From Bradyrhizobium algeriense (GTDB lineage Bacteria; Pseudomonadota; Alphaproteobacteria; Rhizobiales; Xanthobacteraceae): 64,000 nucleotides of DNA. The DNA lies in NCBI RefSeq assembly GCF_036924595.1, contig NZ_JAZHRV010000001.1, positions 6,289,501 through 6,353,500 on the forward strand. Direction: 5' to 3'. The stretch's first letter is position 1. Every line of letters begins with the position of its first letter. Shown in pieces: positions 1-64,000 of the stretch. A program made the translations under genes and the position numbers. The notes beneath the pieces were generated by a model. That model was not told where the DNA came from and did not search any database. It saw only the letters and a list, made by a program, of their open reading frames with translations.

Positions 1-50
1 ATCGCATCGGGACGCTCGGTGAACCGGCCGCCCCACATCTTGTTGCTCAT
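1..50 (-). CDS. argH: argininosuccinate lyase, N-terminal fragment
   Basis: Only the first 16 codons are inside the window; the gene continues to the left. Read on the minus strand they give MSNKMWGGRFTERPDA, the characteristic N-terminus of argininosuccinate lyase, the last enzyme of arginine synthesis (argininosuccinate to arginine plus fumarate). The gene is divergent from tlpA, an arrangement known from Bradyrhizobium. The 126-bp space between the two starts must hold both promoters. Confidence 0.85.
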   Translation of the reverse strand, partial: MSNKMWGGRFTERPDA

Positions 51-176
51 GACTTCCCTGGCCTTACTTCTTAAGCCTTGCCATCTAAATCGTCGAACCG
101 GCTGCGAAACGCGGTGCCGGTTTCGGCCGTAACTCGACCGTAATCTTGCGCCCTGCATAGCCGTATCTGATACAGG

Positions 177-866
177 ATGACAAACGATATGCCCGAAATG
201 TCCCCGCCCCGCCCGGCCACGAAACGCCGGATCCCGCTCGCCATCGGTGCAGTGGCGGCTGTGGGCGTGATCGGATTGGGCGCGTTTTACGAGTTCGGCG
301 GCTTCAAGCGCGGCAGGGGCGGCGATCCCTCCTGTACGGGCGCCGTCGAACTGGCCCGCAAGATCGCGCCGCTGGCGCATGGCGAGGTAGCCGCGCTGAC
401 CATGGCGACGACCCCGCTGCGGCTCCCCGACCTCGCCTTTGAGGACGCCGAGGGCAAGCCCCGAAAGCTCTCGGAATGGCGCGGCAAGACCGTGCTGGTG
501 AACCTGTGGGCCACATGGTGCGTGCCTTGCCGTAAAGAGATGCCGGCGCTCGACAGCCTGCAGGCCAAGCTCGGGGGCAAGGATTTTGAGGTGGTCGCCG
601 TCAATATCGACACCCGCGATCCCGAGAAGCCGAAAACCTTCCTCAAAGAGGCCAATCTGACCAGGCTTGGCTATTTCGCGGACTCAAAAGCCAAGGTTTT
701 TCAGGACCTTAAGGGCATAGGCAAGGCGCTGGGCATGCCGACCTCGATACTGGTCGATGGCCAGGGCTGCGAAATCGGCAACCTGGCCGGCCCCGCCGAA
801 TGGGCCAGCGACGACGCAATCAAGCTGATCAAGGCCGCGATGGAGCCAGTGAAGGCGGGGCTTTAG
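177..866 (+). CDS. tlpA: thiol:disulfide interchange protein TlpA
   Basis: Membrane-anchored periplasmic thioredoxin-like reductase. A short basic N-terminus is followed by one hydrophobic anchor (about residues 20-41) and then the thioredoxin fold. The active site WCVPC begins at Trp114, inside the classic context VNLWATWCVPCRKEMPAL, and a cis-proline MPTS loop follows near residue 185. An extra Cys pair (SCTG near the anchor and QGCEI late) matches the extra structural disulfide known for Bradyrhizobium TlpA. In that genus TlpA reduces the copper-delivery proteins and the CuA subunit needed to assemble cytochrome aa3 oxidase. At 229 residues it has the expected length. ATG start. Confidence 0.93.
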   Translation: MTNDMPEMSPPRPATKRRIPLAIGAVAAVGVIGLGAFYEFGGFKRGRGGDPSCTGAVELARKIAPLAHGEVAALTMATTPLRLPDLAFEDAEGKPRKLSEWRGKTVLVNLWATWCVPCRKEMPALDSLQAKLGGKDFEVVAVNIDTRDPEKPKTFLKEANLTRLGYFADSKAKVFQDLKGIGKALGMPTSILVDGQGCEIGNLAGPAEWASDDAIKLIKAAMEPVKAGL

Positions 867-885
867 CAGCCCGGCGATAGAATCG

Positions 886-1010
886 TAGGCTGGGCAAAGC
901 GACTTGTCCGCCGTAGCTCGAAGAGCGAAGGCGGAAGCGTGCCCACCTAATGTCGCGAACTGGAGAGATGGCGGCACGGCGCAAGCGCGCCTTTGCCTAC
1001 CCTGCAGGAC
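886..1010. repeat. interspersed repeat, GTGGGCAAAGCG family, copy A
   Basis: The core at 891-931 (TGGGCAAAGCGACTTGTCCG, continuing with a GCTCGAAGAGCGAAG hairpin) recurs almost exactly at 1311-1351. The right end, around 980-1008, carries the inverted partner CGCCTTTGCCTACCCTGC. The unit is non-coding. On the minus strand both copies happen to read FALRATADKSLCP in spurious open frames. Related copies lie at 1303-1495 and 40267-40357. Confidence 0.75.
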
Positions 1011-1017
1011 GGTAATT

Positions 1018-1197
1018 TCAGGCCGCAATATTGAGGTTGCCGCCAACGCCGTGGGCGAGATTGGCCGTACCCAGCAGCGTCTGGACCGCGGCTTTCTCGG
1101 CGTCCGCGTTCTGTTTGATGATCGAGGTCTGGATCTGCTGCTGCGTGCCCGCCGCCTTCATCGCCATCATGCTCGAAACCATAGCCATCATATCCAT
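1018..1197 (-). CDS. putative motility protein, YjfB-like small protein
   Basis: A 59-residue protein rich in Met, Ala and Gln, with the pattern MDMMAMVSSMMAMKAAGTQQ followed by IQTSIIKQNADAEKAA. This resembles the small YjfB-type 'putative motility protein' family, whose role is unproven. The ATG at 1197 is preferred over an upstream GTG (1206) because GAGGAG lies 8 nt before it. No signal peptide is seen; two helical stretches are likely. It is flanked on both sides by copies of the interspersed repeat, so it is a one-gene unit. Confidence 0.6.
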   Translation of the reverse strand: MDMMAMVSSMMAMKAAGTQQQIQTSIIKQNADAEKAAVQTLLGTANLAHGVGGNLNIAA

Positions 1198-1302
1198 ACG
1201 CAGCACTCCTCAAACCTGAGGGCACCCTACCCCGGCACCGGTTAACGAATTCTGGAGATTGTGCTGTGAGCGCGGTGGAACCTGTCCGAGCAGCGTGAAA
1301 AA

Positions 1303-1495
1303 AAGTGGGGTGGGCAAAGCGACTTGTCCGCCGTAGCTCGAAGAGCGAAGGGGCCCGCCGATTTTTTCACAACCGGCGATAGCGCCTGTGCAGAGCACGT
1401 CGGCGTTTGAATTTGCAGAGGCATGGTGGGCACGCGGAGCCTGTCATCGGGCGCGCATTCGCGCGACCCGGTGGCTTTTGCCCACCCTACGCATC
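1303..1495. repeat. interspersed repeat, GTGGGCAAAGCG family, copy B
   Basis: The core 1311-1351 is nearly identical to copy A (891-931). The right arm ends in CTTTTGCCCACCCTACG near 1475-1492, which is the inverted complement of the left end. This repeat fills most of the 300-bp gap between the YjfB-like gene and the hydroxyacyl-CoA dehydrogenase; no gene is supported there. Confidence 0.7.
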
Positions 1496-1507
1496 GAGAG
1501 TGGAGCC

Positions 1508-2389
1508 CTAGCGCGTCGGGACCGGCTTGTCGCCGCGGTAGTCGTAGAAGCCGCGCTGCGTCTTGCGGCCGAGCCAGCCGGCCTCGACATATTTCACGAG
1601 CAGCGGGCACGGCCGGTATTTCGAATCCGCCAGCCCCTCATGCAGCACCTGCATAATCGAAAGACACGTATCCAGACCGATGAAATCGGCGAGTTCCAAC
1701 GGCCCCATCGGGTGATGCGCGCCGAGCTTCATGGCGGCGTCGATCGCCTCGACGTTTCCGACACCCTCATAGAGCGTGTAGATCGCCTCGTTGATCATCG
1801 GCAGCAGGATGCGGTTAACGATGAAGGCCGGGAAATCCTCCGATACCGCGATCTGCTTGCCGACCTTGCCGACAAATTCCTTTGCCGTTTCGAAGGTGGA
1901 ATCGTCGGTGGCGATGCCGCGGATCAACTCAACGAGTTCCATCGCCGGCACCGGATTCATAAAATGAATGCCGATGAAGCGCTCGGGACGATCGGTCGAG
2001 GCGGCGAGCCGCGTGATCGAGATCGACGAGGAGTTGGTGGCGACGATCGCTTCCGGCTTCAGCGCGGCACAGAGCTCGTGAAAGATCTTGCGCTTGACCT
2101 CTTCCTTTTCGACTGCGGTCTCGATCACGAGGTCGCAGTCCGCCAAACCATCCAGCGTCTCGGTGGTGGTAATGCGGCCGAGCGCCTTTTTGCGCGCGTC
2201 CTCGGTAATGGTCTGCTTGGCAACCTGGCGCGACAGATGGCCGTTAATGGTCGCCATCGCCGATTTCAGCCGTTCGTCGGAGACGTCGTTGAGCACCACG
2301 TCGAAGCCGGCGAGCGCCGCCACATGCGCAATCCCGTTGCCCATCTGGCCCGAGCCGATCACGCCGACCTTCTTGATTGTCACCGCCAT
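1508..2389 (-). CDS. 3-hydroxybutyryl-CoA dehydrogenase
   Basis: NAD(P)-dependent oxidation/reduction between acetoacetyl-CoA and 3-hydroxybutyryl-CoA, linking beta-oxidation and polyhydroxybutyrate metabolism. The N-terminal Rossmann domain starts with VGVIGSGQMGNGIAHVAA, followed by the 3HCDH motif FIGIHFMNPVPAMELVELI with catalytic His and Asn, then the C-terminal helical domain ending in a GFYDYRGDKP-type tail. The 293-residue form starting MAVTIKKVGVIGSG fits the family. An upstream in-frame ATG at 2431 would add 14 residues and has a GAGG sequence near it, so the start is uncertain. It lies downstream of etfB-etfA on the same strand, which fits fatty-acid oxidation, but a 290-bp repeat-bearing gap may separate the transcripts. 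Confidence 0.9.
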   Translation of the reverse strand: MAVTIKKVGVIGSGQMGNGIAHVAALAGFDVVLNDVSDERLKSAMATINGHLSRQVAKQTITEDARKKALGRITTTETLDGLADCDLVIETAVEKEEVKRKIFHELCAALKPEAIVATNSSSISITRLAASTDRPERFIGIHFMNPVPAMELVELIRGIATDDSTFETAKEFVGKVGKQIAVSEDFPAFIVNRILLPMINEAIYTLYEGVGNVEAIDAAMKLGAHHPMGPLELADFIGLDTCLSIMQVLHEGLADSKYRPCPLLVKYVEAGWLGRKTQRGFYDYRGDKPVPTR

Positions 2390-2486
2390 CTTTTCATCCA
2401 CCGGAACGGCGCGCACATCGCGCCTGTTCATCTCTGAACCTCAGATACGATATAATCAGTATCGAGGTTTCAGTCCCCATCATTGG

Positions 2487-2534
2487 CACGTTTTCTTCAC
2501 GCGAAGCTTAATCCACTTCGCTCGCAACCGCTTA
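2487..2534. repeat. interspersed repeat, TTTTCTTCACGCGAA family, copy 1
   Basis: The sequence CACGTTTTCTTCACGCGAAG, followed by ATCCACTTCGCTCGCAA, recurs with changes at 19345-19393 and 60799-60843. It is non-coding and lies between the hydroxybutyryl-CoA dehydrogenase and etfA. Confidence 0.7.
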
Positions 2535-2620
2535 AGGTAAATATCTTCCGGACGTTGCGCGTCCGGCTGGAGCGGAATGAACGCTGCCTCGAATCGTCAT
2601 TCCGCTCTATCTTTTTGTTT

Positions 2621-2670
2621 GAACATGATCTTTTCGGAAAAACCGGCTTCCCCTTTTCCGGATCACGCTC
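2621..2670. repeat. palindromic intergenic repeat (CATGATCTTTTCGGAAAA type)
   Basis: Imperfect inverted repeat: the left arm CATGATCTTTTCGGAAAA pairs with the right arm CTTTTCCGGATCACG around a short centre. I recognise this as a palindromic element common between genes in Rhizobiales. Position downstream of etfA suggests it could act in mRNA 3'-end stability; this is inference. Confidence 0.7.
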
Positions 2671-2679
2671 CGTCCGTCG

Positions 2680-3624
2680 TTACTTTCCGAGCTTACCGAG
2701 CGCTTCGGTCAGTTCAGGAACCGCCTGATAGAGGTCCGCCACCAGGCCGTAATCGGCAACCTGGAAGATCGGCGCGTCTTCATCCTTGTTGATCGCAACG
2801 ATCACCTTGGAATCCTTCATGCCGGCGAGATGCTGGATCGCGCCGGAGATACCGATCGCGACATATAGTTCCGGGGCGACCACCTTGCCGGTCTGGCCGA
2901 CCTGCCAGTCGTTGGGCGCATAGCCGGCATCGACCGCGGCGCGCGAGGCGCCGACGCCGGCGCCGAGCTTGTCGGCGAGCGGCTCGATATATTTGGCAAA
3001 GTTCTCGCGGCTCTGCATGGCGCGGCCACCGGAGACGATGATCTTCGCGGAAGTCAGTTCCGGACGGTCGCTCTTCGCAACCTCCTCGCCGACGAAGCTG
3101 GATAGGCCCGGATCGGCCGCAGCAGTGGCGTTCTCCACCGTCGCGCTGCCGCCGTCACCGGCCGCGGCGAAAGTCGAGGTCCGCACCGTGATAACCTTCT
3201 TGGCGTCCTTCGATTTCACCGTCTGGATCGCGTTGCCGGCATAGATCGGCCGCTCGAACGTGTCAGGCGAAACCACCTTGATGATCTCCGACACCTGCAT
3301 CACGTCGAGCAGCGCCGCGACGCGCGGCATCACGTTCTTGAAGCGCGAGGTGGCGGGCGCGACGAAGGCGTCATAGCCTGAAGCCAGCGACACGATCAGC
3401 GCGGCCAGCGGCTCGGCGAGGTCGTGGGCATAGGCAGCGTTATCGGCGAGCAGCACCTTCTTGACACCGGCAAGCTTGGCCGCGGCATCGGCCGCCGCCT
3501 TGGCGTTCTCGCCGGCGACCAGCACGTGGACGTCGGCACCGAGGGCGGCTGCTGCCGTCAGCGCCTTGTTGGTCGCGTCCTTGATCGACGCGTTGTCGTG
3601 TTCAGCGATCAGTAGCGTCGTCAT
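2680..3624 (-). CDS. etfA: electron transfer flavoprotein subunit alpha
   Basis: FAD-binding subunit of the ETF heterodimer that takes electrons from acyl-CoA dehydrogenases and passes them to ETF-ubiquinone oxidoreductase. The N-terminal domain I is followed by the C-terminal FAD domain with [51 protein letters not shown] and the terminal [20 protein letters not shown]. At 314 residues it has the normal length for group I (housekeeping) ETF alpha. The start ATG overlaps the etfB stop by one base (TGATG at 3626-3622), so the two are translationally coupled. Confidence 0.95.
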
Positions 3625-4373
3625 CAGAGAACCCCGGCTTCGGTCTTGAGTTTCGTTACCAGCTCAGCAACGTCCTTGACCTTGACGCCACCCTTGCGGC
3701 CCGGAGGCTCCGCGGTCTTGAGCACTTCGAGATGCGGCGTGAGATCGACGCCGTAATCTGCCGCGCTCTTGTCGTCGATCGGCTTCTTCTTCGCCTTCAT
3801 GATGTTGGGCAGCGACGCGTAGCGCGGCTCGTTCAGCCGCAAATCGGTGGTGACGATCGCCGGTCCCTTCAGCTGCACGGTCTGCAGGCCGCCGTCGACC
3901 TCGCGCGTGACCTTGAAATCGCTTCCTTCGACTTCGAGCTTGGAGGCAAAGGTCGCCTGCGACCATCCGAGCAGCGCCGCCAGCATCTGGCCGGTCTGGT
4001 TCGAATCGTCGTCGATCGCCTGCTTGCCGAGAATGACGAGGCCGGGCTTCTCCGCGTCAGCCACGGCTTTCAGAATCTTGGCGACCGCCAAGGGCTCCAC
4101 ATTGCCTTCGGCCTTGACGAGAATCCCGCGGTCGGCGCCCATGGCGAGACCGGTCCGGATCGTCTCCGAGGCCTGCGCCGGGCCGATCGACACCACCACC
4201 ACTTCGGTCGCCTTGCCGGCTTCCTTCAGCCGCAGCGCTTCCTCGACGGCGATTTCGTCGAACGGATTCATCGACATCTTCACGTTGGCCAGTTCCACGC
4301 CCGTTCCGTCGCTCTTGACGCGGACCTTGACGTTGAAATCGACCACCCGCTTTACCGGCACAAGAACCTTCAT
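3624..4373 (-). CDS. etfB: electron transfer flavoprotein subunit beta
   Basis: AMP-binding subunit of ETF. It starts [20 protein letters not shown] and contains [19 protein letters not shown], the diagnostic ETF-beta signature, and the recognition-loop region [21 protein letters not shown]. At 249 residues it is of standard length. AGAGGA lies just before the ATG. First gene of the minus-strand etfB-etfA unit; the 1-base overlap with etfA assures equal subunit supply. Confidence 0.95.
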
Positions 4374-4489
4374 CGATCCTCTTTCGCTTGAATTCTGGGG
4401 TTTTATTGGCTTGGGCGCGGAACCTAATGGCCCCGCTATCGGCGGTCAACGCGCGAAAGCCAAAAATCAGCCCTTGGATAGAGGCTATC

Positions 4490-5062
4490 TTACCGGTTTT
4501 GGCCGGGCACCCACAACACGTCTCCGGCCCCATTATCGTTCATGTGACGGCTGGCGACGAACAGGAAATCCGACAGGCGGTTCATATACTGGATGGCAGC
4601 CTCGCTGACCGGCTCCTTAGGGTTCGCGGCGAGTTCCACCATGATCCGTTCCGCCCGGCGGCATATGGTGCGGGCGAGATGCAGGTATGCCGCGGCGGGG
4701 GTGCCGCCAGGCAGGACGAACGAGGTCAGGGGCGCGAGATGCTCGTTCAGGCTATCAATGTCGCGCTCGAGCCGTTCGACCTGGCTTGAGAGCATCCGCA
4801 ACCGCTCAGCCTTGCCGTCGCGCTGGGGCACCGCGAGATCGGCCCCGAGATCGAACAGGTCGTTCTGGATCCGGCCCAGCATCGCGTCGACTTCGCGGGA
4901 ATCGCCGAGGTGCAGCCGTACCACACCGATGGCGGCGTTGGTCTCGTCCACGGTGCCATAGGCTGCGATGCGCAGATCGTATTTCGGCCGGCGTTCGCCG
5001 CTGCCGAGCGCCGTGGTGCCGTCATCGCCGGTCCTGGTGTAGATGCGGTTGAGTACGACCAT
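4490..5062 (-). CDS. cob(I)yrinic acid a,c-diamide adenosyltransferase, PduO type
   Basis: Transfers adenosyl from ATP to cob(I)alamin to make coenzyme B12. The N-terminal ATP-binding signature YTRTGDDGTTALGSGER is at residues 8-24. Downstream are AYGTVDETNAAIG, the helix RRAERIMVELA and the C-terminal EAAIQYMNRLSDFLFVASRH, all hallmarks of the PduO/MMAB trimeric fold. At 190 residues it is full length. GGGAAG precedes the ATG. It is co-oriented with the HIG1-type gene just upstream (21-bp gap), so these two are probably one operon; methylmalonyl-CoA mutase is the likely cofactor consumer. Confidence 0.92.
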   Translation of the reverse strand: MVVLNRIYTRTGDDGTTALGSGERRPKYDLRIAAYGTVDETNAAIGVVRLHLGDSREVDAMLGRIQNDLFDLGADLAVPQRDGKAERLRMLSSQVERLERDIDSLNEHLAPLTSFVLPGGTPAAAYLHLARTICRRAERIMVELAANPKEPVSEAAIQYMNRLSDFLFVASRHMNDNGAGDVLWVPGQNR

Positions 5063-5083
5063 TGGCGCTTCCCTTTTCCTGCC

Positions 5084-5278
5084 CTATTTGGCCATCGCCC
5101 AGACCACGACCATGGTGATGACGATGGCGATGAACTGCAGCAACACCCGAAGCCGCATCAGGTTCTGCGAGCGGCTCGGCGAGCCGCCGCGCATCATGTT
5201 GATGAGGCCGAGCAGCAGCACGATAGCCACGGCCGCAACCGCGATCGGGAGGACGATCGAACTCAGAAAGGATGCCAT
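5084..5278 (-). CDS. HIG1-domain twin-transmembrane protein
   Basis: A 64-residue protein starting MASFLSSIVLPIAVAAVAIV. It has two hydrophobic helices (residues 3-25 and 45-62) joined by a loop containing RSQNLMRLRVLLQ, which fits the HIG1 (hypoxia-induced gene 1) N-terminal domain motif. HIG1 proteins associate with cytochrome oxidase and respiratory supercomplexes in mitochondria and alphaproteobacteria; a role here in the inner membrane is inference. A longer in-frame start (5395) exists, but its extra 39 residues are Cys/Arg-rich and not family-like. Confidence 0.75.
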   Translation of the reverse strand: MASFLSSIVLPIAVAAVAIVLLLGLINMMRGGSPSRSQNLMRLRVLLQFIAIVITMVVVWAMAK

Positions 5279-5436
5279 CGACGCTACATAACACCGGCAA
5301 GCGCCGACTGCCACACGTTCACAATCCCTCGCACAACCCCTCGCGCAACCGATCGACGATCTGGCTTTTAAGCGAATAATATCAGATGCTAGCACAAATT
5401 TACGACCGGACCTTCGTAGCCAGATCGGGGTAAGAT

Positions 5437-6330
5437 GTGAGGTTCATTCGCTTCGTCTACCTCGTCGTGATGGAGGCGTTTTATACGTTCCTTGCCGATG
5501 ACGGCTGGGCGATCGCAAGCCATATCGCGCTATCGACATTGATGGCGCTGTTTCCGTTCCTGATCGTGCTGACGTCGCTGGCCGGCTTTTTCGGGTCCAA
5601 GGAGCTGGCCGACGGCGCGGTGGGGCTGCTGCTGCAGACCTGGCCGCAACAGGTCGCGGACGCGCTGTCGGGCGAAATCCACGACGTGCTGACCACGACG
5701 CGCGGCGACATCCTGACCGTCGGCGCGGTGCTGGCGGTCTATTTCGCCTCCAACGGCGTCGAGGCGCTGCGGGTCGCGCTGAACCGCGCCTATTCGGTGG
5801 TCGAGCCGCGGGCGTGGTACTGGCTGCGGCTGGAATCGATCGGCTACACGCTGGTCGCCGCCGTCACGTCGCTCTTGATGGCGTTCCTGATCGTGCTCGG
5901 TCCGCTGATCTTGGAAACGGCACGCCGCCACATTCCGTTCTTCGTCGAATCCAACGAAAGCCTGCTCAATTTCGCCCGCTACGGCATCACGATCACGGCG
6001 ATGACGGCGGCGTTGTTCGTCCTGCATGCCTGGCTGCCCTGCGGCCGCCGAAGTTTTCTGCAGATCCTGCCAGGCATCGTCTTTACAATGGTGGCGTCAC
6101 TGATTTCGGGCATCGTTTTCGGCCAGTATCTGGCGCGCTTCGCCAGCAACTACGTGACCATGTATGCAGGGCTTGCTTCGGTCATCATCGCGCTCGTGTT
6201 TTTGTATTTCATTTCCGCGATTTTCGTCTTCGGCGGCGAACTGAATGCGGCGATCATGAAGTCGCAATTGCCGAAGGGGATGTCGCTTCATGCAGCGCAG
6301 TCGCCAGGGCGCGCGGAGACACAGGCTTGA
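5437..6330 (+). CDS. YihY/virulence factor BrkB family membrane protein
   Basis: Inner-membrane protein of 297 residues with about six membrane helices. Family features visible are WAIASHIALSTLMALFPFLI near residue 30, the loop YFASNGVEALRVALNRAYSV, and the late helices GLASVIIALVFLYFISAIFVFGGELNAAI. The family was once mis-called RNase BN; its transport function is not settled. The start is GTG at 5437. Its last 77 bases overlap, tail to tail, the end of the hybrid kinase gene on the other strand. Confidence 0.88.
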   Translation: MRFIRFVYLVVMEAFYTFLADDGWAIASHIALSTLMALFPFLIVLTSLAGFFGSKELADGAVGLLLQTWPQQVADALSGEIHDVLTTTRGDILTVGAVLAVYFASNGVEALRVALNRAYSVVEPRAWYWLRLESIGYTLVAAVTSLLMAFLIVLGPLILETARRHIPFFVESNESLLNFARYGITITAMTAALFVLHAWLPCGRRSFLQILPGIVFTMVASLISGIVFGQYLARFASNYVTMYAGLASVIIALVFLYFISAIFVFGGELNAAIMKSQLPKGMSLHAAQSPGRAETQA

Positions 6331-7510
6331 CCAGAAAGATATCGGCGCCGGCGGCGCGCGATGCCGCCTCGTCCTCGCTGCGGCCGGATATGCCGATGAT
6401 CGGAATGCGCCCGAGCGGCGGCTGAAGCGCGCGAATGCGCGTGATCGCTTCGATGCCGTTGATCCCCGGCAGGACCATGTCCATCAGCACCGCATCGAAC
6501 GCGCCGTGCGCAAGCCGCTCGGGCGCCGCCTCGCCCTGGCCGATGAACTCGGTCTGGTGACCAAGCTCGGTCAGGATCGCGTTGAGCACGACGCGGCCGA
6601 ACGGATTGTCCTCGACGCTGAGCAGGCGCAACGGCCGCGGCGAACCGATCGACGCCTCGCCATCGGCGCCCGACGCCGCCGTCACCGCGTCCTTTGCCGA
6701 TGACATCACGACATTGAAGGTAAAGGTGGTGCCGCCGCCACGGCGTTGCGTCACGGCGACATCGCCGCCCATGGCGCGCGCCAGTTGCTTGACCGACGAC
6801 AATCCGAGACCGGCGCCGCCGAAGCGCGATGCAATGGAGACATTGGCCTGCGAAAACGGCCGGAACAGGCGTTTGACCTCGCTCAGCGTCATGCCGATCC
6901 CGCTGTCGGAGACCTCGAATTGGACGGCGACCTTGCCTTTCGGGCTGCGCAGGGGCGTAACCTCGAGGGCGACGCTGCCCTGGTCGGTGAATTTCACGGC
7001 ATTGTCGATCAGGTTCTCCACCGCGGCGCGCAGGCGCACGGGATCGCCGATCGCAAATGCCGGCAGCTTTTCGGAAATGACGACCGACGACTGCAGGCCC
7101 TTGGCCGCCGCGCGGCCGGTCAGCGAATCACCGGCATTGCGGGCGAGCGTGCGCAGGTCGAAGAAGTCCTGCCGCACCTCGAGCCCGGGACCGCCGCTGC
7201 GCGCCGCATCGACGAACAGGGTCGCAAGGCTCGCCAGATGTTCCGCGCCCGCCTTGATGGTGTCGACCCAGCGCCGCTCGCGCTCGTCGAGTTCGGACGT
7301 CGCCAGGAGATTGCTGATTGCCAGAATGCCTGTGAGCGGCGTGCGGACCTCATGCGCGAAGGCCGCCAGCGCGGTCTCGACCATGCCAGCGCCGGTGGCG
7401 GCGGATTTGCGGGCACCGCGCATTTTTGCCGCGGCGCTGGATGCGCGCTTCTTCGCTGGCCGCTTCTTTACTGGCCGTGTGATGCGTTGTGAGCGCCGCT
7501 TTGCCGCCAT
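6254..7510 (-). CDS. soluble hybrid histidine kinase/response regulator
   Basis: 418 residues with no membrane helix and no recognisable sensor domain. The N-terminal 36 residues are extremely basic (KKRPAKKRASSAAAK). HisKA follows with phospho-acceptor His in FAHEVRTPLTGILAISN, then HATPase_c with N box NLIDNAVKFTD, G1 box DSGIGMTLSE and G2 box GGAGLGLSSVKQLA. The C-terminal receiver domain starts LRLLSVEDNPFGR, with the acceptor Asp in AVLMDMVLPG and the Lys in FLVKPVSP. The ATG at 7510 has a strong AGGAAGGGGG site; a longer frame upstream would run into gluQ. The input signal is unknown and probably cytoplasmic. Confidence 0.88.
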   Translation of the reverse strand: MAAKRRSQRITRPVKKRPAKKRASSAAAKMRGARKSAATGAGMVETALAAFAHEVRTPLTGILAISNLLATSELDERERRWVDTIKAGAEHLASLATLFVDAARSGGPGLEVRQDFFDLRTLARNAGDSLTGRAAAKGLQSSVVISEKLPAFAIGDPVRLRAAVENLIDNAVKFTDQGSVALEVTPLRSPKGKVAVQFEVSDSGIGMTLSEVKRLFRPFSQANVSIASRFGGAGLGLSSVKQLARAMGGDVAVTQRRGGGTTFTFNVVMSSAKDAVTAASGADGEASIGSPRPLRLLSVEDNPFGRVVLNAILTELGHQTEFIGQGEAAPERLAHGAFDAVLMDMVLPGINGIEAITRIRALQPPLGRIPIIGISGRSEDEAASRAAGADIFLVKPVSPRALATALHEATSPSAIATS

Positions 7511-7574
7511 GGTCCCCCTTCCTCTGCCGCGACCAGCATGACACGCGATAGCAGCCGATGTCACGGAGACGTTT

Positions 7575-8480
7575 TCAACAACCCCCAGTAGTATTACAGA
7601 AGTCGCCGGACAAACCGACGAGGCTGCAAATATCCGCAGGCGCGGCACCTTGCCCACGCAATTCGCGCAAGGCCGTGGCTTGCGTCGATTTCGAAAGCTT
7701 GTGTCCCGACGCATCTTCGATGAGCCGGTGATGCCGATAGACCGGTTGCGGGATACCGAGCAGTTGCTGCAACAGCAGATGCACGCTCGTCGACCAGAAC
7801 AGGTCCCTGCCCCGCACCACATCGGTAACGCCCTGCAAGGCGTCGTCGATCACGACGGACAGATGATAGCTCGTTGGCGTCTCCTTGCGCGCGAGAATGA
7901 CGTCGCCCCAGGCTTCGGGCTGTGCGTGCACTGCGCCGGTCTCGCCGCCGGGGCCTTCGCCATGTTCGATCCAGGTGAGCTGATTCGTGCGCGCGCGAGC
8001 CGCCGCCATGTCGAGCCGAAGCGCGTAAGGCGTGCCTTGCGCGATCAACTGTCGGCGTTGGTCCGGCGGCAGCGATTTCGCAGCCCCCGGATAGAGCGGC
8101 GCCCCGTCCGGATCGCGCGGCCAGGGCGCGCTAGCGTCGCGTTGTGCAACCAGTCGGGCGATTTCCGCGCGGCTCTCGAAGCTCGGATAGATCAGGCCCA
8201 AGTCTGCCAATCTTTCGACTGCCTTCCGATAGCGCGCAAAATGCTCCGATTGCCGCCGCACCGGCGTTTCCCAGGATATCCCGAGCCATGCGAGGTCTTC
8301 GTAGATCGCCGCCTCGAATTCCGGCCGGCATCTCGTGGCGTCGATGTCCTCGATCCGCAGCAGGAACCTTCCCCCCGTGCGGCGCGCGAGGTCGAAATTG
8401 AGCAGCGCCGAATAGGCGTGACCGAGATGGAGGTAGCCGTTCGGGCTGGGTGCAAATCGGAAAACGGGTGGCGGCATCAC
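7575..8480 (-). CDS. gluQ: glutamyl-Q tRNA(Asp) synthetase (GluQRS)
   Basis: Truncated glutamyl-tRNA synthetase paralogue that attaches glutamate to the queuosine at position 34 of tRNA(Asp). The class I signature appears as YLHLGHAYSALLNFDLARR near residue 15 and KLSKS at about residue 257. FLLRIEDIDATRCRPEF and SYHLSVVIDDALQGVTDVVRG are diagnostic. At 301 residues it lacks the anticodon-binding domain, as expected for GluQRS. Its ATG overlaps the stop of the upstream nucleotidyltransferase gene by 4 bases. Confidence 0.93.
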   Translation of the reverse strand: MMPPPVFRFAPSPNGYLHLGHAYSALLNFDLARRTGGRFLLRIEDIDATRCRPEFEAAIYEDLAWLGISWETPVRRQSEHFARYRKAVERLADLGLIYPSFESRAEIARLVAQRDASAPWPRDPDGAPLYPGAAKSLPPDQRRQLIAQGTPYALRLDMAAARARTNQLTWIEHGEGPGGETGAVHAQPEAWGDVILARKETPTSYHLSVVIDDALQGVTDVVRGRDLFWSTSVHLLLQQLLGIPQPVYRHHRLIEDASGHKLSKSTQATALRELRGQGAAPADICSLVGLSGDFCNTTGGC

Positions 8481-9334
8481 GCAGGTCCCGGCATATCGGG
8501 GCTGCCATGGCCCTCCCGCTCCAGGCGGTCGACAACCGCCCGGTAGAATCGTCCGGCCTGCGCGACGACTTCTTCGGGCGCCCGCGCGCGACCGCTCTCA
8601 AACGACACCCGCGCCAGTTCGAATTCCGAATCGAGAAAGCGCGCGACGACAGGCGGCAGCGGAGCAGCGCCAAGTTCGCGCGTTGCAAGCTTGCGGCGCA
8701 TGAGATCGGAAACCTCCCTGCTCAACGCTGCCGGGGGATCGCATTCCGCCATCAGCGTCGGGAAGTGCATGGGCGCGATGGTTTCCAGCGGATGCACCCG
8801 CATCCAGCGCAATGCTGCGGCCGGACGAAGCGCATAGAATATCTTCTCCTGCGCCACGCTTGTCCCATCGCCAAAATAAACCCGTCGCTGGCGCTCTCCA
8901 AGATGAAGGTAATGGCGACCGATGGCCTCACGGGTCGCGGCATGCCGCGCGAATTCCAGGAAGCCGTCCCGGAACCAGGCTTGTCCGCGATAGATCACCG
9001 GCGACAACAACCACTCGACAATCACCGCATTGCCCTTCAGCAGCAGCCGGAGCGCCTTGCCGAGATCCCATCCGTTCGCGTCCAGGTCGTCCTTGGGCGG
9101 GAACTCGATGACGTCTCGCGCTGGCCAAGGGGTGATATGCTCCGCAATACGCCGCACGTAGACGAAACGACAATCGTAGTCGCTATCAGGCGAGGAAAAG
9201 CCCCATGCACGACTTCCGCTCTCAATAGCCAGCGGCAGGAATACCTTATGCTCGCAGGCGATGCGGTCGAGCAGCGCATCGATAAGCGCGACCTTCTCGC
9301 CATCCATTTCGGGTGGGATGCTTCTCAAACTCAT
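8477..9334 (-). CDS. RlaP-like nucleotidyltransferase domain protein
   Basis: 285-residue member of the polymerase-beta nucleotidyltransferase superfamily. The active-site region is AIESGSRAWGFSSPDSDY followed by DCRFVYVR at residues 38-60, which gives the GS motif and the paired metal-binding Asp residues of the RlaP/YcgL-type branch. Other family-like parts are DLDANGWDLGKALRLLLKGN, VEWLLSPVIY, and a helical tail. RlaP was named for co-occurrence with RNA-repair genes; substrate unknown. It is first of a two-gene unit, overlapping gluQ by 4 bases (ATGA). Confidence 0.8.
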   Translation of the reverse strand: MSLRSIPPEMDGEKVALIDALLDRIACEHKVFLPLAIESGSRAWGFSSPDSDYDCRFVYVRRIAEHITPWPARDVIEFPPKDDLDANGWDLGKALRLLLKGNAVIVEWLLSPVIYRGQAWFRDGFLEFARHAATREAIGRHYLHLGERQRRVYFGDGTSVAQEKIFYALRPAAALRWMRVHPLETIAPMHFPTLMAECDPPAALSREVSDLMRRKLATRELGAAPLPPVVARFLDSEFELARVSFESGRARAPEEVVAQAGRFYRAVVDRLEREGHGSPDMPGPA

Positions 9335-9468
9335 CTTTCCAACTCAGGGGCGGGCTATGACCTGTCCGCCGAGGCAGAAAGATATCGACAGCCGGAAACC
9401 GCAGACGGCTTTCGCAGTCTGCACAAGGCAGATTACCATGCCCGGCCATGACTAAGAAGATTCCGTAA

Positions 9469-10161
9469 ATGACCATCCACCTCAGCAGCCAGTCCGACCT
9501 CGAAGACGCCGTCCACGCGCTGGTCAAGCAGGACGCGCGGCTGAAGCCGATTTTCGAGCTGACGGGCATGCCGGCGCTGCGGCAGCGCGAGCCGGGCTTT
9601 GCCGGCCTCGCCGCGATCGTGTGCGGCCAGCAATTATCCACAGCCAGCGCTGGGGCGATCTGGGCGCGGCTGGCGGCCGCGTTCGATCCGTTCGACCATG
9701 ATTCCATCCGCAAGGCCCGCGCCGACCGCCTCGGCCGGCTCGGGCTTTCGGCCGCCAAGATCAAGACGCTGAAGAATATCGCGCGCGAACTGGCGGCCGA
9801 ACGGCTGAACCTCGACGTGCTGGCGGAAGAGGATGCCGACGCCGCCCACCACACGCTGACGGCGCTGCACGGCATCGGCCCGTGGACCGCCGACGTCTAC
9901 CTGCTGTTCTGCCTCGGCCATGGCGATGCCTGGCCGGCCGGCGATATCGCCATACAGGAAGCGATCAAGATTGGACTTGGCCTGCAGGCGCGCCCGAACG
10001 CCAAGCAGATGGCGCCACTGGCGGAGCCATGGCGCCCGCTGCGCGGGGCGGCAGCGCATCTGTGGTGGAGCTATTATCGCGTGCTGAAGAAACGCGAGGG
10101 CGTGCTGGCCGACAAGCTCATCCCCGCAACCTCACCCGATCCTCTCGCGCGGAAGCCGTGA
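9469..10161 (+). CDS. DNA-3-methyladenine glycosylase II (AlkA-like)
   Basis: Base-excision glycosylase of the HhH-GPD superfamily, removing alkylated purines. The helix-hairpin-helix is ALHGIGPWTADVYLLFCLG, followed by the catalytic-Asp region AWPAGDIAIQEAIK. The N-terminal ASAGAIWARL segment and upstream FAGLAAIVCGQQLS are typical. At 230 residues it lacks the N-terminal beta-domain of E. coli AlkA, like many alphaproteobacterial forms. Its last 44 bases overlap the convergent LysR gene. Confidence 0.9.
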   Translation: MTIHLSSQSDLEDAVHALVKQDARLKPIFELTGMPALRQREPGFAGLAAIVCGQQLSTASAGAIWARLAAAFDPFDHDSIRKARADRLGRLGLSAAKIKTLKNIARELAAERLNLDVLAEEDADAAHHTLTALHGIGPWTADVYLLFCLGHGDAWPAGDIAIQEAIKIGLGLQARPNAKQMAPLAEPWRPLRGAAAHLWWSYYRVLKKREGVLADKLIPATSPDPLARKP

Positions 10162-11005
10162 CGAAATCGATTACGGCGCGCACGGCTGGAAGTTCGACGA
10201 GATCGGGATGCGCCAGCAGCCAGAGGTCGGCCACGCTGGCGAGCTTCTGTGGCGCGACGCGGACGAGATCCGGATAGGCGGTCGCGACAAAGCAGGACAG
10301 CGTCGAAATCCCCAGGCCCGCGCGCGCCGCGGCGAGCATGTCGCCTTGCGACGAACATCGCATCACCATCGAGCCCTGCCGTGTGATTGCGTCGCTCCAG
10401 CGCGCCAGCCGCTCGTTCGACAAGCGGTCGGCAAAGCCGATCACGCTGTGTCCCTTCCATTCGTCGCGCCGTTCGGGGAGCCGCCGCCGCGCGGCGTACT
10501 CCCGCGAGGCGTAGAAGCCGGTGCCGAGCCGGCCGATCTTGCGGCCGATCAAATTCTCTTCGCCGCTGTCCACCGGGCGCAGCACGACATCGGCCTCGCG
10601 GCGGCGCACGCTGGCCGGATAGGGATGGGTGATGATCTCAAGCTGGATATGGTCATGTGCGCGCAGGAACGGACCGAGCTTCGGCATCAACCAGTGCGAG
10701 GCGAGCGTAGAACCGATCGACAGCTTGACCACGCCGCGCGCCTGCGCGCCCGTCGCAGACACCGCGGCCTCCGCACGCAGCGCCGCCGCCGCCATCGCCT
10801 CGACGTGCTCGCGAAACTTGCGGCCCTGCGCGGTCAGCGAAAGACCTTCATTGGAGCGCGCGAACAGGGGAATGCCGAGCTGGCCTTCCAGTTCGGCAAT
10901 CTTGCGGCCGACCGTCGGATGGCTTGAGCGCAACCGGCGCGCGGCGGCGGCGAGGCTGCGGGTCTCGGCCACCGCGACGAAGGTCTTGCACAGCTCCCAG
11001 TCCAT
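10118..11005 (-). CDS. LysR family transcriptional regulator
   Basis: The N-terminal winged HTH reads CKTFVAVAETRSLAAAARRL, then SHPTVGRKIAELEGQLGIPLF and ARSNEGLSLTAQG. The effector-binding domain begins GVVKLSIGSTLASHWLMPKL. The 295-residue form starting MDWELCKTF has GAGGGGAG before it; an upstream ATG (11041) would add 12 unlikely residues. It is divergent from the nitronate monooxygenase gene, with a perfect palindrome between them, so it probably controls that gene. Confidence 0.9.
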   Translation of the reverse strand: MDWELCKTFVAVAETRSLAAAARRLRSSHPTVGRKIAELEGQLGIPLFARSNEGLSLTAQGRKFREHVEAMAAAALRAEAAVSATGAQARGVVKLSIGSTLASHWLMPKLGPFLRAHDHIQLEIITHPYPASVRRREADVVLRPVDSGEENLIGRKIGRLGTGFYASREYAARRRLPERRDEWKGHSVIGFADRLSNERLARWSDAITRQGSMVMRCSSQGDMLAAARAGLGISTLSCFVATAYPDLVRVAPQKLASVADLWLLAHPDLVELPAVRAVIDFVTASAREDRVRLRG

Positions 11006-11057
11006 CGGCTCCCCTCGCGACGCCGCAGCCGCACTGTTCATTCCTGATTGATCACCT

Positions 11058-11071
11058 GTTCAATATTGAAC
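11058..11071. promoter_or_regulatory. candidate LysR operator (14-bp perfect palindrome)
   Basis: GTTCAATATTGAAC is a perfect palindrome lying 53 bp before the LysR start and 139 bp before the nitronate monooxygenase start. It contains T-N11-A spacing, as expected for LysR-type operators. Binding is inferred from position and symmetry only. Confidence 0.5.
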
Positions 11072-11209
11072 GACTGCAGCGTGCCGTCCAGCCCTATAAT
11101 GCCGTCAACAAGCGCAGGTCAGCGGCTCCGCCCGGCCTGAAGCTCTCAAATCAACATCAATGGATGCGCTCCGGACGTAACCGGCCCTGCGCGATCAAGG
11201 AGGAACTGA

Positions 11210-12184
11210 ATGCCGCTGCCCGCTTCGCTCGCCAATTCGCTCGAACTGCCGGTGGTCGGCTCGCCGCTGTTCATCGTGTCCGGACCGGAACTCGTGATCG
11301 CCCAGTGCAAGGCCGGCATCGTTGGCTCATTCCCCGCCCTGAACGCCCGCCCCGTCGAAAAACTCGGCGAATGGCTGAGCCGAATCGAGAACGAGCTCGG
11401 CGAGTACAAGGCGCTGCATCCGCAGAAGAAGGTCGCGCCTTACGCGGTCAACCAGATCTGCCACGCCTCGAACGACCGGCTGATGAAGGACATGGAGACC
11501 TGCGTAAAGCACCAAGTTCCGATCATCATCACCTCGCTGCGGCCGCCGATCGAAATCGTCCAGGCCGCGCATTCCTATGGCGGCGTGGTTTTCCATGACG
11601 TGATCAACGTCAAGCATGCGCGAAAAGCCGCCGAGCATGGCGTCGACGGTCTCATTCTGGTCTGCGCCGGCGCCGGCGGCCATGCCGGCACGCTGTCGCC
11701 GTTCGCGCTGCTGCGCGAGGTGAAGCAGTGGTTCAAGGGCACCGTCCTGTTGTCGGGCGCAATCTCCGACGGCTGGGGTATTGCGTCCGCGCTCGCGCTC
11801 GGCGCTGACATGGCCTACATGGGCACGCGCTTCATCGCGACCGCGGAAGCCAACGCCGATCCGGCCTACAAGGCGGCGCTGGTCGAGCACGCGGCGCACG
11901 ACATCGTCTACTCCAACCTGTTCACCGGCGTGCACGGCAATTATCTCGGGCCCTCGATCGTGGCCGCGGGGCTCGATCCCGACAATCTGCCGCTCAGCGA
12001 CAAGTCGAAGATGAATTTCGGTTCTGGCGGCAACACCAAGGCCAAGGCGTGGCGCGACATCTGGGGCTCCGGCCAGGGCATCGGCCAGATCGCGGATGCG
12101 CCGCCGGTCGCCGAACTGGTGGAGCGGCTGAAGGCTGAATTCACTGATGCTAGTGGCGACTTCCTCAAGCGAGCGCGTGCGTAA
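11210..12184 (+). CDS. nitronate monooxygenase (2-nitropropane dioxygenase family)
   Basis: FMN-dependent TIM-barrel enzyme oxidising alkyl nitronates. Family parts seen are IVSGPELVIAQCKAGIVGSF near the N-terminus, VVFHDVINVKHARKAAEHGV, and the flavin phosphate-binding segment LVCAGAGGHAGTLSPFALL. MAYMGTRFIATAEANADPAYK is the usual late motif. 324 residues is normal. The start has AAGGAGG 7 nt upstream. Its context (divergent LysR upstream; binding protein and acyl-CoA synthetase downstream on the same strand) suggests a small catabolic cluster. Confidence 0.9.
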   Translation: MPLPASLANSLELPVVGSPLFIVSGPELVIAQCKAGIVGSFPALNARPVEKLGEWLSRIENELGEYKALHPQKKVAPYAVNQICHASNDRLMKDMETCVKHQVPIIITSLRPPIEIVQAAHSYGGVVFHDVINVKHARKAAEHGVDGLILVCAGAGGHAGTLSPFALLREVKQWFKGTVLLSGAISDGWGIASALALGADMAYMGTRFIATAEANADPAYKAALVEHAAHDIVYSNLFTGVHGNYLGPSIVAAGLDPDNLPLSDKSKMNFGSGGNTKAKAWRDIWGSGQGIGQIADAPPVAELVERLKAEFTDASGDFLKRARA

Positions 12185-12236
12185 GACACGCCGGCACAAC
12201 GAATAGCCAATCAAACAAAACAGAGGGACGGAAACA

Positions 12237-13424
12237 ATGAGAGTGTCGCGACCTTTATTGACGATCGCATTCGCGCTGTTGGCAAATGCTGCCGCTCTCG
12301 CCGAGGGCGACAAGGACGAAATCCGCATCGGCCAGACGCTGCCCTACAGCGGTCCGGCGTCCGGCTTCGGCATCATCGGCCGGGCGCAGGAGGCCTATTT
12401 CGAGAAGATCAACACTGAGGGCGGCATCAATGGCCGCAAGATCAAGTTCATCAGCCTCGACGACGCCTACTCCCCGCCCAAGACGGTCGAGCAGACCCGA
12501 AAACTCGTCGAGCAGGAGGAAGTGCTGCTGATGTTCGGCTCGCTCGGGACCGCCACCAACAACGCGGTGCATCGCTACCTTAACGGCAAGAAGGTGCCGC
12601 AGCTCTTCGTGCTGAGCGGCGCGACCAAATGGGCCGACCCGAAGAATTTCCGCTGGACCATGCCGGGAATGGCCGCCTACCAGTCCGAAGGCGTCGTCTA
12701 TGCCAAGCATATCCTGCGAACCAAGCCTGACGCCAGGATCGCCATTCTTTCCCAGAATGACGATTTCGGCCGCGATTACGTCGCCGGCTTCAAGCGCGGC
12801 CTGGGAGACAAGGCCGCGACCATGATCGTGTCGGAGGCAACCTACGAGACATCAGCGCCGACGATCAGCTCGCAGCTTGCGACGCTGAAGGCCTCCGGCG
12901 CCAACGTGATGTTCGGCGTCGTGCTCGGCAAATTCACCTCGCAGATGATCAAGGGCGTCGCCGAGATCAACTGGAAGCCGGACCAGTTCTTCGTGCCGAC
13001 CTCGGCATCATCGATCTCGTTCCTGGAGCCGGCTGGCCTCGACAACGCCGTCGGCCTGATCTCGTCCAGCAACGTAAAGGACACGCTGGACGCGCAGTGG
13101 GCCAATGATCCCGGTGTGAAGGAGTATTTCGCCTTCATGAAGCAGTATCTGCCGAATGCGGATTTGACCAATTCGAACTACGCTGCCGGCTATCATTATG
13201 CCAACCTGATGGTGAAAGTTCTGCTGGCCTGCAAGGACGATCTCAGCCGCGAGAACATCATGAAGCAGGCGGCGTCGCTGCGCGAGGTGCCGCTGCCGCT
13301 GTTGTTGCCGGGCATCACGGTATCGACCGGCGCCGACGACTATCTGCCGTTCCAGCAATTGAGGCTGCGTCGCTTCGACGGCAAAAGCTGGATCGGCTTC
13401 GACGAAATTCTGGATGATGGCTAG
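12237..13424 (+). CDS. ABC transporter substrate-binding protein, branched-chain amino acid type
   Basis: Periplasmic binding protein of the LivJ/Leu-Ile-Val class. A signal peptide spans residues 1-22, then IRIGQTLPYSGPASGFGIIG, FEKINTEGGINGRKIKFISL and DDAYSPPKTVEQTRKLVEQE, all typical. 395 residues. No permease or ATPase gene is adjacent, so it is an orphan that may use a shared transporter. It sits 52 bp after the nitronate monooxygenase and 30 bp before an acyl-CoA synthetase, probably one transcript; the ligand may be an aromatic or fatty acid (inference). Confidence 0.88.
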   Translation: MRVSRPLLTIAFALLANAAALAEGDKDEIRIGQTLPYSGPASGFGIIGRAQEAYFEKINTEGGINGRKIKFISLDDAYSPPKTVEQTRKLVEQEEVLLMFGSLGTATNNAVHRYLNGKKVPQLFVLSGATKWADPKNFRWTMPGMAAYQSEGVVYAKHILRTKPDARIAILSQNDDFGRDYVAGFKRGLGDKAATMIVSEATYETSAPTISSQLATLKASGANVMFGVVLGKFTSQMIKGVAEINWKPDQFFVPTSASSISFLEPAGLDNAVGLISSSNVKDTLDAQWANDPGVKEYFAFMKQYLPNADLTNSNYAAGYHYANLMVKVLLACKDDLSRENIMKQAASLREVPLPLLLPGITVSTGADDYLPFQQLRLRRFDGKSWIGFDEILDDG

Positions 13425-13454
13425 GCCGACGATTCCGGCCGGCCGGGAGGAAAT

Positions 13455-14987
13455 ATGACATCGATCATCAGTGGTGAACGCCAAATCAGCTATCCGGAGA
13501 TCCACGCCCGCATCGCGCGGGCGGCGGCTGGCTTCAGGGCGCTCGGCGTCAGTGGCGGCACGCCGGTCGGCATGATGCTGCGTAATGACTTCGCGTTCTT
13601 CGAAGTCTCGGTCGGGGCGGCGACGCTGGGCAGCCCGGTGGTGCCGATCAACTGGCATCTGAAGGCCGAGGAGGTCGCCTATATCCTGGCCGACAGCGGT
13701 GCGAAAATCCTGGTCTGTCATGCCGACCTGCTGCCGCAGATCAGCCACGGCCTGCCCGGCGATATCAAACTACTGGTGGTGGCGACCCCGCCGGAAATCG
13801 CCGCGGCGTTCAACGTCCCCGCCGCGCTGACGCAAGTCCCCGACGGCATGACCGACTGGGACCGCTGGCGCGACACGCATACACCGTTGCAGGAAGCCCC
13901 GATCGGCAGCGCGCCGATGTTCTATACATCGGGCACGACCGGGCTGCCCAAGGGCGTGCGCCGCAAGCCGATGAAGCCGGAACAGATCGCGGCCTCGGCG
14001 CGGGTCGGCGGCATCGCCTATGGCGTGAAGCCGAACGAAGATCAGGTCATACTGATGAACGGCCCGATGTATCATTCGGCGCCGAACTCCTACGGTATGC
14101 TGGCGTTCCGCAGTGCTTGCAAAATCGTGCTCGAACCGCGCTTCGATCCCGAAGACATGCTGCAGCTGATCGAGCGTCATCGCGTCACCCACATGCACAT
14201 GGTGCCGACGATGTTCGTCCGCCTGCTGCGGCTGCCGGATGACGTCAAGCGGCGTTACGATCTGTCGTCGCTGCGCTTCATCGTTCACGGCGCAGCGCCC
14301 TGCCCGCCTCAGGTCAAGCGCGCCATGATCGAATGGTGGGGTCCGGTCATCAACGAATATTTCGGCTCGACCGAAACCGGCATTCCGGTTTGGCACTCGG
14401 CCGAGGAGGCACTTGCAAAACCCGGCACCGTCGGCCGCACGATCGAGGGCGGCATCGTCAAGATCTTCCGCCCGAACGGTGAATTGTGTGCCGTCAATGA
14501 GCCCGGCGAGATCTTCATGCGGCAAATGTCCGTTCCGGATTTCGACTACCACGGCAAGGCCGAGGCGCGCACTGAGGCTGGCCGCGACGGCCTCGTCAGC
14601 GTCGGCGATGTCGGCTACCTCGACGAAGACGGCTACCTGTTCCTGTGCGACCGCAAGCGCGACATGGTGATCTCCGGCGGAGTCAACATCTATCCGGCGG
14701 AGATCGAGAACGCGCTGATCGGCATGGACGGCGTGCGCGACTGCGCGGTGTTCGGCGTCCCCGACGACGAATTCGGTGAGCGGCTGTTCGCCTGCATCGA
14801 GCCGGAAGCGAATGCCGCGCTATCACCGGCCGCGGTGCAGGAATTTTTGCGCGGACGCCTCGCGAATTTCAAGGTGCCAAAGGACATCCAGTTCATGGAC
14901 GCGATGCCCCGCGAAGCCACCGGCAAGATTTTCAAGCGCAAGCTGCGTGATCTGTATACCGAGGGCAGGCTGCGCGCGTTGGCGTGA
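13455..14987 (+). CDS. acyl-CoA synthetase (AMP-forming)
   Basis: Activates a carboxylic acid with ATP and CoA. The P-loop is MFYTSGTTGLPKGVRRKP, the adenine motif is NEYFGSTETGIP, the hinge region is GYLFLCDRKRDMVISGGVNI followed by YPAEIEN, and the catalytic Lys is in EATGKIFKRKLRDL. 510 residues. GGGAGG precedes the ATG. The substrate cannot be read from sequence. Related to the enzyme at 30442-31959 but not a close duplicate. Confidence 0.9.
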   Translation: MTSIISGERQISYPEIHARIARAAAGFRALGVSGGTPVGMMLRNDFAFFEVSVGAATLGSPVVPINWHLKAEEVAYILADSGAKILVCHADLLPQISHGLPGDIKLLVVATPPEIAAAFNVPAALTQVPDGMTDWDRWRDTHTPLQEAPIGSAPMFYTSGTTGLPKGVRRKPMKPEQIAASARVGGIAYGVKPNEDQVILMNGPMYHSAPNSYGMLAFRSACKIVLEPRFDPEDMLQLIERHRVTHMHMVPTMFVRLLRLPDDVKRRYDLSSLRFIVHGAAPCPPQVKRAMIEWWGPVINEYFGSTETGIPVWHSAEEALAKPGTVGRTIEGGIVKIFRPNGELCAVNEPGEIFMRQMSVPDFDYHGKAEARTEAGRDGLVSVGDVGYLDEDGYLFLCDRKRDMVISGGVNIYPAEIENALIGMDGVRDCAVFGVPDDEFGERLFACIEPEANAALSPAAVQEFLRGRLANFKVPKDIQFMDAMPREATGKIFKRKLRDLYTEGRLRALA

Positions 14988-15037
14988 ACTCTCGCCCCGC
15001 GGCATGCCTGCGACAAACGCAAAGCGTTTGCGCAAGG

Positions 15038-15112
15038 GAGCGAAGCGACGAAGCAATCCGTCTATCCCCGTGCAGAGAGATGGATTGCTTCGCTTCGCTC
15101 GCAATGACGGGG
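15038..15112. repeat. interspersed inverted repeat (AAGCAATCC/GGATTGCTT family), copy 1
   Basis: The left arm GAGCGAAGCGACGAAGCAAT pairs with the right arm GGATTGCTTCGCTTCGCTC. The same arms recur at 39977-40093. Non-coding; located in the 233-bp gap between the acyl-CoA synthetase and the DUF2855 gene. Confidence 0.75.
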
Positions 15113-15220
15113 GAGCCATCCGGCCTCGAAATCGAACACCGTTTTAAACATCATTGCTGTTGCAAAACGGTCATCGGACGGCGCAAAGATCGCTGCATGT
15201 AAGAAGCAGGGATCGAAACA

Positions 15221-16306
15221 ATGCAAGCCACCGACTTCGTCGTTGCCCGCAATGATCTGCAGCAATGCAAGGCGATCGAGACGCAACTGCCTGACGCAGC
15301 CGCGCTGCCTGATGAGGCGCTGCTGGTGAAGATCACGCGCTTCGCCTTCACCGCCAATAACATCACTTATGCCGTGCTCGGCGATCGTCTGAAGTATTGG
15401 CAGCTGTTTCCGGCACCCGAAGGTTTCGGCAACGTTCCGGTATGGGGATTTGGCGAGGTGATTGCCTCGAAGCATCCCGGGATTGCCGCAGGCGAAACGC
15501 TGTTCGGCTATTTCCCGATGGCGACGCATCTCGTCATCGAAGCCGCCGACGTCTCCAAGCGCGGCCTGCGCGACGCCGCCGCGCACCGGCAAGGCGTGGC
15601 GCCGGTCTACAATGCCTATGCGCGCGTCAGCGGCAATCCGGCGTTTACCGGCAAGCAGGGCGACTATCAGGCGCTGCTGCGGCCTTTGTTCATGCTGTCG
15701 TTCCTGGTCGATGACTTTCTCGCCGAGAATGAATTCTATGGCGCAAAGCGCGTGATGCTTTCCTCGGCCTCCAGCAAGACGGCCTATGGCCTTGCGCATC
15801 TTGTGCACGCGAGAGGCATCAAGGTGATCGGCCTGACTTCGGCCGGCAATAGCGAGTTCGTCAAATCGCTCGGCTGCTACGACGACGTTGTGACCTATGA
15901 CCGCGTGAACTCGATGGCGGCGGACCTGCCCGTGGCGTATGTCGACATGGCGGGCAACAGCTCCTTGCGCGAACAACTGCACCGGCATTTCGGCGAGCAG
16001 ATGAAATACTCCGGCCGGGTCGGGCTAACCCATCGCAGCACGGCGGCCGACGAGCCGGAATTGCCGGGTGCGAAGCCGAGTTGGTTCTTCGCGCCGGACC
16101 AGATCCGCAAGCGGGCCAAGGAATGGGGACCGGGCGGCGTCGACATGCGGTTTGGCGCCGCATGGTCAGGCTTCGTCCCGAGGCTGGATCAGTGGGTGAA
16201 AGTGAGCGAGAGCCATGGGCCTGCAGCCGTTCAACGCGCCTATCTTGATACCCTCAACGGCCGCGTGCCGCCGAATCAGGGACTTATCCTCTCTCTAACG
16301 GAATAG
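15221..16306 (+). CDS. DUF2855 family protein
   Basis: 361-residue cytosolic protein with a medium-chain dehydrogenase/reductase-like look: an N-terminal GroES-like part (FGNVPVWGFGEVIASKHPGI, then LFGYFPMATHLVIEAADVS), and a later Rossmann-like part VMLSSASSKTAYGLAHLVHA with GIKVIGLTSAGNSEFVKSLG. No zinc ligands or clear NAD-binding GxGxxG are seen, so activity is unknown. It is followed 95 bp downstream, same strand, by an FMO-type oxygenase. Confidence 0.78.
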   Translation: MQATDFVVARNDLQQCKAIETQLPDAAALPDEALLVKITRFAFTANNITYAVLGDRLKYWQLFPAPEGFGNVPVWGFGEVIASKHPGIAAGETLFGYFPMATHLVIEAADVSKRGLRDAAAHRQGVAPVYNAYARVSGNPAFTGKQGDYQALLRPLFMLSFLVDDFLAENEFYGAKRVMLSSASSKTAYGLAHLVHARGIKVIGLTSAGNSEFVKSLGCYDDVVTYDRVNSMAADLPVAYVDMAGNSSLREQLHRHFGEQMKYSGRVGLTHRSTAADEPELPGAKPSWFFAPDQIRKRAKEWGPGGVDMRFGAAWSGFVPRLDQWVKVSESHGPAAVQRAYLDTLNGRVPPNQGLILSLTE

Positions 16307-16401
16307 GCGGCATCTCCTCGCCCCTTTCTGCGCCGTCCCGAATAGGTATAGGCTCGCAGAAAGGGAAACGCCGCACAGACGGCTGGTGACGGGAATCGCC
16401 C

Positions 16402-18162
16402 ATGCTCGACAGGACGGACGACAGTTCGGTTGCCGCAGACAATTGGCTGGCGCAATTCGAGGAAGCGCTCGGAAAGCCCGATGAAGCCCTGCTGAAGACG
16501 CTGTTCCATCCCGACAGCTATTGGCGCGACGTGCTGGCGCTGAGCTGGAATATCCAGACGATCAATGGCGCCGATGCGATCCTGAAAGCCCTTCCGCCGC
16601 TGGCCCGCAGCGCTTCGCCCAGCGGCTTCGCCGTTACGCCCGGGCGCGCCGCGCCGCGAAAGGTGATGCGTGCGGGCACCAACGCGATCGAGGCCATCTT
16701 CAAGTTCGAAACCAGGGTCGGGCGCGGCAGCGGCATCATCCGCCTGATCCCCGATGCGGACGATGGCAACCGTTTGAAGGCCTGGACGCTCTTGACCGAG
16801 CTTGGCGAGTTGAAAGGTTTTGAGGAGCAACTCGGCGTCAATCGGCCGCGCGGCAACGCCTATTCACGGGACTTTCGCGGGCCTAACTGGCTCGACCTGC
16901 GCAAGGCCTCCGCCGAATATGCCGACCACGATCCAACCGTCCTCGTCATCGGCGGCGGCCAATCCGGGCTTTCCATCGCCGCCCGCCTGAAGCAACTGAA
17001 TGTCGACACGCTGATCGTCGATCGCGAGCAGCGCATCGGCGACAACTGGCGCAAGCGCTACCATGCGCTGACGCTGCATAATCAAGTTCAGGTCAACCAC
17101 CTGCCTTACCTGCATTTCCCGCCGAACTGGCCGACCTATATTCCGAAGGACAAGCTCGCCAACTGGTTCGAAGCCTATGTCGAGGCGATGGAGTTGAACT
17201 TCTGGACCGAGACCGACTTCGAGGGCGGCAGTTACGATGAGCAGCAAGGCCGTTGGACGGTGACGCTGCGCCGTGCCGACGGCGCCAAGCGCACCATGCA
17301 TCCGCGCCATGTCGTGCTCGCGACCGGCGTCAGCGGCATTCCGAGCGTGCCTGACATTGCCGGACTGAAGGATTTTGCCGGCAAGGTAATGCATTCCAGC
17401 CAATACGACGACGGCGAGAACTGGAAAGGCAAGCGCGCCATCGTGATCGGCACCGGCAACAGCGGCCACGACATCGCGCAGGACCTGCATTCGAGCGGCG
17501 CAAAAGTCACACTGTTTCAGCGCTCTTCCACGCTGATCGTCAGCATCGAGCCATCGGCGCAGCTGGTCTACGCGCCCTACAATGAAGGCACGCTGGAGGA
17601 TAACGACCTGATCACCGTCTCGATGCCGCTCAAGCTGGCGCGCAGGAGTCACGCGATGACTGCAGAAAAATCCAAGGCGCTCGACAAGGAATTGCTCGAC
17701 GGCCTGGAGCGCGTCGGTTTCAAGCTCGATTTCGGCGACGACAATACCGGCTGGCAGTTCAAATATCTCACCCGCGGCGGCGGCTATTATTTCAACGTCG
17801 GCTGCTCCGACCTGATCGTGAAGGGCGAAATCGCGCTGAGGCAATTCGCCGATCTCGATACGTTCACGGCCGATGGCGCCAAGATGAAGGGCGGCGAGAC
17901 CATTGCCGCCGACCTCGTCGTGCTGGCGACCGGCTACAAGCGCCAGGAAGAGCTGGTGCGAAAACTGTTCGGCGAGACGGTGGAGAAACGCGTCGGCACG
18001 ATCTGGGGCTTTGGCGAGGAGCAGGAACTGCGCAACATGTACGCCCGCACCGGCCAGCCCGGCCTCTGGCTGATCGCCGGCGGCCTCGCGCAATGCCGCA
18101 TCGGCTCGAAACACTTAGCGCTGCAGATCAAGGCGATCGAGGAGGGGCTGCTGCAGCGCTAA
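16402..18162 (+). CDS. flavin-containing monooxygenase with N-terminal NTF2/SnoaL-like domain
   Basis: 586 residues. The first 130 form an NTF2/SnoaL-like domain (EEALGKPDEALLKTLFHPDS, YWRDVLALSW). The oxygenase part has FAD-binding VIGGGQSGLSIAARL near residue 180, the FMO fingerprint FAGKVMHSSQYDDGENW, the NADPH site VIGTGNSGHDIAQDL near residue 348, and LVVLATGYKRQEELV. This gives the YUCCA/FMO-like class B architecture with an extra domain in front. The substrate is not deducible. Confidence 0.87.
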   Translation: MLDRTDDSSVAADNWLAQFEEALGKPDEALLKTLFHPDSYWRDVLALSWNIQTINGADAILKALPPLARSASPSGFAVTPGRAAPRKVMRAGTNAIEAIFKFETRVGRGSGIIRLIPDADDGNRLKAWTLLTELGELKGFEEQLGVNRPRGNAYSRDFRGPNWLDLRKASAEYADHDPTVLVIGGGQSGLSIAARLKQLNVDTLIVDREQRIGDNWRKRYHALTLHNQVQVNHLPYLHFPPNWPTYIPKDKLANWFEAYVEAMELNFWTETDFEGGSYDEQQGRWTVTLRRADGAKRTMHPRHVVLATGVSGIPSVPDIAGLKDFAGKVMHSSQYDDGENWKGKRAIVIGTGNSGHDIAQDLHSSGAKVTLFQRSSTLIVSIEPSAQLVYAPYNEGTLEDNDLITVSMPLKLARRSHAMTAEKSKALDKELLDGLERVGFKLDFGDDNTGWQFKYLTRGGGYYFNVGCSDLIVKGEIALRQFADLDTFTADGAKMKGGETIAADLVVLATGYKRQEELVRKLFGETVEKRVGTIWGFGEEQELRNMYARTGQPGLWLIAGGLAQCRIGSKHLALQIKAIEEGLLQR

Positions 18163-18177
18163 CGCCAGCGCTGCCGT

Positions 18178-18699
18178 TCACCATTCGCCGTGATCGAGGA
18201 TTTGCCGGGCAAGGAAGGATTCCGCCCGGCGCCAGGCCGCGTCGTTGTCGCCGCGGAAGCTGATATAACGATAAAACACGACTTTCCGCGCTTTCACGTC
18301 GATGACGTCGAATTTCGCCTGCTGTATCAGCGTGCTCATCTTGTGAAAGCGGCCAATCAATAGATGGGTGGCGCCGGCCTCCTTCGCCTTGCCCAGCAGT
18401 TGACCGTCATGGATGTCGCCCACCGAGCAGGCGTTTGGCGGACATTCAAGCGCTGCATTTGCTATCTTTCCGCTCGCTACCAGATCGCTGCGCAACGCGG
18501 CTTCGAATTCACGCAGCCGCCGGCGATGGTCGGCGCTTTGATCGATCACCTCACCCGAGGTGTCGACATAGTGGATTTCGGCGACGGCGAGCACGAGCGT
18601 CGGCGCCTGCGCCCGACCTTGCCGGACAGAACAGGCGCAGACAACAGCGGCGGCGGTCAAGGCGAGGCTCAGCATCCGCATTTTCATCAGATTTTCCAT
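18178..18699 (-). CDS. exported DUF2380-like protein
   Basis: 173 residues with a cleavable signal (MRMLSLALTAAAVVCACSVR); the Cys near residue 23 may suggest a lipoprotein. The mature part (LVLAVAEIHYVDTSGEV, FEAALRSDLVASGKIANAAL, ATHLLIGRFHKMSTLI, ISFRGDNDAAWRRAESFLAR) has the same layout as the neighbour at 18748-19272. The two are divergent paralogues in tandem. Role unknown. I assign the DUF name by resemblance only. Confidence 0.65.
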   Translation of the reverse strand: MENLMKMRMLSLALTAAAVVCACSVRQGRAQAPTLVLAVAEIHYVDTSGEVIDQSADHRRRLREFEAALRSDLVASGKIANAALECPPNACSVGDIHDGQLLGKAKEAGATHLLIGRFHKMSTLIQQAKFDVIDVKARKVVFYRYISFRGDNDAAWRRAESFLARQILDHGEW

Positions 18700-18747
18700 C
18701 GCAAATGGTTCCTTTGCATTGCATAACTTGCGTTTCGTTCTGGCAAA

Positions 18748-19272
18748 CTATTTCGCCTGCTCCAGCAGACGGTTTTCGATCAGCCACCGCGCCCCGCGGC
18801 TCCAGGCCACGTTGGCGCCCATACGCAGGTCGGTCTGCGCGACGGCGACGATCGCCCCGGATCTGGCGTCGCGAACCTTGTAGGTGACGGCGTATTCCAT
18901 TCGGGTGATGCGCGTGACGATCCCGATCATTGATTGATCTGCGTCGAGGCCGGCGGCGATCCTGGCATCGCAGCCGTCGCAATCCCGCAACTTGCCCGCC
19001 TTCGCCGCCTGGTCGTTCACAGTGCTGACGTCGACCAGTTGGTAGCGCCCGGATGCCGCGATCAGCCGGCGGGCTTCCTCCGTCGACAGCAGCAACTGCT
19101 CGCGGTCGATGTCATCAGGGGAGACGTAGGCGGCCCCGGCGCTGAAATCCTCCAGTTCGAACGGAAACACCGCAATTTTGATCGGAGACGGCGCGACCGC
19201 CTCAGCGGCTCCAGCCGTCGATAGCGCTGCAAGTACGATGGCCGGAGCAAGGATAAGGGCGATGGAGCACAT
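18748..19272 (-). CDS. exported DUF3280-like protein
   Basis: 174 residues with signal peptide (residues 1-22, ending ALSTAGA) and a mature part KIAVFPFELEDFSAGAAYVS, then LLLSTEEARRLIAASGRYQL and GANVAWSRGARWLIENRLLE. This is the DUF3280 pattern of small periplasmic proteins. It is paired with a paralogue 48 bp downstream and lies divergent from a two-component system, so it may be a sensor accessory or a target; this is inference. Confidence 0.7.
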   Translation of the reverse strand: MCSIALILAPAIVLAALSTAGAAEAVAPSPIKIAVFPFELEDFSAGAAYVSPDDIDREQLLLSTEEARRLIAASGRYQLVDVSTVNDQAAKAGKLRDCDGCDARIAAGLDADQSMIGIVTRITRMEYAVTYKVRDARSGAIVAVAQTDLRMGANVAWSRGARWLIENRLLEQAK

Positions 19273-19290
19273 GGATCACCTCGGAACTGT

Positions 19291-19331
19291 TAGAGCCTTT
19301 TCGGTTCTGATTGCATCAGAACCGGGCTCTA
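19291..19331. repeat. palindromic hairpin element
   Basis: TAGAGCC...TTCGGTTCTGA pairs with TCAGAACCGGGCTCTA around a TTGCA centre. It lies 18 bp upstream of the DUF3280-like start and immediately before repeat 19345-19393. It may be a repeat or a regulatory hairpin. Confidence 0.5.
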
Positions 19332-19344
19332 GATTCTTGTTTTG

Positions 19345-19393
19345 ATGCGTTTTCTTCACGCGAACCGGCGTCCACTTCGCTTGAAAACGCTCT
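19345..19393. repeat. interspersed repeat, TTTTCTTCACGCGAA family, copy 2
   Basis: ATGCGTTTTCTTCACGCGAA, followed by CCGGCGTCCACTTCGCTTGA, matches copies at 2487-2534 and 60799-60843. Confidence 0.75.
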
Positions 19394-19573
19394 ATCTCGG
19401 AACTGCCTTACTCGTTGCGATATCGCCCGAGCTGCTGCCCTGCGGAAACGGCCGCTTTCCCTGGATCGGCCGGGTGAAATACCCGATCTTGTCCTGCCCC
19501 TCCTGCCCCACTTTCTTCCCGGCGAGATTTGCCTCACTATCGATGCCGATGGGAGAAAGCTTGAGGAGGAAGC

Positions 19574-20980
19574 TTGCGACAGGCATCCAACTCCGTGGCG
19601 AGCCACCCGCCCGCCATCGATCTGAAGCTGCGGCTGGCGTTACGCGTCGCGGCGCTCGCGGCGGTTTGCTTCATCGCGGTTGCAGCCTACGCCTTGTTTG
19701 ACAGCGACCGTGTCGCGAAGGCCAAAGCAAGCCGTATCGCCGAGATCGTGGCCCGGGATATCTCGTTGCAGCAATCGCGGGCGCAATGGGTCTCGGTGTC
19801 CATCAACTCGACGCCGGATTTGCAGGGAATCGCGGCGTTGATGGAGCCGGGGCTCTGCATCGCCTACCGCGACAACGCCGGCGCGTTTCGGCAAGGCGTC
19901 TGCAGCGGAGCGCCCGCCGACGAAATGGCCGCCCCCGAAATCTTCGCGTCGCTCTACCGGGCCATTTTTCGGCCGGGTGAACCGGTCTCGATGCCGGTCC
20001 TCGTGGCGGGCAGTGCCCGGGGCACGGCCGTCGCGACCTTCGACCCGGCCACGCAGATCGGCCAGAGCTGGCGCGAGGCGAGCCGGCTGCTCTCCATCAT
20101 GGCTTTCGCGCTGGCTGGGCTTTGCATTGCGGTCTATGCCACGCTGGCGCGCGCGCTGCGGCCGACGCGGGCCATTGGCGCCGGGCTGAACCAGCTGGCG
20201 GCGAACGACCTTTCCGCGCGGCTGCCCCGCTTCGATCTCGCGGAATTGTCTGTCATCTCCGGCGTATTCAATACGCTTGCAGAACGGCTGCAGACCACCC
20301 TCGCCGAACGCAACGCCCTGACGCGAAAGCTGATCGAAGTGCAGGACGAGGAGCGGCGCCATCTTGCACGCGAGTTGCACGACGAATTCGGCCAGTCGCT
20401 TTCCGCTATCGCGGCGCAGGCCGCCGCCGCCGCCCACACCGCGGAGCGCGAATGCCCGCCGCTCTACGAGGAATGCCGGGGCATCTCGCGCACGACCGCG
20501 CATATGATGGAAACCCTGCGCGGGGCGCTGGTGCGCCTGCGTCCGCCCGATGTCGAGGAACTCGGCCTCACGATCAGCCTCGAAAGCCTGGTTGCGAGCT
20601 GGAACGGTTTTGAGAAGGGCCGCACCCGCTTTGAGATTGCCGTCATTGGCGAGGCCGACGATTTGCCGCCCGGTGTCAGCGCCAGTCTTTACCGGATCGC
20701 GCAGGAGGCGATCACCAACGCGGCAAAGCACGCGCACGCCAGGCACGTGCAATTGCGCCTCGAGGCCGGAGATGCCGACATCGTCCTGAGCGTCGAGGAC
20801 GATGGCGAAGCTGATGGCGCCAGCCTCGCGCCGAAAGCCGGCATGGGACTGCTCGGTATGCAGGAGCGCGTGGTTTCGCTCGGAGGGACCTTGCAATTCG
20901 AGCGGCGCGAGGCGGGCGGCGCCCGGCTTGTCGCGCGCATTCCCACCATGCGGGCGGAGCCTCAGCCATGGCAGCCTTAG
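19574..20980 (+). CDS. NarX/UhpB-type sensor histidine kinase
   Basis: 468 residues. Two membrane helices (about 18-40 and 174-194) enclose a periplasmic domain. A HAMP-like segment follows (LRPTRAIGAGLNQLAANDL, then RLPRFDLAEL). HisKA_3 has the phospho-acceptor in RHLARELHDEFGQSLSAIA. The ATPase part has YRIAQEAITNAAKHAHARHV and GMGLLGMQERVVSLGGTLQF. The start is TTG at 19574 with GAGGAGGA just before it; no better start exists. Its last 13 bases overlap the response regulator, so the two are one operon and a cognate pair. Confidence 0.88.
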   Translation: MRQASNSVASHPPAIDLKLRLALRVAALAAVCFIAVAAYALFDSDRVAKAKASRIAEIVARDISLQQSRAQWVSVSINSTPDLQGIAALMEPGLCIAYRDNAGAFRQGVCSGAPADEMAAPEIFASLYRAIFRPGEPVSMPVLVAGSARGTAVATFDPATQIGQSWREASRLLSIMAFALAGLCIAVYATLARALRPTRAIGAGLNQLAANDLSARLPRFDLAELSVISGVFNTLAERLQTTLAERNALTRKLIEVQDEERRHLARELHDEFGQSLSAIAAQAAAAAHTAERECPPLYEECRGISRTTAHMMETLRGALVRLRPPDVEELGLTISLESLVASWNGFEKGRTRFEIAVIGEADDLPPGVSASLYRIAQEAITNAAKHAHARHVQLRLEAGDADIVLSVEDDGEADGASLAPKAGMGLLGMQERVVSLGGTLQFERREAGGARLVARIPTMRAEPQPWQP

Positions 20981-21648
20981 ACTTGGCGGACACCGCAGGC
21001 CGCACGCGCGTGATGCTGGCGGACGACCATGCCATCGTGCGCGAGGGCTATCGCTCGCTGTTGCAGAAGCAGGATCGCCTTCAGGTCGTCGCTGAGGCCG
21101 ACAACGGGGCCGATGCCTATCGCGTCTACAAGGAAGCCAGGCCCGACCTCGTCATCATGGACCTGTCGATGCCCGGAATTGGCGGGGTCGAGGCCATCAG
21201 GCGCATCCGGCAGTGGGACAAGTCCGCGCGCATCCTTGTATTCACGATGCACCAGAGCGCCGCCTATGCGATCCAGGCGATCAAGGCCGGCGCACGCGGC
21301 TTCGTCACCAAAAGCAACCCGCCCGAGGCGCTGCTGCGCGCGATCGCCGAGGTCATGGCCGGGCGCATCGCACTCAGCCCCGACATCGACCACGAACTCG
21401 CCATCAACAGCCTCGCCGACGAGCCTTCGGCGATCGACGCACTGAGCCCGCGGGAATTCGAAGTCCTGCGCATGCTGCTGGCGGAGAAATCCGTGGACGA
21501 GATCGCAACCACGCTGCATATCAGCGTCAAGACCGCGGCCAACACCCGCTACCAGATCCGCGCCAAGCTCGGCGTCGGCTCCGACATCGAACTGGTACGC
21601 CTGGCGCTTCGCCAGCGGATCATCGCGGCGGAGGATATGAGGAGTTAG
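20968..21648 (+). CDS. NarL/LuxR-type response regulator
   Basis: 226 residues. The receiver domain has VMLADDHAIVREGYRSLLQK, acceptor Asp in LVIMDLSMPGIGGVEAIR, switch Thr in ILVFTMHQS, and Lys in FVTKSNPPEALL. The output domain is a GerE-type HTH (LSPREFEVLRMLLAEKSVDE, then IATTLHISVKTAANTRYQIR). It is translationally coupled to the kinase. Targets may include the divergent DUF3280/DUF2380 pair or the following NHL-repeat gene. Confidence 0.9.
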   Translation: MAALDLADTAGRTRVMLADDHAIVREGYRSLLQKQDRLQVVAEADNGADAYRVYKEARPDLVIMDLSMPGIGGVEAIRRIRQWDKSARILVFTMHQSAAYAIQAIKAGARGFVTKSNPPEALLRAIAEVMAGRIALSPDIDHELAINSLADEPSAIDALSPREFEVLRMLLAEKSVDEIATTLHISVKTAANTRYQIRAKLGVGSDIELVRLALRQRIIAAEDMRS

Positions 21649-21812
21649 ACTGGACGGGCTTCGACGCAAACCCGAAACGCGATCCGCGATGCATCTCGAT
21701 ACGCGCAAGAGACCACCATCGGCGGGCTGCGGCCATGCGCAAAAGCCCCTCGCGATCCGAACCGGCGTCTGCGACACTCGCATCAACGATGTAACATTGG
21801 GGAGGACCGAAG

Positions 21813-22784
21813 ATGCCGGCTATTCTCGGCTCGGGCGAGCACCGTTATCGCGTCGTCGAAAACTGGGCGAAGCTGCCTGACGGCTGGAGCCTGACCGACG
21901 CCGCGTCCGTCGCGGTCGACAGCAAGGACCGCATCTATGTCTTCAACCGCGGCGACCATCCGATGGTGGTGCTGGACCGCGAAGGGAATTTCCTCAGGAG
22001 CTGGGGCGAAGGCCTGTTCAATCGTGCGCATGGTTTGCATATCGATGCCGACGACAATCTCTATTGCACCGATGACGGCGACCATACCGTGCGCAAGTGC
22101 ACGACCGACGGCAAGGTACTGCTGACGATCGGCATCCCAAACAAGCCCGCGCCGTTCATGAGCGGCGAGCCGTTTCACCGCTGCACCCATACGGCGCTGT
22201 CGCCGAGGGGCGAGATCTATGTCTCGGACGGCTACGGCAATGCCTGCGTCCATAAATATTCGCCGGATGGAAAGCTGCTGAAAACCTGGGGCGAGCCCGG
22301 CACCGATCCCGGCCAGTTCAACATCGTCCACAACATCGCGACCGATGCCGACGGCTGGGTCTATGTCGCCGACCGCGAGAACCATCGCGTCCAGGTGTTC
22401 GACGGCAACGGCAAATACGAGACGCAGTGGAACAATCTGCACCGGCCCTGTGCGCTGTGTCGTTGCGGCGGCGGCAAGCAGCCGAATTTCATCATCGGCG
22501 AGCTCGGCCCCGGCCTGGCCGTCAACCGCAAGGTGCCCAATCTCGGCCCTCGACTCTCGATCGTCGATTCAAAAGGCAAGCGCATCGCCCGCCTCGGCGG
22601 CGAGAACGGCCCGGGGCTGGAGGCCGGAAAATTCCTCGCGCCGCACGGCATCGCGATGGATTCCAATGGCGACATCTATATCGGCGAAGTCGGCGTCACC
22701 GACTGGAAGACCAGCTTTCCGGACACGCCGATGCCGCCGGAGGTTCGGGTGAGCCGCTGCCTGCAGAAGCTGGAGAAGATCTAG
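21813..22784 (+). CDS. NHL-repeat protein, peptidyl-alpha-hydroxyglycine alpha-amidating lyase-like
   Basis: 323-residue six-bladed NHL propeller. Repeats are visible as RIYVFNRGDHPMVVLDREGN, AHGLHIDADDNLYCTDDGDH, GEIYVSDGYGNACVHKYSPD and GWVYVADRENHRVQVFDGNG. This matches bacterial homologues of the animal peptide-amidating lyase domain; true lyase activity is unproven. No signal peptide is seen. GGGGAGGA precedes the ATG. Its final 26 bases, including the stop, recur exactly at 25031-25056. Confidence 0.82.
   Translation: MPAILGSGEHRYRVVENWAKLPDGWSLTDAASVAVDSKDRIYVFNRGDHPMVVLDREGNFLRSWGEGLFNRAHGLHIDADDNLYCTDDGDHTVRKCTTDGKVLLTIGIPNKPAPFMSGEPFHRCTHTALSPRGEIYVSDGYGNACVHKYSPDGKLLKTWGEPGTDPGQFNIVHNIATDADGWVYVADRENHRVQVFDGNGKYETQWNNLHRPCALCRCGGGKQPNFIIGELGPGLAVNRKVPNLGPRLSIVDSKGKRIARLGGENGPGLEAGKFLAPHGIAMDSNGDIYIGEVGVTDWKTSFPDTPMPPEVRVSRCLQKLEKI
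22759..22784. repeat. 26-bp perfect direct repeat, left copy
   Basis: These are the last 26 bases of the NHL-repeat gene, starting GCCTGCAGAAGCTGG and ending GATCTAG. They recur without mismatch at 25031-25056. The CTAG end supplies the stop of the NHL gene on + and of the LysR gene on -. Confidence 0.9.
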
Positions 22785-23704
22785 GCGGCAGGACGGGATC
22801 GGCCCTGCCCGTCGAACAGATTGTGCTCACGGGCAAGGCCCTCTCCAACGATTTCGAAGAACGCTCGCACCCGCGCGGTCCGCTTCAGGTCGGCGTGGGT
22901 CACGATCCATAGTTCGCCAACCAAATCCGGCACCGGACCGGGCAGCGCGCGGACGAGGTCGGCATCTTCGTCGCCGAGATAGCAGGGAAGCAGCGCGAGA
23001 CCGATGCCGGCTTTCGCGGCGGCAAACTGATTGACGAGGCTGTTGGTCCGGTAGACGAAGGCGTCGTCCGGCGCCATGCGATTCAGCCAATCGGCAGCCA
23101 TGATGCCAACAGCCGTTTCTTCCCATCCGATCAGGGCGTGACGGCGGAGATCGTCCGCGGAAGAAATCGTCCCGCCGCTCTCTTCGAGATAGGCCACAGC
23201 GCCATAGATCGTCCATGCGACGTCGGCGAGCTTGCGGCCCCAGAGGTCGCCCTCCTTCGGCCGCATGGGACGAAGCGCGATGTCCGCCTCCCGTCGCGAG
23301 AGGTTGAGGACGCGGTTGTCGACCACGAGCTCGACGATGATGCCGGGATGGGTTTGCCGGAACGTTGCGAGATGGCTGGTCAGCTTTCGATAGGCCAGCG
23401 TTTCCGAGGAGGTGACGCGCAAGCGGCCGGAGAGGTGGCGGTCGCGGCCGGCAATGTCGCGGTCGATGGCGAGCGCTTCATCTTCCATCCGCTCGGCGGC
23501 TGCCGCCATCCGCTCGCCCGCCGGCGTCGCCTGGTAAGCGCCGCCGGGAAGCCGTTCGAACAGACGAACACCGAGCCGCGTTTCCAGGGCATTCAGACGC
23601 CGGAACGCGGTCGAATGGTCAATATCAAGCGCTTTGGCGGCACCGGTGAGGCTGCTTGCCCGATGCACCGCCAATACGAGTTGAGGCTCGTTCCAGTCCT
23701 CCAT
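22781..23704 (-). CDS. LysR family transcriptional regulator
   Basis: 307-residue form starting MEDWNEPQLVLAVHRASSLT. The HTH is AAKALDIDHSTAFRRLNALE, then TRLGVRLFERLPGGAYQATP. The effector domain starts LSGRLRVTSSETLAYRKL and contains RREADIALRPMRPKEGDLWG. Longer upstream frames are unlike the family. It is divergent from the SnoaL-LysE pair and probably regulates it. Its stop codon lies inside the 26-bp repeat shared with the end of the NHL gene. Confidence 0.88.
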   Translation of the reverse strand: MEDWNEPQLVLAVHRASSLTGAAKALDIDHSTAFRRLNALETRLGVRLFERLPGGAYQATPAGERMAAAAERMEDEALAIDRDIAGRDRHLSGRLRVTSSETLAYRKLTSHLATFRQTHPGIIVELVVDNRVLNLSRREADIALRPMRPKEGDLWGRKLADVAWTIYGAVAYLEESGGTISSADDLRRHALIGWEETAVGIMAADWLNRMAPDDAFVYRTNSLVNQFAAAKAGIGLALLPCYLGDEDADLVRALPGPVPDLVGELWIVTHADLKRTARVRAFFEIVGEGLAREHNLFDGQGRSRPAA

Positions 23705-23915
23705 GGCTGCACAGCTAGGGGTCCCTTGCAGTTTCGCAAGCCGCGCTGGCGCATTTCCAACGTGCTTTCCGCTGCGCCAGACGTTACCTGTCTGAGCAGC
23801 GAGAAAAGCGAGATAATGGAACACAGCATGACGCCAGTTCAGCTTTGCTGCCGTAGCACGAGGCGGCTTGCGTCAGCTCGCTGATCGATCAACCCTGAAC
23901 ATGGGGAGTTGAGCC

Positions 23916-24341
23916 ATGGGAGCTCCGTCACCCGAGCTTTGCAATCTCTGGCTGGCACGCGCATTCAATGCACAGGACGTCGATGCCGCGGCCGCGATGT
24001 ACCACCCCGATGCCTCGATCGTTCAGGTCGACGAAGTCCATGGCGGCAGCACTATCGCGCGCGGCGCCGACGGCATCCGCAAGACGATGGCCGCCTATGT
24101 CGGATTGAAGCCGCACATGGACGTCGTGACCCATCACACCACCGTCTCCGGCGACTTCGCGATGACGCGGTCGCAATGGCTGATCAAGGGCACCGACAAG
24201 GACGGCAAGCCAACCGAGGTGCATCATCACGGCATGGAGGTTCACCGCCGGTTGCCCGATGGCAGCTGGGTGTTTTTCATGGATCACCCGTTCGGTGCCG
24301 ATCCGAGCTGGGCGGTCGAAGCTCCGCCGCACACCGAATAA
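23916..24341 (+). CDS. SnoaL/NTF2-like protein
   Basis: 141 residues with the SnoaL/DUF4440-type cone fold pattern: CNLWLARAFNAQDVDAAAAM, then YHPDASIVQVDEVHGGSTIA, GADGIRKTMAAYVGLKP and the beta strands HHHGMEVHRRLPDGSWVFFM. Such proteins act as small isomerases, hydrolases or binding proteins; nothing shows which. GGGGAG lies 8 nt before the ATG. It is followed by the LysE-type exporter after 49 bp. Confidence 0.78.
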   Translation: MGAPSPELCNLWLARAFNAQDVDAAAAMYHPDASIVQVDEVHGGSTIARGADGIRKTMAAYVGLKPHMDVVTHHTTVSGDFAMTRSQWLIKGTDKDGKPTEVHHHGMEVHRRLPDGSWVFFMDHPFGADPSWAVEAPPHTE

Positions 24342-24390
24342 GCCAAGCCGTGCGACTCAAGCCCGTGCAAGCCGCCCGGAGGATTAGACA

Positions 24391-25023
24391 ATGCAAGAAC
24401 TAGCAACGCTCGCCAGTATCGTTGCCGCGCTCAGCGTCGGAGTGATCAGCCCCGGGCCGAGCTTCGTGATGGTGGCCCGCGTGGCTGTCGCATCAAGCAG
24501 AATTCGCGCGCTTGCCACAGCGTTGGGTATGGGCGTGGGAGGCACCATCTTCGGCGCGGCGGCGCTGCTCGGGCTGCAGAGCGTCCTGCTGGCGGTGCCC
24601 GCGCTCTATGCTGCCCTCAGGGTCGTTGGCGGTCTGTACCTTTGCTACCTCGGATTTCTCATATTCAGATCTGCGCGGCAGCCTCTCGCGGCTGTCGCCG
24701 ACAGCGGCAAGGGCAGCAGCCGGCCCCTTACAGCGTTCTGGCTGGGCCTTACAACACAGCTCAGCAACCCGAAGGCCGCCATCGTCTATGCAAGCGTGTT
24801 CGCCGCTTTTCTCCCGGCGTCGTTCACGCTGGGGTTCGCTGCCGCGCTGCTTGCAGCCGTGCTTTTCGTCGAGACCGGCTGGTATGTATTGGTCGCCCTT
24901 CTCTTCTCGTCGTCAGGGCCGCAACGGGCTTATCTGTCTTGCAAGTCGTGGGTTGATCGAGCAGCCGGCGCCGTGATGTTCGCTCTCGGGCTGAAGCTCA
25001 TTACCAGCGCCGCCAAACCGTAG
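24391..25023 (+). CDS. LysE/RhtB family amino-acid exporter
   Basis: 210-residue inner-membrane protein with about six helices. The family N-terminus is VGVISPGPSFVMVARVAVAS, followed by GMGVGGTIFGAAALLGLQ, the central loop GGLYLCYLGFLIFRSARQ, and FWLGLTTQLSNPKAAIVYAS, which is diagnostic of LysE translocators. GGAGG precedes the ATG. It ends 8 bp before the right copy of the 26-bp repeat. Confidence 0.9.
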   Translation: MQELATLASIVAALSVGVISPGPSFVMVARVAVASSRIRALATALGMGVGGTIFGAAALLGLQSVLLAVPALYAALRVVGGLYLCYLGFLIFRSARQPLAAVADSGKGSSRPLTAFWLGLTTQLSNPKAAIVYASVFAAFLPASFTLGFAAALLAAVLFVETGWYVLVALLFSSSGPQRAYLSCKSWVDRAAGAVMFALGLKLITSAAKP

Positions 25024-25030
25024 ACGGGCA

Positions 25031-25056
25031 GCCTGCAGAAGCTGGAGAAGATCTAG
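25031..25056. repeat. 26-bp perfect direct repeat, right copy
   Basis: Identical to 22759-22784. It sits at the exact end of the metallo-hydrolase gene, whose stop codon (25055-25053) lies in the terminal CTAG. With the left copy it brackets 2272 bp (one repeat plus insert). Confidence 0.9.
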
Positions 25057-25883
25057 ACCTCGGCGCCGGCCAATTGCCGGCCCGCCAGCCGCGCCGCCGC
25101 CTGCGGATCATGGGTTGGCAGATAGACGGTCGGACGGGACTGGACGAAATTCCGGATCGCGTCGAGGGTGGCGGTGGAAACCCCCTCGTCGGCGCTGACA
25201 CCGTCGAGCTTGCCCGCGAGCATCAATCTCTCGTCGTAGGAAGTGTCGCCAGCGAAAAAATAGGTGGTATTGCCATCGTCGGCCACGATCGAGAGATGAT
25301 CGGCCGTGTGGCCGGGCGTGGCGACTGCGATAACATCTCCCGCGGCCGTCAATCGCCGGCTTTGCGCGAAGGGTCCGAACGACCGGGCTTCAAGCCGCAA
25401 CGGCGCCGGATCGAACCAGGACGGCCAGCGGTGCGGAAGATAGCCGCGCATCCGGCCCGCAAAGCCGCTGGCGATTTTCAACTCACCCGGCGCCACCAGG
25501 ATTTCGCTGTTCGGGAAATGCGCCAGCCCGCCGTCGTGATCCATGTGCAGATGGGTGAGAACGACCCGTTTGACATCGCGCGGGCCCACACCAAGTGCAC
25601 GCAGCTGCGGACCGATCTCCTGCTCCGGCTCGATCCGGAACGCAACTTCCCAACGGACATAGGGATGCAACGACTTGCCGGATTCGAGCAGATGCGCACC
25701 CTGCCCGGTATCGACCACGATCACGCCTTCGCTGCAGTCGATGGCCCATGCATAGGTCGGGAGCCAATCGGTCCAGGTGGGGTCGGCAAAAATAGCGAGC
25801 CGCCGCGACCATCCATGTCCGCGTCCTTCGACCTGCGCGGTTTTGATCCGGACAAAGCCGGTCTGAATCGCGTGAACTTTCAT
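25053..25883 (-). CDS. metallo-beta-lactamase fold hydrolase, N-acyl homoserine lactonase-like
   Basis: 276 residues. Zinc ligands are seen in VVLTHLHMDHDGGLAHFPNS (HxHxDH), in AVATPGHTADHLSIVADDGN, in YFFAGDTSYDERLML and in YLPTHDPQAAARLA. The layout is that of the AttM/AiiA/QqlR lactonase branch, so lactone hydrolysis is plausible but not shown. No signal peptide. The stop overlaps the right copy of the 26-bp repeat. Confidence 0.83.
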   Translation of the reverse strand: MKVHAIQTGFVRIKTAQVEGRGHGWSRRLAIFADPTWTDWLPTYAWAIDCSEGVIVVDTGQGAHLLESGKSLHPYVRWEVAFRIEPEQEIGPQLRALGVGPRDVKRVVLTHLHMDHDGGLAHFPNSEILVAPGELKIASGFAGRMRGYLPHRWPSWFDPAPLRLEARSFGPFAQSRRLTAAGDVIAVATPGHTADHLSIVADDGNTTYFFAGDTSYDERLMLAGKLDGVSADEGVSTATLDAIRNFVQSRPTVYLPTHDPQAAARLAGRQLAGAEV

Positions 25884-26066
25884 GGCAGCCTCTGCGATGG
25901 TTGGAAACCCCAGGAAACCTCAGGTTAAGCGCCTTGATCATCGGCGGCTAGCGCGCCGGCGCACGAACGACCCGCGCGATCACGGTGGATTGACCAGCGG
26001 GCGCGTTAACTTTGCCATCCAGGAACCGCGGCAGCCTGTCGAGGCCAGCGCCATAGACGCCGGCGC

Positions 26067-27890
26067 TCAAACCTCGCCGATCGCCTCCCGCCTGCGTTTG
26101 TCGGATTCTTCCGCGTAGCGCCGCATGGCATGGGCTTCGGTGAGAATTCCGACCGGCCGATGTTCGCCGCCGGCTTCGACGACCGCCAGCGATTCCGCTT
26201 CGGCGGCGTCAAATACCGCGATGGCTTCCTGAATGTTCATGACCGGATGCAGCACGACGTCCCGATGATGCAGGATGCCGATGAGACCGCGTGTGGCATC
26301 GATGTCAGGTGCGTGCGCTTCGGCGACCACAGCCAGCCCGACATAGCGCCCCGTGGCATCGACCGCGACGACCTGCGTCTTCGATCCCAGCGGAAATTTC
26401 ACCCGGAAGTCCTCGATCCCGATACCGGCATCGACCGTGGCGACATCCGACCGCATCAGGCGCCGCACCGTGAGATCGCGGATCCAGCCGACATCGGCGG
26501 CGCTGCGGATGGTTTCGCCGCGCAGATGCAGGCGCCAGGTCGCGAACGAGTAGCCGAACAATTCGCGGGTGATCTGGGTGGAGATCATGACCGCGACCAG
26601 CACCACCGTGGTGAGCCAGAGATTGCCGGTCGATTCGAGCGCGATGAACGACATCGTCAGCGGGCCGCCGATCACCGACGCCGACAGCGCGCTCATCCCG
26701 ATCACGGCATAGACATTGGGATCCAGCGCAAGGCCCGGCCAGACCAGATCGACGCCGGCGGCGTACAGCCGGCCGCCGAGCGCACCCATGAACAGCGTGG
26801 CGAAGAACAATCCACCGCGAAAGCCAGAGCCGAGCGAGATGATCGAGGCCAGCGCCTTCAGCGCGAAGACGCCGGCGATGATCTGCAACGGCATCGAAAC
26901 GAGGCCGGAAAAATGCAACGCGCCGTGACCTGATGACATCACCTGCGGCGTCAGCAGCGCGAGCAGACCGACGGCGAGGCCGCCGAGTGCCGGGCGCAGC
27001 GGCGGCCAGAGACGGGTCTTCGCCAGCCCCGTCTCGCACAACGCGACGCCGCGCATGATGAGGATGCCGAACAGTGCCGCCAAAATTCCGAGCAGCGCAG
27101 CAACCGCAAGATCGCGCCCGACCACGTCGCCGACCGGGCCGACGCTGATGCCGAGCGACAGGTCCTCAAATCCATGGGTGACGAAATAACCCGCCACGGC
27201 GGCGACGCCGACGGGCGTCAGGCTGGCCGACGTATAGCCTCCGATCACGAGTTCGAAAGCATAGAAGGCGCCGGCGAGCGGGGCGCCGAACGCGCCCGAG
27301 ATCGCAGCCGCCGCTCCACAGCCGACCATGATGCGCTGGTCGGCGCGGCGCAGGTGAAATCCACGGCCGAGCGAAGCGGCAAGGCCGCTCGCAAGTTGGG
27401 TATATCCGGCTTCGAGGCCGACCGACGCTCCGACCCCGCTGGACCAGGTGGTCTGCAGGGCCACGATGACGCTGCCGCGAAACGACATCCGCCCGCCATG
27501 AAGGGCGTTGGCCTCGATCGGGTCGATCTCGCGCGCAGGCCGCCAGCGCAGCAACAGCAGCAGGGCGCCCCCCAGCAGCAAGCCGCCGAGACTTGGAACC
27601 AGCACGGCCCGCAGCGTCTCGACACTCGGCTGGCTGGAAAGCCGCTCCGTGGTGCTGATGTTGAACAGCAGCGCGTGCAGCGCCGCTACCGCCACACTCA
27701 TCGCCAGCACCACCAGGCCGCCGATGGTTCCGATCATCGCCGCCAGCACCACCAGGCTCGTTTCATGGGCGCGAACGAACGCCCGTAACCGGCGCGGAGC
27801 CTCAAGATAACGTGAAGGGGTGGCCATTTTTGAGGTCCGCCAGCGGCTGAACGATGCCTGTCCGTCCGGTTTAGCGGTCTTCACGGCCAT
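26067..27890 (-). CDS. voltage-gated ClC-type chloride channel with C-terminal CBS pair
   Basis: About 607 residues. The ClC core of 10 or more helices contains the gating-Glu region GVGASVGLEAGYTQLASGLA (in place of GREGP), SGAFGAPLAGAFYAFELVIG and SIISLGSGFRGGLFFATLF. After about residue 430 there are two CBS domains (RRLMRSDVATVDAGIGIEDF; VLHPVMNIQEAIAVFDAAEA). This matches ClcB-like transporters. The start is uncertain: ATG at 27890 or 27827 both lack a strong ribosome site, and a longer frame to 27983 exists. Confidence 0.85.
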   Translation of the reverse strand: MAVKTAKPDGQASFSRWRTSKMATPSRYLEAPRRLRAFVRAHETSLVVLAAMIGTIGGLVVLAMSVAVAALHALLFNISTTERLSSQPSVETLRAVLVPSLGGLLLGGALLLLLRWRPAREIDPIEANALHGGRMSFRGSVIVALQTTWSSGVGASVGLEAGYTQLASGLAASLGRGFHLRRADQRIMVGCGAAAAISGAFGAPLAGAFYAFELVIGGYTSASLTPVGVAAVAGYFVTHGFEDLSLGISVGPVGDVVGRDLAVAALLGILAALFGILIMRGVALCETGLAKTRLWPPLRPALGGLAVGLLALLTPQVMSSGHGALHFSGLVSMPLQIIAGVFALKALASIISLGSGFRGGLFFATLFMGALGGRLYAAGVDLVWPGLALDPNVYAVIGMSALSASVIGGPLTMSFIALESTGNLWLTTVVLVAVMISTQITRELFGYSFATWRLHLRGETIRSAADVGWIRDLTVRRLMRSDVATVDAGIGIEDFRVKFPLGSKTQVVAVDATGRYVGLAVVAEAHAPDIDATRGLIGILHHRDVVLHPVMNIQEAIAVFDAAEAESLAVVEAGGEHRPVGILTEAHAMRRYAEESDKRRREAIGEV

Positions 27891-28020
27891 GTTGCAAATG
27901 CGGGCGGAACGGTGGCAGTGGCGGATAAGGCCCGGAACGCTCTTCACAATCCCGTCACGCTGCCTGTAGTATGCAAGGCGCATGCTGCTTCGCAGCTAAC
28001 ATGGGGGTCAGGAGCGTTAC

Positions 28021-28578
28021 TTGAACGCACATGTCTCGCAAGGCGGTTGGCCGGTATTGGTGCTGAACGCGGATTTCCGGCCGCTGAGTTACTACCCGCT
28101 GTCTCTCTGGTCGTGGCAGGACGCGATCAAGGCGGTATTTCTCGATCGCGTCAACATTGTCGAGCACTACGACCGCGCGGTGCGCAGCCCGACCTTCGAG
28201 ATCCAGCTTCCGAGCGTGGTGTCGCTGAAGTCGTTCGTCAAGCCGACGACGCACCCCGCCTTCACCCGGTTCAACGTCTTCCTGCGCGACCGCTTTGTCT
28301 GCCAGTACTGCCACGCGCATGACGACCTCACCTTCGATCACATCATCCCGCGCAGCAAGGGCGGCCAGACCACCTGGGAAAATGTCGTCGCAGCCTGTTC
28401 GCCGTGCAATCTGCGCAAGGGCAATCTGACGCCGCAGCAGGCGCGGATGTTTCCAAGGCAACACCCGTTTGCGCCAACGGTGCATCAACTGCATCGCAAC
28501 GGGCGACTGTTTCCGCCGAACTATCTGCACGATAGCTGGCTGGATTATTTGTACTGGGATACCGAGCTCGATCCGTAG
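28021..28578 (+). CDS. HNH endonuclease family protein
   Basis: 185 residues. The HNH/zinc core is FVCQYCHAHDDLTFDHIIPR, followed by SKGGQTTWENVVAACSPCNL, with CxxC pairs and the DH-N-N pattern. The conserved N-terminal part WPVLVLNADFRPLSYYPLSL is typical of this widespread family of uncertain role. The start is TTG at 28021 with AGGAG about 6 nt upstream. A single gene, not next to a methylase or phage genes. Confidence 0.88.
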   Translation: MNAHVSQGGWPVLVLNADFRPLSYYPLSLWSWQDAIKAVFLDRVNIVEHYDRAVRSPTFEIQLPSVVSLKSFVKPTTHPAFTRFNVFLRDRFVCQYCHAHDDLTFDHIIPRSKGGQTTWENVVAACSPCNLRKGNLTPQQARMFPRQHPFAPTVHQLHRNGRLFPPNYLHDSWLDYLYWDTELDP

Positions 28579-28790
28579 GATTCGCGCCACGGATTTGTCG
28601 CGCCATCCCTCGGTTGGCCTTCTGTTCGAGCCGGCAACAACATCAACACAAATGGGCGACTGGCCGTTCCAGGAACAAACTGGCTGATTGCGCAGTTATT
28701 CAATCCCTTGGCCTGCAGGGACTGCCGCCGCCTCGCGGATCTCGTCCCTCCTGAGCAGGCTTGAAAGCAACCGAATGTTAAGGCGCAGCC

Positions 28791-29714
28791 GTGCTTACCG
28801 CGCCCGTACATCAATTGCGTCCCCCGCCGCATGTCGTCGTGGTCGGTAATGAGAAGGGCGGCTCGGGCAAAACCACTATCGCAATGCACATCGCGGTTGC
28901 GCTGCTGAAGGCCGGCCAGCGCGTCGCAACCGTCGACCTCGACAGCCGGCAGCGGACACTCACCCATTATGTCGAGAGCCGGCGCGACTGGGCGCGGCGG
29001 AAACAAGTCGATCTGGAGTTGCCGACGCATTCCTGCATCGCACGCGTCGAAGGTGCCATGGTGGCGGAAAACGAGGCCGCCGAATGCTCCGATTTTCAGC
29101 GAGCGATTGCCGCTGCACAGGATCGCCATGACTTCGTCGTGATCGATACGCCTCCGCATGACAGCTATCTGATGCGGCTCGCCCATTCGATCACCGACAC
29201 CCTGGTGACGCCGCTCAGCGACAGTTTTGTCGACCTCGATGTGCTGGCGACGCTCGATCCGGTCACGTTGACGGTCACGGGGATCAGCCATTACGGCGAG
29301 TTGGTGCGCGAGACGCGTCGCCATCGCCGGCCGGTCGATGGCGCCCTCATCGATTGGGTGGTCGTGCGCAACCGGATTTCGCCGCGACGATCATCTACCG
29401 CCCAGGTTCTTTGCGGCTGCTTGCAGGAGCTGGCCCTCGATGCAGGTTTTCGAGTTGTACCCGGCTTTCACGACCGCCCGATTTATCGCGACCTTTTTCC
29501 CCGGGGGCTCACCGCGCTGGACGCGCTATGCGAGACAATGCCCGGCATCGATGGGGAGGTCTCTCGCATCCCCGCGTGCTGCGAGGTTGAGGGCCTGCTC
29601 GAGGGGTTGAAACTGCCGATCAACGATCGCGCTCGCCGCCATGCAGCGCTTCGCGCCGAATGGTTTGCTTCTCGCGATCGCCCGCTGGATACCGATATCC
29701 TGGCCGGTCCGTAA
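28791..29714 (+). CDS. MipZ-like division-plane positioning ATPase
   Basis: ParA/MinD-superfamily ATPase of 307 residues. Deviant Walker A is VVVGNEKGGSGKTTIAMHIA, then GQRVATVDLDSRQRTLTHYV, and Walker B-like VVIDTPPHDSYLMRLAHSIT with TPLSDSFVDLDVLATLDPVT. The stretch IDWVVVRNRISPRR matches the MipZ branch, which forms polar gradients and blocks FtsZ assembly away from midcell. The start is GTG. No parB or ftsZ is nearby, so this may be a second, divergent copy. Confidence 0.85.
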   Translation: MLTAPVHQLRPPPHVVVVGNEKGGSGKTTIAMHIAVALLKAGQRVATVDLDSRQRTLTHYVESRRDWARRKQVDLELPTHSCIARVEGAMVAENEAAECSDFQRAIAAAQDRHDFVVIDTPPHDSYLMRLAHSITDTLVTPLSDSFVDLDVLATLDPVTLTVTGISHYGELVRETRRHRRPVDGALIDWVVVRNRISPRRSSTAQVLCGCLQELALDAGFRVVPGFHDRPIYRDLFPRGLTALDALCETMPGIDGEVSRIPACCEVEGLLEGLKLPINDRARRHAALRAEWFASRDRPLDTDILAGP

Positions 29715-29839
29715 AGTGCGAAGCTATCACGGTGGAACTTGCGGTCAAAAACCTCGTGAGCGCCGGGAACGACCGCGCGCGGTGTGGGTTCGGTAGTTCG
29801 GTTGCAAGCCTTAACAAGCAGTGAAGGAGTTTGCGGAAC

Positions 29840-30160
29840 ATGACAACGAGATCGCGCATTTGCTCGACGGCCGGCCTGGCAATCGCCGGTTTGTTGGCCC
29901 TCAGCGTCACCGGTGCGTCGGCACAGGCAATCTATGTCGATTCATATGCCGACCCCTATCCCGTAGCCGATCCGTATCCCGTGGCAGTGGCTCCGGGCAG
30001 CGTTTACGTCGCACCAGGGCCGGTTATCGGAGCACCGCCGATCGTGCGGCCCCGCACCGTGGTGGTGAGCCGTCGGGCCTATGTGCCGGCCCCCGCGTTT
30101 GGCGCGCCGGTGCCCCTCGACTACGCACCCTACGGCAACATTGTCGTTTCTGACTGGTGA
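29840..30160 (+). CDS. small exported Pro/Tyr/Val-rich protein
   Basis: 106 residues. A signal peptide ends at about ALSVTGASAQA. The mature part begins with a short tandem (ADPYPVADPYPVAVAPGS) and is rich in Pro, Val and Tyr. AAGGAG lies 10 nt before the ATG at 29840, which is therefore preferred over a TTG at 29831. Followed by a strong terminator. Function unknown. Confidence 0.6.
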   Translation: MTTRSRICSTAGLAIAGLLALSVTGASAQAIYVDSYADPYPVADPYPVAVAPGSVYVAPGPVIGAPPIVRPRTVVVSRRAYVPAPAFGAPVPLDYAPYGNIVVSDW

Positions 30161-30193
30161 GCCGAACGCGTAGACGCCCAACGCCCGCGTAGG

Positions 30194-30225
30194 AAGGCCC
30201 CGCCGAAGCGGGGCCTTTTCTTTTC
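30194..30225 (+). terminator. Rho-independent terminator
   Basis: A perfect 10-bp stem AAGGCCCCGC/GCGGGGCCTT with loop CGAA, followed by TTCTTTT. It ends the 29840-30160 transcript. Confidence 0.85.
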
Positions 30226-30441
30226 GCGGTCTGCCTCGCAGCGTGCCGACCCCTTGCGGTCGAACATGGCGCCACTGCGCTGATTCAAGCCGGTAACAAT
30301 GTCCGGGCAAATGCGTTCCGACCCGGCACACGTGCTCCGGTCTCCCTTCACTCAGCCACCTAATTCTGTCACGATACTTTTGAGGCGCCCGCCTCGTCAC
30401 AACCACAAGAGCGGCAACAACGCCCCAACGGAAACGCCCCC

Positions 30442-31959
30442 ATGCTCATTCCCATCGCCGACGTGCCGCGCTGGTATGCCGAACGGAAACCGAAGGACAC
30501 CATCGCGGTCAGCCACGGTGACGATGCCATCACTTGGGAGCAGCTCGAGCGCAACGCCAACCGGCGCGCACGTGCTTTTGCCGCTAAAGGCGTCAAGCCC
30601 GGCGATTTCGTTGCCATCGGGCTGCCCAACAGCAATGTGTTTTTCGAGACCACCTTTGCAGTGTGGAAATGTGGCGCGACGCCGACGTCGCTGACTTGGC
30701 GATTGCCGCGCGGCGAGGCCGCAGCCGTGCTCGACATCCTCAAGCCATCGCTGGTGGTCGGCGGCCAGCCCGACTGGAACGCGCCCAATTCAGTGCCGGC
30801 CGATTTCGTGCTGGATGGCTTTTCCGACGAGCCAATCAGCAATCCGGTGGCGCGCTACTGGAAGGCGATGACCAGCGGCGGCTCGACCGGTCGGCCGAAA
30901 GTGATCCTCGATCACAAGCCCGCCGTGGTCGATACCGGCGGATCGGCGGCGCTCGGCATGCCACTCGGCGCTTCCCTGCTCAACCCCGGCCCGCTCTACC
31001 ACAACGCCCCCTTCATCGTTTCGCACACCGCGCTGTTCAACGGCGGACGCGTCACCGGCCTCGTCAAATTCGACGCCGAGGAATGCTTGCGCCTGATCGA
31101 GGCCAGCCGGGTACAGTGGGTCAATTTCGTGCCCACCATGATGCACCGGATCTGGGCGCTGCCCGACGAGGTGCGCAACCGCTACGACTTGTCCAGCCTG
31201 CAGATCGTGTTTCACATGGCCGCGCCGATGCCGCCATGGCTGAAGGAAAAATGGATCGAGTGGTTGGGGCCCGAGCGCATCTACGAACTCTATGGCGGCA
31301 CCGAAGCACAGGGCGCCACGATCATATCGGGCGTCGAATGGCTCGAACACCGCGGCTCGGTCGGCAAGATCGGCGAGACCGCGCGCCTGCGCATCATCGG
31401 CGAAGACGGCAACGAGGTCGCCACCGGCGAAACCGGCGAGATCTATTTCCTGCCCAATGACGGCGCCGGCTCGACCTATCACTATCTCGGCGCCGAGCCG
31501 AAGCGCCGCGCCGACGGCTGGGAATCGCTCGGCGACATCGGAAGGTTGGATGCGGAAGGCTATCTCTATCTCGGCGACCGCCTCGCCGACATGATTTTGC
31601 GCGGCGGCGCGAACATCTATCCGGCGGAAGTCGAGGCCGCGGTGACGGAACATCCCGAGGTGCGTTCCTGCGTCGCTGTAGGCCTCCCCGATCCGGAATT
31701 CGGGCAGCGCGTGCACGCCATCCTCGAACTCGACCCGAGCGCCGATGCACAGGCGGTTGCCGACGGCATGGCCGCGTTCCTGGCCGACCGGCTCAGCCGC
31801 TACAAGCACCCGGAAAGTTTTGAGGCCGTTACCGTCGGCCTGCGCGACGATTCCGGCAAGGTTCGCCGGACGCTGCTGCGCGACGAACGCGCGGGCTGGC
31901 TGAAGCAAAATCGCGATTTCCGGATCATGCCGTCGCGCGAACGGGCCAAGGCGAGCTAA
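30442..31959 (+). CDS. AMP-dependent acyl-CoA ligase
   Basis: 505 residues of the adenylate-forming superfamily. The P-loop is MTSGGSTGRPKVILDHKP, the second motif YELYGGTEAQGATIISG, the hinge YLGDRLADMILRGGANIYP, and the C-terminal catalytic-Lys segment DDSGKVRRTLLRD. The non-standard P-loop (GGSTGRPK) recalls bile-acid/steroid-type CoA ligases; substrate not determinable. A stand-alone gene after a terminator. Confidence 0.87.
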   Translation: MLIPIADVPRWYAERKPKDTIAVSHGDDAITWEQLERNANRRARAFAAKGVKPGDFVAIGLPNSNVFFETTFAVWKCGATPTSLTWRLPRGEAAAVLDILKPSLVVGGQPDWNAPNSVPADFVLDGFSDEPISNPVARYWKAMTSGGSTGRPKVILDHKPAVVDTGGSAALGMPLGASLLNPGPLYHNAPFIVSHTALFNGGRVTGLVKFDAEECLRLIEASRVQWVNFVPTMMHRIWALPDEVRNRYDLSSLQIVFHMAAPMPPWLKEKWIEWLGPERIYELYGGTEAQGATIISGVEWLEHRGSVGKIGETARLRIIGEDGNEVATGETGEIYFLPNDGAGSTYHYLGAEPKRRADGWESLGDIGRLDAEGYLYLGDRLADMILRGGANIYPAEVEAAVTEHPEVRSCVAVGLPDPEFGQRVHAILELDPSADAQAVADGMAAFLADRLSRYKHPESFEAVTVGLRDDSGKVRRTLLRDERAGWLKQNRDFRIMPSRERAKAS

Positions 31960-32121
31960 CCTTCAATGTCCGTGGAACATTTATAAATATGGCCTCTTAT
32001 GAGTCGCATGACGGCCCTTTTTGGGGGACACTTTCAAGACGGCCGTTTGCAGCATAGATTGTCATGAATTCCCGGCGCTTTCGCCCTGCCGAAAGCGCGC
32101 CGGTTCCCCAGGAGACCATCC

Positions 32122-33093
32122 ATGGCCACTTTGACCGAGTGGAGAGTGCCGCCCGCAAACCAGCCGCGCGCGAGCGACTACGCTTTCGACCTCGACAAAG
32201 CCCTGTCGTCGGTTGTCGGGCTGCATTCGATCATCCCGTCCGATGCCCACAGCGCGGAGACGCTCGGCACCGAACGTGCCGGCAATGGCGTCGTGATCGA
32301 TAGCGGGCTGGTGCTGACGATCGGCTATCTCATCACCGAGGCTGAAGCAGTGTGGCTGCATCGCGGCGACGGCCGCGTCGTGGAAGGCCACGCGCTCGGC
32401 TTCGATTTCGAATCCGGCTTCGGCCTGGTGCAGGCGCTCGGCGACCTCGATCTCGAACCGCTGCCGCTCGGTTCTTCAGCCACCACCCAGGTCGGTGACC
32501 GCGTGGTGGTCGGCGGTGCCGGCGGGCGCACGCGCTCGGTCGCAAGCCAGATCGCGGCCAAGCAGGAATTCGCCGGCTATTGGGAATATCTGCTGGATGA
32601 GGCGATCTTCACCCATCCCGCGCATCCGAATTGGGGCGGCACCGGGCTGATCTCGAACCGCGGCGAACTGATCGGCATCGGCTCGCTGCAGCTCGAACGC
32701 GAGCGCGAGGGCAAGGCCGAGCACGTCAACATGATCGTCCCGATCGACCTCTTGAAGCCCGTGCTCGACGACATCAGGAAATTCGGCCGCGTCAACAAGC
32801 CGTCACGGCCGTGGCTCGGCATGTACACCACCGAGATCGACAACCGCGTCGTGGTGGTCGGCATCGCCAGCAAGGGACCGGCAGCGCGCGCCGAATTGAA
32901 GACGGGCGACGTCATCCTCGCGGTCAACGGCGACAAGATCACCAGCCAGACCGGCTTCTACCGCAAGCTCTGGTCGCTCGGTGCCGCCGGCGTCGACGTG
33001 CCGCTCACCGTCTACCATGAGGGCGTTACCTTCGACGTGGTGCTGAGCTCGACCGACCGCGCCAGGCTGTTGAAGGCGCCAAGGCTTCACTGA
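32122..33093 (+). CDS. S1C/HtrA-like protein with PDZ domain, catalytic triad lost
   Basis: 323 residues. The trypsin-like core is recognisable (AGNGVVIDSGLVLTIGYLIT; GDRVVVGGAGGRTRSVASQI), followed by a PDZ domain (RPWLGMYTTEIDNRVVVVGI; AELKTGDVILAVNGDKITSQ). The three catalytic positions appear replaced: Tyr69 in TIGYLI where TNNHVV is expected, Gly99 in FESGFGLVQ where the Asp lies, and Trp171 in PNWGGTGL where GNSGGPL carries Ser. There is no signal peptide. It is therefore likely a cytoplasmic pseudoprotease or binding protein. AGGAGA precedes the ATG. Upstream of an esterase gene on the same strand. Confidence 0.82.
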   Translation: MATLTEWRVPPANQPRASDYAFDLDKALSSVVGLHSIIPSDAHSAETLGTERAGNGVVIDSGLVLTIGYLITEAEAVWLHRGDGRVVEGHALGFDFESGFGLVQALGDLDLEPLPLGSSATTQVGDRVVVGGAGGRTRSVASQIAAKQEFAGYWEYLLDEAIFTHPAHPNWGGTGLISNRGELIGIGSLQLEREREGKAEHVNMIVPIDLLKPVLDDIRKFGRVNKPSRPWLGMYTTEIDNRVVVVGIASKGPAARAELKTGDVILAVNGDKITSQTGFYRKLWSLGAAGVDVPLTVYHEGVTFDVVLSSTDRARLLKAPRLH

Positions 33094-33184
33094 GCTAGGG
33101 CTGCATTAAGAAAGGCTTCATTAAGCTAAGGCTTCATTGAATTGAACCAAGAACCAAGCCACCATTGAAAGCAGAGTACGCCCG

Positions 33185-34255
33185 ATGAGTGAGGCCGTGG
33201 TGGACGACATCGTGGCCGTGCTGCCGCCGCTGTTGCACTCGCTTGAAGCCCTGGGGTTCATCGCGCGCTACCTCAATCCGCCGGATTTCGACCGCGTGAT
33301 GGAGCGCGTTGGGCAACCGGATGAAGCCCTGCGCGCCATTCGGCCGCGACTCGCGCAATGGCCGGCGGAATTTGCAGACATCAAGACCCCGCTGGAGACG
33401 GCCAGCGATGCGGCGCTGGCCGCTTTCGCGGCCTTGCGCGTCGTGCAAAACGGCCAGGGCGATTTCGTCAGCCTGTTTCGTGCGCTGCGTTACGCCCCGC
33501 GCGCGCAGGAGGCGCTCTATGCGCTGTCGGCGAAACTTCCGCCGGTGAACCAGTTCTTTGTCGATCCCGCGCTGCGCGACGACGCCGGGCTTGAAGCGCG
33601 GCTGGCGGCGCCGGCCAACTCAAACACCGGCGTCTTCCACAATCATAACGAGCCCGACAGCCGCGGCGGCTTCTCGCTCTACGTGCCGGAATATTACACG
33701 CCCGATCGCGCATGGCCGCTGGTGATGGCGCTGCACGGCGGCAGGGGCAACGGCCGCGGCTTCCTGTGGAGCTGGCTGCGCGACGCCCGCAGTCGCGGCG
33801 CGATCCTGGTCGCACCGACCGCAACCGGCAGTACCTGGGCATTGATGGGCGACGACACCGATACACCGAACCTCATGTGCATCCTGGAATCCGTCCGCGC
33901 GCGCTGGAATGTCGATCCGGGCAGGATGCTGCTGACCGGCATGAGCGACGGCGGCACATTCTGCTATGTGACGGGCTTCGACGGCGCTTCGCCCTTCACC
34001 CACCTCGCGCCGGTATCGGCGACATTTCATCCGATGCTGGCGGAAATGGCCGATGCCGACAGGCTGCGCGGCCTGCCGATTCATATCGTGCATGGCCGGC
34101 TCGACTGGATGTTTCCGGTGCAGGTGGCGCGGCAGACCAGCCAGGCGCTGTCGGCAGCCGGCGCCAACGTCACCTACCGCGAGCTCGACGATCTCAGCCA
34201 TGCCTATCCGCGCGAGATGAACGCGGAAATGCTGCAATGGCTTGATGGCCCGTAG
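33185..34255 (+). CDS. alpha/beta hydrolase, phospholipase/carboxylesterase type
   Basis: 356 residues. A helical N-terminal region of about 150 residues precedes the hydrolase core. The oxyanion segment is LVMALHGGRGNGRGFLWSWL, the nucleophile elbow GMSDGGTFCYVTGF, the acid in HIVHGRLDWMFPVQVA, and the His in DDLSHAYPREMNAEML. The full catalytic triad is present. It lies 91 bp after the triad-less HtrA-like gene, probably co-transcribed. No signal peptide, so cytoplasmic. Confidence 0.85.
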   Translation: MSEAVVDDIVAVLPPLLHSLEALGFIARYLNPPDFDRVMERVGQPDEALRAIRPRLAQWPAEFADIKTPLETASDAALAAFAALRVVQNGQGDFVSLFRALRYAPRAQEALYALSAKLPPVNQFFVDPALRDDAGLEARLAAPANSNTGVFHNHNEPDSRGGFSLYVPEYYTPDRAWPLVMALHGGRGNGRGFLWSWLRDARSRGAILVAPTATGSTWALMGDDTDTPNLMCILESVRARWNVDPGRMLLTGMSDGGTFCYVTGFDGASPFTHLAPVSATFHPMLAEMADADRLRGLPIHIVHGRLDWMFPVQVARQTSQALSAAGANVTYRELDDLSHAYPREMNAEMLQWLDGP

Positions 34256-34308
34256 ACATGGAACCATGCTCCGGGTGCGGCGTTATCAGCCGCAACGGAG
34301 GGTTTGCC

Positions 34309-34515
34309 ATGCAGACGTTTGTCGGAATGATTTTGGGTGCGCTGCTGCTGGTTGGCGGCGTTTATGTCTACGATTCCATGCAAACGTCGAGCGTCGCGAG
34401 CGGCCAGGTCGCCCAGGCCAATCGCACTATCGTCAACTGGGACGTCGCGGCCGCCGACTGGAACAAGTTGAAGACGCGCGCCCATGAGGATTGGGTCAAG
34501 ATTTCGTCGAAGTAA
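34309..34515 (+). CDS. small membrane-anchored hypothetical protein
   Basis: 68 residues: one N-terminal membrane helix (MQTFVGMILGALLLVGGVYV) and a hydrophilic tail with two Trp (IVNWDVAAADWNKLKTRAHE). GGAGG lies 7 nt before the ATG. A strong terminator follows 25 bp after the stop. Family not recognised beyond similar small rhizobial proteins. Confidence 0.6.
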   Translation: MQTFVGMILGALLLVGGVYVYDSMQTSSVASGQVAQANRTIVNWDVAAADWNKLKTRAHEDWVKISSK

Positions 34516-34540
34516 TTCGGCGATAGCAGCGATAGGATTC

Positions 34541-34570
34541 ACGCCGTCGTCATGCACGACGGCGTTTTTT
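34541..34570 (+). terminator. Rho-independent terminator
   Basis: A perfect 10-bp stem ACGCCGTCGT/ACGACGGCGT with loop CATGC, followed by a run of T. Ends the 34309 transcript; no A-run on the left side, so it is probably one-directional. Confidence 0.85.
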
Positions 34571-34590
34571 CTGGACATTTTTTCTGATGG

Positions 34591-35271
34591 CTAGTTGGCC
34601 TTCTTCGCCTTGCGCGCGTCGGCAATCACCATCTCGAATTGCGCCATGGTCAGGATTCCCGGCACGCGGAACTTGCCGACGATGAAGGATGGCGTGCCCT
34701 TGAATCCGAACGCCACCGCCTGATCGTGGTTGCGCGCGAGGATGATGTCGATCGCCTTGGCGTTGGACGTGGCGTCTCGGTTGAGGCGATCCATGTCGAC
34801 GCCGGCGCCGGCCAGCAATTCGCGGATGCGCGGTTCGGTCAGTTTCGAGCTGACGCCGATCATCGCCTCATGCGCGGCCATGTACTTGCCCTGATACTTC
34901 GCCGCCAGCGCCATCCGCGCCCCGAATTTCGAGATCTCGCCCAGGATCGGCCAGTCTTTCAGCACCAGGCGAACCTTGCCGTCGTCCTGCACCACCTGCT
35001 GGATCTCGGGCGCGATCTTGCGGCAATACGGGCAGTTGTAGTCGAACCATTCGACGATGTTGATGTCGCCGTCGGGATTGCCGGTGGAGGGTACATCAGG
35101 GTCGCGCAGCACCAGCGCCTCGGTCAGGACGTCGTCGCTGGCTTGCGCGAACGCCGATCGCGACGCCGCGCCGGCGCCGAGCAGCGCGGCACCGCCGCCA
35201 AGCAGGCCGAGCGCCTTACGCCGCGTGCATCCCGGGTGGTTGGCCCCGGCCGGATTGTTCGATCGCTTCAT
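34591..35271 (-). CDS. DsbA family thiol:disulfide oxidoreductase
   Basis: 226 residues. N-terminal export signal with RRKALGLLGGGAALLGAGAA (Tat-like RR, hydrophobic core, ending SAFAQA). The thioredoxin active site is CPYC in INIVEWFDYNCPYCRKIAPE, then the helical insert and the cis-Pro loop FGFKGTPSFIVGKFRV. This is the DsbA/DsbG-like branch that oxidises or isomerises disulfides in the periplasm. Start chosen at MKRSNN; an upstream ATG (MQPLRETH) is possible. It follows the TauE-type gene by 31 bp on the same strand. Confidence 0.87.
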   Translation of the reverse strand: MKRSNNPAGANHPGCTRRKALGLLGGGAALLGAGAASRSAFAQASDDVLTEALVLRDPDVPSTGNPDGDINIVEWFDYNCPYCRKIAPEIQQVVQDDGKVRLVLKDWPILGEISKFGARMALAAKYQGKYMAAHEAMIGVSSKLTEPRIRELLAGAGVDMDRLNRDATSNAKAIDIILARNHDQAVAFGFKGTPSFIVGKFRVPGILTMAQFEMVIADARKAKKAN

Positions 35272-35302
35272 GTGGGTCTCGCGAAGGGGCTGCATCCCCT
35301 GT

Positions 35303-36091
35303 CTACGCCGGAGATGGGGATATGTTACGCGCCAGCATATAGAGCGCCACCGCAATAATGACCACGGCGAACACGATATTGAGCGCGCCGCGGCGCTCGG
35401 CGAGGTGCCGGGCCGAACGCGTGCCGGCCAATCCACCGGCGATGCCGCCCGCCACGAACAGTCCCGCCAGTGCCCACGAAACCAGGCCCGACCAGGCATA
35501 GCTGGCGGCCGTGGTTAGGCCGAACGCGGTGACAGCGACCAGCGACGAGGAGACCGCGTTCATGATCGGCATGCCGGTGGCCAGCATCAGGGCCGGCACG
35601 ATCAGGAAGCCGCCGCCGATACCGAAGAATCCCGATATCGTCCCGGTCGCCAGACCAAGACTGACGATGGCCGGCATGTTCGACATCGAGACCTTGACGT
35701 CAGGCAGGCCGATCCGCGAACGCGTCTTCAGCATCAACAGCGCGATCACGATCATCACCAGCGCAAACAGCGCCAGCAGTTTCTGGCCGTCGACCATCTT
35801 GCCGAGGATCGAGCCGCCGAAGGCACCGGCCATGCCGGCGGCGGCGAAGATCAGCGCGCAAGACCAGATCACGGTGCCGCCGCGCGCATGGTTGGACAGG
35901 TTGATCGCGGCGTTCGCAGCCACTGCGATCGCGCTGGTGCCGATCGCGACATGAGGCTCCGCCACGCCGACCACATAGACCATCAGCGGCACCGCCAGGA
36001 TCGAGCCGCCGCCGCCGACCAGGCCGAGCGAGAACCCGACCAGCATCCCCGACGCCAGTCCCAGCACGCCATGCGCGGCTGTGATGATCAA
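35303..36091 (-). CDS. sulfite exporter TauE/SafE family protein
   Basis: 262-residue inner-membrane protein with about eight helices in two related halves. Family signatures are GFSLGLVGGGGSILAVPLMV near the start and TGTISGFFGIGGGFLIVPAL in the second half, plus VAIGTSAIAVAANAAINL. Members move sulfite, sulfoacetate or related anions. Operon partner of the DsbA-like gene, hinting at a sulfur or thiol-stress role (inference). Confidence 0.9.
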   Translation of the reverse strand: MIITAAHGVLGLASGMLVGFSLGLVGGGGSILAVPLMVYVVGVAEPHVAIGTSAIAVAANAAINLSNHARGGTVIWSCALIFAAAGMAGAFGGSILGKMVDGQKLLALFALVMIVIALLMLKTRSRIGLPDVKVSMSNMPAIVSLGLATGTISGFFGIGGGFLIVPALMLATGMPIMNAVSSSLVAVTAFGLTTAASYAWSGLVSWALAGLFVAGGIAGGLAGTRSARHLAERRGALNIVFAVVIIAVALYMLARNISPSPA

Positions 36092-36178
36092 GTTGAAAGA
36101 CTCAGTTGCACGGCCGGACCATAGAAGGATTTTTCACGTCCTGCTATGCCGATAGCATAAGTATGCACTGCAGCAGCG

Positions 36179-36655
36179 TCAGGTCGGTGCGTGCGCCCTT
36201 TCCTGCGGGGCATCCTCGCGGGCCGCCAGCGCCATCAGCGTGCCGCTCATGGTCGCGATCAAGGTCTCGACCCCGTCATGCGTTGCATAGGCGCGGGCCT
36301 CGCACACCGTCAGCGTGCGGCCGGGTTTTACCACCGTGGCACGGAAGGTGAAGCGTTCGCCGCGCGCGGGCGCCAGCAGGTTGGTCTTGAATTCCACGGT
36401 GAGAATTCCCGTTGCCGCCGGCATCAGCGTGAAGGCAGCGATGCCGCAGGCATTGTCGAGACCTGCGGTGATGATCCCGGCGTGGACGAAGCCGTGCTGC
36501 TGGGTGAGGTCGGCTGAATAGTCCATCGCGAGGTCGACCTCGCCCGGCTCCAGCCGCGCGATCGAAATGCCGAGCGTCTGCATCGCGCGCTGCTGGTTGA
36601 ACGTATGGATCGCGATTGCGCGATAATCCGGGTTCTTCGGCTGGAAGCGCGGCAT
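36179..36655 (-). CDS. PaaI-type hotdog thioesterase
   Basis: 158 residues starting MPRFQPKNPDYRAIAIHTFN. The hotdog-fold active-site segment is LTQQHGFVHAGIITAGLDNA, then ILTVEFKTNLLAPARGERFT, as in phenylacetate-type acyl-CoA thioesterases. A GTG at 36664 would give a GTGA overlap with the upstream thioesterase stop; either start is possible. Second gene of a two-thioesterase unit controlled by TetR. Confidence 0.88.
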   Translation of the reverse strand: MPRFQPKNPDYRAIAIHTFNQQRAMQTLGISIARLEPGEVDLAMDYSADLTQQHGFVHAGIITAGLDNACGIAAFTLMPAATGILTVEFKTNLLAPARGERFTFRATVVKPGRTLTVCEARAYATHDGVETLIATMSGTLMALAAREDAPQERAHAPT

Positions 36656-36660
36656 GCGGT

Positions 36661-37086
36661 TCACGCCATCGCCGGCTCGAGATACCTCATCGCGGCGTCG
36701 CGGATCGCGGGCGCGAACGGCGTCGACTTCCGCGCCTGCCGGTCCATGTGGACGCCGACGAATTCGCAGACCGCGGCGATCTCGCCGGTTTCGGCGTTGC
36801 GCATCTCGTGCATGAAGCGGACCGACTTGTCGCGGATTTCCAGGAGCCGGCTCCTGACTTCGACGATATCGCCGGCCAGCAGCTCGCGCTTGTAGGTGAC
36901 GGTCTGCTGCACGGCGGCCATGCCGCGGCCGGATTCGCGCAAGTAGGACGGCGTCAGCCCCAGCCTTGCGAACAGATTCCAGTTCGCCTCGTCGAATTTG
37001 CCGACATACCACATGATGTTCATGTGCCCGACATGATCGCATTGCCAGGGATAGACCGTGCCGCAATAGGTCGCGTCCGTCTCCAT
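36661..37086 (-). CDS. 4-hydroxybenzoyl-CoA-type acyl-CoA thioesterase
   Basis: 141-residue hotdog protein. The catalytic-Asp region is YPWQCDHVGHMNIMWYVGKF, followed by YLRESGRGMAAVQQTVTYKR and AGDIVEVRSRLLEIRDKSVR, typical of the YbgC/4HBT branch. GGGAG lies before the ATG. Divergent from the TetR gene with two palindromic operators in the 97-bp spacer, and nearly contiguous with the PaaI-type gene. Confidence 0.88.
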   Translation of the reverse strand: METDATYCGTVYPWQCDHVGHMNIMWYVGKFDEANWNLFARLGLTPSYLRESGRGMAAVQQTVTYKRELLAGDIVEVRSRLLEIRDKSVRFMHEMRNAETGEIAAVCEFVGVHMDRQARKSTPFAPAIRDAAMRYLEPAMA

Positions 37087-37110
37087 CGTTCGCTCCCGCT
37101 TTTTTAATTT

Positions 37111-37128
37111 TGATACGGTGGCGTATCA
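37111..37128. promoter_or_regulatory. candidate TetR operator 1
   Basis: TGATACGGTGGCGTATCA: inverted 7-bp arms TGATACG/CGTATCA around GTGG. It lies 24 bp upstream of the thioesterase start. The same half-site occurs in operator 2. Confidence 0.65.
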
Positions 37129-37147
37129 GACCCCGCCCGGGTTAGCA

Positions 37148-37161
37148 ATACGGTACCGTAT
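37148..37161. promoter_or_regulatory. candidate TetR operator 2
   Basis: ATACGGTACCGTAT is a perfect 14-bp palindrome, 22 bp before the TetR start and sharing the half-site ATACGGT with operator 1. Two operators let one regulator control both divergent promoters. Confidence 0.7.
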
Positions 37162-37183
37162 CAAGAATCGGTGAGGCCGGACC

Positions 37184-37777
37184 ATGAGCGATCCCAAAAG
37201 CGACGCCAAGGCGGAGGCGCGAACCGGCGAGGTGCGCAGCGAGAGCTGGATCGAGGCCGGCTTTGAGGAAATCGCCCGGACCGGCGTCGAGGGGGTGCGG
37301 GTGGAGGTGCTGGCAAAACACCTCGGTGTCACCAAGGGCGGCTTCTACCGCCGCTTCCGCGACCGCGCGGCCTTGCTCGAAGCCATGCTGCAGCACTGGA
37401 GCGAGGGGCGGATTGCCGCGATCGAAAAGCACACCAGCCTCGATGGCGCCACCGCACGCGAGCGGCTGAAGGCGCTGATCGCGCTTTACTCCGAACGGAT
37501 GAATACCGAAGGCATGGCTGTTGAGCTCGCGATCCGGCAATGGGCCCGCTCCGACGAGCTTGCCGCCAACGCGGTGGCCCGCGTCGACGCCGCGCGGTTG
37601 AAGAATGTCGGGCATCTCTACCGCGCCAGGGGGCTGGCGGCTGAGGACGCCGACGCGCAGGCGTTCCTGTTCTATTGTTTCGTGTTCGGCCAGAGCCTGC
37701 TGTTTCTCGAACGCGGCCCGCGCAAGCGCGCGCAACTGGTGGCGAAGTCGGCCGAAACATTGCTCCGCGGGGTGTAG
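37184..37777 (+). CDS. TetR/AcrR family transcriptional regulator
   Basis: 197 residues. The N-terminal HTH is WIEAGFEEIARTGVEGVRVE, then LAKHLGVTKGGFYRRFRDRA, the standard TetR DNA-binding fold. The C-terminal ligand domain ends LFYCFVFGQSLLFLERGPRK. It is divergent from two thioesterases with shared palindromic operators, so it probably represses them and itself; the ligand may be an acyl-CoA. Confidence 0.9.
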   Translation: MSDPKSDAKAEARTGEVRSESWIEAGFEEIARTGVEGVRVEVLAKHLGVTKGGFYRRFRDRAALLEAMLQHWSEGRIAAIEKHTSLDGATARERLKALIALYSERMNTEGMAVELAIRQWARSDELAANAVARVDAARLKNVGHLYRARGLAAEDADAQAFLFYCFVFGQSLLFLERGPRKRAQLVAKSAETLLRGV

Positions 37778-37818
37778 GCGCGGCCGAAACATCCGGCCGC
37801 GCCCTTGTGGGTTGCTGC

Positions 37819-38325
37819 TTAGGCTGCGCCCTTCAGCTTCTTGGAGCATTCGCTGTAATAGCCGCCGCCCTTCTGGATCCACTTCAGGCCGCCATTGCCG
37901 TTGGTGGCCTTGTTGGCATTGTACTGATCCACGCAGGTGTGCATGCGCGCTTTGCCGGCGGTCTCCTTGGAATATTTCGGATCCACGGCGTTCGGAAAGA
38001 CCGCCGGGCCTGCCGGTGCCGCCGGCGCCGCGGCTTCCTTGGCTTCCTTCCTGGATGCTTTCTTGGCGGCTTCCTTCGGCTCCGCGGTGGGGGCCGGAGC
38101 CGCAGCGGTGGGAGCGGCGGTCGTTGGCGCGGCCGTTGCGTCGGCACCGCATTGGGCTTTCCGGAAGTCGTTCCACTTCTGGCCGCCGAGCGTGCCGGCG
38201 GTTTTGGCAGCCTGGTATTTGGCGCTGCATTCCTGCGCGGTCAGAGCGTTCGCCTGCGACGTCATCGCAAACGCAGCCAAACCCGACATCGCAATCGCGC
38301 CCAGTATTTTTGCTTGAATAGTCAT
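37819..38325 (-). CDS. exported Ala/Pro-rich protein with PsiF-like Cys motifs
   Basis: 168 residues. The signal peptide ends near MTSQANALTA. Two conserved blocks, LTAQECSAKYQAAKTAGTLG (with WNDFRKAQC) and MHTCVDQYNANKATNGNGGL (with YYSECSKKLKGA), flank a low-complexity linker of Ala, Pro, Lys and Glu (about residues 60-115). This is a conserved bradyrhizobial periplasmic protein of unknown role. The ATG at 38325 is preferred to 38361 because the signal then begins MTIQAKILGAIA. Confidence 0.65.
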   Translation of the reverse strand: MTIQAKILGAIAMSGLAAFAMTSQANALTAQECSAKYQAAKTAGTLGGQKWNDFRKAQCGADATAAPTTAAPTAAAPAPTAEPKEAAKKASRKEAKEAAAPAAPAGPAVFPNAVDPKYSKETAGKARMHTCVDQYNANKATNGNGGLKWIQKGGGYYSECSKKLKGAA

Positions 38326-38501
38326 CCTGGTCTCCTTGGGGAAGTCATCTGCACCTGCCATCCTAGCGCAACCACAGCTTGCGACAACGCGCAGAGCGAC
38401 CCTCCGGTAAAAAATTTTGTGTCAGCCAGTTCAACTCCATTCACCTGTGGTTCAGCATTGCAACGCAACGGTTGCGTCCTTGTTTCAATCCGAGGTGCCC
38501 C

Positions 38502-38741
38502 ATGACGAAAATATCCTCCCTCGCCACCGCAACCGCCGTTTCCCTTCTGCTCATGGGCTCCGCCTTCGCGCAAACCACGGCGCCGGCCAAGACCGAGCCG
38601 TCCAAGACTGAGCCGGCCAAACCGCGCACCGCCGCCTCGCTCGAATGTTCGAAGGAAGCCGATGCCAAGGGGCTTCACGGCAAGGAACGCAAGAAATTCC
38701 GCTCCGCGTGCAAGAAGGCCGCCGCCGAAAAGGCGAAGTAA
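38502..38741 (+). CDS. PsiF-family exported protein
   Basis: 79 residues: signal peptide (ending SAFAQT), a short TEPSKTEPAK repeat, and one PsiF motif SLECSKEADAKGLHGKERKK followed by FRSACKK. PsiF is a small phosphate-starvation-inducible periplasmic protein in E. coli; regulation here is not visible. GAGGTG precedes the ATG. Divergent from the related Cys-motif protein at 37819-38325. Confidence 0.75.
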   Translation: MTKISSLATATAVSLLLMGSAFAQTTAPAKTEPSKTEPAKPRTAASLECSKEADAKGLHGKERKKFRSACKKAAAEKAK

Positions 38742-38883
38742 CCGCCCCGCCCTCCTGCGCGAGGGCCGTGTCGGGACCATCAGCATTTTTATGACGCCGG
38801 CAGGCCACCGCCGGCGCCGCCCGCGCATTGCTGCAATCGCGTGGCGCATTTGTCCCTCGTATGCGGATTTGCCATAAGGCGGC

Positions 38884-39969
38884 GTGAGCCTGATCCCCGC
38901 CTCGATGTCCTCCGCTGTTGCCGACCGTGCCAAAATTCTCGGCACGCTCGAAACGCTCGTCATCGGCGCCGGCGGCGGCCTGCTGTTTCTGTGGCTCAAC
39001 CTGCCCGGCGGACTGATTTCCGGCGCGATGGTCGCCGTCGGCATCGCCGCTCTCGCCGGGCGGCCGGTCACCATGCCGCCGGTCCTGACGCAGACCGTGC
39101 TGGTGCTGCTCGGCATCACGCTGGGCTCGCTGGTGTCGCGGCAACTGATCCAGCACATGAGTGCCTATCCCTTGACCATCGGCCTGCTGGCGCTGGCGAC
39201 ATTCTGCTCGACCTTCGGCTCGAGCTTCTATCTGCAGCGCATGCACGGCTGGGACCAGACCTCGGCATTTCTGGCTGGCAGCCCCGGCGCGCTGTCGCAG
39301 ATCACGATACTGGCCGCCGAGAAGGGCGCCGATGTCGCCGCGATCGCGGTGGTGCAGACCATGCGCGTGATCATCCTGACCGCGGCGCTGCCGCTGCTGC
39401 TGGCGTTTACCGGGATTGCGCCCTCGGCGCCGGCTGAAGTCGCCAGCCTGATCGCCTCGCCGCTCGAACTCGCCGTGCTGGCGGCCGCTGCCATAGCCGT
39501 CGCGCTGCTGCTGCGGCTGGCCAAATTTCCGGCGAGCTGGATGTTCGGCGCGATGATCGCCTCCGCCGTGCTGCACGGCACTGACTTGATCGAAGGCGGC
39601 CTGCCGCCATGGATGCGCAACGTGGCGCTGGTCGGCATCGGCGCTGTGATCGGCACGCGGTTTTCGCGGATCAGCAAGTCGACGCTCGTCAGCCACATCA
39701 ATGCCGGGCTGGGCTCCTTTGCGGTCGCCATCGCCATATCAGCCATTTTCGTCACGGTGATCGTGCTCTCCACCCATGTGCGCTTCGCCGACGTCGTGGT
39801 GGCGTTCGCGCCGGGCGCGATGGACGCCATGCTGGCGCTGGCGCTCACGCTGCATATCGATCCGATTTTCGTCGGCGCCCATCATCTGTCGCGCTTCGTG
39901 TTCGTATCGATCACGACGCCCGGCATCGTGCATCTGTTCGGCCGTCCGCAGGAGGATGTGGACGATTAG
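38884..39969 (+). CDS. AbrB family (ammonia monooxygenase-like) membrane protein
   Basis: 361 residues with about 10 helices in two repeated halves. The name-giving AbrB duplication repeats are seen as LPGGLISGAMVAVGIAALAG and FPASWMFGAMIASAVLHGTD, each followed by GITLGSL- and GIGAVIGTRF-type segments. AGSPGALSQITILAAEKGAD is a family marker. Despite the database name it is not the DNA-binding AbrB; transport function unknown. GTG start. Confidence 0.87.
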   Translation: MSLIPASMSSAVADRAKILGTLETLVIGAGGGLLFLWLNLPGGLISGAMVAVGIAALAGRPVTMPPVLTQTVLVLLGITLGSLVSRQLIQHMSAYPLTIGLLALATFCSTFGSSFYLQRMHGWDQTSAFLAGSPGALSQITILAAEKGADVAAIAVVQTMRVIILTAALPLLLAFTGIAPSAPAEVASLIASPLELAVLAAAAIAVALLLRLAKFPASWMFGAMIASAVLHGTDLIEGGLPPWMRNVALVGIGAVIGTRFSRISKSTLVSHINAGLGSFAVAIAISAIFVTVIVLSTHVRFADVVVAFAPGAMDAMLALALTLHIDPIFVGAHHLSRFVFVSITTPGIVHLFGRPQEDVDD

Positions 39970-39976
39970 GGTGGCC

Positions 39977-40093
39977 GTCGTTGCGAGCCACCCGGTCGGC
40001 GCAAAGCGCCGCCGGATGACAGGCTCCGCGAAGCAATCCCGTCTTTCCGCGCACGAGGTGACAATGGATTGCTTCGCTCCGCTCGCAATAACG
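39977..40093. repeat. interspersed inverted repeat (AAGCAATCC/GGATTGCTT family), copy 2
   Basis: CGTTGCGAGCCACCCGG, then CGCGAAGCAATCCCG, a spacer, and ATGGATTGCTTCGCTCCGCT with CGCAATAACG. It shares arms with 15038-15112. Non-coding, just after the AbrB-type gene. Confidence 0.75.
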
Positions 40094-40266
40094 TGGATGT
40101 AGTTTCGCGATCTCGCGGCGCATTGCGCCCGAGGTTTGCTATCAACTTCCCGCCCTCTTGTTCAGAGGGCGCAGGGAAGCCGCTGATTTGCGCGAGAACG
40201 AAAGCAGAATATTTTTACGCGAAGGGCTGGACAGACTTTTGGTGACTTGCCTGACAAGTGAAGTCG

Positions 40267-40357
40267 TAGAGGGTGGGCAAAGCGACAGCGTGCCCACCAT
40301 CACGAGCGGAATGCTTGATGGTGGGCACGGCGCAAGTGCGCCTTTGCCCACCCTACG
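40267..40357. repeat. interspersed repeat, GTGGGCAAAGCG family, copy C
   Basis: Ends are inverted: AGGGTGGGCAAAGCG at the left and CGCCTTTGCCCACCCTACG at the right, with an inner palindrome AGCGTGCCCACCATC/GATGGTGGGCACGGC. It abuts the dsbB stop. Together with 39977-40093 it fills the gap 39970-40360, where no gene is supported. Confidence 0.75.
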
Positions 40358-40360
40358 AAG

Positions 40361-40900
40361 CTACGCCCGCTTCGCCGACACCATGCCCCACGCGGCGATC
40401 GCGGCCATCAACAGCGAGATCAGCACGTTGTAGCCGGCGAGCGAGAGGCCGAGGAAGCGCCACTGCACCTCGTCGCAGCGGATCACTTTGACGGTGTCGA
40501 GCCGCTGCAGCAGCGTGCCGGCGCTGCCGAGATCGGCGATGGGGCCGGAGCAATCGGTCGGGCCCTGCCAGAATTGCCACTCGACGCCGGCGTGGTAGGC
40601 GCCGAGCCCGGCATTGGCGAGGGCTGCGAGCGCAAGAATGGCGAGGCCCGCCAGCAGCACCGGCCTCGGCGCCCCCCGGTAGGCCCCAAACGCCACCACA
40701 AGGCCGAGCGGGACCGCCAGATAATAGGCGTAGCGCTGCTCGAGGCAGAGCGGACAGGGGCGGATGTCCAGGACCAGCTGGAAGAACCACGCGCCCGCCA
40801 GCGCATCCGCCGCAATGAACGCAATCGCCAGCGCCGCGACCAGCGCGGGATCAGCGGACAGGCGCGCAGGCGACGAATGGGCGGCTGCATCTGATGTCAC
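40361..40900 (-). CDS. dsbB: disulfide bond formation protein B
   Basis: 179-residue inner-membrane protein with four helices. It reoxidises DsbA and passes electrons to quinone. The first redox pair is CPLC in DIRPCPLCLEQRYAYYLAVP; the second periplasmic Cys pair lies in GPTDCSG and VIRCDEVQW. The GTG at 40900 has GGAG 7 nt upstream and is preferred to the GTG at 40918. It may serve the DsbA-like protein at 34591-35271. Confidence 0.88.
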   Translation of the reverse strand: MTSDAAAHSSPARLSADPALVAALAIAFIAADALAGAWFFQLVLDIRPCPLCLEQRYAYYLAVPLGLVVAFGAYRGAPRPVLLAGLAILALAALANAGLGAYHAGVEWQFWQGPTDCSGPIADLGSAGTLLQRLDTVKVIRCDEVQWRFLGLSLAGYNVLISLLMAAIAAWGMVSAKRA

Positions 40901-41070
40901 GGACGTTCTCCGGAGCACAATCCATGCTCAAACAGGCAACAGCGTCGTATCCCCTCGCCGCCCGGGTGTCGAGAGACGCCACAATCACATCCGCGCGGGT
41001 TGACCCGCGCAGGCCGCCCGCTATATTCCCGCCCGCTTCGCCGCACCGGCCCTCCGGCCCGCGACCGAAG

Positions 41071-41155
41071 GCCCCTGTGGCGGAACTGGTAGACGCGCTC
41101 GACTCAAAATCGAGTTCCGCAAGGAGTGCTGGTTCGATTCCGGCCAGGGGCACCA
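41071..41155 (+). tRNA. tRNA-Leu (anticodon CAA)
   Basis: 85 nt including an encoded CCA end. Acceptor arms GCCCCTG/CAGGGGC, D-loop TGGTAGACGCG, anticodon stem CTCGA/TCGAG with loop CTCAAAA (anticodon CAA), long class II variable arm, and T-arm GGTTCGATTCC. It decodes UUG. A decayed toxin-antitoxin remnant follows directly. Confidence 0.97.
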
Positions 41156-41229
41156 CGCTTCGCCCTCGCGGGCTTCGCGTGGCGCAGCCACGTCGGAGCA
41201 TGTCCGGCGAAGCTCGAGCAACGCGAGAA

Positions 41230-41374
41230 CGAAGACGGACGAGCCTTCGCTGCTTTGGATGCCGATGACATTTCCGAAGAGGAATGGCGAATAACTGAAG
41301 AACGCGCCGCCCGGTGCGATCTGGTGAGCGACGAACAGGTTGAGGCAGTTTTCAGCCGCTACCGCAACGCATGA
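41230..41374 (+). pseudogene. antitoxin remnant (C-terminal part)
   Basis: The only gene-like part is an acidic tail DADDISEEEWRITEERAARC followed by SDEQVEAVFSRYRNA and a stop that overlaps the toxin ATG as ATGA (41371-41374), the usual toxin-antitoxin junction. No DNA-binding N-terminus is present; the frame upstream runs into tRNA-Leu. Identity as an antitoxin rests on position. Confidence 0.45.
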
Positions 41375-41616
41375 AGCTCCGGTACGGACGCGGCGCGCTC
41401 GCCGATCTCTGAGATTTTTGCGTACATCGCGAAGGGGCAGCGGCGGCTCAACTTGTCGCCCGCATCGAATGCGGCGACAGCCGAAATCGCCGCGCAACCG
41501 AAATTTGGGCGCAGCAACCCGCAATCCGAAATTCCGTCGATTTCCCGTAACTACTTGATCGTCTACGAAGTCGAATCGAACGAGGTCATCGTTCACTTCG
41601 TTCGCCATGGGAAAGC
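41371..41616 (+). pseudogene. ParE/RelE-type toxin, broken
   Basis: It begins MKLRYGRGALADL and then hits a stop. The rest is recovered only by changing frame several times: EIFAYIAK, AAQLVARIE, ATAEIAAQPKFG and finally NYLIVYEVESNEVIVHFVRH, the standard ParE C-terminus. At least one nonsense position and several frameshifts make it inactive. A second, diverged broken copy lies at 43110-43350. Confidence 0.75.
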
Positions 41617-41660
41617 GAGTGAGGTTTCGTCGCTATTTCGGTCATTGAGGTCCCTCGCGT

Positions 41661-42377
41661 TCAACCAGCCATCGCCATCGCCCCGAGCACACGAGGGGCA
41701 GATCTGAGCTTGGTCATGATCACAACGTGGACCAGCAGATCGACCGGAACCAGCATCGCGGGCACGAAGATCCAGGGCAGCGTCCCCATGACGAGCGTGC
41801 CCGGCCCTTCCGTGAACACGCGGAATGCCGTGCCCGGGACCGACAACATCGCAAGAGTGAGTGCGGTCAGCAGATCGAGCAGTCCGAACGCGTTCCAAGC
41901 CCCGAGCCATAGCTTTGGCATTTTGACCCCAAGTACCAGCAACGGCACGAGCAAGAGCGCTACCGCGCCCGTAATGATATCGCCAATAGCGGCGACCGGC
42001 GCGAACGGTGCCGACAGTCGCCCGTCGAAATAAAGAAGCAAGAAGAACACGCCGGCGACACGGCCGGCATGCACCGCCACCAGAGCTGGCATTGGAACAG
42101 ACAGCAATGCATCGCGCGCCTGCGGGATCAGCACCCAGGCTCCAAACAGGATCGCAAGAAAAAGGGTGAATGGCACGAGGTTGACCGGAAACGGGCCAAG
42201 TGTCCCGGGCGAGAGGACCCCCAGCCCATAGACTGCGACGACAACTGCGAGCCACACCGCGGTCGCAGCAAAAAGGGCAATCTTGGTTGCTCCGCGAAGG
42301 AACGCAGGGCCAATCAACAGACCTGCCTGAGCCGCGCAATAGGCGGTGGCAAAAATCGCTGCGACGATATCGAGCAT
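41661..42377 (-). CDS. hypothetical multi-pass membrane protein
   Basis: 238 residues, about seven membrane helices (for example FATAYCAAQAGLLIGPAFLR, TAVWLAVVVAVYGLGVLSP, VAGVFFLLLYFDGRLSAPFA). The family is not recognised. GGGAGG lies 6 nt before the ATG at 42377, so longer upstream frames are rejected. It is divergent from a TetR regulator, as expected of a regulated permease or resistance protein. Confidence 0.7.
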   Translation of the reverse strand: MLDIVAAIFATAYCAAQAGLLIGPAFLRGATKIALFAATAVWLAVVVAVYGLGVLSPGTLGPFPVNLVPFTLFLAILFGAWVLIPQARDALLSVPMPALVAVHAGRVAGVFFLLLYFDGRLSAPFAPVAAIGDIITGAVALLLVPLLVLGVKMPKLWLGAWNAFGLLDLLTALTLAMLSVPGTAFRVFTEGPGTLVMGTLPWIFVPAMLVPVDLLVHVVIMTKLRSAPRVLGAMAMAG

Positions 42378-42433
42378 GGTGACCTCCCGGAGCATTTGCT
42401 GCTGTGCCACAACCGAACCCGGCGTATGATAGT

Positions 42434-42446
42434 GAACATCGTGTTC
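42434..42446. promoter_or_regulatory. candidate TetR operator
   Basis: GAACATCGTGTTC: arms GAACA/TGTTC around TCG, in the spacer between the divergent membrane-protein and TetR genes. A second weaker inverted pair, CGTTCG/CGAACG, lies at 42473-42488. Confidence 0.4.
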
Positions 42447-42521
42447 GGAACAACAGACAGCCCGTGGCCTGCCGTTCGTTACCGAACGATCGACGGCACG
42501 AGTCCGGAAAAAAGGTGAGGA

Positions 42522-43109
42522 ATGGAAGAGATCGACCGGCGCGTCGCGCGCACGCGGCGAGCGCTTCACGAGGCACTGATCCGACTGATCATGCGCAAGG
42601 GCTTTGATGCCCTAACCGTGCAGGAGATCATCGACGAGGCCGATATTGGCCGTGCAACTTTCTACGCCCACTACCGCAGTAAGGACGCTCTGCTCCGCGG
42701 CGGCTTCGAGCGGCTTCGCAGCGAGTTGAAAGCCGCACGACAAGCTCCGCGGCATGGCGGCGAGCGGGATCAGCCCCTGACATTCAGCCTCGCGATGTTC
42801 GAGCATGCTTGCGCCTACCGGGATGTTTATCGCGCCATGTTGGGAGGACAAGGCAGCATCATCGCCGTCAACGAAATCCGCCGCGCCCTTTCCGAACTGG
42901 TGAAGGAGGAATTGCCGACGCTCGGCGACGATGGCGCGGTGCCGCGCGAACTCATGCTGCAATTCGTCGTGGGAACGTTTCTGACAACACTGATATGGTG
43001 CCTCGAAAAGCGGTCGAAACTGGCGCCTTCCGAGGCGAACGCCATTTTCCGTCATCTGGTGATGCAAGGCATTGGGCGGGCAATCGTCTCGGACGGCCGC
43101 CAACGGTAG
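42522..43109 (+). CDS. TetR/AcrR family transcriptional regulator
   Basis: 195 residues. The HTH is ALHEALIRLIMRKGFDALTV, then QEIIDEADIGRATFYAHYRS, followed by a C-terminal TetR_C-like helical domain (MFEHACAYRDVYRAMLGGQG). It is divergent from the membrane-protein gene at 41661-42377 and likely controls it. The pair sits between two broken ParE copies. Confidence 0.88.
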   Translation: MEEIDRRVARTRRALHEALIRLIMRKGFDALTVQEIIDEADIGRATFYAHYRSKDALLRGGFERLRSELKAARQAPRHGGERDQPLTFSLAMFEHACAYRDVYRAMLGGQGSIIAVNEIRRALSELVKEELPTLGDDGAVPRELMLQFVVGTFLTTLIWCLEKRSKLAPSEANAIFRHLVMQGIGRAIVSDGRQR

Positions 43110-43350
43110 AATCAATGCCTTGCGGTTGCCATCAAACGAGCTTGGGAGCAGCGTCCCAATTCGTCGCCCGGATCGAACAGGCGACAGCACTGATCGCCGA
43201 GCAACCGCATCTCGGCCCGGCAATCCGCAATCCGAAATTCCGACGATTTCCGGTCACAGCTATCTGATCGTATATGAGGTCGGATCGGACGAGGTCATTG
43301 TTCATTACGTTCGACATGGCGCGCGGCTGCGGCCATGGGAAGGCGAATGA
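43110..43350 (+). pseudogene. ParE/RelE-type toxin remnant, second copy
   Basis: The frame GAASQFVARIEQATALIAEQ, then PAIRNPKFRRFPVT ends in a stop near 43267. A different frame continues SYLIVYEVGSDEVIVHYVRH and GARLRPWEGE to 43350. One frameshift separates the two parts, and the N-terminal third (before SQFVARIE) is missing. The DNA of the C-terminal part resembles 41521-41611. Confidence 0.7.
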
Positions 43351-43534
43351 AATTCCTGCTTGCGATGCGGGTGTAGATCAAGCGCGCATCGCTATGACCA
43401 AAAGACGCGATCATCCCATTTGGTGCACTGGACTGCACCCCTGGAATGAGACACGATAATTTCTGTGACAGGCTGTCACCGTAATTCCGTAATTCACGCC
43501 CGCCCTCGATCTGTCCAAGCCATCCAGGCACGCC

Positions 43535-43864
43535 ATGCGAAGAGCACCTCATTCGGTCGAGACGTACCGGGCCTCGCTGAAGAAGATCCATGAATTGGAT
43601 GACGCGCTAGAGCTGATGTATTTCGGTTGGCGCGGGATGACGCTGGCGGCGGATGAATATCTGGGCACGCTGGGATTGTCGCGAGCGCACCATCGCAATC
43701 CTCTACGTCATTGCGCGCCGGCCCGGCATATCGGTCGGCTCCCTCGTCGAGATCATCGGCGTCTCCAGCAGGCGCTGAACCGCCCGCTGAACCTGCTGTT
43801 GCGACGTGACCTGGTGATCTCAGTGCAATCGTCCGGGCACGAAGCTTTTACGCTGGGCGCTTGA
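43535..43864 (+). pseudogene. MarR family regulator with two frameshifts
   Basis: 109-codon open frame. The start (ELDDALELMYFGWRGMTLAA, then LGTLGLSRAHHR) and end (QALNRPLNLLLRRDLVISVQ) are MarR-like. The middle codes for the expected ILYVIARRPGISVGSLVEII only in another frame (bases about 43697-43765). An inserted base and a later lost base restore the frame, but the recognition region is scrambled. The winged C-terminal part is also missing. Confidence 0.72.
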
Positions 43865-44065
43865 CCACGTCCGTCAGCGTCAAATTCAATTCGGCAGCGC
43901 GAAGCTGCGTTGTCGCGCGTACTGACTCTGCATTGAACTCGGCACGCGGGAACTCTGTTCGGTAGTACTACGGGTCAGAAAACACAACGCTGCCGCAGTT
44001 CATCCGCGAAATGTCCACATCCGACTTCTATCCGGCCGGCCTTCACACCCATGGATGGAAGTTTG

Positions 44066-45109
44066 ATGCGATATCTTTTCGCCGCCGTGATTGCTGTGTT
44101 CGTGATCGCAGTGGATTTTGAAAGTTCCGACGTCAGGTCAGTCTGGATGGAACCGTCTTTCGTCGTCGCCGAAGCGCAATCGGAACCGGCCACGACACCG
44201 AATTCCCACGCTGGAATTTCGGCCGCGTCGGTCGAGTATTCGCAGGCGTTGGACTCAACAAACGTCGTCGCTGCGCCATACGAGAAAGCTGTAGCAGCCG
44301 ATGCCGCCGCTCATGCAGCCGCATCGTTCTACGACGAGTCCGCGCCACCGAATCCGATCTGCGAAGCGGTCAAGGTCGCCGCGGAGGAAAACGATATCCC
44401 GATCGGATTCTTCGCGCGCCTGCTCTGGCAGGAAAGCAGGTTTCGCGCCGAGGAGATCAGCTCGGCAGGCGCGCGGGGCATTGCGCAATTCATGCCGCAA
44501 ACGGCCGTCGAAATGGGCTTGAGAGACCCGTTCGATCCGCTGCAGGCGATCCCTGTGGCGGCAAGATTTCTTCGCAAGCTTCATAACCAGTTCGGAAATC
44601 TCGGGCTTGCGGCGGCTGCCTACAATGCGGGCGGCGGCCGGATTGAGAAGTGGCTCTCACGCCGCAGCACACTCCCAAAGGAAACGCGCGCTTACGTCAA
44701 GATCATCACCGGCCACAAGGCCGAAGCGTGGACCGACGAAGAGAATACCGTCCACATGCCGACCGATCTGCCGCAGAAAGCGCCGTGCGAGGGCGTCGGC
44801 GGCCTGTCGCGGCAAGACCAGATCGCCGCCGTGAATGTCGACCTGACGCCTTCCGCCAGCGCGCTGTTGCGCAAGGCGGAGGCCGACGACGCCGAGGACA
44901 AAAAGAACGCGGCCGCCAGCAAGCTGCGCGTTGCGGCAGTTTCGGCGGCTCGGCATGCCGGCGCGGCCTTCCGAAAGACCAATGCGCGCGCTGTCCTGCT
45001 GGCCGCAAAGGGACCGTCGCGCAAGCAGGGGAAACAAGCCGCCGTGCGTCTCGCGTCGGCTTCTTCCACCGCCGGCCGCACGAAGTCATCGAGGGCGCGA
45101 GAATTGTAA
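44066..45109 (+). CDS. lytic transglycosylase domain protein
   Basis: 347 residues. One N-terminal hydrophobic segment (MRYLFAAVIAVFVIAVDF) serves as signal or anchor. The SLT domain at about 103-225 has catalytic Glu123 in FFARLLWQESRFRAEEISSA, then GARGIAQFMPQTAVEMGLRD and LAAAAYNAGGGRIEKWLSRR. A basic Ala/Lys-rich tail follows. It cleaves peptidoglycan in the periplasm. GGAAG precedes the ATG at 44066, preferred to 44051. Confidence 0.88.
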   Translation: MRYLFAAVIAVFVIAVDFESSDVRSVWMEPSFVVAEAQSEPATTPNSHAGISAASVEYSQALDSTNVVAAPYEKAVAADAAAHAAASFYDESAPPNPICEAVKVAAEENDIPIGFFARLLWQESRFRAEEISSAGARGIAQFMPQTAVEMGLRDPFDPLQAIPVAARFLRKLHNQFGNLGLAAAAYNAGGGRIEKWLSRRSTLPKETRAYVKIITGHKAEAWTDEENTVHMPTDLPQKAPCEGVGGLSRQDQIAAVNVDLTPSASALLRKAEADDAEDKKNAAASKLRVAAVSAARHAGAAFRKTNARAVLLAAKGPSRKQGKQAAVRLASASSTAGRTKSSRAREL

Positions 45110-45140
45110 CCGTTGCCACCGATCGGTCGCCAAACGAAAG

Positions 45141-45163
45141 AAGCCCGCGTCGCTCGCGGGCTT
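45141..45163. terminator. bidirectional terminator
   Basis: Stem AAGCCCGCG/CGCGGGCTT with loop TCGCT between two convergent genes. T-rich on the right for + (CCTTGTC) and on the left for - (CTTTCGTTTG). Nearly the same stem occurs at 47539-47565. Confidence 0.75.
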
Positions 45164-45186
45164 CCTTGTCGCGGGAAACCCCGCTC

Positions 45187-46977
45187 TCACGCCTCCCGGT
45201 ACCAGCTCGCGAGCTGCCACAGATCGTTGTCCCAGCCCGAGATATGCGCGGTCAGCTTGTTGCCGAGCGCCGCGACCCGGGTCCGCGAGACGATGGGCTG
45301 GATGTAGTTGTCTGTCACGACGAGGTCGTTGAGCTTGATAAACAGCGCCGCGCGCTTCACGGCGTCGAGCTCCTGCTCGGCCTGCTTGTAGACCTCGTCG
45401 TATTCCTTGCTTTGCCAGCGCGAGACATTGCGCCCCTGCCACTTGTTTTCCTTGTTCGCCACCTGCCACGACACATACTGGTTCATGAACAGCTGCGGAT
45501 CGGCCTGCGGCATTGTCGTGTTGTACATCTGCGCGTCGCAATAGAAATGCGGGTAGGTGTCGGGATTGGCGGTGTCGGAGGAGAAGAACACCGATCCCAC
45601 CACCGACTTCAGCTCGACGTCGATGCCCGCCTTCTGGCACGCCTGCTTGATGATGGCCTGGGTCTTCTGCCTGGGCGCATTGATCGAGGTCTGGAATACG
45701 AACTTCAGCGCCTTGCCGTCCTTGGCGCGAATGCCGTCGCCGCTCTTTTTCCAACCGGCGGCCTCGAGGATCTGGTTGGCCTTCTCGATGTTGAATTCGA
45801 ACTTGGTGTTTTTCGACCGGAAGCGTTCCGGGTTGTTGAGGAAGTTCGCAGTGGCCCGCGCCGTGCGGCCATAGATGAATTTCTCGATCGACACGCGATC
45901 GATCAGGAGATGGATGGCCTGGCGCACGGCCGGGTCGCTGAACAGCGGATGCCTGGTCTTTATGCTGGCGCGCTCGCCATCGACCTCGACCGCGGGATCG
46001 GTCGAGTTGAGCTGTATGAATTCGACATTGCCTGACACCGTGATGTTGACCCTGCCCTTTCCGGCGGCTTCCAGCTTCTGCAGGATCTCCTCTTCGACCA
46101 GCATGTTCCAGGCATAGTCGTACTCTCCGGTCTGCAGCACCGCGCGCGCCGCCGACACGGCGTCGCCGCCGCCTTTGACCTCCACCTCATCGAAGTGCGG
46201 CCGGTTGGCGACGTGATAGGTGGGATTGATTTTTGCGCGGAGCATGTCGCCCGGCTTGAAATCAACGAACAGATAAGGGCCGGTGCCGACCGGCTTCAGA
46301 TTGTGCGGTGCCTCGCGCGACTTGGCGCCGACGTAATCCTTGAACAGATGTTTTGGGATGATCGCGCCGTAGTTGCCGACAAAGGCATCGGCCCAGAACG
46401 GCGTCGGCTTGGCAAAAATAAGGCGGACGGTGAAGTCGTCGATCTTCTCGACCGTGACGTCCTTGTAGCTGGCGATCGAGACCGCCGCGCTTTCCGGCGT
46501 TCTGGCATATTCCCAATTGAAAACGACATCGTCGGCCGTGAACGGCATGCCGTCATGCCATTTGACGCCGCGTTTCAGCTTCCAGACCACCGAGCGACCG
46601 TCCTCGGCCAAGCCGTCATTCTCCTTGCTCGGGATTTCGGCGGCGAGGATCGGAACCAGATTGCCGTCGCCATCCCATCCCGCCAGCGGCTCGTAAAAGA
46701 TCCGGCAGCCTTCCTGATCCTTGGTGCCGACGGCGAAATGGGGATTGAGCAGGGTGATGGCCTGCCAGTACATCAGTTTCAGCACGCCGCCGCCGCCGGC
46801 CTTGGTCGGCTTGTAGGGAAGCGCGGTCGCAGCCATCGCGACTCCGGACTGGCTCAGCATCATCCCGGCCATCGGCGCCGAAAGGCCCACGGCAATCATT
46901 CGCTGGACAAAGGCCCGCCGCGACAACCGGCCGGTCTTGACGTCTGCAATCAGGTCTCGAAGTTCCCGCTCTTTCAT
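45187..46977 (-). CDS. ABC transporter substrate-binding protein, peptide/family 5
   Basis: 596 residues. The N-terminal Tat-type signal is GRLSRRAFVQRMIAVGLSA, ending near SGVAMAA. The family 5 extracellular solute-binding fold is seen in LKLMYWQAITLLNPHFAVGT, WKLKRGVKWHDGMPFTADDV, VGTGPYLFVDFKPGDMLRAK and HPLFSDPAVRQAIHLLIDR. It binds oligopeptides or similar compounds. No permease gene is adjacent. Confidence 0.9.
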   Translation of the reverse strand: MKERELRDLIADVKTGRLSRRAFVQRMIAVGLSAPMAGMMLSQSGVAMAATALPYKPTKAGGGGVLKLMYWQAITLLNPHFAVGTKDQEGCRIFYEPLAGWDGDGNLVPILAAEIPSKENDGLAEDGRSVVWKLKRGVKWHDGMPFTADDVVFNWEYARTPESAAVSIASYKDVTVEKIDDFTVRLIFAKPTPFWADAFVGNYGAIIPKHLFKDYVGAKSREAPHNLKPVGTGPYLFVDFKPGDMLRAKINPTYHVANRPHFDEVEVKGGGDAVSAARAVLQTGEYDYAWNMLVEEEILQKLEAAGKGRVNITVSGNVEFIQLNSTDPAVEVDGERASIKTRHPLFSDPAVRQAIHLLIDRVSIEKFIYGRTARATANFLNNPERFRSKNTKFEFNIEKANQILEAAGWKKSGDGIRAKDGKALKFVFQTSINAPRQKTQAIIKQACQKAGIDVELKSVVGSVFFSSDTANPDTYPHFYCDAQMYNTTMPQADPQLFMNQYVSWQVANKENKWQGRNVSRWQSKEYDEVYKQAEQELDAVKRAALFIKLNDLVVTDNYIQPIVSRTRVAALGNKLTAHISGWDNDLWQLASWYREA

Positions 46978-47226
46978 GGGCCGGCTCTCTCACTGGTGGT
47001 AAATGCCTGGTCACTCTCGATGATGGAAATGGATCAGGTCAGCGCGAACCTGTCAAAGCAGGATACGGGCCATCCCTTCATACCAAGTCGATTTTTGCCA
47101 AATCCAACCGAGACAAGGTGACGCGGCGCCAGCCGGCTGATGGAAATTACGGCGGCGGTGCACTCAATTGACACGTCAGGCCTTCGCGGGCTCGCCTGCG
47201 AATGAAGTGCGCTGTCACCGCCGCCA

Positions 47227-47424
47227 TTATGTTGGCGAGCCTGCCCCCTCCCCGCCAATCGCGCGGTCCAGGGCGTCGATCAGCACCTGAATCTCGATGA
47301 ACTTGTTGCGGGCCCGTTCGGCTTTGTCGCGGTCGAAGGGAGCGGCCAGCACCTTCGCATGCATGTCCCTGTCCTCGATCATGCGCTCACGGGCTTTCTT
47401 CAGCGTTTCAAGTCGCTCGCTCAT
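47227..47424 (-). CDS. small helical hypothetical protein
   Basis: 65 residues, MSERLETLKKARERMIEDRD onward, charged and helical with heptad-like spacing (probable coiled coil). A conserved type of small bradyrhizobial protein as far as I recall; role unknown. Start by resemblance; the longer frame to 47472 adds a basic run. Confidence 0.55.
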   Translation of the reverse strand: MSERLETLKKARERMIEDRDMHAKVLAAPFDRDKAERARNKFIEIQVLIDALDRAIGGEGAGSPT

Positions 47425-47538
47425 TTTGGTTGCTTTCAACGGAGGGGATCGACGCCACGGCGCCAATCTCATGCGTACACCGATCCAGCCGCCGGTACCA
47501 TATCGATCAATGGCGCGGCGTCATCCATCGAGCATACA

Positions 47539-47565
47539 AAAAGCCCGCGGCGCTCGCGGGCTTTT
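47539..47565. terminator. bidirectional terminator
   Basis: Stem AAAAGCCCGCG/CGCGGGCTTTT with loop GCGCT. It follows the His-rich gene on the minus strand (T-run from AAAA on the left), and also has CGTTTCTTG on the right. Confidence 0.8.
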
Positions 47566-47583
47566 CGTTTCTTGCAACCTCTC

Positions 47584-47913
47584 CTACCAGCGGTAGCCGC
47601 CGGTGCCGAAGCTGAAGGTTACGCCGGGGCCGCCGCCGTAGTAGCGGGGACCGTAATAGCCGTAAGGGCGCGGGGCATAGTAGTTGTAGCTCCCATAGTA
47701 CGGCCGGTAATGACGGTGGCGCCAGTGGTGATGGTGATGGCCATGCCAGTGGCGATAGCGATATTGCGCGCTGATGTCGGTCGAGGACTGCGTGGCAGTC
47801 CGGGAGGCATCCGCCGAAGATCTCGACTTCACCGCATTGTCGGCGGCGTAGGCCGCGGAACCTCCCATCAGGGCGGCGGCACCAACGGCAAACACGATAG
47901 CTAGCTTCTTCAT
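47584..47913 (-). CDS. exported histidine/tyrosine/glycine-rich protein
   Basis: 109 residues. The signal peptide is MKKLAIVFAVGAAALMGGSA, ending AAYAAD. The mature part has the cluster HWHGHHHHHWRHRHYRPYYG, then repeats of Tyr, Pro and Gly (YNYYAPRPYGYYGPRYYGGG). His clusters suggest metal binding; function unproven. TGGAG lies before the ATG. A terminator follows. Confidence 0.7.
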   Translation of the reverse strand: MKKLAIVFAVGAAALMGGSAAYAADNAVKSRSSADASRTATQSSTDISAQYRYRHWHGHHHHHWRHRHYRPYYGSYNYYAPRPYGYYGPRYYGGGPGVTFSFGTGGYRW

Positions 47914-48202
47914 CGTCGAACTCCAGTAGAACGAGTGAAGGCTAACCGGCCGGCGCACGTGACGTTCCGGCGTGCGACATAAAGCCCAAGATCGCCTGAA
48001 CGAATGTTCATGAAACTGAACGCAGTTCTTCTGAACAATTGACCATCGCGAAGTTCGCGTTGACTTCGGCAGCACATCCACCCGCGAAGCTTCCAGCTTG
48101 CAATCACACTCGTTCTGGTTCAGACTTGTGCATCATTTCATAAGCAACCATTGATTGCCGACGACTCCAGCGGTGCCGCTTACCAGCCGGCCGGAGGATA
48201 TT

Positions 48203-49534
48203 ATGGGTAGCTGTTTTGTCATTATGGGCTTTGGCGAGAAGACCGACTTCCAGTCGAACCCGCAGCGTGTTCTGAACCTGAACAGGACCTACGAAGACAT
48301 CATCAAGCCGGTGGTGGAAGAGGCCGGCCACACCTGCGTTCGCGCGGACGAGATCATCCATTCCACCGTCATCGACAAGCCGATGTACGACAATCTGCTT
48401 TCGGCAGATCTGGTCATTGCGGACCTGTCCACGGCCAACGTCAACGCGGTGTATGAGCTCGGCGTTCGTCACGCGCTCCGCCCACAGCGGACGATCGTGC
48501 TGGCGGAGAAGAACTTCAGCTTCCCGTTCGACCTCAATCATCTCAGCATCCTGAAATACGAACACCTCGGAAAGGAGATTGGGTTCAAGGAGGTGATGCG
48601 CGTCAGGGAAGAACTGAAAAAAAAGATCACGGTGCTGATGGACAGTCCCGAGCCCGACAGCCCGGTCTTTCTGTTCATCCCCTCGCTTCAGCCTGCCAGC
48701 CTTCCCAAGGCGCCGGCGATGGTCGCCGCGGGGCCGCCCGCGCCCTCCTCTGAGCCCACGGATCGGGAGCAGAAGAGCTTCGCCGAACTGCTCGTAAGCT
48801 TTCGCGCCGCGAAAGACGAGGTCAAGGAGGCTGACGATTGGGCTCTACCTCTGGCCCTTCTGAAGCGACTGAAGGCGATGCAGCCTGACGACCCCTACAT
48901 CCTCCAGCAACTGGCGCTCGCGACCTACAAGTTCCAACAGCCGGACAAGAAGACATCGCTTATCAATGCAAAGAACATTCTGAACGCGCTTGCGCCACAA
49001 ACGTCGAGCGATGCCGAGACGGTGGGACTGTGGGGCGCCATCCACAAACGGCTGTGGGATGAGACGGAAAATCCTGAGGATCTCGATGATGCGGTGCGGG
49101 CTTATGCGAGAGGCTACTACATCAAAACCGATTATTATAACGGCATCAACTACGCATTCGTGCTCGACGTTCGCGCGTCCCGCAGCGAGGGCGATGAGGC
49201 TTTGGTGGATCGGCTTCTCGCGCGACGGGTCCGCAAGGACGTCCTGAAAATCTGCGACCGTCTGTTGCAAGCCGCAGCCGCGGCGGCCGAACCCGGATCG
49301 AAGCATGACGCACCCGGCGCCAGCGCCGACGAGTTGTTCTGGATCGGGGGGACGAAGGTTGAGGCCTTGTTCGGGTTGGGCCGCAGAGACGAGGCGGGAA
49401 GTCTGAAGACCGAGATTGTCGAGAAGGAACGCCAGCGCCTGATCAAGGCCGGCCGCAATGGCGACGCCGTGAATTGGATGGGGTCCAGCCTGAACGACCA
49501 GTTGAAGAAGCTGGGCGAGCTATTGCCGCCTTGA
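48203..49534 (+). CDS. deoxyribosyltransferase-like domain fused to TRAFs-binding (ASK-type) TPR region
   Basis: 443 residues. The N-terminal domain (1-120) is a flavodoxin-like nucleoside 2-deoxyribosyltransferase/TIR-like fold: GSCFVIMGFGEKTDF, DIIKPVVEEAGHTCVRADEI, and the active-site-like ADLVIADLSTANVNAVYELG with Glu85 in YELGVRHAL. After a Pro-rich linker, residues about 195-440 are helical repeats of the type called TRAFs-binding domain (DUF4071), found in MAP3K5/ASK kinases and bacteria: LALATYKFQQPDKKTSLINA, DAVRAYARGYYIKTDYYNGI. GGAGG precedes the ATG. The patatin gene starts 35 bp downstream, so the two are one operon. No kinase domain is present. Confidence 0.8.
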   Translation: MGSCFVIMGFGEKTDFQSNPQRVLNLNRTYEDIIKPVVEEAGHTCVRADEIIHSTVIDKPMYDNLLSADLVIADLSTANVNAVYELGVRHALRPQRTIVLAEKNFSFPFDLNHLSILKYEHLGKEIGFKEVMRVREELKKKITVLMDSPEPDSPVFLFIPSLQPASLPKAPAMVAAGPPAPSSEPTDREQKSFAELLVSFRAAKDEVKEADDWALPLALLKRLKAMQPDDPYILQQLALATYKFQQPDKKTSLINAKNILNALAPQTSSDAETVGLWGAIHKRLWDETENPEDLDDAVRAYARGYYIKTDYYNGINYAFVLDVRASRSEGDEALVDRLLARRVRKDVLKICDRLLQAAAAAAEPGSKHDAPGASADELFWIGGTKVEALFGLGRRDEAGSLKTEIVEKERQRLIKAGRNGDAVNWMGSSLNDQLKKLGELLPP

Positions 49535-49569
49535 CGGGTTCGAAACACGACAGCAAATCGGGGCGACAA

Positions 49570-50745
49570 ATGGCTGATCTCAACGGGCAAGCAGAATCTT
49601 CGACCGCAAAACCGCGCAGGCTGCTGGCGCTCGATGGCGGCGGAATCCGCGGCGTGATGTCGCTCGAAATCCTGCGCAAGATTGAGCAGGATCTGGCGAC
49701 GGCCACCGGCAAGGGCGCGTCATTCCGTCTCGGAGACTTCTTCGACTATATCGGCGGCACCAGCACCGGCGCCATCATCGCGGCCGGCCTCGCGATGGGA
49801 AAGTCAGTTCAGGAACTGATCGATTTCTACATCGAGGCGGGACCGCTGATGTTCGAAAAGACATCCCTGATCGGCCGGCTGCGCAGCTTCTATCAGGCCG
49901 ATCCGCTGCGCGAGAAACTGAACGACGTGTTCGGGGAGCGCACGCTTGGAGCCAAAGACCTGCGTTCGCTGCTGTTGGTCGTCACGCGAAATGCAACGAC
50001 GGATTCGCCGTGGCCCGTCTCTAGCAATCCCCTCGCCCGGTACAACGATCGCGACCGCCCGGACAGCAATCTGCAAATTCCGCTGTGGCAGCTGGTGCGG
50101 GCGAGCACCGCCGCACCCGTCTATTTCCCGCCTGAAATAGTCGAGTGGGATAAAGACGACCCTGCAAAAACCTTCTTCTTCGTCGATGGCGGCGTCACAC
50201 CTTACAATAACCCGGCCTTCCTGCTGTTCCGGATGGCGACGCTGCCGCAGTACCGGCTGAACTGGCCTACCGGGGAGGACCGCATGATGCTGATTTCGGT
50301 CGGCACGGGAGCGGCGGCAGCGGTCAGCCGTGACCTCAACGCGCGCGGACAATTGATCCCGGCCAACGTCGCGCACCTTCCCGGCGTGCTGATGGGCGGC
50401 GCTGCGATCGACCAGGATATCAATTGCCGCGCTATCGGCCGCTGCGTGTTCGGCGAGCCGATCGACCGCGAGATCGGCGACATGATTCCGCGGCAGGGCG
50501 ATCCGCTCGAGGGAGTCCTCGTTCCGCTCGAAGAAGATTGCGGCCGCCAATTCCTGTATGCCCGCTACAATCCCGATGTGAGCCGAGGCGGCCTCGACGC
50601 TTTGGGGCTGAAGAAGATCGATCCGGATCACGTCCGGGCGCTGGATCAGATCAAATACATCGGCGAGATGCAGTCTGTAGGACGAGAGTATGCCGCGAAG
50701 TTCGTGGACATGACGCCATTCCAGCGATTCGTGACGAAGGACTGA
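49570..50745 (+). CDS. patatin-like phospholipase
   Basis: 391 residues. The oxyanion loop is GGGIRG (23-28) in LLALDGGGIRGVMSLEILRK, the nucleophile elbow is GTSTG with Ser65, and the catalytic Asp206 is in FFVDGGVTPYNNPAFLLF. The dyad is complete, so it is probably an active lipid acyl hydrolase. No signal peptide; it acts from the cytosol on membranes. The fold matches effectors such as CapV of CBASS, but no CD-NTase is nearby. It is co-directional with, and 35 bp after, the DRHyd-TPR gene. Confidence 0.87.
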   Translation: MADLNGQAESSTAKPRRLLALDGGGIRGVMSLEILRKIEQDLATATGKGASFRLGDFFDYIGGTSTGAIIAAGLAMGKSVQELIDFYIEAGPLMFEKTSLIGRLRSFYQADPLREKLNDVFGERTLGAKDLRSLLLVVTRNATTDSPWPVSSNPLARYNDRDRPDSNLQIPLWQLVRASTAAPVYFPPEIVEWDKDDPAKTFFFVDGGVTPYNNPAFLLFRMATLPQYRLNWPTGEDRMMLISVGTGAAAAVSRDLNARGQLIPANVAHLPGVLMGGAAIDQDINCRAIGRCVFGEPIDREIGDMIPRQGDPLEGVLVPLEEDCGRQFLYARYNPDVSRGGLDALGLKKIDPDHVRALDQIKYIGEMQSVGREYAAKFVDMTPFQRFVTKD

Positions 50746-50767
50746 CGGAGCAAAGGCAACGGCCGCC

Positions 50768-51355
50768 TCATGACCACAGTTGCCTCGTGTCCAGCCAATG
50801 GGTCCGGCCACCCTTTTTTTGCACCTCCTGCATCAGGTGCTGGGTTCCGCCCGGGCCGTCGCCGCCGGCTCCATTCCACAGGCAGAGAAAATCGACCTTT
50901 TCGGCACCGTATCCCGTGGCCACTTGCAGCATCCACACATTGTTGCGTTCGTAGGGATTTTCGTCAGCCTGGAGCGGGCCAATCTCTTCGGGCGCGATGT
51001 GCAATACGGCCTGTGACTTCGCTGCAAAATAGCGCGAACGCCAGTCCGCATCGGCAAAGTCGACGGATTTCGCAAGAAACTTGTCCTCCTCAAACGGAAG
51101 ATAGATCGCAAGGCTCAATTGCCGGGCCAGCGCTGCCTCGGCGAACAGCAGATCCCCGCCACACGCGCCTCCGCAAATCGCCAGATCGCCGCGCTCCACG
51201 GCGATCTGATCGAGCAGATCTTCGATCGCTTTGGCGGCGATCGGCTCCTTGTCTGCCGGGAACCGGGGCTCCTCACGGGTCGGGCTATCGATCATGTGGC
51301 CGCTGAAAAGCAGCACCTTGCGCGGTTTGATCTCGCCCGAAGCTTGAGATGCCAT
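50768..51355 (-). CDS. SLOG/Rossmann-type nucleotide-binding domain protein
   Basis: 195 residues. VLLFSGHMIDSP at the N-terminus and LAICGGACGGDLLFAEAALA at about 60-80 give the SLOG-like pattern (GG-x-x-GGD followed by a helix), as in the TIR-like/LOG superfamily that binds or cleaves nucleotides. The C-terminal part has AEKVDFLCLWNGAGGDGPGG. Convergent with the patatin gene, 22 bp apart. ATG at 51355; a GTG lies one codon upstream. A sensor or effector role in the neighbouring module is inference. Confidence 0.68.
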   Translation of the reverse strand: MASQASGEIKPRKVLLFSGHMIDSPTREEPRFPADKEPIAAKAIEDLLDQIAVERGDLAICGGACGGDLLFAEAALARQLSLAIYLPFEEDKFLAKSVDFADADWRSRYFAAKSQAVLHIAPEEIGPLQADENPYERNNVWMLQVATGYGAEKVDFLCLWNGAGGDGPGGTQHLMQEVQKKGGRTHWLDTRQLWS

Positions 51356-51491
51356 CACTGAGCCCTCACCTTGCGCTGACGGCCTGTTTTAACAGAGAAG
51401 CTGCCGGCGGCGTGAAGCAAGATTGTTTCCTCCATCGCGGGCGCCATCATGATCGCGAGGGCCGCAAGGGTAACCGAAAGCCGCGCCCGCA

Positions 51492-52325
51492 TCACGCGCC
51501 GGAATCGCTGGCGTTGGGATGGAACAACTGCTCGCCGTTGATCTTGTAGTCGGCGATCGCCTTCTGGCCCTCCGACGACACCAGCCAGTCGATCAACTGC
51601 TGGCCAAGATCCTTCTTGACGCTCGGATGTTTTTCCGGGTTTACCAGCATGACGCCATACTGGTTGAACAGCCGCTTGTCACCTTCGATTACGATGGCGA
51701 GATCGCCGCGGTTCTTGAACGACAGCCAGGTACCGCGATCGGCGAGCACATAGGCGTTGGAGGCGGATGCGGTGTTGAGCGCCGCGCCCATGCCCTGCCC
51801 GATCTCCTTGTACCAGGGGCCCTTGTCCTTGGCGATGTCGACGCCGGCGACCTTCCAGAGGTTGAGCTCGGCCTGATGGGTGCCGGACTTGTCGCCGCGG
51901 GAAATGAAGTCGGCGCCCTTGGCCTTGATCGCCGTGAGCGCTGCAACGATGTCCTTCGAGCCCTTGATGCCGGCCGGATCGCCCTTCGGGCCGATCAGGA
52001 TGAAGTCATTGTACATCACGGGGTAACGCTTGACGCCAAAACCTTCGGCGAGAAATTTTTCTTCTGCAGGTTTGGCGTGGACGAACACGACGTCGGCATC
52101 GCCGCGGCGCGCGGTATCGAGCGCTTGTCCGGTGCCCTGCGCCACCACCTTCACATCGATGCCGGTCTTGGCCTTGAACATCGGCAGGATGTGGCCGAAC
52201 AGGCCGGAATCCAGCGTCGAGGTGGTCGAGGCCACCACGATCGATTTATCCTGTGCGACGGCGTGGCCTGCGAATACGAAGCTGGCGGTCACCGCCATGA
52301 TCAAACGGCGCCTAAGCATGTTCAT
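51492..52325 (-). CDS. tupA: tungstate ABC transporter substrate-binding protein
   Basis: 277 residues. The signal peptide ends near GHAVAQD. The oxyanion-binding N-terminus is IVVASTTSTLDSGLFGHILP, typical of TupA (TTTS motif), followed by VVAQGTGQALDTARRGDADV, FISRGDKSGTHQAELNLWKV and GWYKEIGQGM-type segments (WYKEIGQGMGAALNTASASN). It captures tungstate in the periplasm. GGGAG before the ATG. Last gene of tupBCA; 14 bp after tupC. Confidence 0.92.
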   Translation of the reverse strand: MNMLRRRLIMAVTASFVFAGHAVAQDKSIVVASTTSTLDSGLFGHILPMFKAKTGIDVKVVAQGTGQALDTARRGDADVVFVHAKPAEEKFLAEGFGVKRYPVMYNDFILIGPKGDPAGIKGSKDIVAALTAIKAKGADFISRGDKSGTHQAELNLWKVAGVDIAKDKGPWYKEIGQGMGAALNTASASNAYVLADRGTWLSFKNRGDLAIVIEGDKRLFNQYGVMLVNPEKHPSVKKDLGQQLIDWLVSSEGQKAIADYKINGEQLFHPNASDSGA

Positions 52326-52338
52326 TGGTTTTCTCCCA

Positions 52339-53067
52339 TCAAACCAATAGTTCGCCCGCGAGGAACGTCCTGGCCTCGGCGGTTTGCGGCCGATCGAAGA
52401 ACGACGCGGCGGCGCCGGTTTCCACGATACGGCCGCGGTGAAGCATGACGATGTCGCCGGCGAGCCGGCGCCCTTCGCCGAGATCGTGGGTCGCCATCAC
52501 GACCTTGATGTTTCGCTCGCTGACCGCGCGGATGATGTCCTCCACCGCCTTGGTGGCTACCGGATCGAGGCTCGCGGTCGGCTCGTCCAGGAACAGCACC
52601 GCGGGATCGCGCGCGAGCGCCCGCGCCAGCGCCAGCCGCTGCTGCTCGCCGCCGGAAAGCCTTCGCGCGGCGCGATCGGCCAGTTGGCCGAGGCCGACCA
52701 GTTCGAGAAGCTCACCGGTGCGGCGAGCATGCTCCGCGCGCGGGATGCCGGCGGCGCGCAGCGCGAAGCGGATATTGGCGGCGGCGCTGCGGCGGAGCAT
52801 CGCCGGGCGTTGAAACACGATCGCGCGTTTGAGCGGCGGGACATGTTCCAGGCCGCCCCAGGTGATGCGCCCGCGCGAAGGCGTGAGCAGCCCCATCGCC
52901 ACGCGCAGCAGCGTGGATTTGCCCGAGCCGTTCGGCCCGATCAGCACCGTCGGCAGGCCCGAGAGCAAAGTGAGCGAGATATTGTCGAGGATCGTGACGG
53001 GACCTGCCGTCACCGTGACGCCATTGAATTCAATCGGCAGTTCGCTCGAGGGCGCGCGCATGGTCAT
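52339..53067 (-). CDS. tupC: tungstate ABC transporter ATP-binding protein
   Basis: 242 residues. Walker A is VLIGPNGSGKSTLLRVAMGL, signature RRLSGGEQQRLALARALARD, Walker B AVLFLDEPTASLDPVATKAV, and the H-loop in VVMATHDLGEGRRLAGDIVM. The start overlaps the tupB stop by 4 bases (ATGA). Energises tungstate uptake with TupB. Confidence 0.92.
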   Translation of the reverse strand: MTMRAPSSELPIEFNGVTVTAGPVTILDNISLTLLSGLPTVLIGPNGSGKSTLLRVAMGLLTPSRGRITWGGLEHVPPLKRAIVFQRPAMLRRSAAANIRFALRAAGIPRAEHARRTGELLELVGLGQLADRAARRLSGGEQQRLALARALARDPAVLFLDEPTASLDPVATKAVEDIIRAVSERNIKVVMATHDLGEGRRLAGDIVMLHRGRIVETGAAASFFDRPQTAEARTFLAGELLV

Positions 53068-53756
53068 CCCGCCAGTCGTTCGCCGGCACGACGGGCAGTC
53101 CACGCCAGCGCGTTGACGGCGATCACGATCGCGATCAGCACGAGGCCGAGGCCGACCGCGAGCGGCAGGTCGCCCTTGGAAGTTTCCAGCGCAATCGCCG
53201 TCGTCATCGTGCGGGTAAAACCTTCGATATTGCCGCCGACGATGATGATGGCGCCGACCTCCGCCGCCGCACGGCCGAAGCCGGCCAATAGCGCCGTGAC
53301 GAGGCTGAAGCGCGCGTCCCAGATCAGTGCCGTGACGCGGCCAACGGGGCCGAGATTCATCGCGGTGAGTTCGTCGCGGTATTCGATCCAGAGATCCTCG
53401 ATGGTCTGGCGCGTCAGCGCGGCGATGATCGGGGTGACCAGCACGGTCTGCGCGATGATCATCGCGCCCGCCGTGAACAACAGGCCGAACGCGCCGAGCG
53501 GCCCGGAGCGCGACAGCATCAGATAGACCGCAAGGCCGACGACGACCGGCGGCAGACCCATCAGGGCGTTGAGCAGGACGATGAGGCCCTGGCGCCCGGG
53601 GAATTTCGTCAGCGCAATCCAGGCGCCCAGGGGAATGCCGATCAGCGCGGCCAGCACCACCGCTGACAGGCTCACATAGAGCGACAGCCGCACGATGGCG
53701 AACAGCGCGGGATCGCCACTGAGCACGAGGTGAAGGGCTGTTGCGTCGCTGGGCAT
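53064..53756 (-). CDS. tupB: tungstate ABC transporter permease
   Basis: 230-residue inner-membrane protein with about five or six helices. The start is MPSDATALHLVLSGDPALFA. The EAA-type loop is GRAAAEVGAIIIVGGNIEGF in the late half, as in TupB/ModB permeases; also LPPVVVGLAVYLMLSRSGPL. First gene of the operon, divergent from the HTH regulator with an 88-bp spacer. The N-terminally longer frame (to 53903) overlaps the regulator and is rejected. Confidence 0.92.
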   Translation of the reverse strand: MPSDATALHLVLSGDPALFAIVRLSLYVSLSAVVLAALIGIPLGAWIALTKFPGRQGLIVLLNALMGLPPVVVGLAVYLMLSRSGPLGAFGLLFTAGAMIIAQTVLVTPIIAALTRQTIEDLWIEYRDELTAMNLGPVGRVTALIWDARFSLVTALLAGFGRAAAEVGAIIIVGGNIEGFTRTMTTAIALETSKGDLPLAVGLGLVLIAIVIAVNALAWTARRAGERLAG

Positions 53757-53824
53757 GGAAATTCCGTTCGGCAGACATCTTGCGCAGATAGGATCAATAT
53801 GGTCAATTATCGTAACATCTGCAC

Positions 53825-53838
53825 TCATATGCATATAG
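53825..53838. promoter_or_regulatory. candidate operator of the tungstate regulator
   Basis: The palindrome ATATGCATAT (within TCATATGCATATAG) lies in the tupB/regulator spacer, immediately before the regulator start. A further AT-rich stretch (GGTCAATTATCGTAAC) lies 25 bp upstream. Role inferred from symmetry and position. Confidence 0.45.
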
Positions 53839-53844
53839 GTGCCT

Positions 53845-54732
53845 ATGCCGGAACTGCTCACCACTGACGAGGCAGCCGAGTATCTGCGGCTCTCGGAGCG
53901 CAAGCTCTACGAGCTGGTGGCCGAGCGCGCCGTGCCTTGCAGCAAGGTGACCGGACGCTGGCTGTTTCCGCGCACCGCGCTGGACCGCTGGGTGTCCGCC
54001 GGCCTGATCGCGCCCGCGGCGCTGGCGCAGGTGGCAGCGCCGCCGATCATTGGCGGCAGTCATGATCCGCTGCTGGAATGGGCGCTGCGCGAAAGCAATT
54101 CCGGCCTCGCCAGCCTGCCCGAAGGCAGCGAGGAAGGCCTGCGGCGGCTGACGCAGGCCGAGGTGATGGTCGCTGCCATCCATCTGCACCGGCTCGATGG
54201 CGATGACGAAACGGCTAATCTTGACGCGGTCACCGATGCGCCGGGATTGCACGATGCGGTGGTGCTGAGTTTTGCACGGCGTGAGCAAGGCATTCTCGTT
54301 GCGCCGGGCAATCCGCTGGGCTTGAGCGACATGGCCTCGATCGCCACGTCGCGCGCGCGCATGGCGCAACGTCCCGCCGGCGCCGGCGCGCAACTGCTGC
54401 TGCTCGCGCTACTGGCGCGCGGCGGCATTGCGCTCGACGATTTGAAACTGGCAAAGCCTGCCTTTCCGACCGGCCCCGACATCGCCCAGGCGATCCGCGC
54501 CGGCCGCATCGATTGCGGGATCGCCACGCGAAGCGTAGCGAAATCGGCCGGGCTCGATTTCCTGCCGCTCGCCTGGGAACGCTTCGACCTCGTGATGAGG
54601 CAGCGCGACTATTTCATGAAGGGGCCGCAGGCGCTGTTCGACTTCATGCGCGAGGCGGGCTTCCGCGACCGTGCCACCGAACTCGGCGGCTATGATGTCA
54701 GCGACACAGGCGAGGTGCGGCTGGTGAATTAG
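53845..54732 (+). CDS. HTH regulator with periplasmic-binding-protein-like domain, tungstate-linked
   Basis: 295 residues. The N-terminal excisionase/MerR-like HTH is LLTTDEAAEYLRLSERKLYE, then CSKVTGRWLFPRTALDRWV. The C-terminal PBP-like domain (GSHDPLLEWALRESNSGLAS; AGRIDCGIATRSVAKSAGLD) is like molybdate/tungstate-binding regulators of the TunR class. Divergent from tupBCA, so it probably senses oxyanion and represses the operon. ATG at 53845; a GTG at 53839 is also possible. Confidence 0.83.
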   Translation: MPELLTTDEAAEYLRLSERKLYELVAERAVPCSKVTGRWLFPRTALDRWVSAGLIAPAALAQVAAPPIIGGSHDPLLEWALRESNSGLASLPEGSEEGLRRLTQAEVMVAAIHLHRLDGDDETANLDAVTDAPGLHDAVVLSFARREQGILVAPGNPLGLSDMASIATSRARMAQRPAGAGAQLLLLALLARGGIALDDLKLAKPAFPTGPDIAQAIRAGRIDCGIATRSVAKSAGLDFLPLAWERFDLVMRQRDYFMKGPQALFDFMREAGFRDRATELGGYDVSDTGEVRLVN

Positions 54733-54887
54733 GGGCGCAGCGTTCTCAGTGCCATATGATCGAAGTTTAACCGGGGTAAACCGGAAACTCGAGCCTGGCC
54801 ATGGATCGCCACCGCCGCGCCACCAAATCGCCCAACGACTCAATGACGACTATTGCAGCGAGCCGGGGGGCACGAAGGGAGGAGCTG

Positions 54888-55283
54888 ATGGATACCCCAA
54901 CGTCTGCCGCACCCGACGAGAAAACGCCTCCGCCGGAGGAGACGCTGGCGACACAACCCGGCAAAGAGAAATCGAATCCCGCTGGTCCGTTGGAGATCAC
55001 CACCGAGCGATTCAACGCGTCCGTCGCCCGGTTGACCTCAAATTCGATGGACGAACTTCACAAGCTGGCTTCTGAACTCCAGAAAATGCAGGAATTCCTG
55101 AAGTCCGAGGTCGAAAGCGTGCAGCGTCAAATCGACAGCGCGGTGGCCGGAATAAATATCATCGTCGAAACTATTGGTCCGTGGAAAAGCATGGCGGGCT
55201 CACAAGCGCATCCATCAGGCGCCCGCAACGTGCGCGCGGGGGGACCGGCGGCCAACATCGAGCAACGCAATCGCGTCGGATAG
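54888..55283 (+). CDS. hypothetical protein with coiled coil
   Basis: 131 residues. The N-terminal 50 are Pro/Glu/Thr-rich and likely disordered; residues about 55-100 (MDELHKLASELQKMQEFLKS, EVESVQRQIDSAVAGIN) form a probable coiled coil. GGGAGGAG lies just before the ATG at 54888. No family recognised. No membrane segment or signal. Confidence 0.55.
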   Translation: MDTPTSAAPDEKTPPPEETLATQPGKEKSNPAGPLEITTERFNASVARLTSNSMDELHKLASELQKMQEFLKSEVESVQRQIDSAVAGINIIVETIGPWKSMAGSQAHPSGARNVRAGGPAANIEQRNRVG

Positions 55284-55449
55284 CAACGGAGAGGTGCCGC
55301 TCAGCGATACTTGCTGGCTGCGGTGGACTCTGGATGCATCGCGTAATGATGGTTTGGCAAACCCCTGAGCGCTCCTTCGTTCCATGAAGCGAAAGAACGC
55401 TCCGATAAGATTCCTTGGCGCGATTGAACCGCGCGGCAGACTTGTTCCT

Positions 55450-56835
55450 CTACGAGTTGAGCGGCCTGATGTTCTGGTTGATGCTGAAGAAGTTTGTCGG
55501 GTCGTACTTGGCTTTCAATGCGACAAGGCGGTCGTAGTTGTCGCCATAGGTGGCCTTGAGCCTGTTGGCGTCCCCATCGTCCATCATGAAATTCACATAG
55601 CAGCCTTCAGCCGAGTAAGGGTGCACGGCCTCCCAATAGCCCTTGGTCCAGCGCGTGATTTCGCCCGCCTTTTGCGGATTGGGATCGATTCCGGCGATGA
55701 CCATCGACCAGGTCGCGTCGCGCGTGTTCCAGGCGGTGTCGCTCTTGCCCACGCGACGGACAGCGCCGTCGATCGGATAAAGATGCATGAGCGAGAGCGT
55801 GCTCGGCAGTTTCTGTGCCTGGGCGATATGAGCATCAATTGCTTCGTCGGTCAGTTCTTTCACGAAATCGCCACGCCAGTACCATTGCAAGCCCTTCGGG
55901 AAGAACGGATCGAACATAGACTGGAGAGCCGGATAGGGCATTTCGCCCATCCAGTTGAAAAGCGGCGCGGGCAGTTCACCGAGCAACTTGGCCATGACCG
56001 CTTGGCCGTCTTCTGTTGGGCCAGTGTAGCATGCGATGATGGCGCAGGCGCGCTTGCCCTGATGCTCTGCTGGGAACGGGTCCACCGGTGGAACAGTCTT
56101 CAGACCTACAAAGGCCCCGAGCTCCTCGGGAGCGCCAGGCAGGAAATCCCTGTACTTCTGCATGACGGTCCGGGCATTTTCGAGATCCCAGAAGACTGGA
56201 CCGGCATAGACCAAGTTGACCGGATGAGCCTGGAACAGGAAGCTCGTGACGATGCCGAAATTGCCGCCGCCGCCGCGCAGCCCCCAGTAGAGGTCAGCAT
56301 TCTCAGACTTATTGGCGGTGACAATGCGACCGTCGGCGAGCACGACATCCGCCTCGAGAAGATTGTCGATGGTGAGGCCATGCTTGCGGGTCAGGTATCC
56401 GGTGCCGCCGCCGAGCGTGAGGCCGGCGATACCGGTCGTCGAGACGATGCCGGCCGGCACGGCGAGCCCGTATATGTGGGTGGCGTGGTCGACGTCGCCC
56501 TGCGTGCAGCCGGGACCGGCGCGGACAGTGCAGGCGGTGGGATCGACCCGCACGCCTTTCATCAGCGACATGTCGATCATCAGCCCGTCGTCGACACTAC
56601 CAAGGCCCGGCCCGTTGTGCCCGCCTCCGCGGATCGCCACCTTGAGATCGTTCTGCCTTGCAAAATTGACCGCAGTGACAACGTCAGCGACGTCGGTGCA
56701 TCGCGCAATCATCACGGGACTCTTATCGATCATCCCGTTGTAGAGGCTCCGCACACCGTCATAATCGGCATCCGTTTGCCTGATGACCGGGCCACGCATA
56801 CTGCCGATAAAGGTTTCAGTGGCGATGGCTTGCAT
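55450..56835 (-). CDS. FAD-linked oxidase, berberine-bridge (BBE) type
   Basis: 461 residues. The PCMH FAD-binding domain has KVAIRGGGHNGPGLGSVDDG with the His that usually carries 8-alpha-linked FAD, and VRAGPGCTQGDVDHATHIYG with a Cys at the position of 6-S-cysteinyl linkage, so FAD may be held by two covalent bonds. The BBE C-terminus is YGDNYDRLVALKAKYDPTNF followed by FSINQNI. The preceding site AGGAGGAG is very strong. No signal peptide is seen. Oxidises a sugar or alcohol-type substrate; unknown. Confidence 0.9.
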   Translation of the reverse strand: MQAIATETFIGSMRGPVIRQTDADYDGVRSLYNGMIDKSPVMIARCTDVADVVTAVNFARQNDLKVAIRGGGHNGPGLGSVDDGLMIDMSLMKGVRVDPTACTVRAGPGCTQGDVDHATHIYGLAVPAGIVSTTGIAGLTLGGGTGYLTRKHGLTIDNLLEADVVLADGRIVTANKSENADLYWGLRGGGGNFGIVTSFLFQAHPVNLVYAGPVFWDLENARTVMQKYRDFLPGAPEELGAFVGLKTVPPVDPFPAEHQGKRACAIIACYTGPTEDGQAVMAKLLGELPAPLFNWMGEMPYPALQSMFDPFFPKGLQWYWRGDFVKELTDEAIDAHIAQAQKLPSTLSLMHLYPIDGAVRRVGKSDTAWNTRDATWSMVIAGIDPNPQKAGEITRWTKGYWEAVHPYSAEGCYVNFMMDDGDANRLKATYGDNYDRLVALKAKYDPTNFFSINQNIRPLNS

Positions 56836-57008
56836 GATCTCCTCCTGTTCTACGCAATGATCGGCCAGTTGGGCCTGAGGTTACTCCCATTGTTGGGCTC
56901 CCGGCGGTCGCTCAATAGACCGGGAGAGAGCCCGCGAACGTCATCGCAGAAATGGCGTTCCTTGATGCGGAGCGGATCTCCGCTAAAAAAACTCCGTCTA
57001 CATTCACA

Positions 57009-60000
57009 TCACGTTTCTTGTCGCCGAGGGGGGCTGGTGCCTTGACGCAGCAATGGCCCAAGCGCCGGACCGATGCCGGCGCGCTCGGCCTCGGCCAACA
57101 GCTCGCCAAGCTTGCAAGCCGTCTCCTGTCCGGGCCGGCACCGACCACGTGAACCAATGGCGCGTCCATATCGGACGAAGAAGCTGGCCCAGGGTAACGG
57201 TTCTGGCCGCGTATAGTCCTCAAGCGCCGCGCTATAGTGCTCCGCTCCGTCCCAATCCTGAGAGTCCAGCGAAGCATCGATCGCGTACCGGAAGAACCAC
57301 AAATGATTGTGGCTCACCGCGCCTTTGCGGAGAATCTCCTCGCCTTCCGTCAGCGCCGTTTGACGTTCGATCGGATCCTCAGTCGTGATCGCAAGGTGGC
57401 CGAGGATCCACGGGCCCGCAAAGCTGACCCCGGTCTCCCGGCTGATCGCCAAGGCACGGTACAGCAGGTCCATCGCTTTCGTGCTGCTCGCCTCGGCACG
57501 AGCGACCATGGCCAGATCATTGAGGCTGATCGCCTCAAATCTCTTGGCGCCGAGCTGCCGAGCGAGCATCAGCGCCCGCTCGGCAGGCATCCTCATACGT
57601 GCAAACTCCCCGTTCGTGCGAAACACGTTGCACGCCGCGTTGTGGGCGATAATTTCCGCCCGTTGATGCCCAACCCGCGCCGCCAACTCGACCGCCATTT
57701 GGGCGGTCGCGAGCGCGCCGGAGAAATCGTTGAGGTACACCTGAGTGTGGGCAACCATACTGAGATTAGCGACTTCGATACGGCCGGCGCCGGACGCGCG
57801 CGACAGCTCCGCGCACCGGCTGAAGTGCCGATGGGCGCTGGCCATACGGCCGCGTGCGTATTCCGCATCACCCAGCCCGCCAAGCGCGCGCGCCTGCATC
57901 TCTGGCGAACGAGCTCTTTGGGCGCAGTCGAGCGCCCGCTCATGCTCCTGCAGGCACTCGACGAGCCTTCCGAGCGGGAAGCAGAGATTGCCCCGCAGGT
58001 GGTGGATCCGTGCGCGCTCCGCGGCAAGGTCGTCGGTAGCCGCCGCCGTCGCGGCCTTGTCCAGCATCGTAAAGGCCTCGTTGAAACGATCCGTCACACG
58101 CAGGCCGGCAGCGAGCCCAAGCCAGGCTCGACACCGCTCGATGTCAACATCGGCGACTGCGAGGGCTTGTTCAAAAGCAGCAATCGATTCCGAGATCGAA
58201 CCGAGGTCATGCAGGATCTCACCCCGGAGCAGCGATAGTGCACTCACATCGGTCCGCTTCCTGGCCAGGACCAGCCCGCGTTCGACAAGACGCAGGGCCC
58301 GTTCGGTGCGGTACTCCGCTGCTTGCGCGCGTGCCGCTTCCAGGTAGGCCCGAGGAGCGTACTCGTCGTCGGCCCGGTCGAGGTGCTGTGCGCACAACGT
58401 CAGGTCACGGCTCCTGAACCATTCTGCCGCCCGCCGGTGCAACTCGCGGCGGCGGCTCCTGAGCAGCGTGTCGTAGACGCCCTCCTGGATCAGCGCGTGG
58501 GCAAAGAGGAAGTGATCGCCCTGCGGGCGCACCAGGCGATGCCGCATCAAGTCAGCGCAATTCCACCCGGGTTGATCGAGCAGAGCTGCCAACGCTTCGG
58601 CAGTAAAACGCTGGCCGAGAATGGAGGCTGCTTGCAGCGCCCGCTTGTCGGGCATCGCGAGTCGATCCAGGCGCGCCTGTACCAAACTCCGAATCGATCC
58701 CGGGACGCCGCCATCGGCGCTCTCCTCGGCATGCCGCAACAGTTGCTCCAGAAACAGCGGATTGCCAGCGGCCCGTTCGATGCAGCGCTGGGCGAGTTCG
58801 CCGAGTGCGTCAAGATAGGCCCCGGCGAGCTGGTTTGCCTCGCGCGGCTGGAGCGAGCCGAGGTCGATCGTCAGGATCGGCTCACCGGCAATCGTTGGGC
58901 GCCAGAGCTCATGGACCGGGTCGCGCTCAATTCGCGAGGTCAGGACCAAAAGCGCGGGACACCCAAGGACTGTCTCGGCAAGGCTCGCTAGGTGATCGAG
59001 TGTGGTCTGGTCAGCCCAGTGCAGATCCTCAATCGCCAGCAGCCGAGGACGACGGCCGCTCGCGCGGGTGACGAGCTCGGCGACGGTGGCTCGCTTGCCC
59101 CGGTCACGGGCCGCGTTGTCCATCGCATCATAGAGCGTACGCAGCTCGGTTGATTGCGGCAGGTTCAGGAGGTCGTTCAGATACACCCGCCGCTCGTCAG
59201 CAAGCATGCCATCGTTGCGGGCCTTCTCAGCCGCTGCGCCGATCTCTTCCCGGCTGCTTTCGTCCGTCAGACCGAGCAGGCTGCGGACCAGCGAGCGGAT
59301 TGCGTCCTGACCGGAGCCCATTCCGAAGTCGAGCACCAGCGCGCTGTGACAGGCAAAGTTTTCCCCTTCAGCCTTCGCCTGGAACTGCTCGAGCAGGCGG
59401 GTTTTGCCGATGCCGGCCTCCCCGCGGATGTAGATGGCACGGCCGCGTCTCGTGTCACGGCACTGGGCCAGCGCCGCTTCGAGCTGCCGCAGTTCGCGGG
59501 TCCGTCCAACAAAGGCTTGGCGGGCTGCGCGGGCCGGCTCACGAAAGGCGCGCAGTCGCCACGCCCTGACCGGCTTTGCGAGCCCTTTGATGGCAAGCTC
59601 ACCGACCTCGGAGCAGTCGACCCGTTCGGCGAGCGCCCGGTAGACTGAATCCGAAATGAAGATCTCGCCCGCGGCGGCCTTATCCTTCAGGCGTGAGGCC
59701 AGATTCACGGACTCGCCGGTGACAGTGTATTCAACGTGACGCGCGCTGCCGGTGCCGCTGGCCATAACCTCGCCACTGGCAATGCCGATGTGCACGCCAA
59801 TAGTGCGGCCGAGATCGGCCGCGACCAGGGGCATGCGGCTCCCGATATCAAGGGCAGCCCGGACGCATCGCTCAGGGTCGTTGCCATATGCCACCGGGGC
59901 ACCGAAGACCGCCATCACGCAATCACCGATGTGCTTGTCAACAGTCCCGCCGTGATCGACGACGCTTGCGTCGGCAAGATCGAAGAAGCTTCCGAGCAGG

Positions 60001-60344
60001 GCGTGGACTTCCTCAGCGTCGAGTTCGTCGGAGAGCTTCGTGTAGCCGGCGATGTCAGCGAACAGCACTGTCACCTGCCGCCTCTCAGCCTCCGGCAGCG
60101 GCGAAGCCCGCCCCGATACTGAGGCCGGTGCGCTCGGGGCAGGAGGAGGCGTCGACGTCATCCCGTCACGCAACTCCGCGATCGCAGTAAGCAGTTTGCG
60201 GCGATGGCCGACCGAGGTGACGCCAATACCGATCAGATCGTCGGCGGTCAGGCGGGCAAGGACAGCGGCGTCAATGTCGTTCTCGCGGAACGCCTTCTCA
60301 TATTGCCCCAGCCCCAGACCGTGCAGCCAAGCCGCAACGTTCAT
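57009..60344 (-). CDS. SAM-domain adenylate/guanylate cyclase with AAA ATPase and TPR region
   Basis: 1111 residues. A SAM domain (1-60, AAWLHGLGLGQYEKAFREND) is followed by a class III nucleotide cyclase domain (about 85-250) with VTVLFADIAGYTKLSDELDA and VDKHIGDCVMAVFGAPVAYG, both metal Asp residues present. Next is an AAA/STAND-type ATPase (Walker A RGEAGIGKTRLLEQFQAK; LLAIEDLHWADQTTLDHLAS) and a C-terminal TPR array with many Ala/Glu helices (LGGLGDAEYARGRMASAHRH). A one-protein signalling device of the type expanded in rhizobia. AGGAGG precedes the ATG. Confidence 0.9.
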   Translation of the reverse strand: MNVAAWLHGLGLGQYEKAFRENDIDAAVLARLTADDLIGIGVTSVGHRRKLLTAIAELRDGMTSTPPPAPSAPASVSGRASPLPEAERRQVTVLFADIAGYTKLSDELDAEEVHALLGSFFDLADASVVDHGGTVDKHIGDCVMAVFGAPVAYGNDPERCVRAALDIGSRMPLVAADLGRTIGVHIGIASGEVMASGTGSARHVEYTVTGESVNLASRLKDKAAAGEIFISDSVYRALAERVDCSEVGELAIKGLAKPVRAWRLRAFREPARAARQAFVGRTRELRQLEAALAQCRDTRRGRAIYIRGEAGIGKTRLLEQFQAKAEGENFACHSALVLDFGMGSGQDAIRSLVRSLLGLTDESSREEIGAAAEKARNDGMLADERRVYLNDLLNLPQSTELRTLYDAMDNAARDRGKRATVAELVTRASGRRPRLLAIEDLHWADQTTLDHLASLAETVLGCPALLVLTSRIERDPVHELWRPTIAGEPILTIDLGSLQPREANQLAGAYLDALGELAQRCIERAAGNPLFLEQLLRHAEESADGGVPGSIRSLVQARLDRLAMPDKRALQAASILGQRFTAEALAALLDQPGWNCADLMRHRLVRPQGDHFLFAHALIQEGVYDTLLRSRRRELHRRAAEWFRSRDLTLCAQHLDRADDEYAPRAYLEAARAQAAEYRTERALRLVERGLVLARKRTDVSALSLLRGEILHDLGSISESIAAFEQALAVADVDIERCRAWLGLAAGLRVTDRFNEAFTMLDKAATAAATDDLAAERARIHHLRGNLCFPLGRLVECLQEHERALDCAQRARSPEMQARALGGLGDAEYARGRMASAHRHFSRCAELSRASGAGRIEVANLSMVAHTQVYLNDFSGALATAQMAVELAARVGHQRAEIIAHNAACNVFRTNGEFARMRMPAERALMLARQLGAKRFEAISLNDLAMVARAEASSTKAMDLLYRALAISRETGVSFAGPWILGHLAITTEDPIERQTALTEGEEILRKGAVSHNHLWFFRYAIDASLDSQDWDGAEHYSAALEDYTRPEPLPWASFFVRYGRAIGSRGRCRPGQETACKLGELLAEAERAGIGPALGPLLRQGTSPPRRQET

Positions 60345-60500
60345 GGGTGCCTCCTGGTCAGATTCTTCGGCAGAGCACCAGGACCCTCAGTCTACCTCAA
60401 ATTCACAACAGGCGCTGTGAAATGTCAGCGCACACGAGGGCGTGAAGGCGTAGCTGATGGTATCTGAAGGCGGTATCGCTGCGCGCTGAAAGAACAGGCG

Positions 60501-60761
60501 CTATTCAGCACTTCGGGTGAATGTGTCTCGAGTGCAGACTGAGCCCTGCGCGTCTGGGTTAACATTTATCGAATATTTGTGACCGTCCTGACAGCCAATG
60601 CTCCAGTTATCGACCCCGGATTCAGTACCGCCTTGCGGCAGGTCGATCAGGCGGCGCTGTTCTACGAGTTCTCGCTTGGGCGGTACGTCCCGCCAGTCAC
60701 TTACTGAGGTCAATCGACCGCTTTGTCGATCTTTCGGACTTTCGAAGCCATTTGGCGCCAT
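60501..60761 (-). CDS. possible small hypothetical protein
   Basis: 86-residue open frame whose tail (GVDNWSIGCQDGHKYSINVN, ending PDAQGSVCTRDTF) looks protein-like, with two Cys. Third codon positions are less GC-rich than in neighbours, so it may be a remnant or foreign. No clear ribosome site. It is the only candidate gene in the 503-bp space 60345-60847, which otherwise shows just a repeat. Confidence 0.25.
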   Translation of the reverse strand: MAPNGFESPKDRQSGRLTSVSDWRDVPPKRELVEQRRLIDLPQGGTESGVDNWSIGCQDGHKYSINVNPDAQGSVCTRDTFTRSAE

Positions 60762-60798
60762 TCTATAGCTGCACTGGCCGGCCTTCGATCGATCCGGA

Positions 60799-60843
60799 AC
60801 GGTTTTCTTTACGCGAACCGGCATCTGCTTCGCTCGAAATGCT
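60799..60843. repeat. interspersed repeat, TTTTCTTCACGCGAA family, copy 3
   Basis: ACGGTTTTCTTTACGCGAAC, followed by CGGCATCTGCTTCGCTCGAA, is a diverged copy of 2487-2534 and 19345-19393. It ends just before the stop of threonine ammonia-lyase. Confidence 0.7.
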
Positions 60844-60847
60844 GCAC

Positions 60848-62113
60848 CTACCGCCGCCCCGGCAACCATGCGGTATAGCCGGCCTCGCCGAGCCGTTTCA
60901 TCACGTCGTCCAGATGCGCGCGGTCGCGCGTTTCGATCACGACTTCGAGCAGGGTGCCCTTGGCGGGCAGGTCGGAGAACGTGCGCTGATGCGAGACCTC
61001 GATGATGTTGGCGCCGGCTTCGGCCAATAGAGCCGAGACCGATGCCAACTGGCCGGGCCTATCGACGATATCGATGGCGATCTGCGTCAGCCGCCCTTCG
61101 CGCGCGAGTTCGCGCGTCAGCACCGAGGCAATCAGCCGCGTGTCGATGTTGCCGCCGGTGAGCACGAGGCCGACATTGCGCCCGGAAAAACGCTCCGGCG
61201 CGGCCTGCACCGCGGCGAGGCCTGCGGCGCCCGCGCCCTCGACCACCGTCTTTTCGATCGCGATCAGCATCGCCACCGCACGCTCGATCTGATCCTCGGT
61301 GACGAGAATGATGTCGTCGACGAGACGGCGGATGATTTCGGTGGTGATCCGACCTGGGGTCTTGACGGCAATGCCTTCGGCGAGCGTGTCGCCGCGCATC
61401 GGCAGGCTCTCGCCCTTGATGGCGTTATACATCGAGGGATAGAGCTCGGCCTGCACGCCTATGATCTGCAACTCCGGCTTCAGCGATTTGGCTGCGACCG
61501 CCATGCCGGAAATCAGTCCGCCGCCGCCGATCGGAACGACCAGCGTATCGAGCTGCGGCACCGAAGCGAGCATTTCGAGCGCGATGGTGCCCTGCCCCGC
61601 AATGACCTGCGGATCGTCATAGGGATGGATCATGGTCAGGTTTTTCGCCTTGCCATGCGCGCGCGCGAACTCGGCAGCCTCCTCCAGCGTCTTGCCGGAG
61701 ATGATGATCTCCGCGCCATGACGCCTGGTGTTCTCGATCTTCACCATCGGGGTGCCTATCGGCATCACGATCGCGGCGGGAATGCCAAGCCTATGTGCGT
61801 GATAGGCCACGCCCTGCGCATGATTGCCGGCCGACATCGCGATCACGCCGCGCTGTCGTTCGTCCGGCGACAGCGCCAGCAGCCGATTGAGCGCGCCGCG
61901 CTCCTTGAAGGTCGAGGTGAACTGCAGGTTCTCGAATTTGAGCCAGAGGTTGCAGCCGCAGATCTCGCTCAGCGTCCGGCTCTGGTCGCATTCGGTGACC
62001 ATGACGGAACCGCGAATCGCAGCCGCCGCTGATGTGACGTCGCCGGGCGTGACGGCAAGACCTGCTTCGGAAGCGTGCGGGTCTGGCGGAGCGTTTTTGG
62101 GAGCTTTCGGCAT
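60848..62113 (-). CDS. threonine ammonia-lyase with ACT-like C-terminus
   Basis: 421 residues from MPKAPKNAPPDPHASEAGLA. PLP enzyme: the Lys is in LQFTSTFKERGALNRLLAL, the cofactor loops AMSAGNHAQGVAYHAHRLGI and PIGGGGLISGMAVAAKSL, then LVLTGGNIDTRLIASVLTRE. The C-terminal ACT domain starts LTQIAIDIVDRPGQLASVSA. Deaminates threonine (and serine) to 2-oxobutyrate. This is the short catabolic-type layout with one ACT domain; a dedicated isoleucine-feedback IlvA has two. The start is uncertain: a frame to 62203 is longer but un-family-like. Confidence 0.88.
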   Translation of the reverse strand: MPKAPKNAPPDPHASEAGLAVTPGDVTSAAAAIRGSVMVTECDQSRTLSEICGCNLWLKFENLQFTSTFKERGALNRLLALSPDERQRGVIAMSAGNHAQGVAYHAHRLGIPAAIVMPIGTPMVKIENTRRHGAEIIISGKTLEEAAEFARAHGKAKNLTMIHPYDDPQVIAGQGTIALEMLASVPQLDTLVVPIGGGGLISGMAVAAKSLKPELQIIGVQAELYPSMYNAIKGESLPMRGDTLAEGIAVKTPGRITTEIIRRLVDDIILVTEDQIERAVAMLIAIEKTVVEGAGAAGLAAVQAAPERFSGRNVGLVLTGGNIDTRLIASVLTRELAREGRLTQIAIDIVDRPGQLASVSALLAEAGANIIEVSHQRTFSDLPAKGTLLEVVIETRDRAHLDDVMKRLGEAGYTAWLPGRR

Positions 62114-62275
62114 TTCGGCGGCCTCGTTGGGAGGCAATCGTATAGGCCTTTTCCGCCCGCCGTGCCTCCCCCGAATCTCGTAAAACTCCCGCCCCATGAA
62201 CATGGGTGTCGCAAAAAGCCGCCGCGGCGTTACACTTGGCCAAGGGCCGCAGGGACAGGCGGCCGGAGTTTTCAG

Positions 62276-62953
62276 ATGAATTCATTGAACGATGAGCCGA
62301 AGGTGGAGGCCATCACGGTCGTGCTGGTCGAGGACGACGCGCCGACGCTTTGGCGGCTGCAGGACGCGCTGACCAAGGCCGGATATCAGGTCAGGGCCGC
62401 CGGCACGCTCACGGAAGCCCGCGCCTGTCTCGCGCAAGGCGCACCAAGGGTGCTGCTGACCGATCTTCAATTGCCCGATGGCCACGGCGTCGATCTGATC
62501 CGCGAAACACGGCAGCGCTTTCCCGACACCGAGATCATGGTGATCTCGATCCTCGGCGATGAGGAAAGCGTGATCTCCGCGATCACCGTCGGCGCGACCG
62601 GCTATCTGCTCAAGGACGCCTTCCCGACCGATATCGCCGCCACCGTGCGCGATCTCGTCGCCGGGCACTCGCCGATCTCGGCCTCGATCGCGCGCTTCAT
62701 CGTGCGGCGGACCCAGAACACGCCCGAGCCGCCGCCCGGCCCTGCGCTCAACACCGCCAAGCTGACGCCGCGCGAGATCGATATCCTCTGGGGTATCGCC
62801 AAGGGCTTCAGCTACGCCGAGATCGCCAGCCATCTCGGCCTGTCGCGCCAGACCGTGCCCGGGCATATCAAGAACATCTATCGCAAGCTCGAGGTTCATA
62901 CCCGGGGCGAAGCGGTGTTCGAGGCGGTCCAGCAAGGCTTGATAAAGTTGTGA
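62276..62953 (+). CDS. LuxR/NarL-type response regulator
   Basis: 225 residues. The receiver domain has VVLVEDDAPTLWRLQDALTK, acceptor Asp in VLLTDLQLPDGHGVDLIRE, and Lys in YLLKDAFPTD. The GerE HTH is LTPREIDILWGIAKGFSYAE, then IASHLGLSRQTVPGHIKNIY. The ATG at 62276 has GGAG upstream. Its stop overlaps the next gene's GTG as GTGA, so the kinase is translationally coupled and cognate. Confidence 0.9.
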   Translation: MNSLNDEPKVEAITVVLVEDDAPTLWRLQDALTKAGYQVRAAGTLTEARACLAQGAPRVLLTDLQLPDGHGVDLIRETRQRFPDTEIMVISILGDEESVISAITVGATGYLLKDAFPTDIAATVRDLVAGHSPISASIARFIVRRTQNTPEPPPGPALNTAKLTPREIDILWGIAKGFSYAEIASHLGLSRQTVPGHIKNIYRKLEVHTRGEAVFEAVQQGLIKL

Positions 62954-64000
62954 ACGACCACGACGAGGACGCGACGGCGGAACAACTGCCCGCCCGCGAA
63001 CGGCGGCGGCTGCAGTCGTCGCGTCTGATCCAGTACCTCCTGCTGCAGGCGATGATCGCCGGCGCCTGCGTCCTGGCGCTGCTGCAGTCGCTTCCCGGAC
63101 CTCCCGCCCAGTATCAGGTCACGGCGTTCAACCTCACCGAAGCACGTGTCGAGCGCGCGGTGACGCTGCCGTATTTCTCCTCGTTGCGGAATGCGATGAA
63201 CGATCCGCCCCGCTTCAGCGGACAATTCGTCCGCCCGGCCGGGGAAGCGCGCGCCTGGTCGGTGTTCCTGCCGCGCTTCACCAACGGCGTCGAGGTCAGC
63301 GTCAACGACGTGGTGATCCTCGACAGCCGGCGCGATCCCGCCGCCAACCGCCCCGACCGCAACACGCCGGCGATTGCGGTGATCCCGGCGTCAGTGCTGC
63401 GCGACGGCGACAACGCGATTGCAATCCGGCTGTTCATCTGGGGCCCGATTACCGGCTTCCTCGATCGCATCTGGGTCGGCCCGGACGAATTGTTGCGTCC
63501 GACCTATGATCTGAGAACTTTGATCTTTGTCACCCTGCCGGTGGTGTTCTCGTCCTGGCAGGCGATCCTCGCGGTCATTCTCGGCATCATGTGGGTGATG
63601 CGGCGCCATGAGCCGGCCTATGGCGTTCTGGCCGCGGCGATGGCGGTGGGTGTCGGGCAGGCGTTCCTGCAAACGCCGATGGGCGAGACGCCGTTTTCCC
63701 GACTCAACGTGATCCTGATTTCTTCGGCGCCGATTGAAAGCGGGCTGGTGCTGACATTTGCGCTGTTGTTCTCGGGCTGGAAATGGCAGCGCTACGGCTG
63801 GATCATTTTCATTCCCGGCGTGCTGCTGGCGCTAGCCGGACTGTTCGGAAATCAGGCGATGGTGCGCGCGCTGTTCCTGTATCTCGCCGTGCCGATGGTT
63901 GGCGTATCCCTTCTCATCATAGCTGTTGTCACCGCCCGCTCGATGCTGGAGCGGCGGAATGTCGCCAGCCTCCTGCTCGGCTGCGCGGTCACGATCATGC
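62950..64000 (+). CDS. membrane sensor histidine kinase, N-terminal part (runs off window)
   Basis: GTG start overlapping the upstream regulator by 4 bases. About 350 codons are present and open to the end. One N-terminal helix (YLLLQAMIAGACVLALLQSL) is followed by a periplasmic jelly-roll-like domain (SVFLPRFTNGVEVSVNDVVI) and then a bundle of about seven helices (TLIFVTLPVVFSSWQAILAV onward). This resembles 7TMR-DISM-type sensors. The kinase core lies outside the window; the kinase call relies on the coupled response regulator. Confidence 0.72.
   Translation, partial: MNDHDEDATAEQLPARERRRLQSSRLIQYLLLQAMIAGACVLALLQSLPGPPAQYQVTAFNLTEARVERAVTLPYFSSLRNAMNDPPRFSGQFVRPAGEARAWSVFLPRFTNGVEVSVNDVVILDSRRDPAANRPDRNTPAIAVIPASVLRDGDNAIAIRLFIWGPITGFLDRIWVGPDELLRPTYDLRTLIFVTLPVVFSSWQAILAVILGIMWVMRRHEPAYGVLAAAMAVGVGQAFLQTPMGETPFSRLNVILISSAPIESGLVLTFALLFSGWKWQRYGWIIFIPGVLLALAGLFGNQAMVRALFLYLAVPMVGVSLLIIAVVTARSMLERRNVASLLLGCAVTIM

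Follow-up and report, generated by a model that had tools for sequence, protein, structure and literature searches.

Three adjacent genes of Bradyrhizobium algeriense form a conserved unit, a conclusion that is strongly supported by the data described below. They encode a DRHyd-TPR-S protein (gene A), a patatin-like phospholipase (gene B) and a SLOG-fold protein (gene C). In Bradyrhizobium, the cassette comes and goes as one unit at one chromosomal spot, and across a wider set of loci, drawn from many unrelated bacteria, the patatin is one of several interchangeable effectors beside an A-C core. We consider that the genes probably constitute a mobile conflict module, most likely of the anti-phage abortive-infection type, whose effector would be controlled by the way A and C handle a nucleotide. 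Directly observed were the domain composition, the retention of active-site residues, the co-occurrence, the fusion, the effector swapping and the presence or absence of the cassette. The window, i.e., the whole stretch of DNA that was analysed, is 64,000 nucleotides long (6289501-6353500 of an 8.1 Mb host genome assembled as a single contig), and the gene coordinates given here are positions within it.

Domains and active sites of the three proteins

Gene A (48203..49534, + strand) encodes 443 amino acids. The preliminary description had read it as a DRHyd/TIR-like N-terminus joined to a TPR/TRAFs-binding region, and the profile searches agree: the protein scores 85.6 bits against PF20308 TPR-S (Pfam gathering cut-off 27.6) and also matches MAP3K_TRAF_bd above the Pfam cut-off. 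The TPR-S core covers residues 217-320 (48851..49162, + strand) and the wider TPR region, which resembles that of ASK1, extends to about residue 440. The N-terminal DRHyd domain (residues 1-160; 48203..48682, + strand) is nucleoside/nucleotide hydrolase-like. No Pfam match was obtained for the N-terminal half, which matches the PADLOC TIR effector model (E 6.5e-10), whereas its nearest folds are instead MilB and DNPH1. Glu85 (codon 48455..48457, + strand), previously described as active-site-like, aligns with the YELG glutamate of DNPH1/Rcl through a weak profile match (E 0.04-0.06). Judged from the fold matches to MilB and DNPH1 and this alignment, A belongs to the DRHyd / nucleoside hydrolase-transferase superfamily, which is recognized by its fold and catalytic glutamate. 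Among the DRHyd domains located within 4 kb of C, Glu85 is kept in 52/52, Arg89 in 52/52 and Asp69 in 51/52. In layout, A looks like a nucleotide-hydrolase-like sensor enzyme that resembles the regulatory region of ASK1, a human stress kinase. TPR-S was reportedly predicted by Burroughs, Aravind and colleagues (NAR 2015; J Bacteriol 2020) to be a reader of NAD-derived signals and the source of the ASK1 TPR region.

Gene B (49570..50745, + strand) encodes 391 amino acids. It scores 97.5 bits against PF01734 Patatin (Pfam cut-off 27.7) and carries the GGGxR, GxSxG and DGG/A motifs by which patatin-like phospholipases are recognized. The proposed catalytic dyad consists of Ser65, the nucleophile of the GTSTG motif (codon 49762..49764, + strand), and Asp206 of the DGG motif (codon 50185..50187, + strand), and it held up in the 36 patatins found near C, where both residues are kept wherever they are aligned. 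Position 65 is S in 34 of these patatins, with an alignment gap in the other 2, and position 206 is D in 33, with a gap in the other 3. At the arginine position of GGGxR, 32 of the patatins have R and 3 have L, with one alignment gap.

Gene C (50768..51355, - strand) encodes 195 amino acids and is convergent with B. No curated family of Pfam or NCBIfam matched it above cut-off (PF10686 YAcAr of Pfam scored 13.0 bits against a cut-off of 28.2, and NCBIfam gave 0 matches). Sequence searches against solved structures returned three matches, of which the best had an E-value of 0.09 and none was credible, so we turned to fold comparison. C has the SLOG Rossmannoid fold with a glycine-rich loop, in agreement with its earlier assignment as a SLOG protein with a GGACGGD motif (residues 62-68; 51152..51172, - strand). 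In 30 aligned C sequences, A64, G66 and D68 of this motif are invariant and G63, C65 and G67 nearly so, and the FSGHMID, RFP and GGACGGD stretches as a whole are nearly invariant. YpsA, ShosA and DprA share 21, 11 and 12 percent identity with C over aligned residues and differ from it in its own conserved FSGHMID...RFP and GGDGPGGT stretches; unlike them, C is without a curated family. The SLOG domain of ThsA was absent among the best 50 structure matches listed for C, which excludes nothing. C matched 2957 protein clusters. Viral contigs scanned for C gave 43 pattern matches and no relative. Among the PHROGs, the N-terminus of A matches three families of unknown function, B matches one such family, and C gets one doubtful weak match (E 9e-4).

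Co-occurrence, fusion and effector exchange

We searched one genome per species from 84,980 species using C as the sole bait. This yielded 230 confirmed C relatives, of which the best 80 of 230 were used, so that the resulting set of 79 distinct loci leans toward close relatives of C. Many of these loci come from metagenome bins whose contigs are short. One C was counted per locus; L037 has two, and its first copy, which lies beside A and B in the order of the window, is the copy that was not used. Within 4 kb of C, DRHyd was found at 52 of the 79 loci, patatin at 36, both at 27 and neither at 18, in line with the conserved co-occurrence that had been put forward as a check. Where at least 4 kb was available on both sides (47 loci), the corresponding numbers were 35, 25, 19 and 6. 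When each flank had to be at least 9.5 kb long (40 loci), patatin matches numbered 24 within 4 kb vs 2 at 5-10 kb, and DRHyd matches 31 vs 1. The 8.1 Mb genome of B. algeriense itself contains only 9 patatin and 3 TPR-S matches, and adjacency by chance should thus be rare.

In-frame fusion of C to the TPR-S region occurs in 26 of the 79 loci, nearly always as one DRHyd-TPR-S-SLOG protein; at L063, which was still counted as fused, only the TPR-S part, without DRHyd, shares a frame with C. When the C domain of a 655-aa fusion was used as the protein-database query, 3066 clusters were retrieved, and among the matches listed (120 of 3066) all carry PF20308 (TPR-S) or PF13281 (MAP3K_TRAF_bd). These fusions bear on a different wiring of the same defence, in which the DRHyd domain of A would be a killing NADase or nucleotidase, the patatin a parallel effector, and C a brake that would let the cell survive minor alarms by sequestering or destroying the nucleotide. 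Their fusion suggests that A and C share a state and that C is not an off-switch, although a brake could also be fused, and the neighbouring effector gene changes while the core stays. We regard C as a brake as rather unlikely.

Six gene orders were observed among the 27 loci that have both A and B: B-C-A in one direction (11/27), the fusion followed by B (10/27), the convergent order of the window (2/27), C-A facing B (2/27), the fusion facing B (1/27) and A-C-B (1/27, L063). That A, B and C stay linked in spite of such rearrangement speaks for a joint function. In 7 of the 9 fusion-patatin pairs listed, the lipase starts -4 to 39 bases past the fusion gene, and since neighbours were predicted with a longest-ORF caller, these start positions are rough. 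Mantel correlations among the parts of A, B and C ranged from 0.70 to 0.79 across the 27 loci, with 0/999 permutations as high, and still include shared species history. C is convergent in the window and therefore not co-transcribed with A-B. A promoter and terminator scan returned 1 and 4 sites, respectively, vs 0.7 and 3.5 in shuffles.

We scanned 37 non-core neighbours of C with Pfam, and 17 belong to conflict types. Eight of the 37 are TIR proteins (two below the Pfam cut-off, two with PASTA, and one, at L062, with a sub-threshold SIR2 match), four are nSTAND1, and a caspase, a CHAT-hydrolase-TPR-S giant, a SLATT/DUF4231 protein, a TPR-S-patatin fusion and a WD40 protein were found once each. 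The remaining 20 are unrelated enzymes, regulators, transposases or proteins with no family match. We then counted effectors over all 79 loci, with CHAT, caspase, SLATT and two TIR clusters taken as "other effector"; these families were chosen because they recur near C, and each cluster takes its name from one or a few of its members that were scanned. Patatin occurs without another effector at 30 loci, another effector without patatin at 23, both at 6 and neither at 20 (Fisher p 0.0009 for exclusivity, with neither relatedness nor truncated contigs taken into account). Among the 40 loci with full flanks, members of the alternative-effector and nSTAND/WD40 clusters numbered 30 within 4 kb vs 8 at 5-10 kb. 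On a FastTree tree of the 80 C domains, patatin presence undergoes at least 17 changes and architecture 16, counts that hold for that tree because 24 of its 77 inner branches are starred. With the patatin as one of several interchangeable effectors, the three-gene set is not fixed.

Two of these neighbours indicate that TPR-S is able to work within the same polypeptide as an effector: at L050 it is fused directly to patatin (869 aa), and at L052 it lies within the CHAT-hydrolase giant protein. Both favour a relay based on protein contact, in which the DRHyd and SLOG sites would only bind nucleotide as sensors, no second messenger would be made, and TPR-S would hold the lipase inactive until the ligand changes. 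However, the retention of Glu85 (52/52), Arg89 (52/52) and Asp69 (51/52) is more than a scaffold needs, and such a relay appears distinctly unlikely to us.

Presence and absence of the cassette

We looked for both flanking genes in 60 Bradyrhizobium genomes and compared the 12 relatives in which the two flanks are close and on one contig. Congeners without two near-identical flanks on one contig, e.g., G012 and G321, were left out of this empty-site comparison. The cassette is present in 3 of the 12 relatives (L157-L159), in one of which gene A is split (L157), and no match to A, B or C was detected at the flanked site in the other 9 (L148-L156). In one of the latter (L155, genome G319), the counterparts of window positions 47585-48023 and 51478-51596 lie 34 bases apart, compared with a gap of 3454 in the window; this comparison gives the approximate extent of the cassette gained or lost as a unit (48024..51477). 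The gap measures about 140-400 bases in three more of the cassette-less relatives and is occupied by 1.1-1.6 kb of other sequence in five.

In a survey of 248 genomes at the level of the Xanthobacteraceae, 15 carry C and 33 have a match of any kind to the A profile, own genome included; in a set of 60 genomes, a long A match (>300 residues) occurs in 4, again including its own. A is present without C in genome G020. Plasmid relatives of A comprise 66 matching records, of which we inspected eight with tblastn. One locus has both patatin and C relatives (L017), another has a C relative and no patatin (L016), and six have TIR genes and neither patatin nor C (L018-L023). The GC content of the cassette is 0.60-0.62 vs 0.61 for the flanks, and the GC3 of A, B and C is 0.70-0.77, lower than in the genes on either side (0.83).

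These data can be weighed against a housekeeping role, in which genes for nucleotide salvage, lipid repair or stress would be adjacent by chance. It is general knowledge that DNPH1-like and LOG-like folds also serve nucleotide clean-up, and the GC content near that of the flanks would fit such a role. The patchy distribution in the family (C in 15/248 genomes, A-profile matches in 33/248), the presence or absence at one spot, the swapping with caspase, TIR and SLATT effectors and the GC3 below that of flanking genes speak against it, and we consider it highly improbable.

The preliminary description had proposed a three-gene immunity or stress module in which nucleotide processing would switch on membrane attack, and had set against its own proposal a lack of conserved co-occurrence in other genomes or three independent housekeeping genes. 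Instead, members of the three families turn up together, A-C fusion is frequent, the effector is exchanged and the cassette is gained or lost as a whole. On genomic grounds, these observations support the proposal in part; it is incomplete in that C lies outside the A-B operon here and the set of three genes is not fixed. The 18 of 79 C loci with neither A nor B within 4 kb and the 20 of 37 scanned neighbours that are unrelated or unmatched count against the module, as do the occurrence of A without C (G020 and six of the eight plasmid loci), the convergent orientation of C in the window and the lack of C relatives in the viral contigs.

Proposed mechanism and relation to known systems

Within the conflict module that we favour, one possible order of steps, to which we give well short of an even chance, is that A senses and cleaves, C reads and the lipase fires. 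Attack or infection would engage the TPR-S region of A, and the DRHyd site with Glu85 would cleave NAD+ or some other nucleotide at an N-glycosidic bond. C, in complex or in line with A, would bind or process the nucleotide product. The activated A-C core would then turn on the effector of its own locus, here patatin B, which would degrade membrane phospholipid and cause cell death or arrest. The trigger of the module, its substrate and signal, the sequence of events and the resulting phenotype are inferred; which step activates lipase B is the least certain point. The brake wiring and the contact relay share part of the core claim, and thus the probabilities that we attach to these readings overlap and do not sum to one.

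B resembles CBASS lipases. The solved structure closest to it by sequence is CapV (8zr9, E 4.2e-22), a cGAMP-activated phospholipase, and it matches PADLOC "Effector, Phospholipase" models (E 2.4e-44), which we take to be the CBASS ones. However, B scores 119.8 bits against the NCBIfam CBASS lipase NF041079, below the cut-off of 200, and the partner genes here are DRHyd-TPR-S and SLOG. B is also below the cut-off of the NCBIfam DS2_1 anti-phage phospholipase (78.2 against 400). The SMODS model PF18144 gave 0 matches in the whole genome (G000), and the same search was positive in 3 of the 14 control genomes, including E. coli. CBASS membership was rejected on the basis of this genome-wide result, and, as far as this one model goes, the module lacks a CD-NTase as previously suggested.

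Thoeris comprises the TIR protein ThsB and the SIR2-SLOG protein ThsA. The likeness lies in the pairing of a putative TIR-like/DRHyd enzyme with a SLOG protein. Here, however, the SLOG domain either stands alone as a YpsA-like protein or is joined to the enzyme and not to the effector, which is a patatin. A, B and C matched no SIR2, macro or ThsA model of Pfam, NCBIfam or PADLOC, and Thoeris membership was rejected because there is no ThsA among the three genes. As a precedent for the proposed mechanism, one study describes a pocket in the ThsA SLOG domain that binds 3'cADPR made by the TIR enzyme (PMC11204291). Other reports group TIR, DRHyd and SLOG domains in a single clade whose members make or read nucleotide signals, including NAD-derived ones (PMC9503650), describe SLATT and TIR/DRHyd domains as recurring parts of predicted conflict systems (PMC7159879, PMC8195603), and present DUF4062, a TIR-like NADase family, as an anti-phage system (PMC13174449). 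The component families and their use in conflict systems are already known. Among the papers listed by searches of open-licence literature, we recognized no description of the DRHyd-TPR-S-SLOG core, of the SLOG family of C or of its pairing with patatin.

We give nearly an even chance to a broader reading, in which the DRHyd-TPR-S-SLOG core would be a distinct and widespread immune switch that signals through nucleotides and takes a plug-in effector (patatin, caspase, CHAT, TIR or SLATT), parallel to CBASS and Thoeris. The SLOG family would be an undescribed one, and the core would correspond in bacteria to the regulatory half of ASK1 and would have kept an active enzyme. If this is true, thousands of protein clusters that are mostly nameless, "hypothetical" or "TRAFs-binding" would join one modular immune switch with exchangeable effectors, and one more SLOG family would be added to the candidate readers of NAD-derived signals. 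The cassette would then provide a simple three-gene system for what the ASK1-type DRHyd-TPR architecture originally sensed and made.

Other copies of the cassette

At the same chromosomal position in a congener, the cassette (L157; G031 C1:8904300-8910100) is a decaying copy. Its gene A, which encodes the DRHyd domain and the TPR-S region, is split (positions 3381-4374): residues 1-303 are intact, and downstream the C-terminus is reduced to small remnants. Unlike the split A, the patatin-like phospholipase B and the SLOG-fold protein C have matches that span almost their full lengths.

One locus from the scan with C as bait (L037) contains the module twice inside a single 20-kb stretch (10001-12974 and 17378-20183). 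One copy is arranged as in the window (C, B, A), and the other consists of a second C, a DRHyd gene at a distance and a TIR gene.

TPR-S regions and DRHyd domains in other contexts

A second locus from that scan (L050) encodes an 869-aa protein (12076-14685) in which a TPR-S region is fused directly to a patatin, located behind a separate pair of C and DRHyd-TPR-S genes. The B. algeriense genome has two further TPR-S places outside the window: C1:6141458-6141898, within an open frame of 1918 aa, and C1:4864192-4864458, within one of 809 aa. These frames perhaps resemble CHAT-type giants and the TPR-S-patatin fusion.

Relatives of the DRHyd domain of A occur in 33 phage records (e.g., KM389417.1, 4113-4520), which come from phages and prophages whose hosts belong to Staphylococcus, Streptococcus and Enterococcus. 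They align to only the first ~150 residues of A, with about 30-34% identity among the 20 matches listed of the 33, and PHROGs annotates families of such relatives as unknown function.

Plasmid-borne relatives of A

In the plasmid locus with relatives of A and C but no patatin relative (L016), a 102-bp entry that the plasmid table labels "GIM-2 beta-lactamase" separates the A and C relatives (6378-6479) and is probably a spurious resistance call. In two other plasmids, NZ_CP123001.1 (L018) and NZ_CP120216.1 (L020), the A relatives are surrounded by TIR and DUF4231 genes, a sugar kinase and a gene resembling 7-cyano-7-deazaguanine synthase. AbiEii genes lie nearby in the former plasmid and macro/DarT genes in the latter. 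These surroundings look like a defence island.
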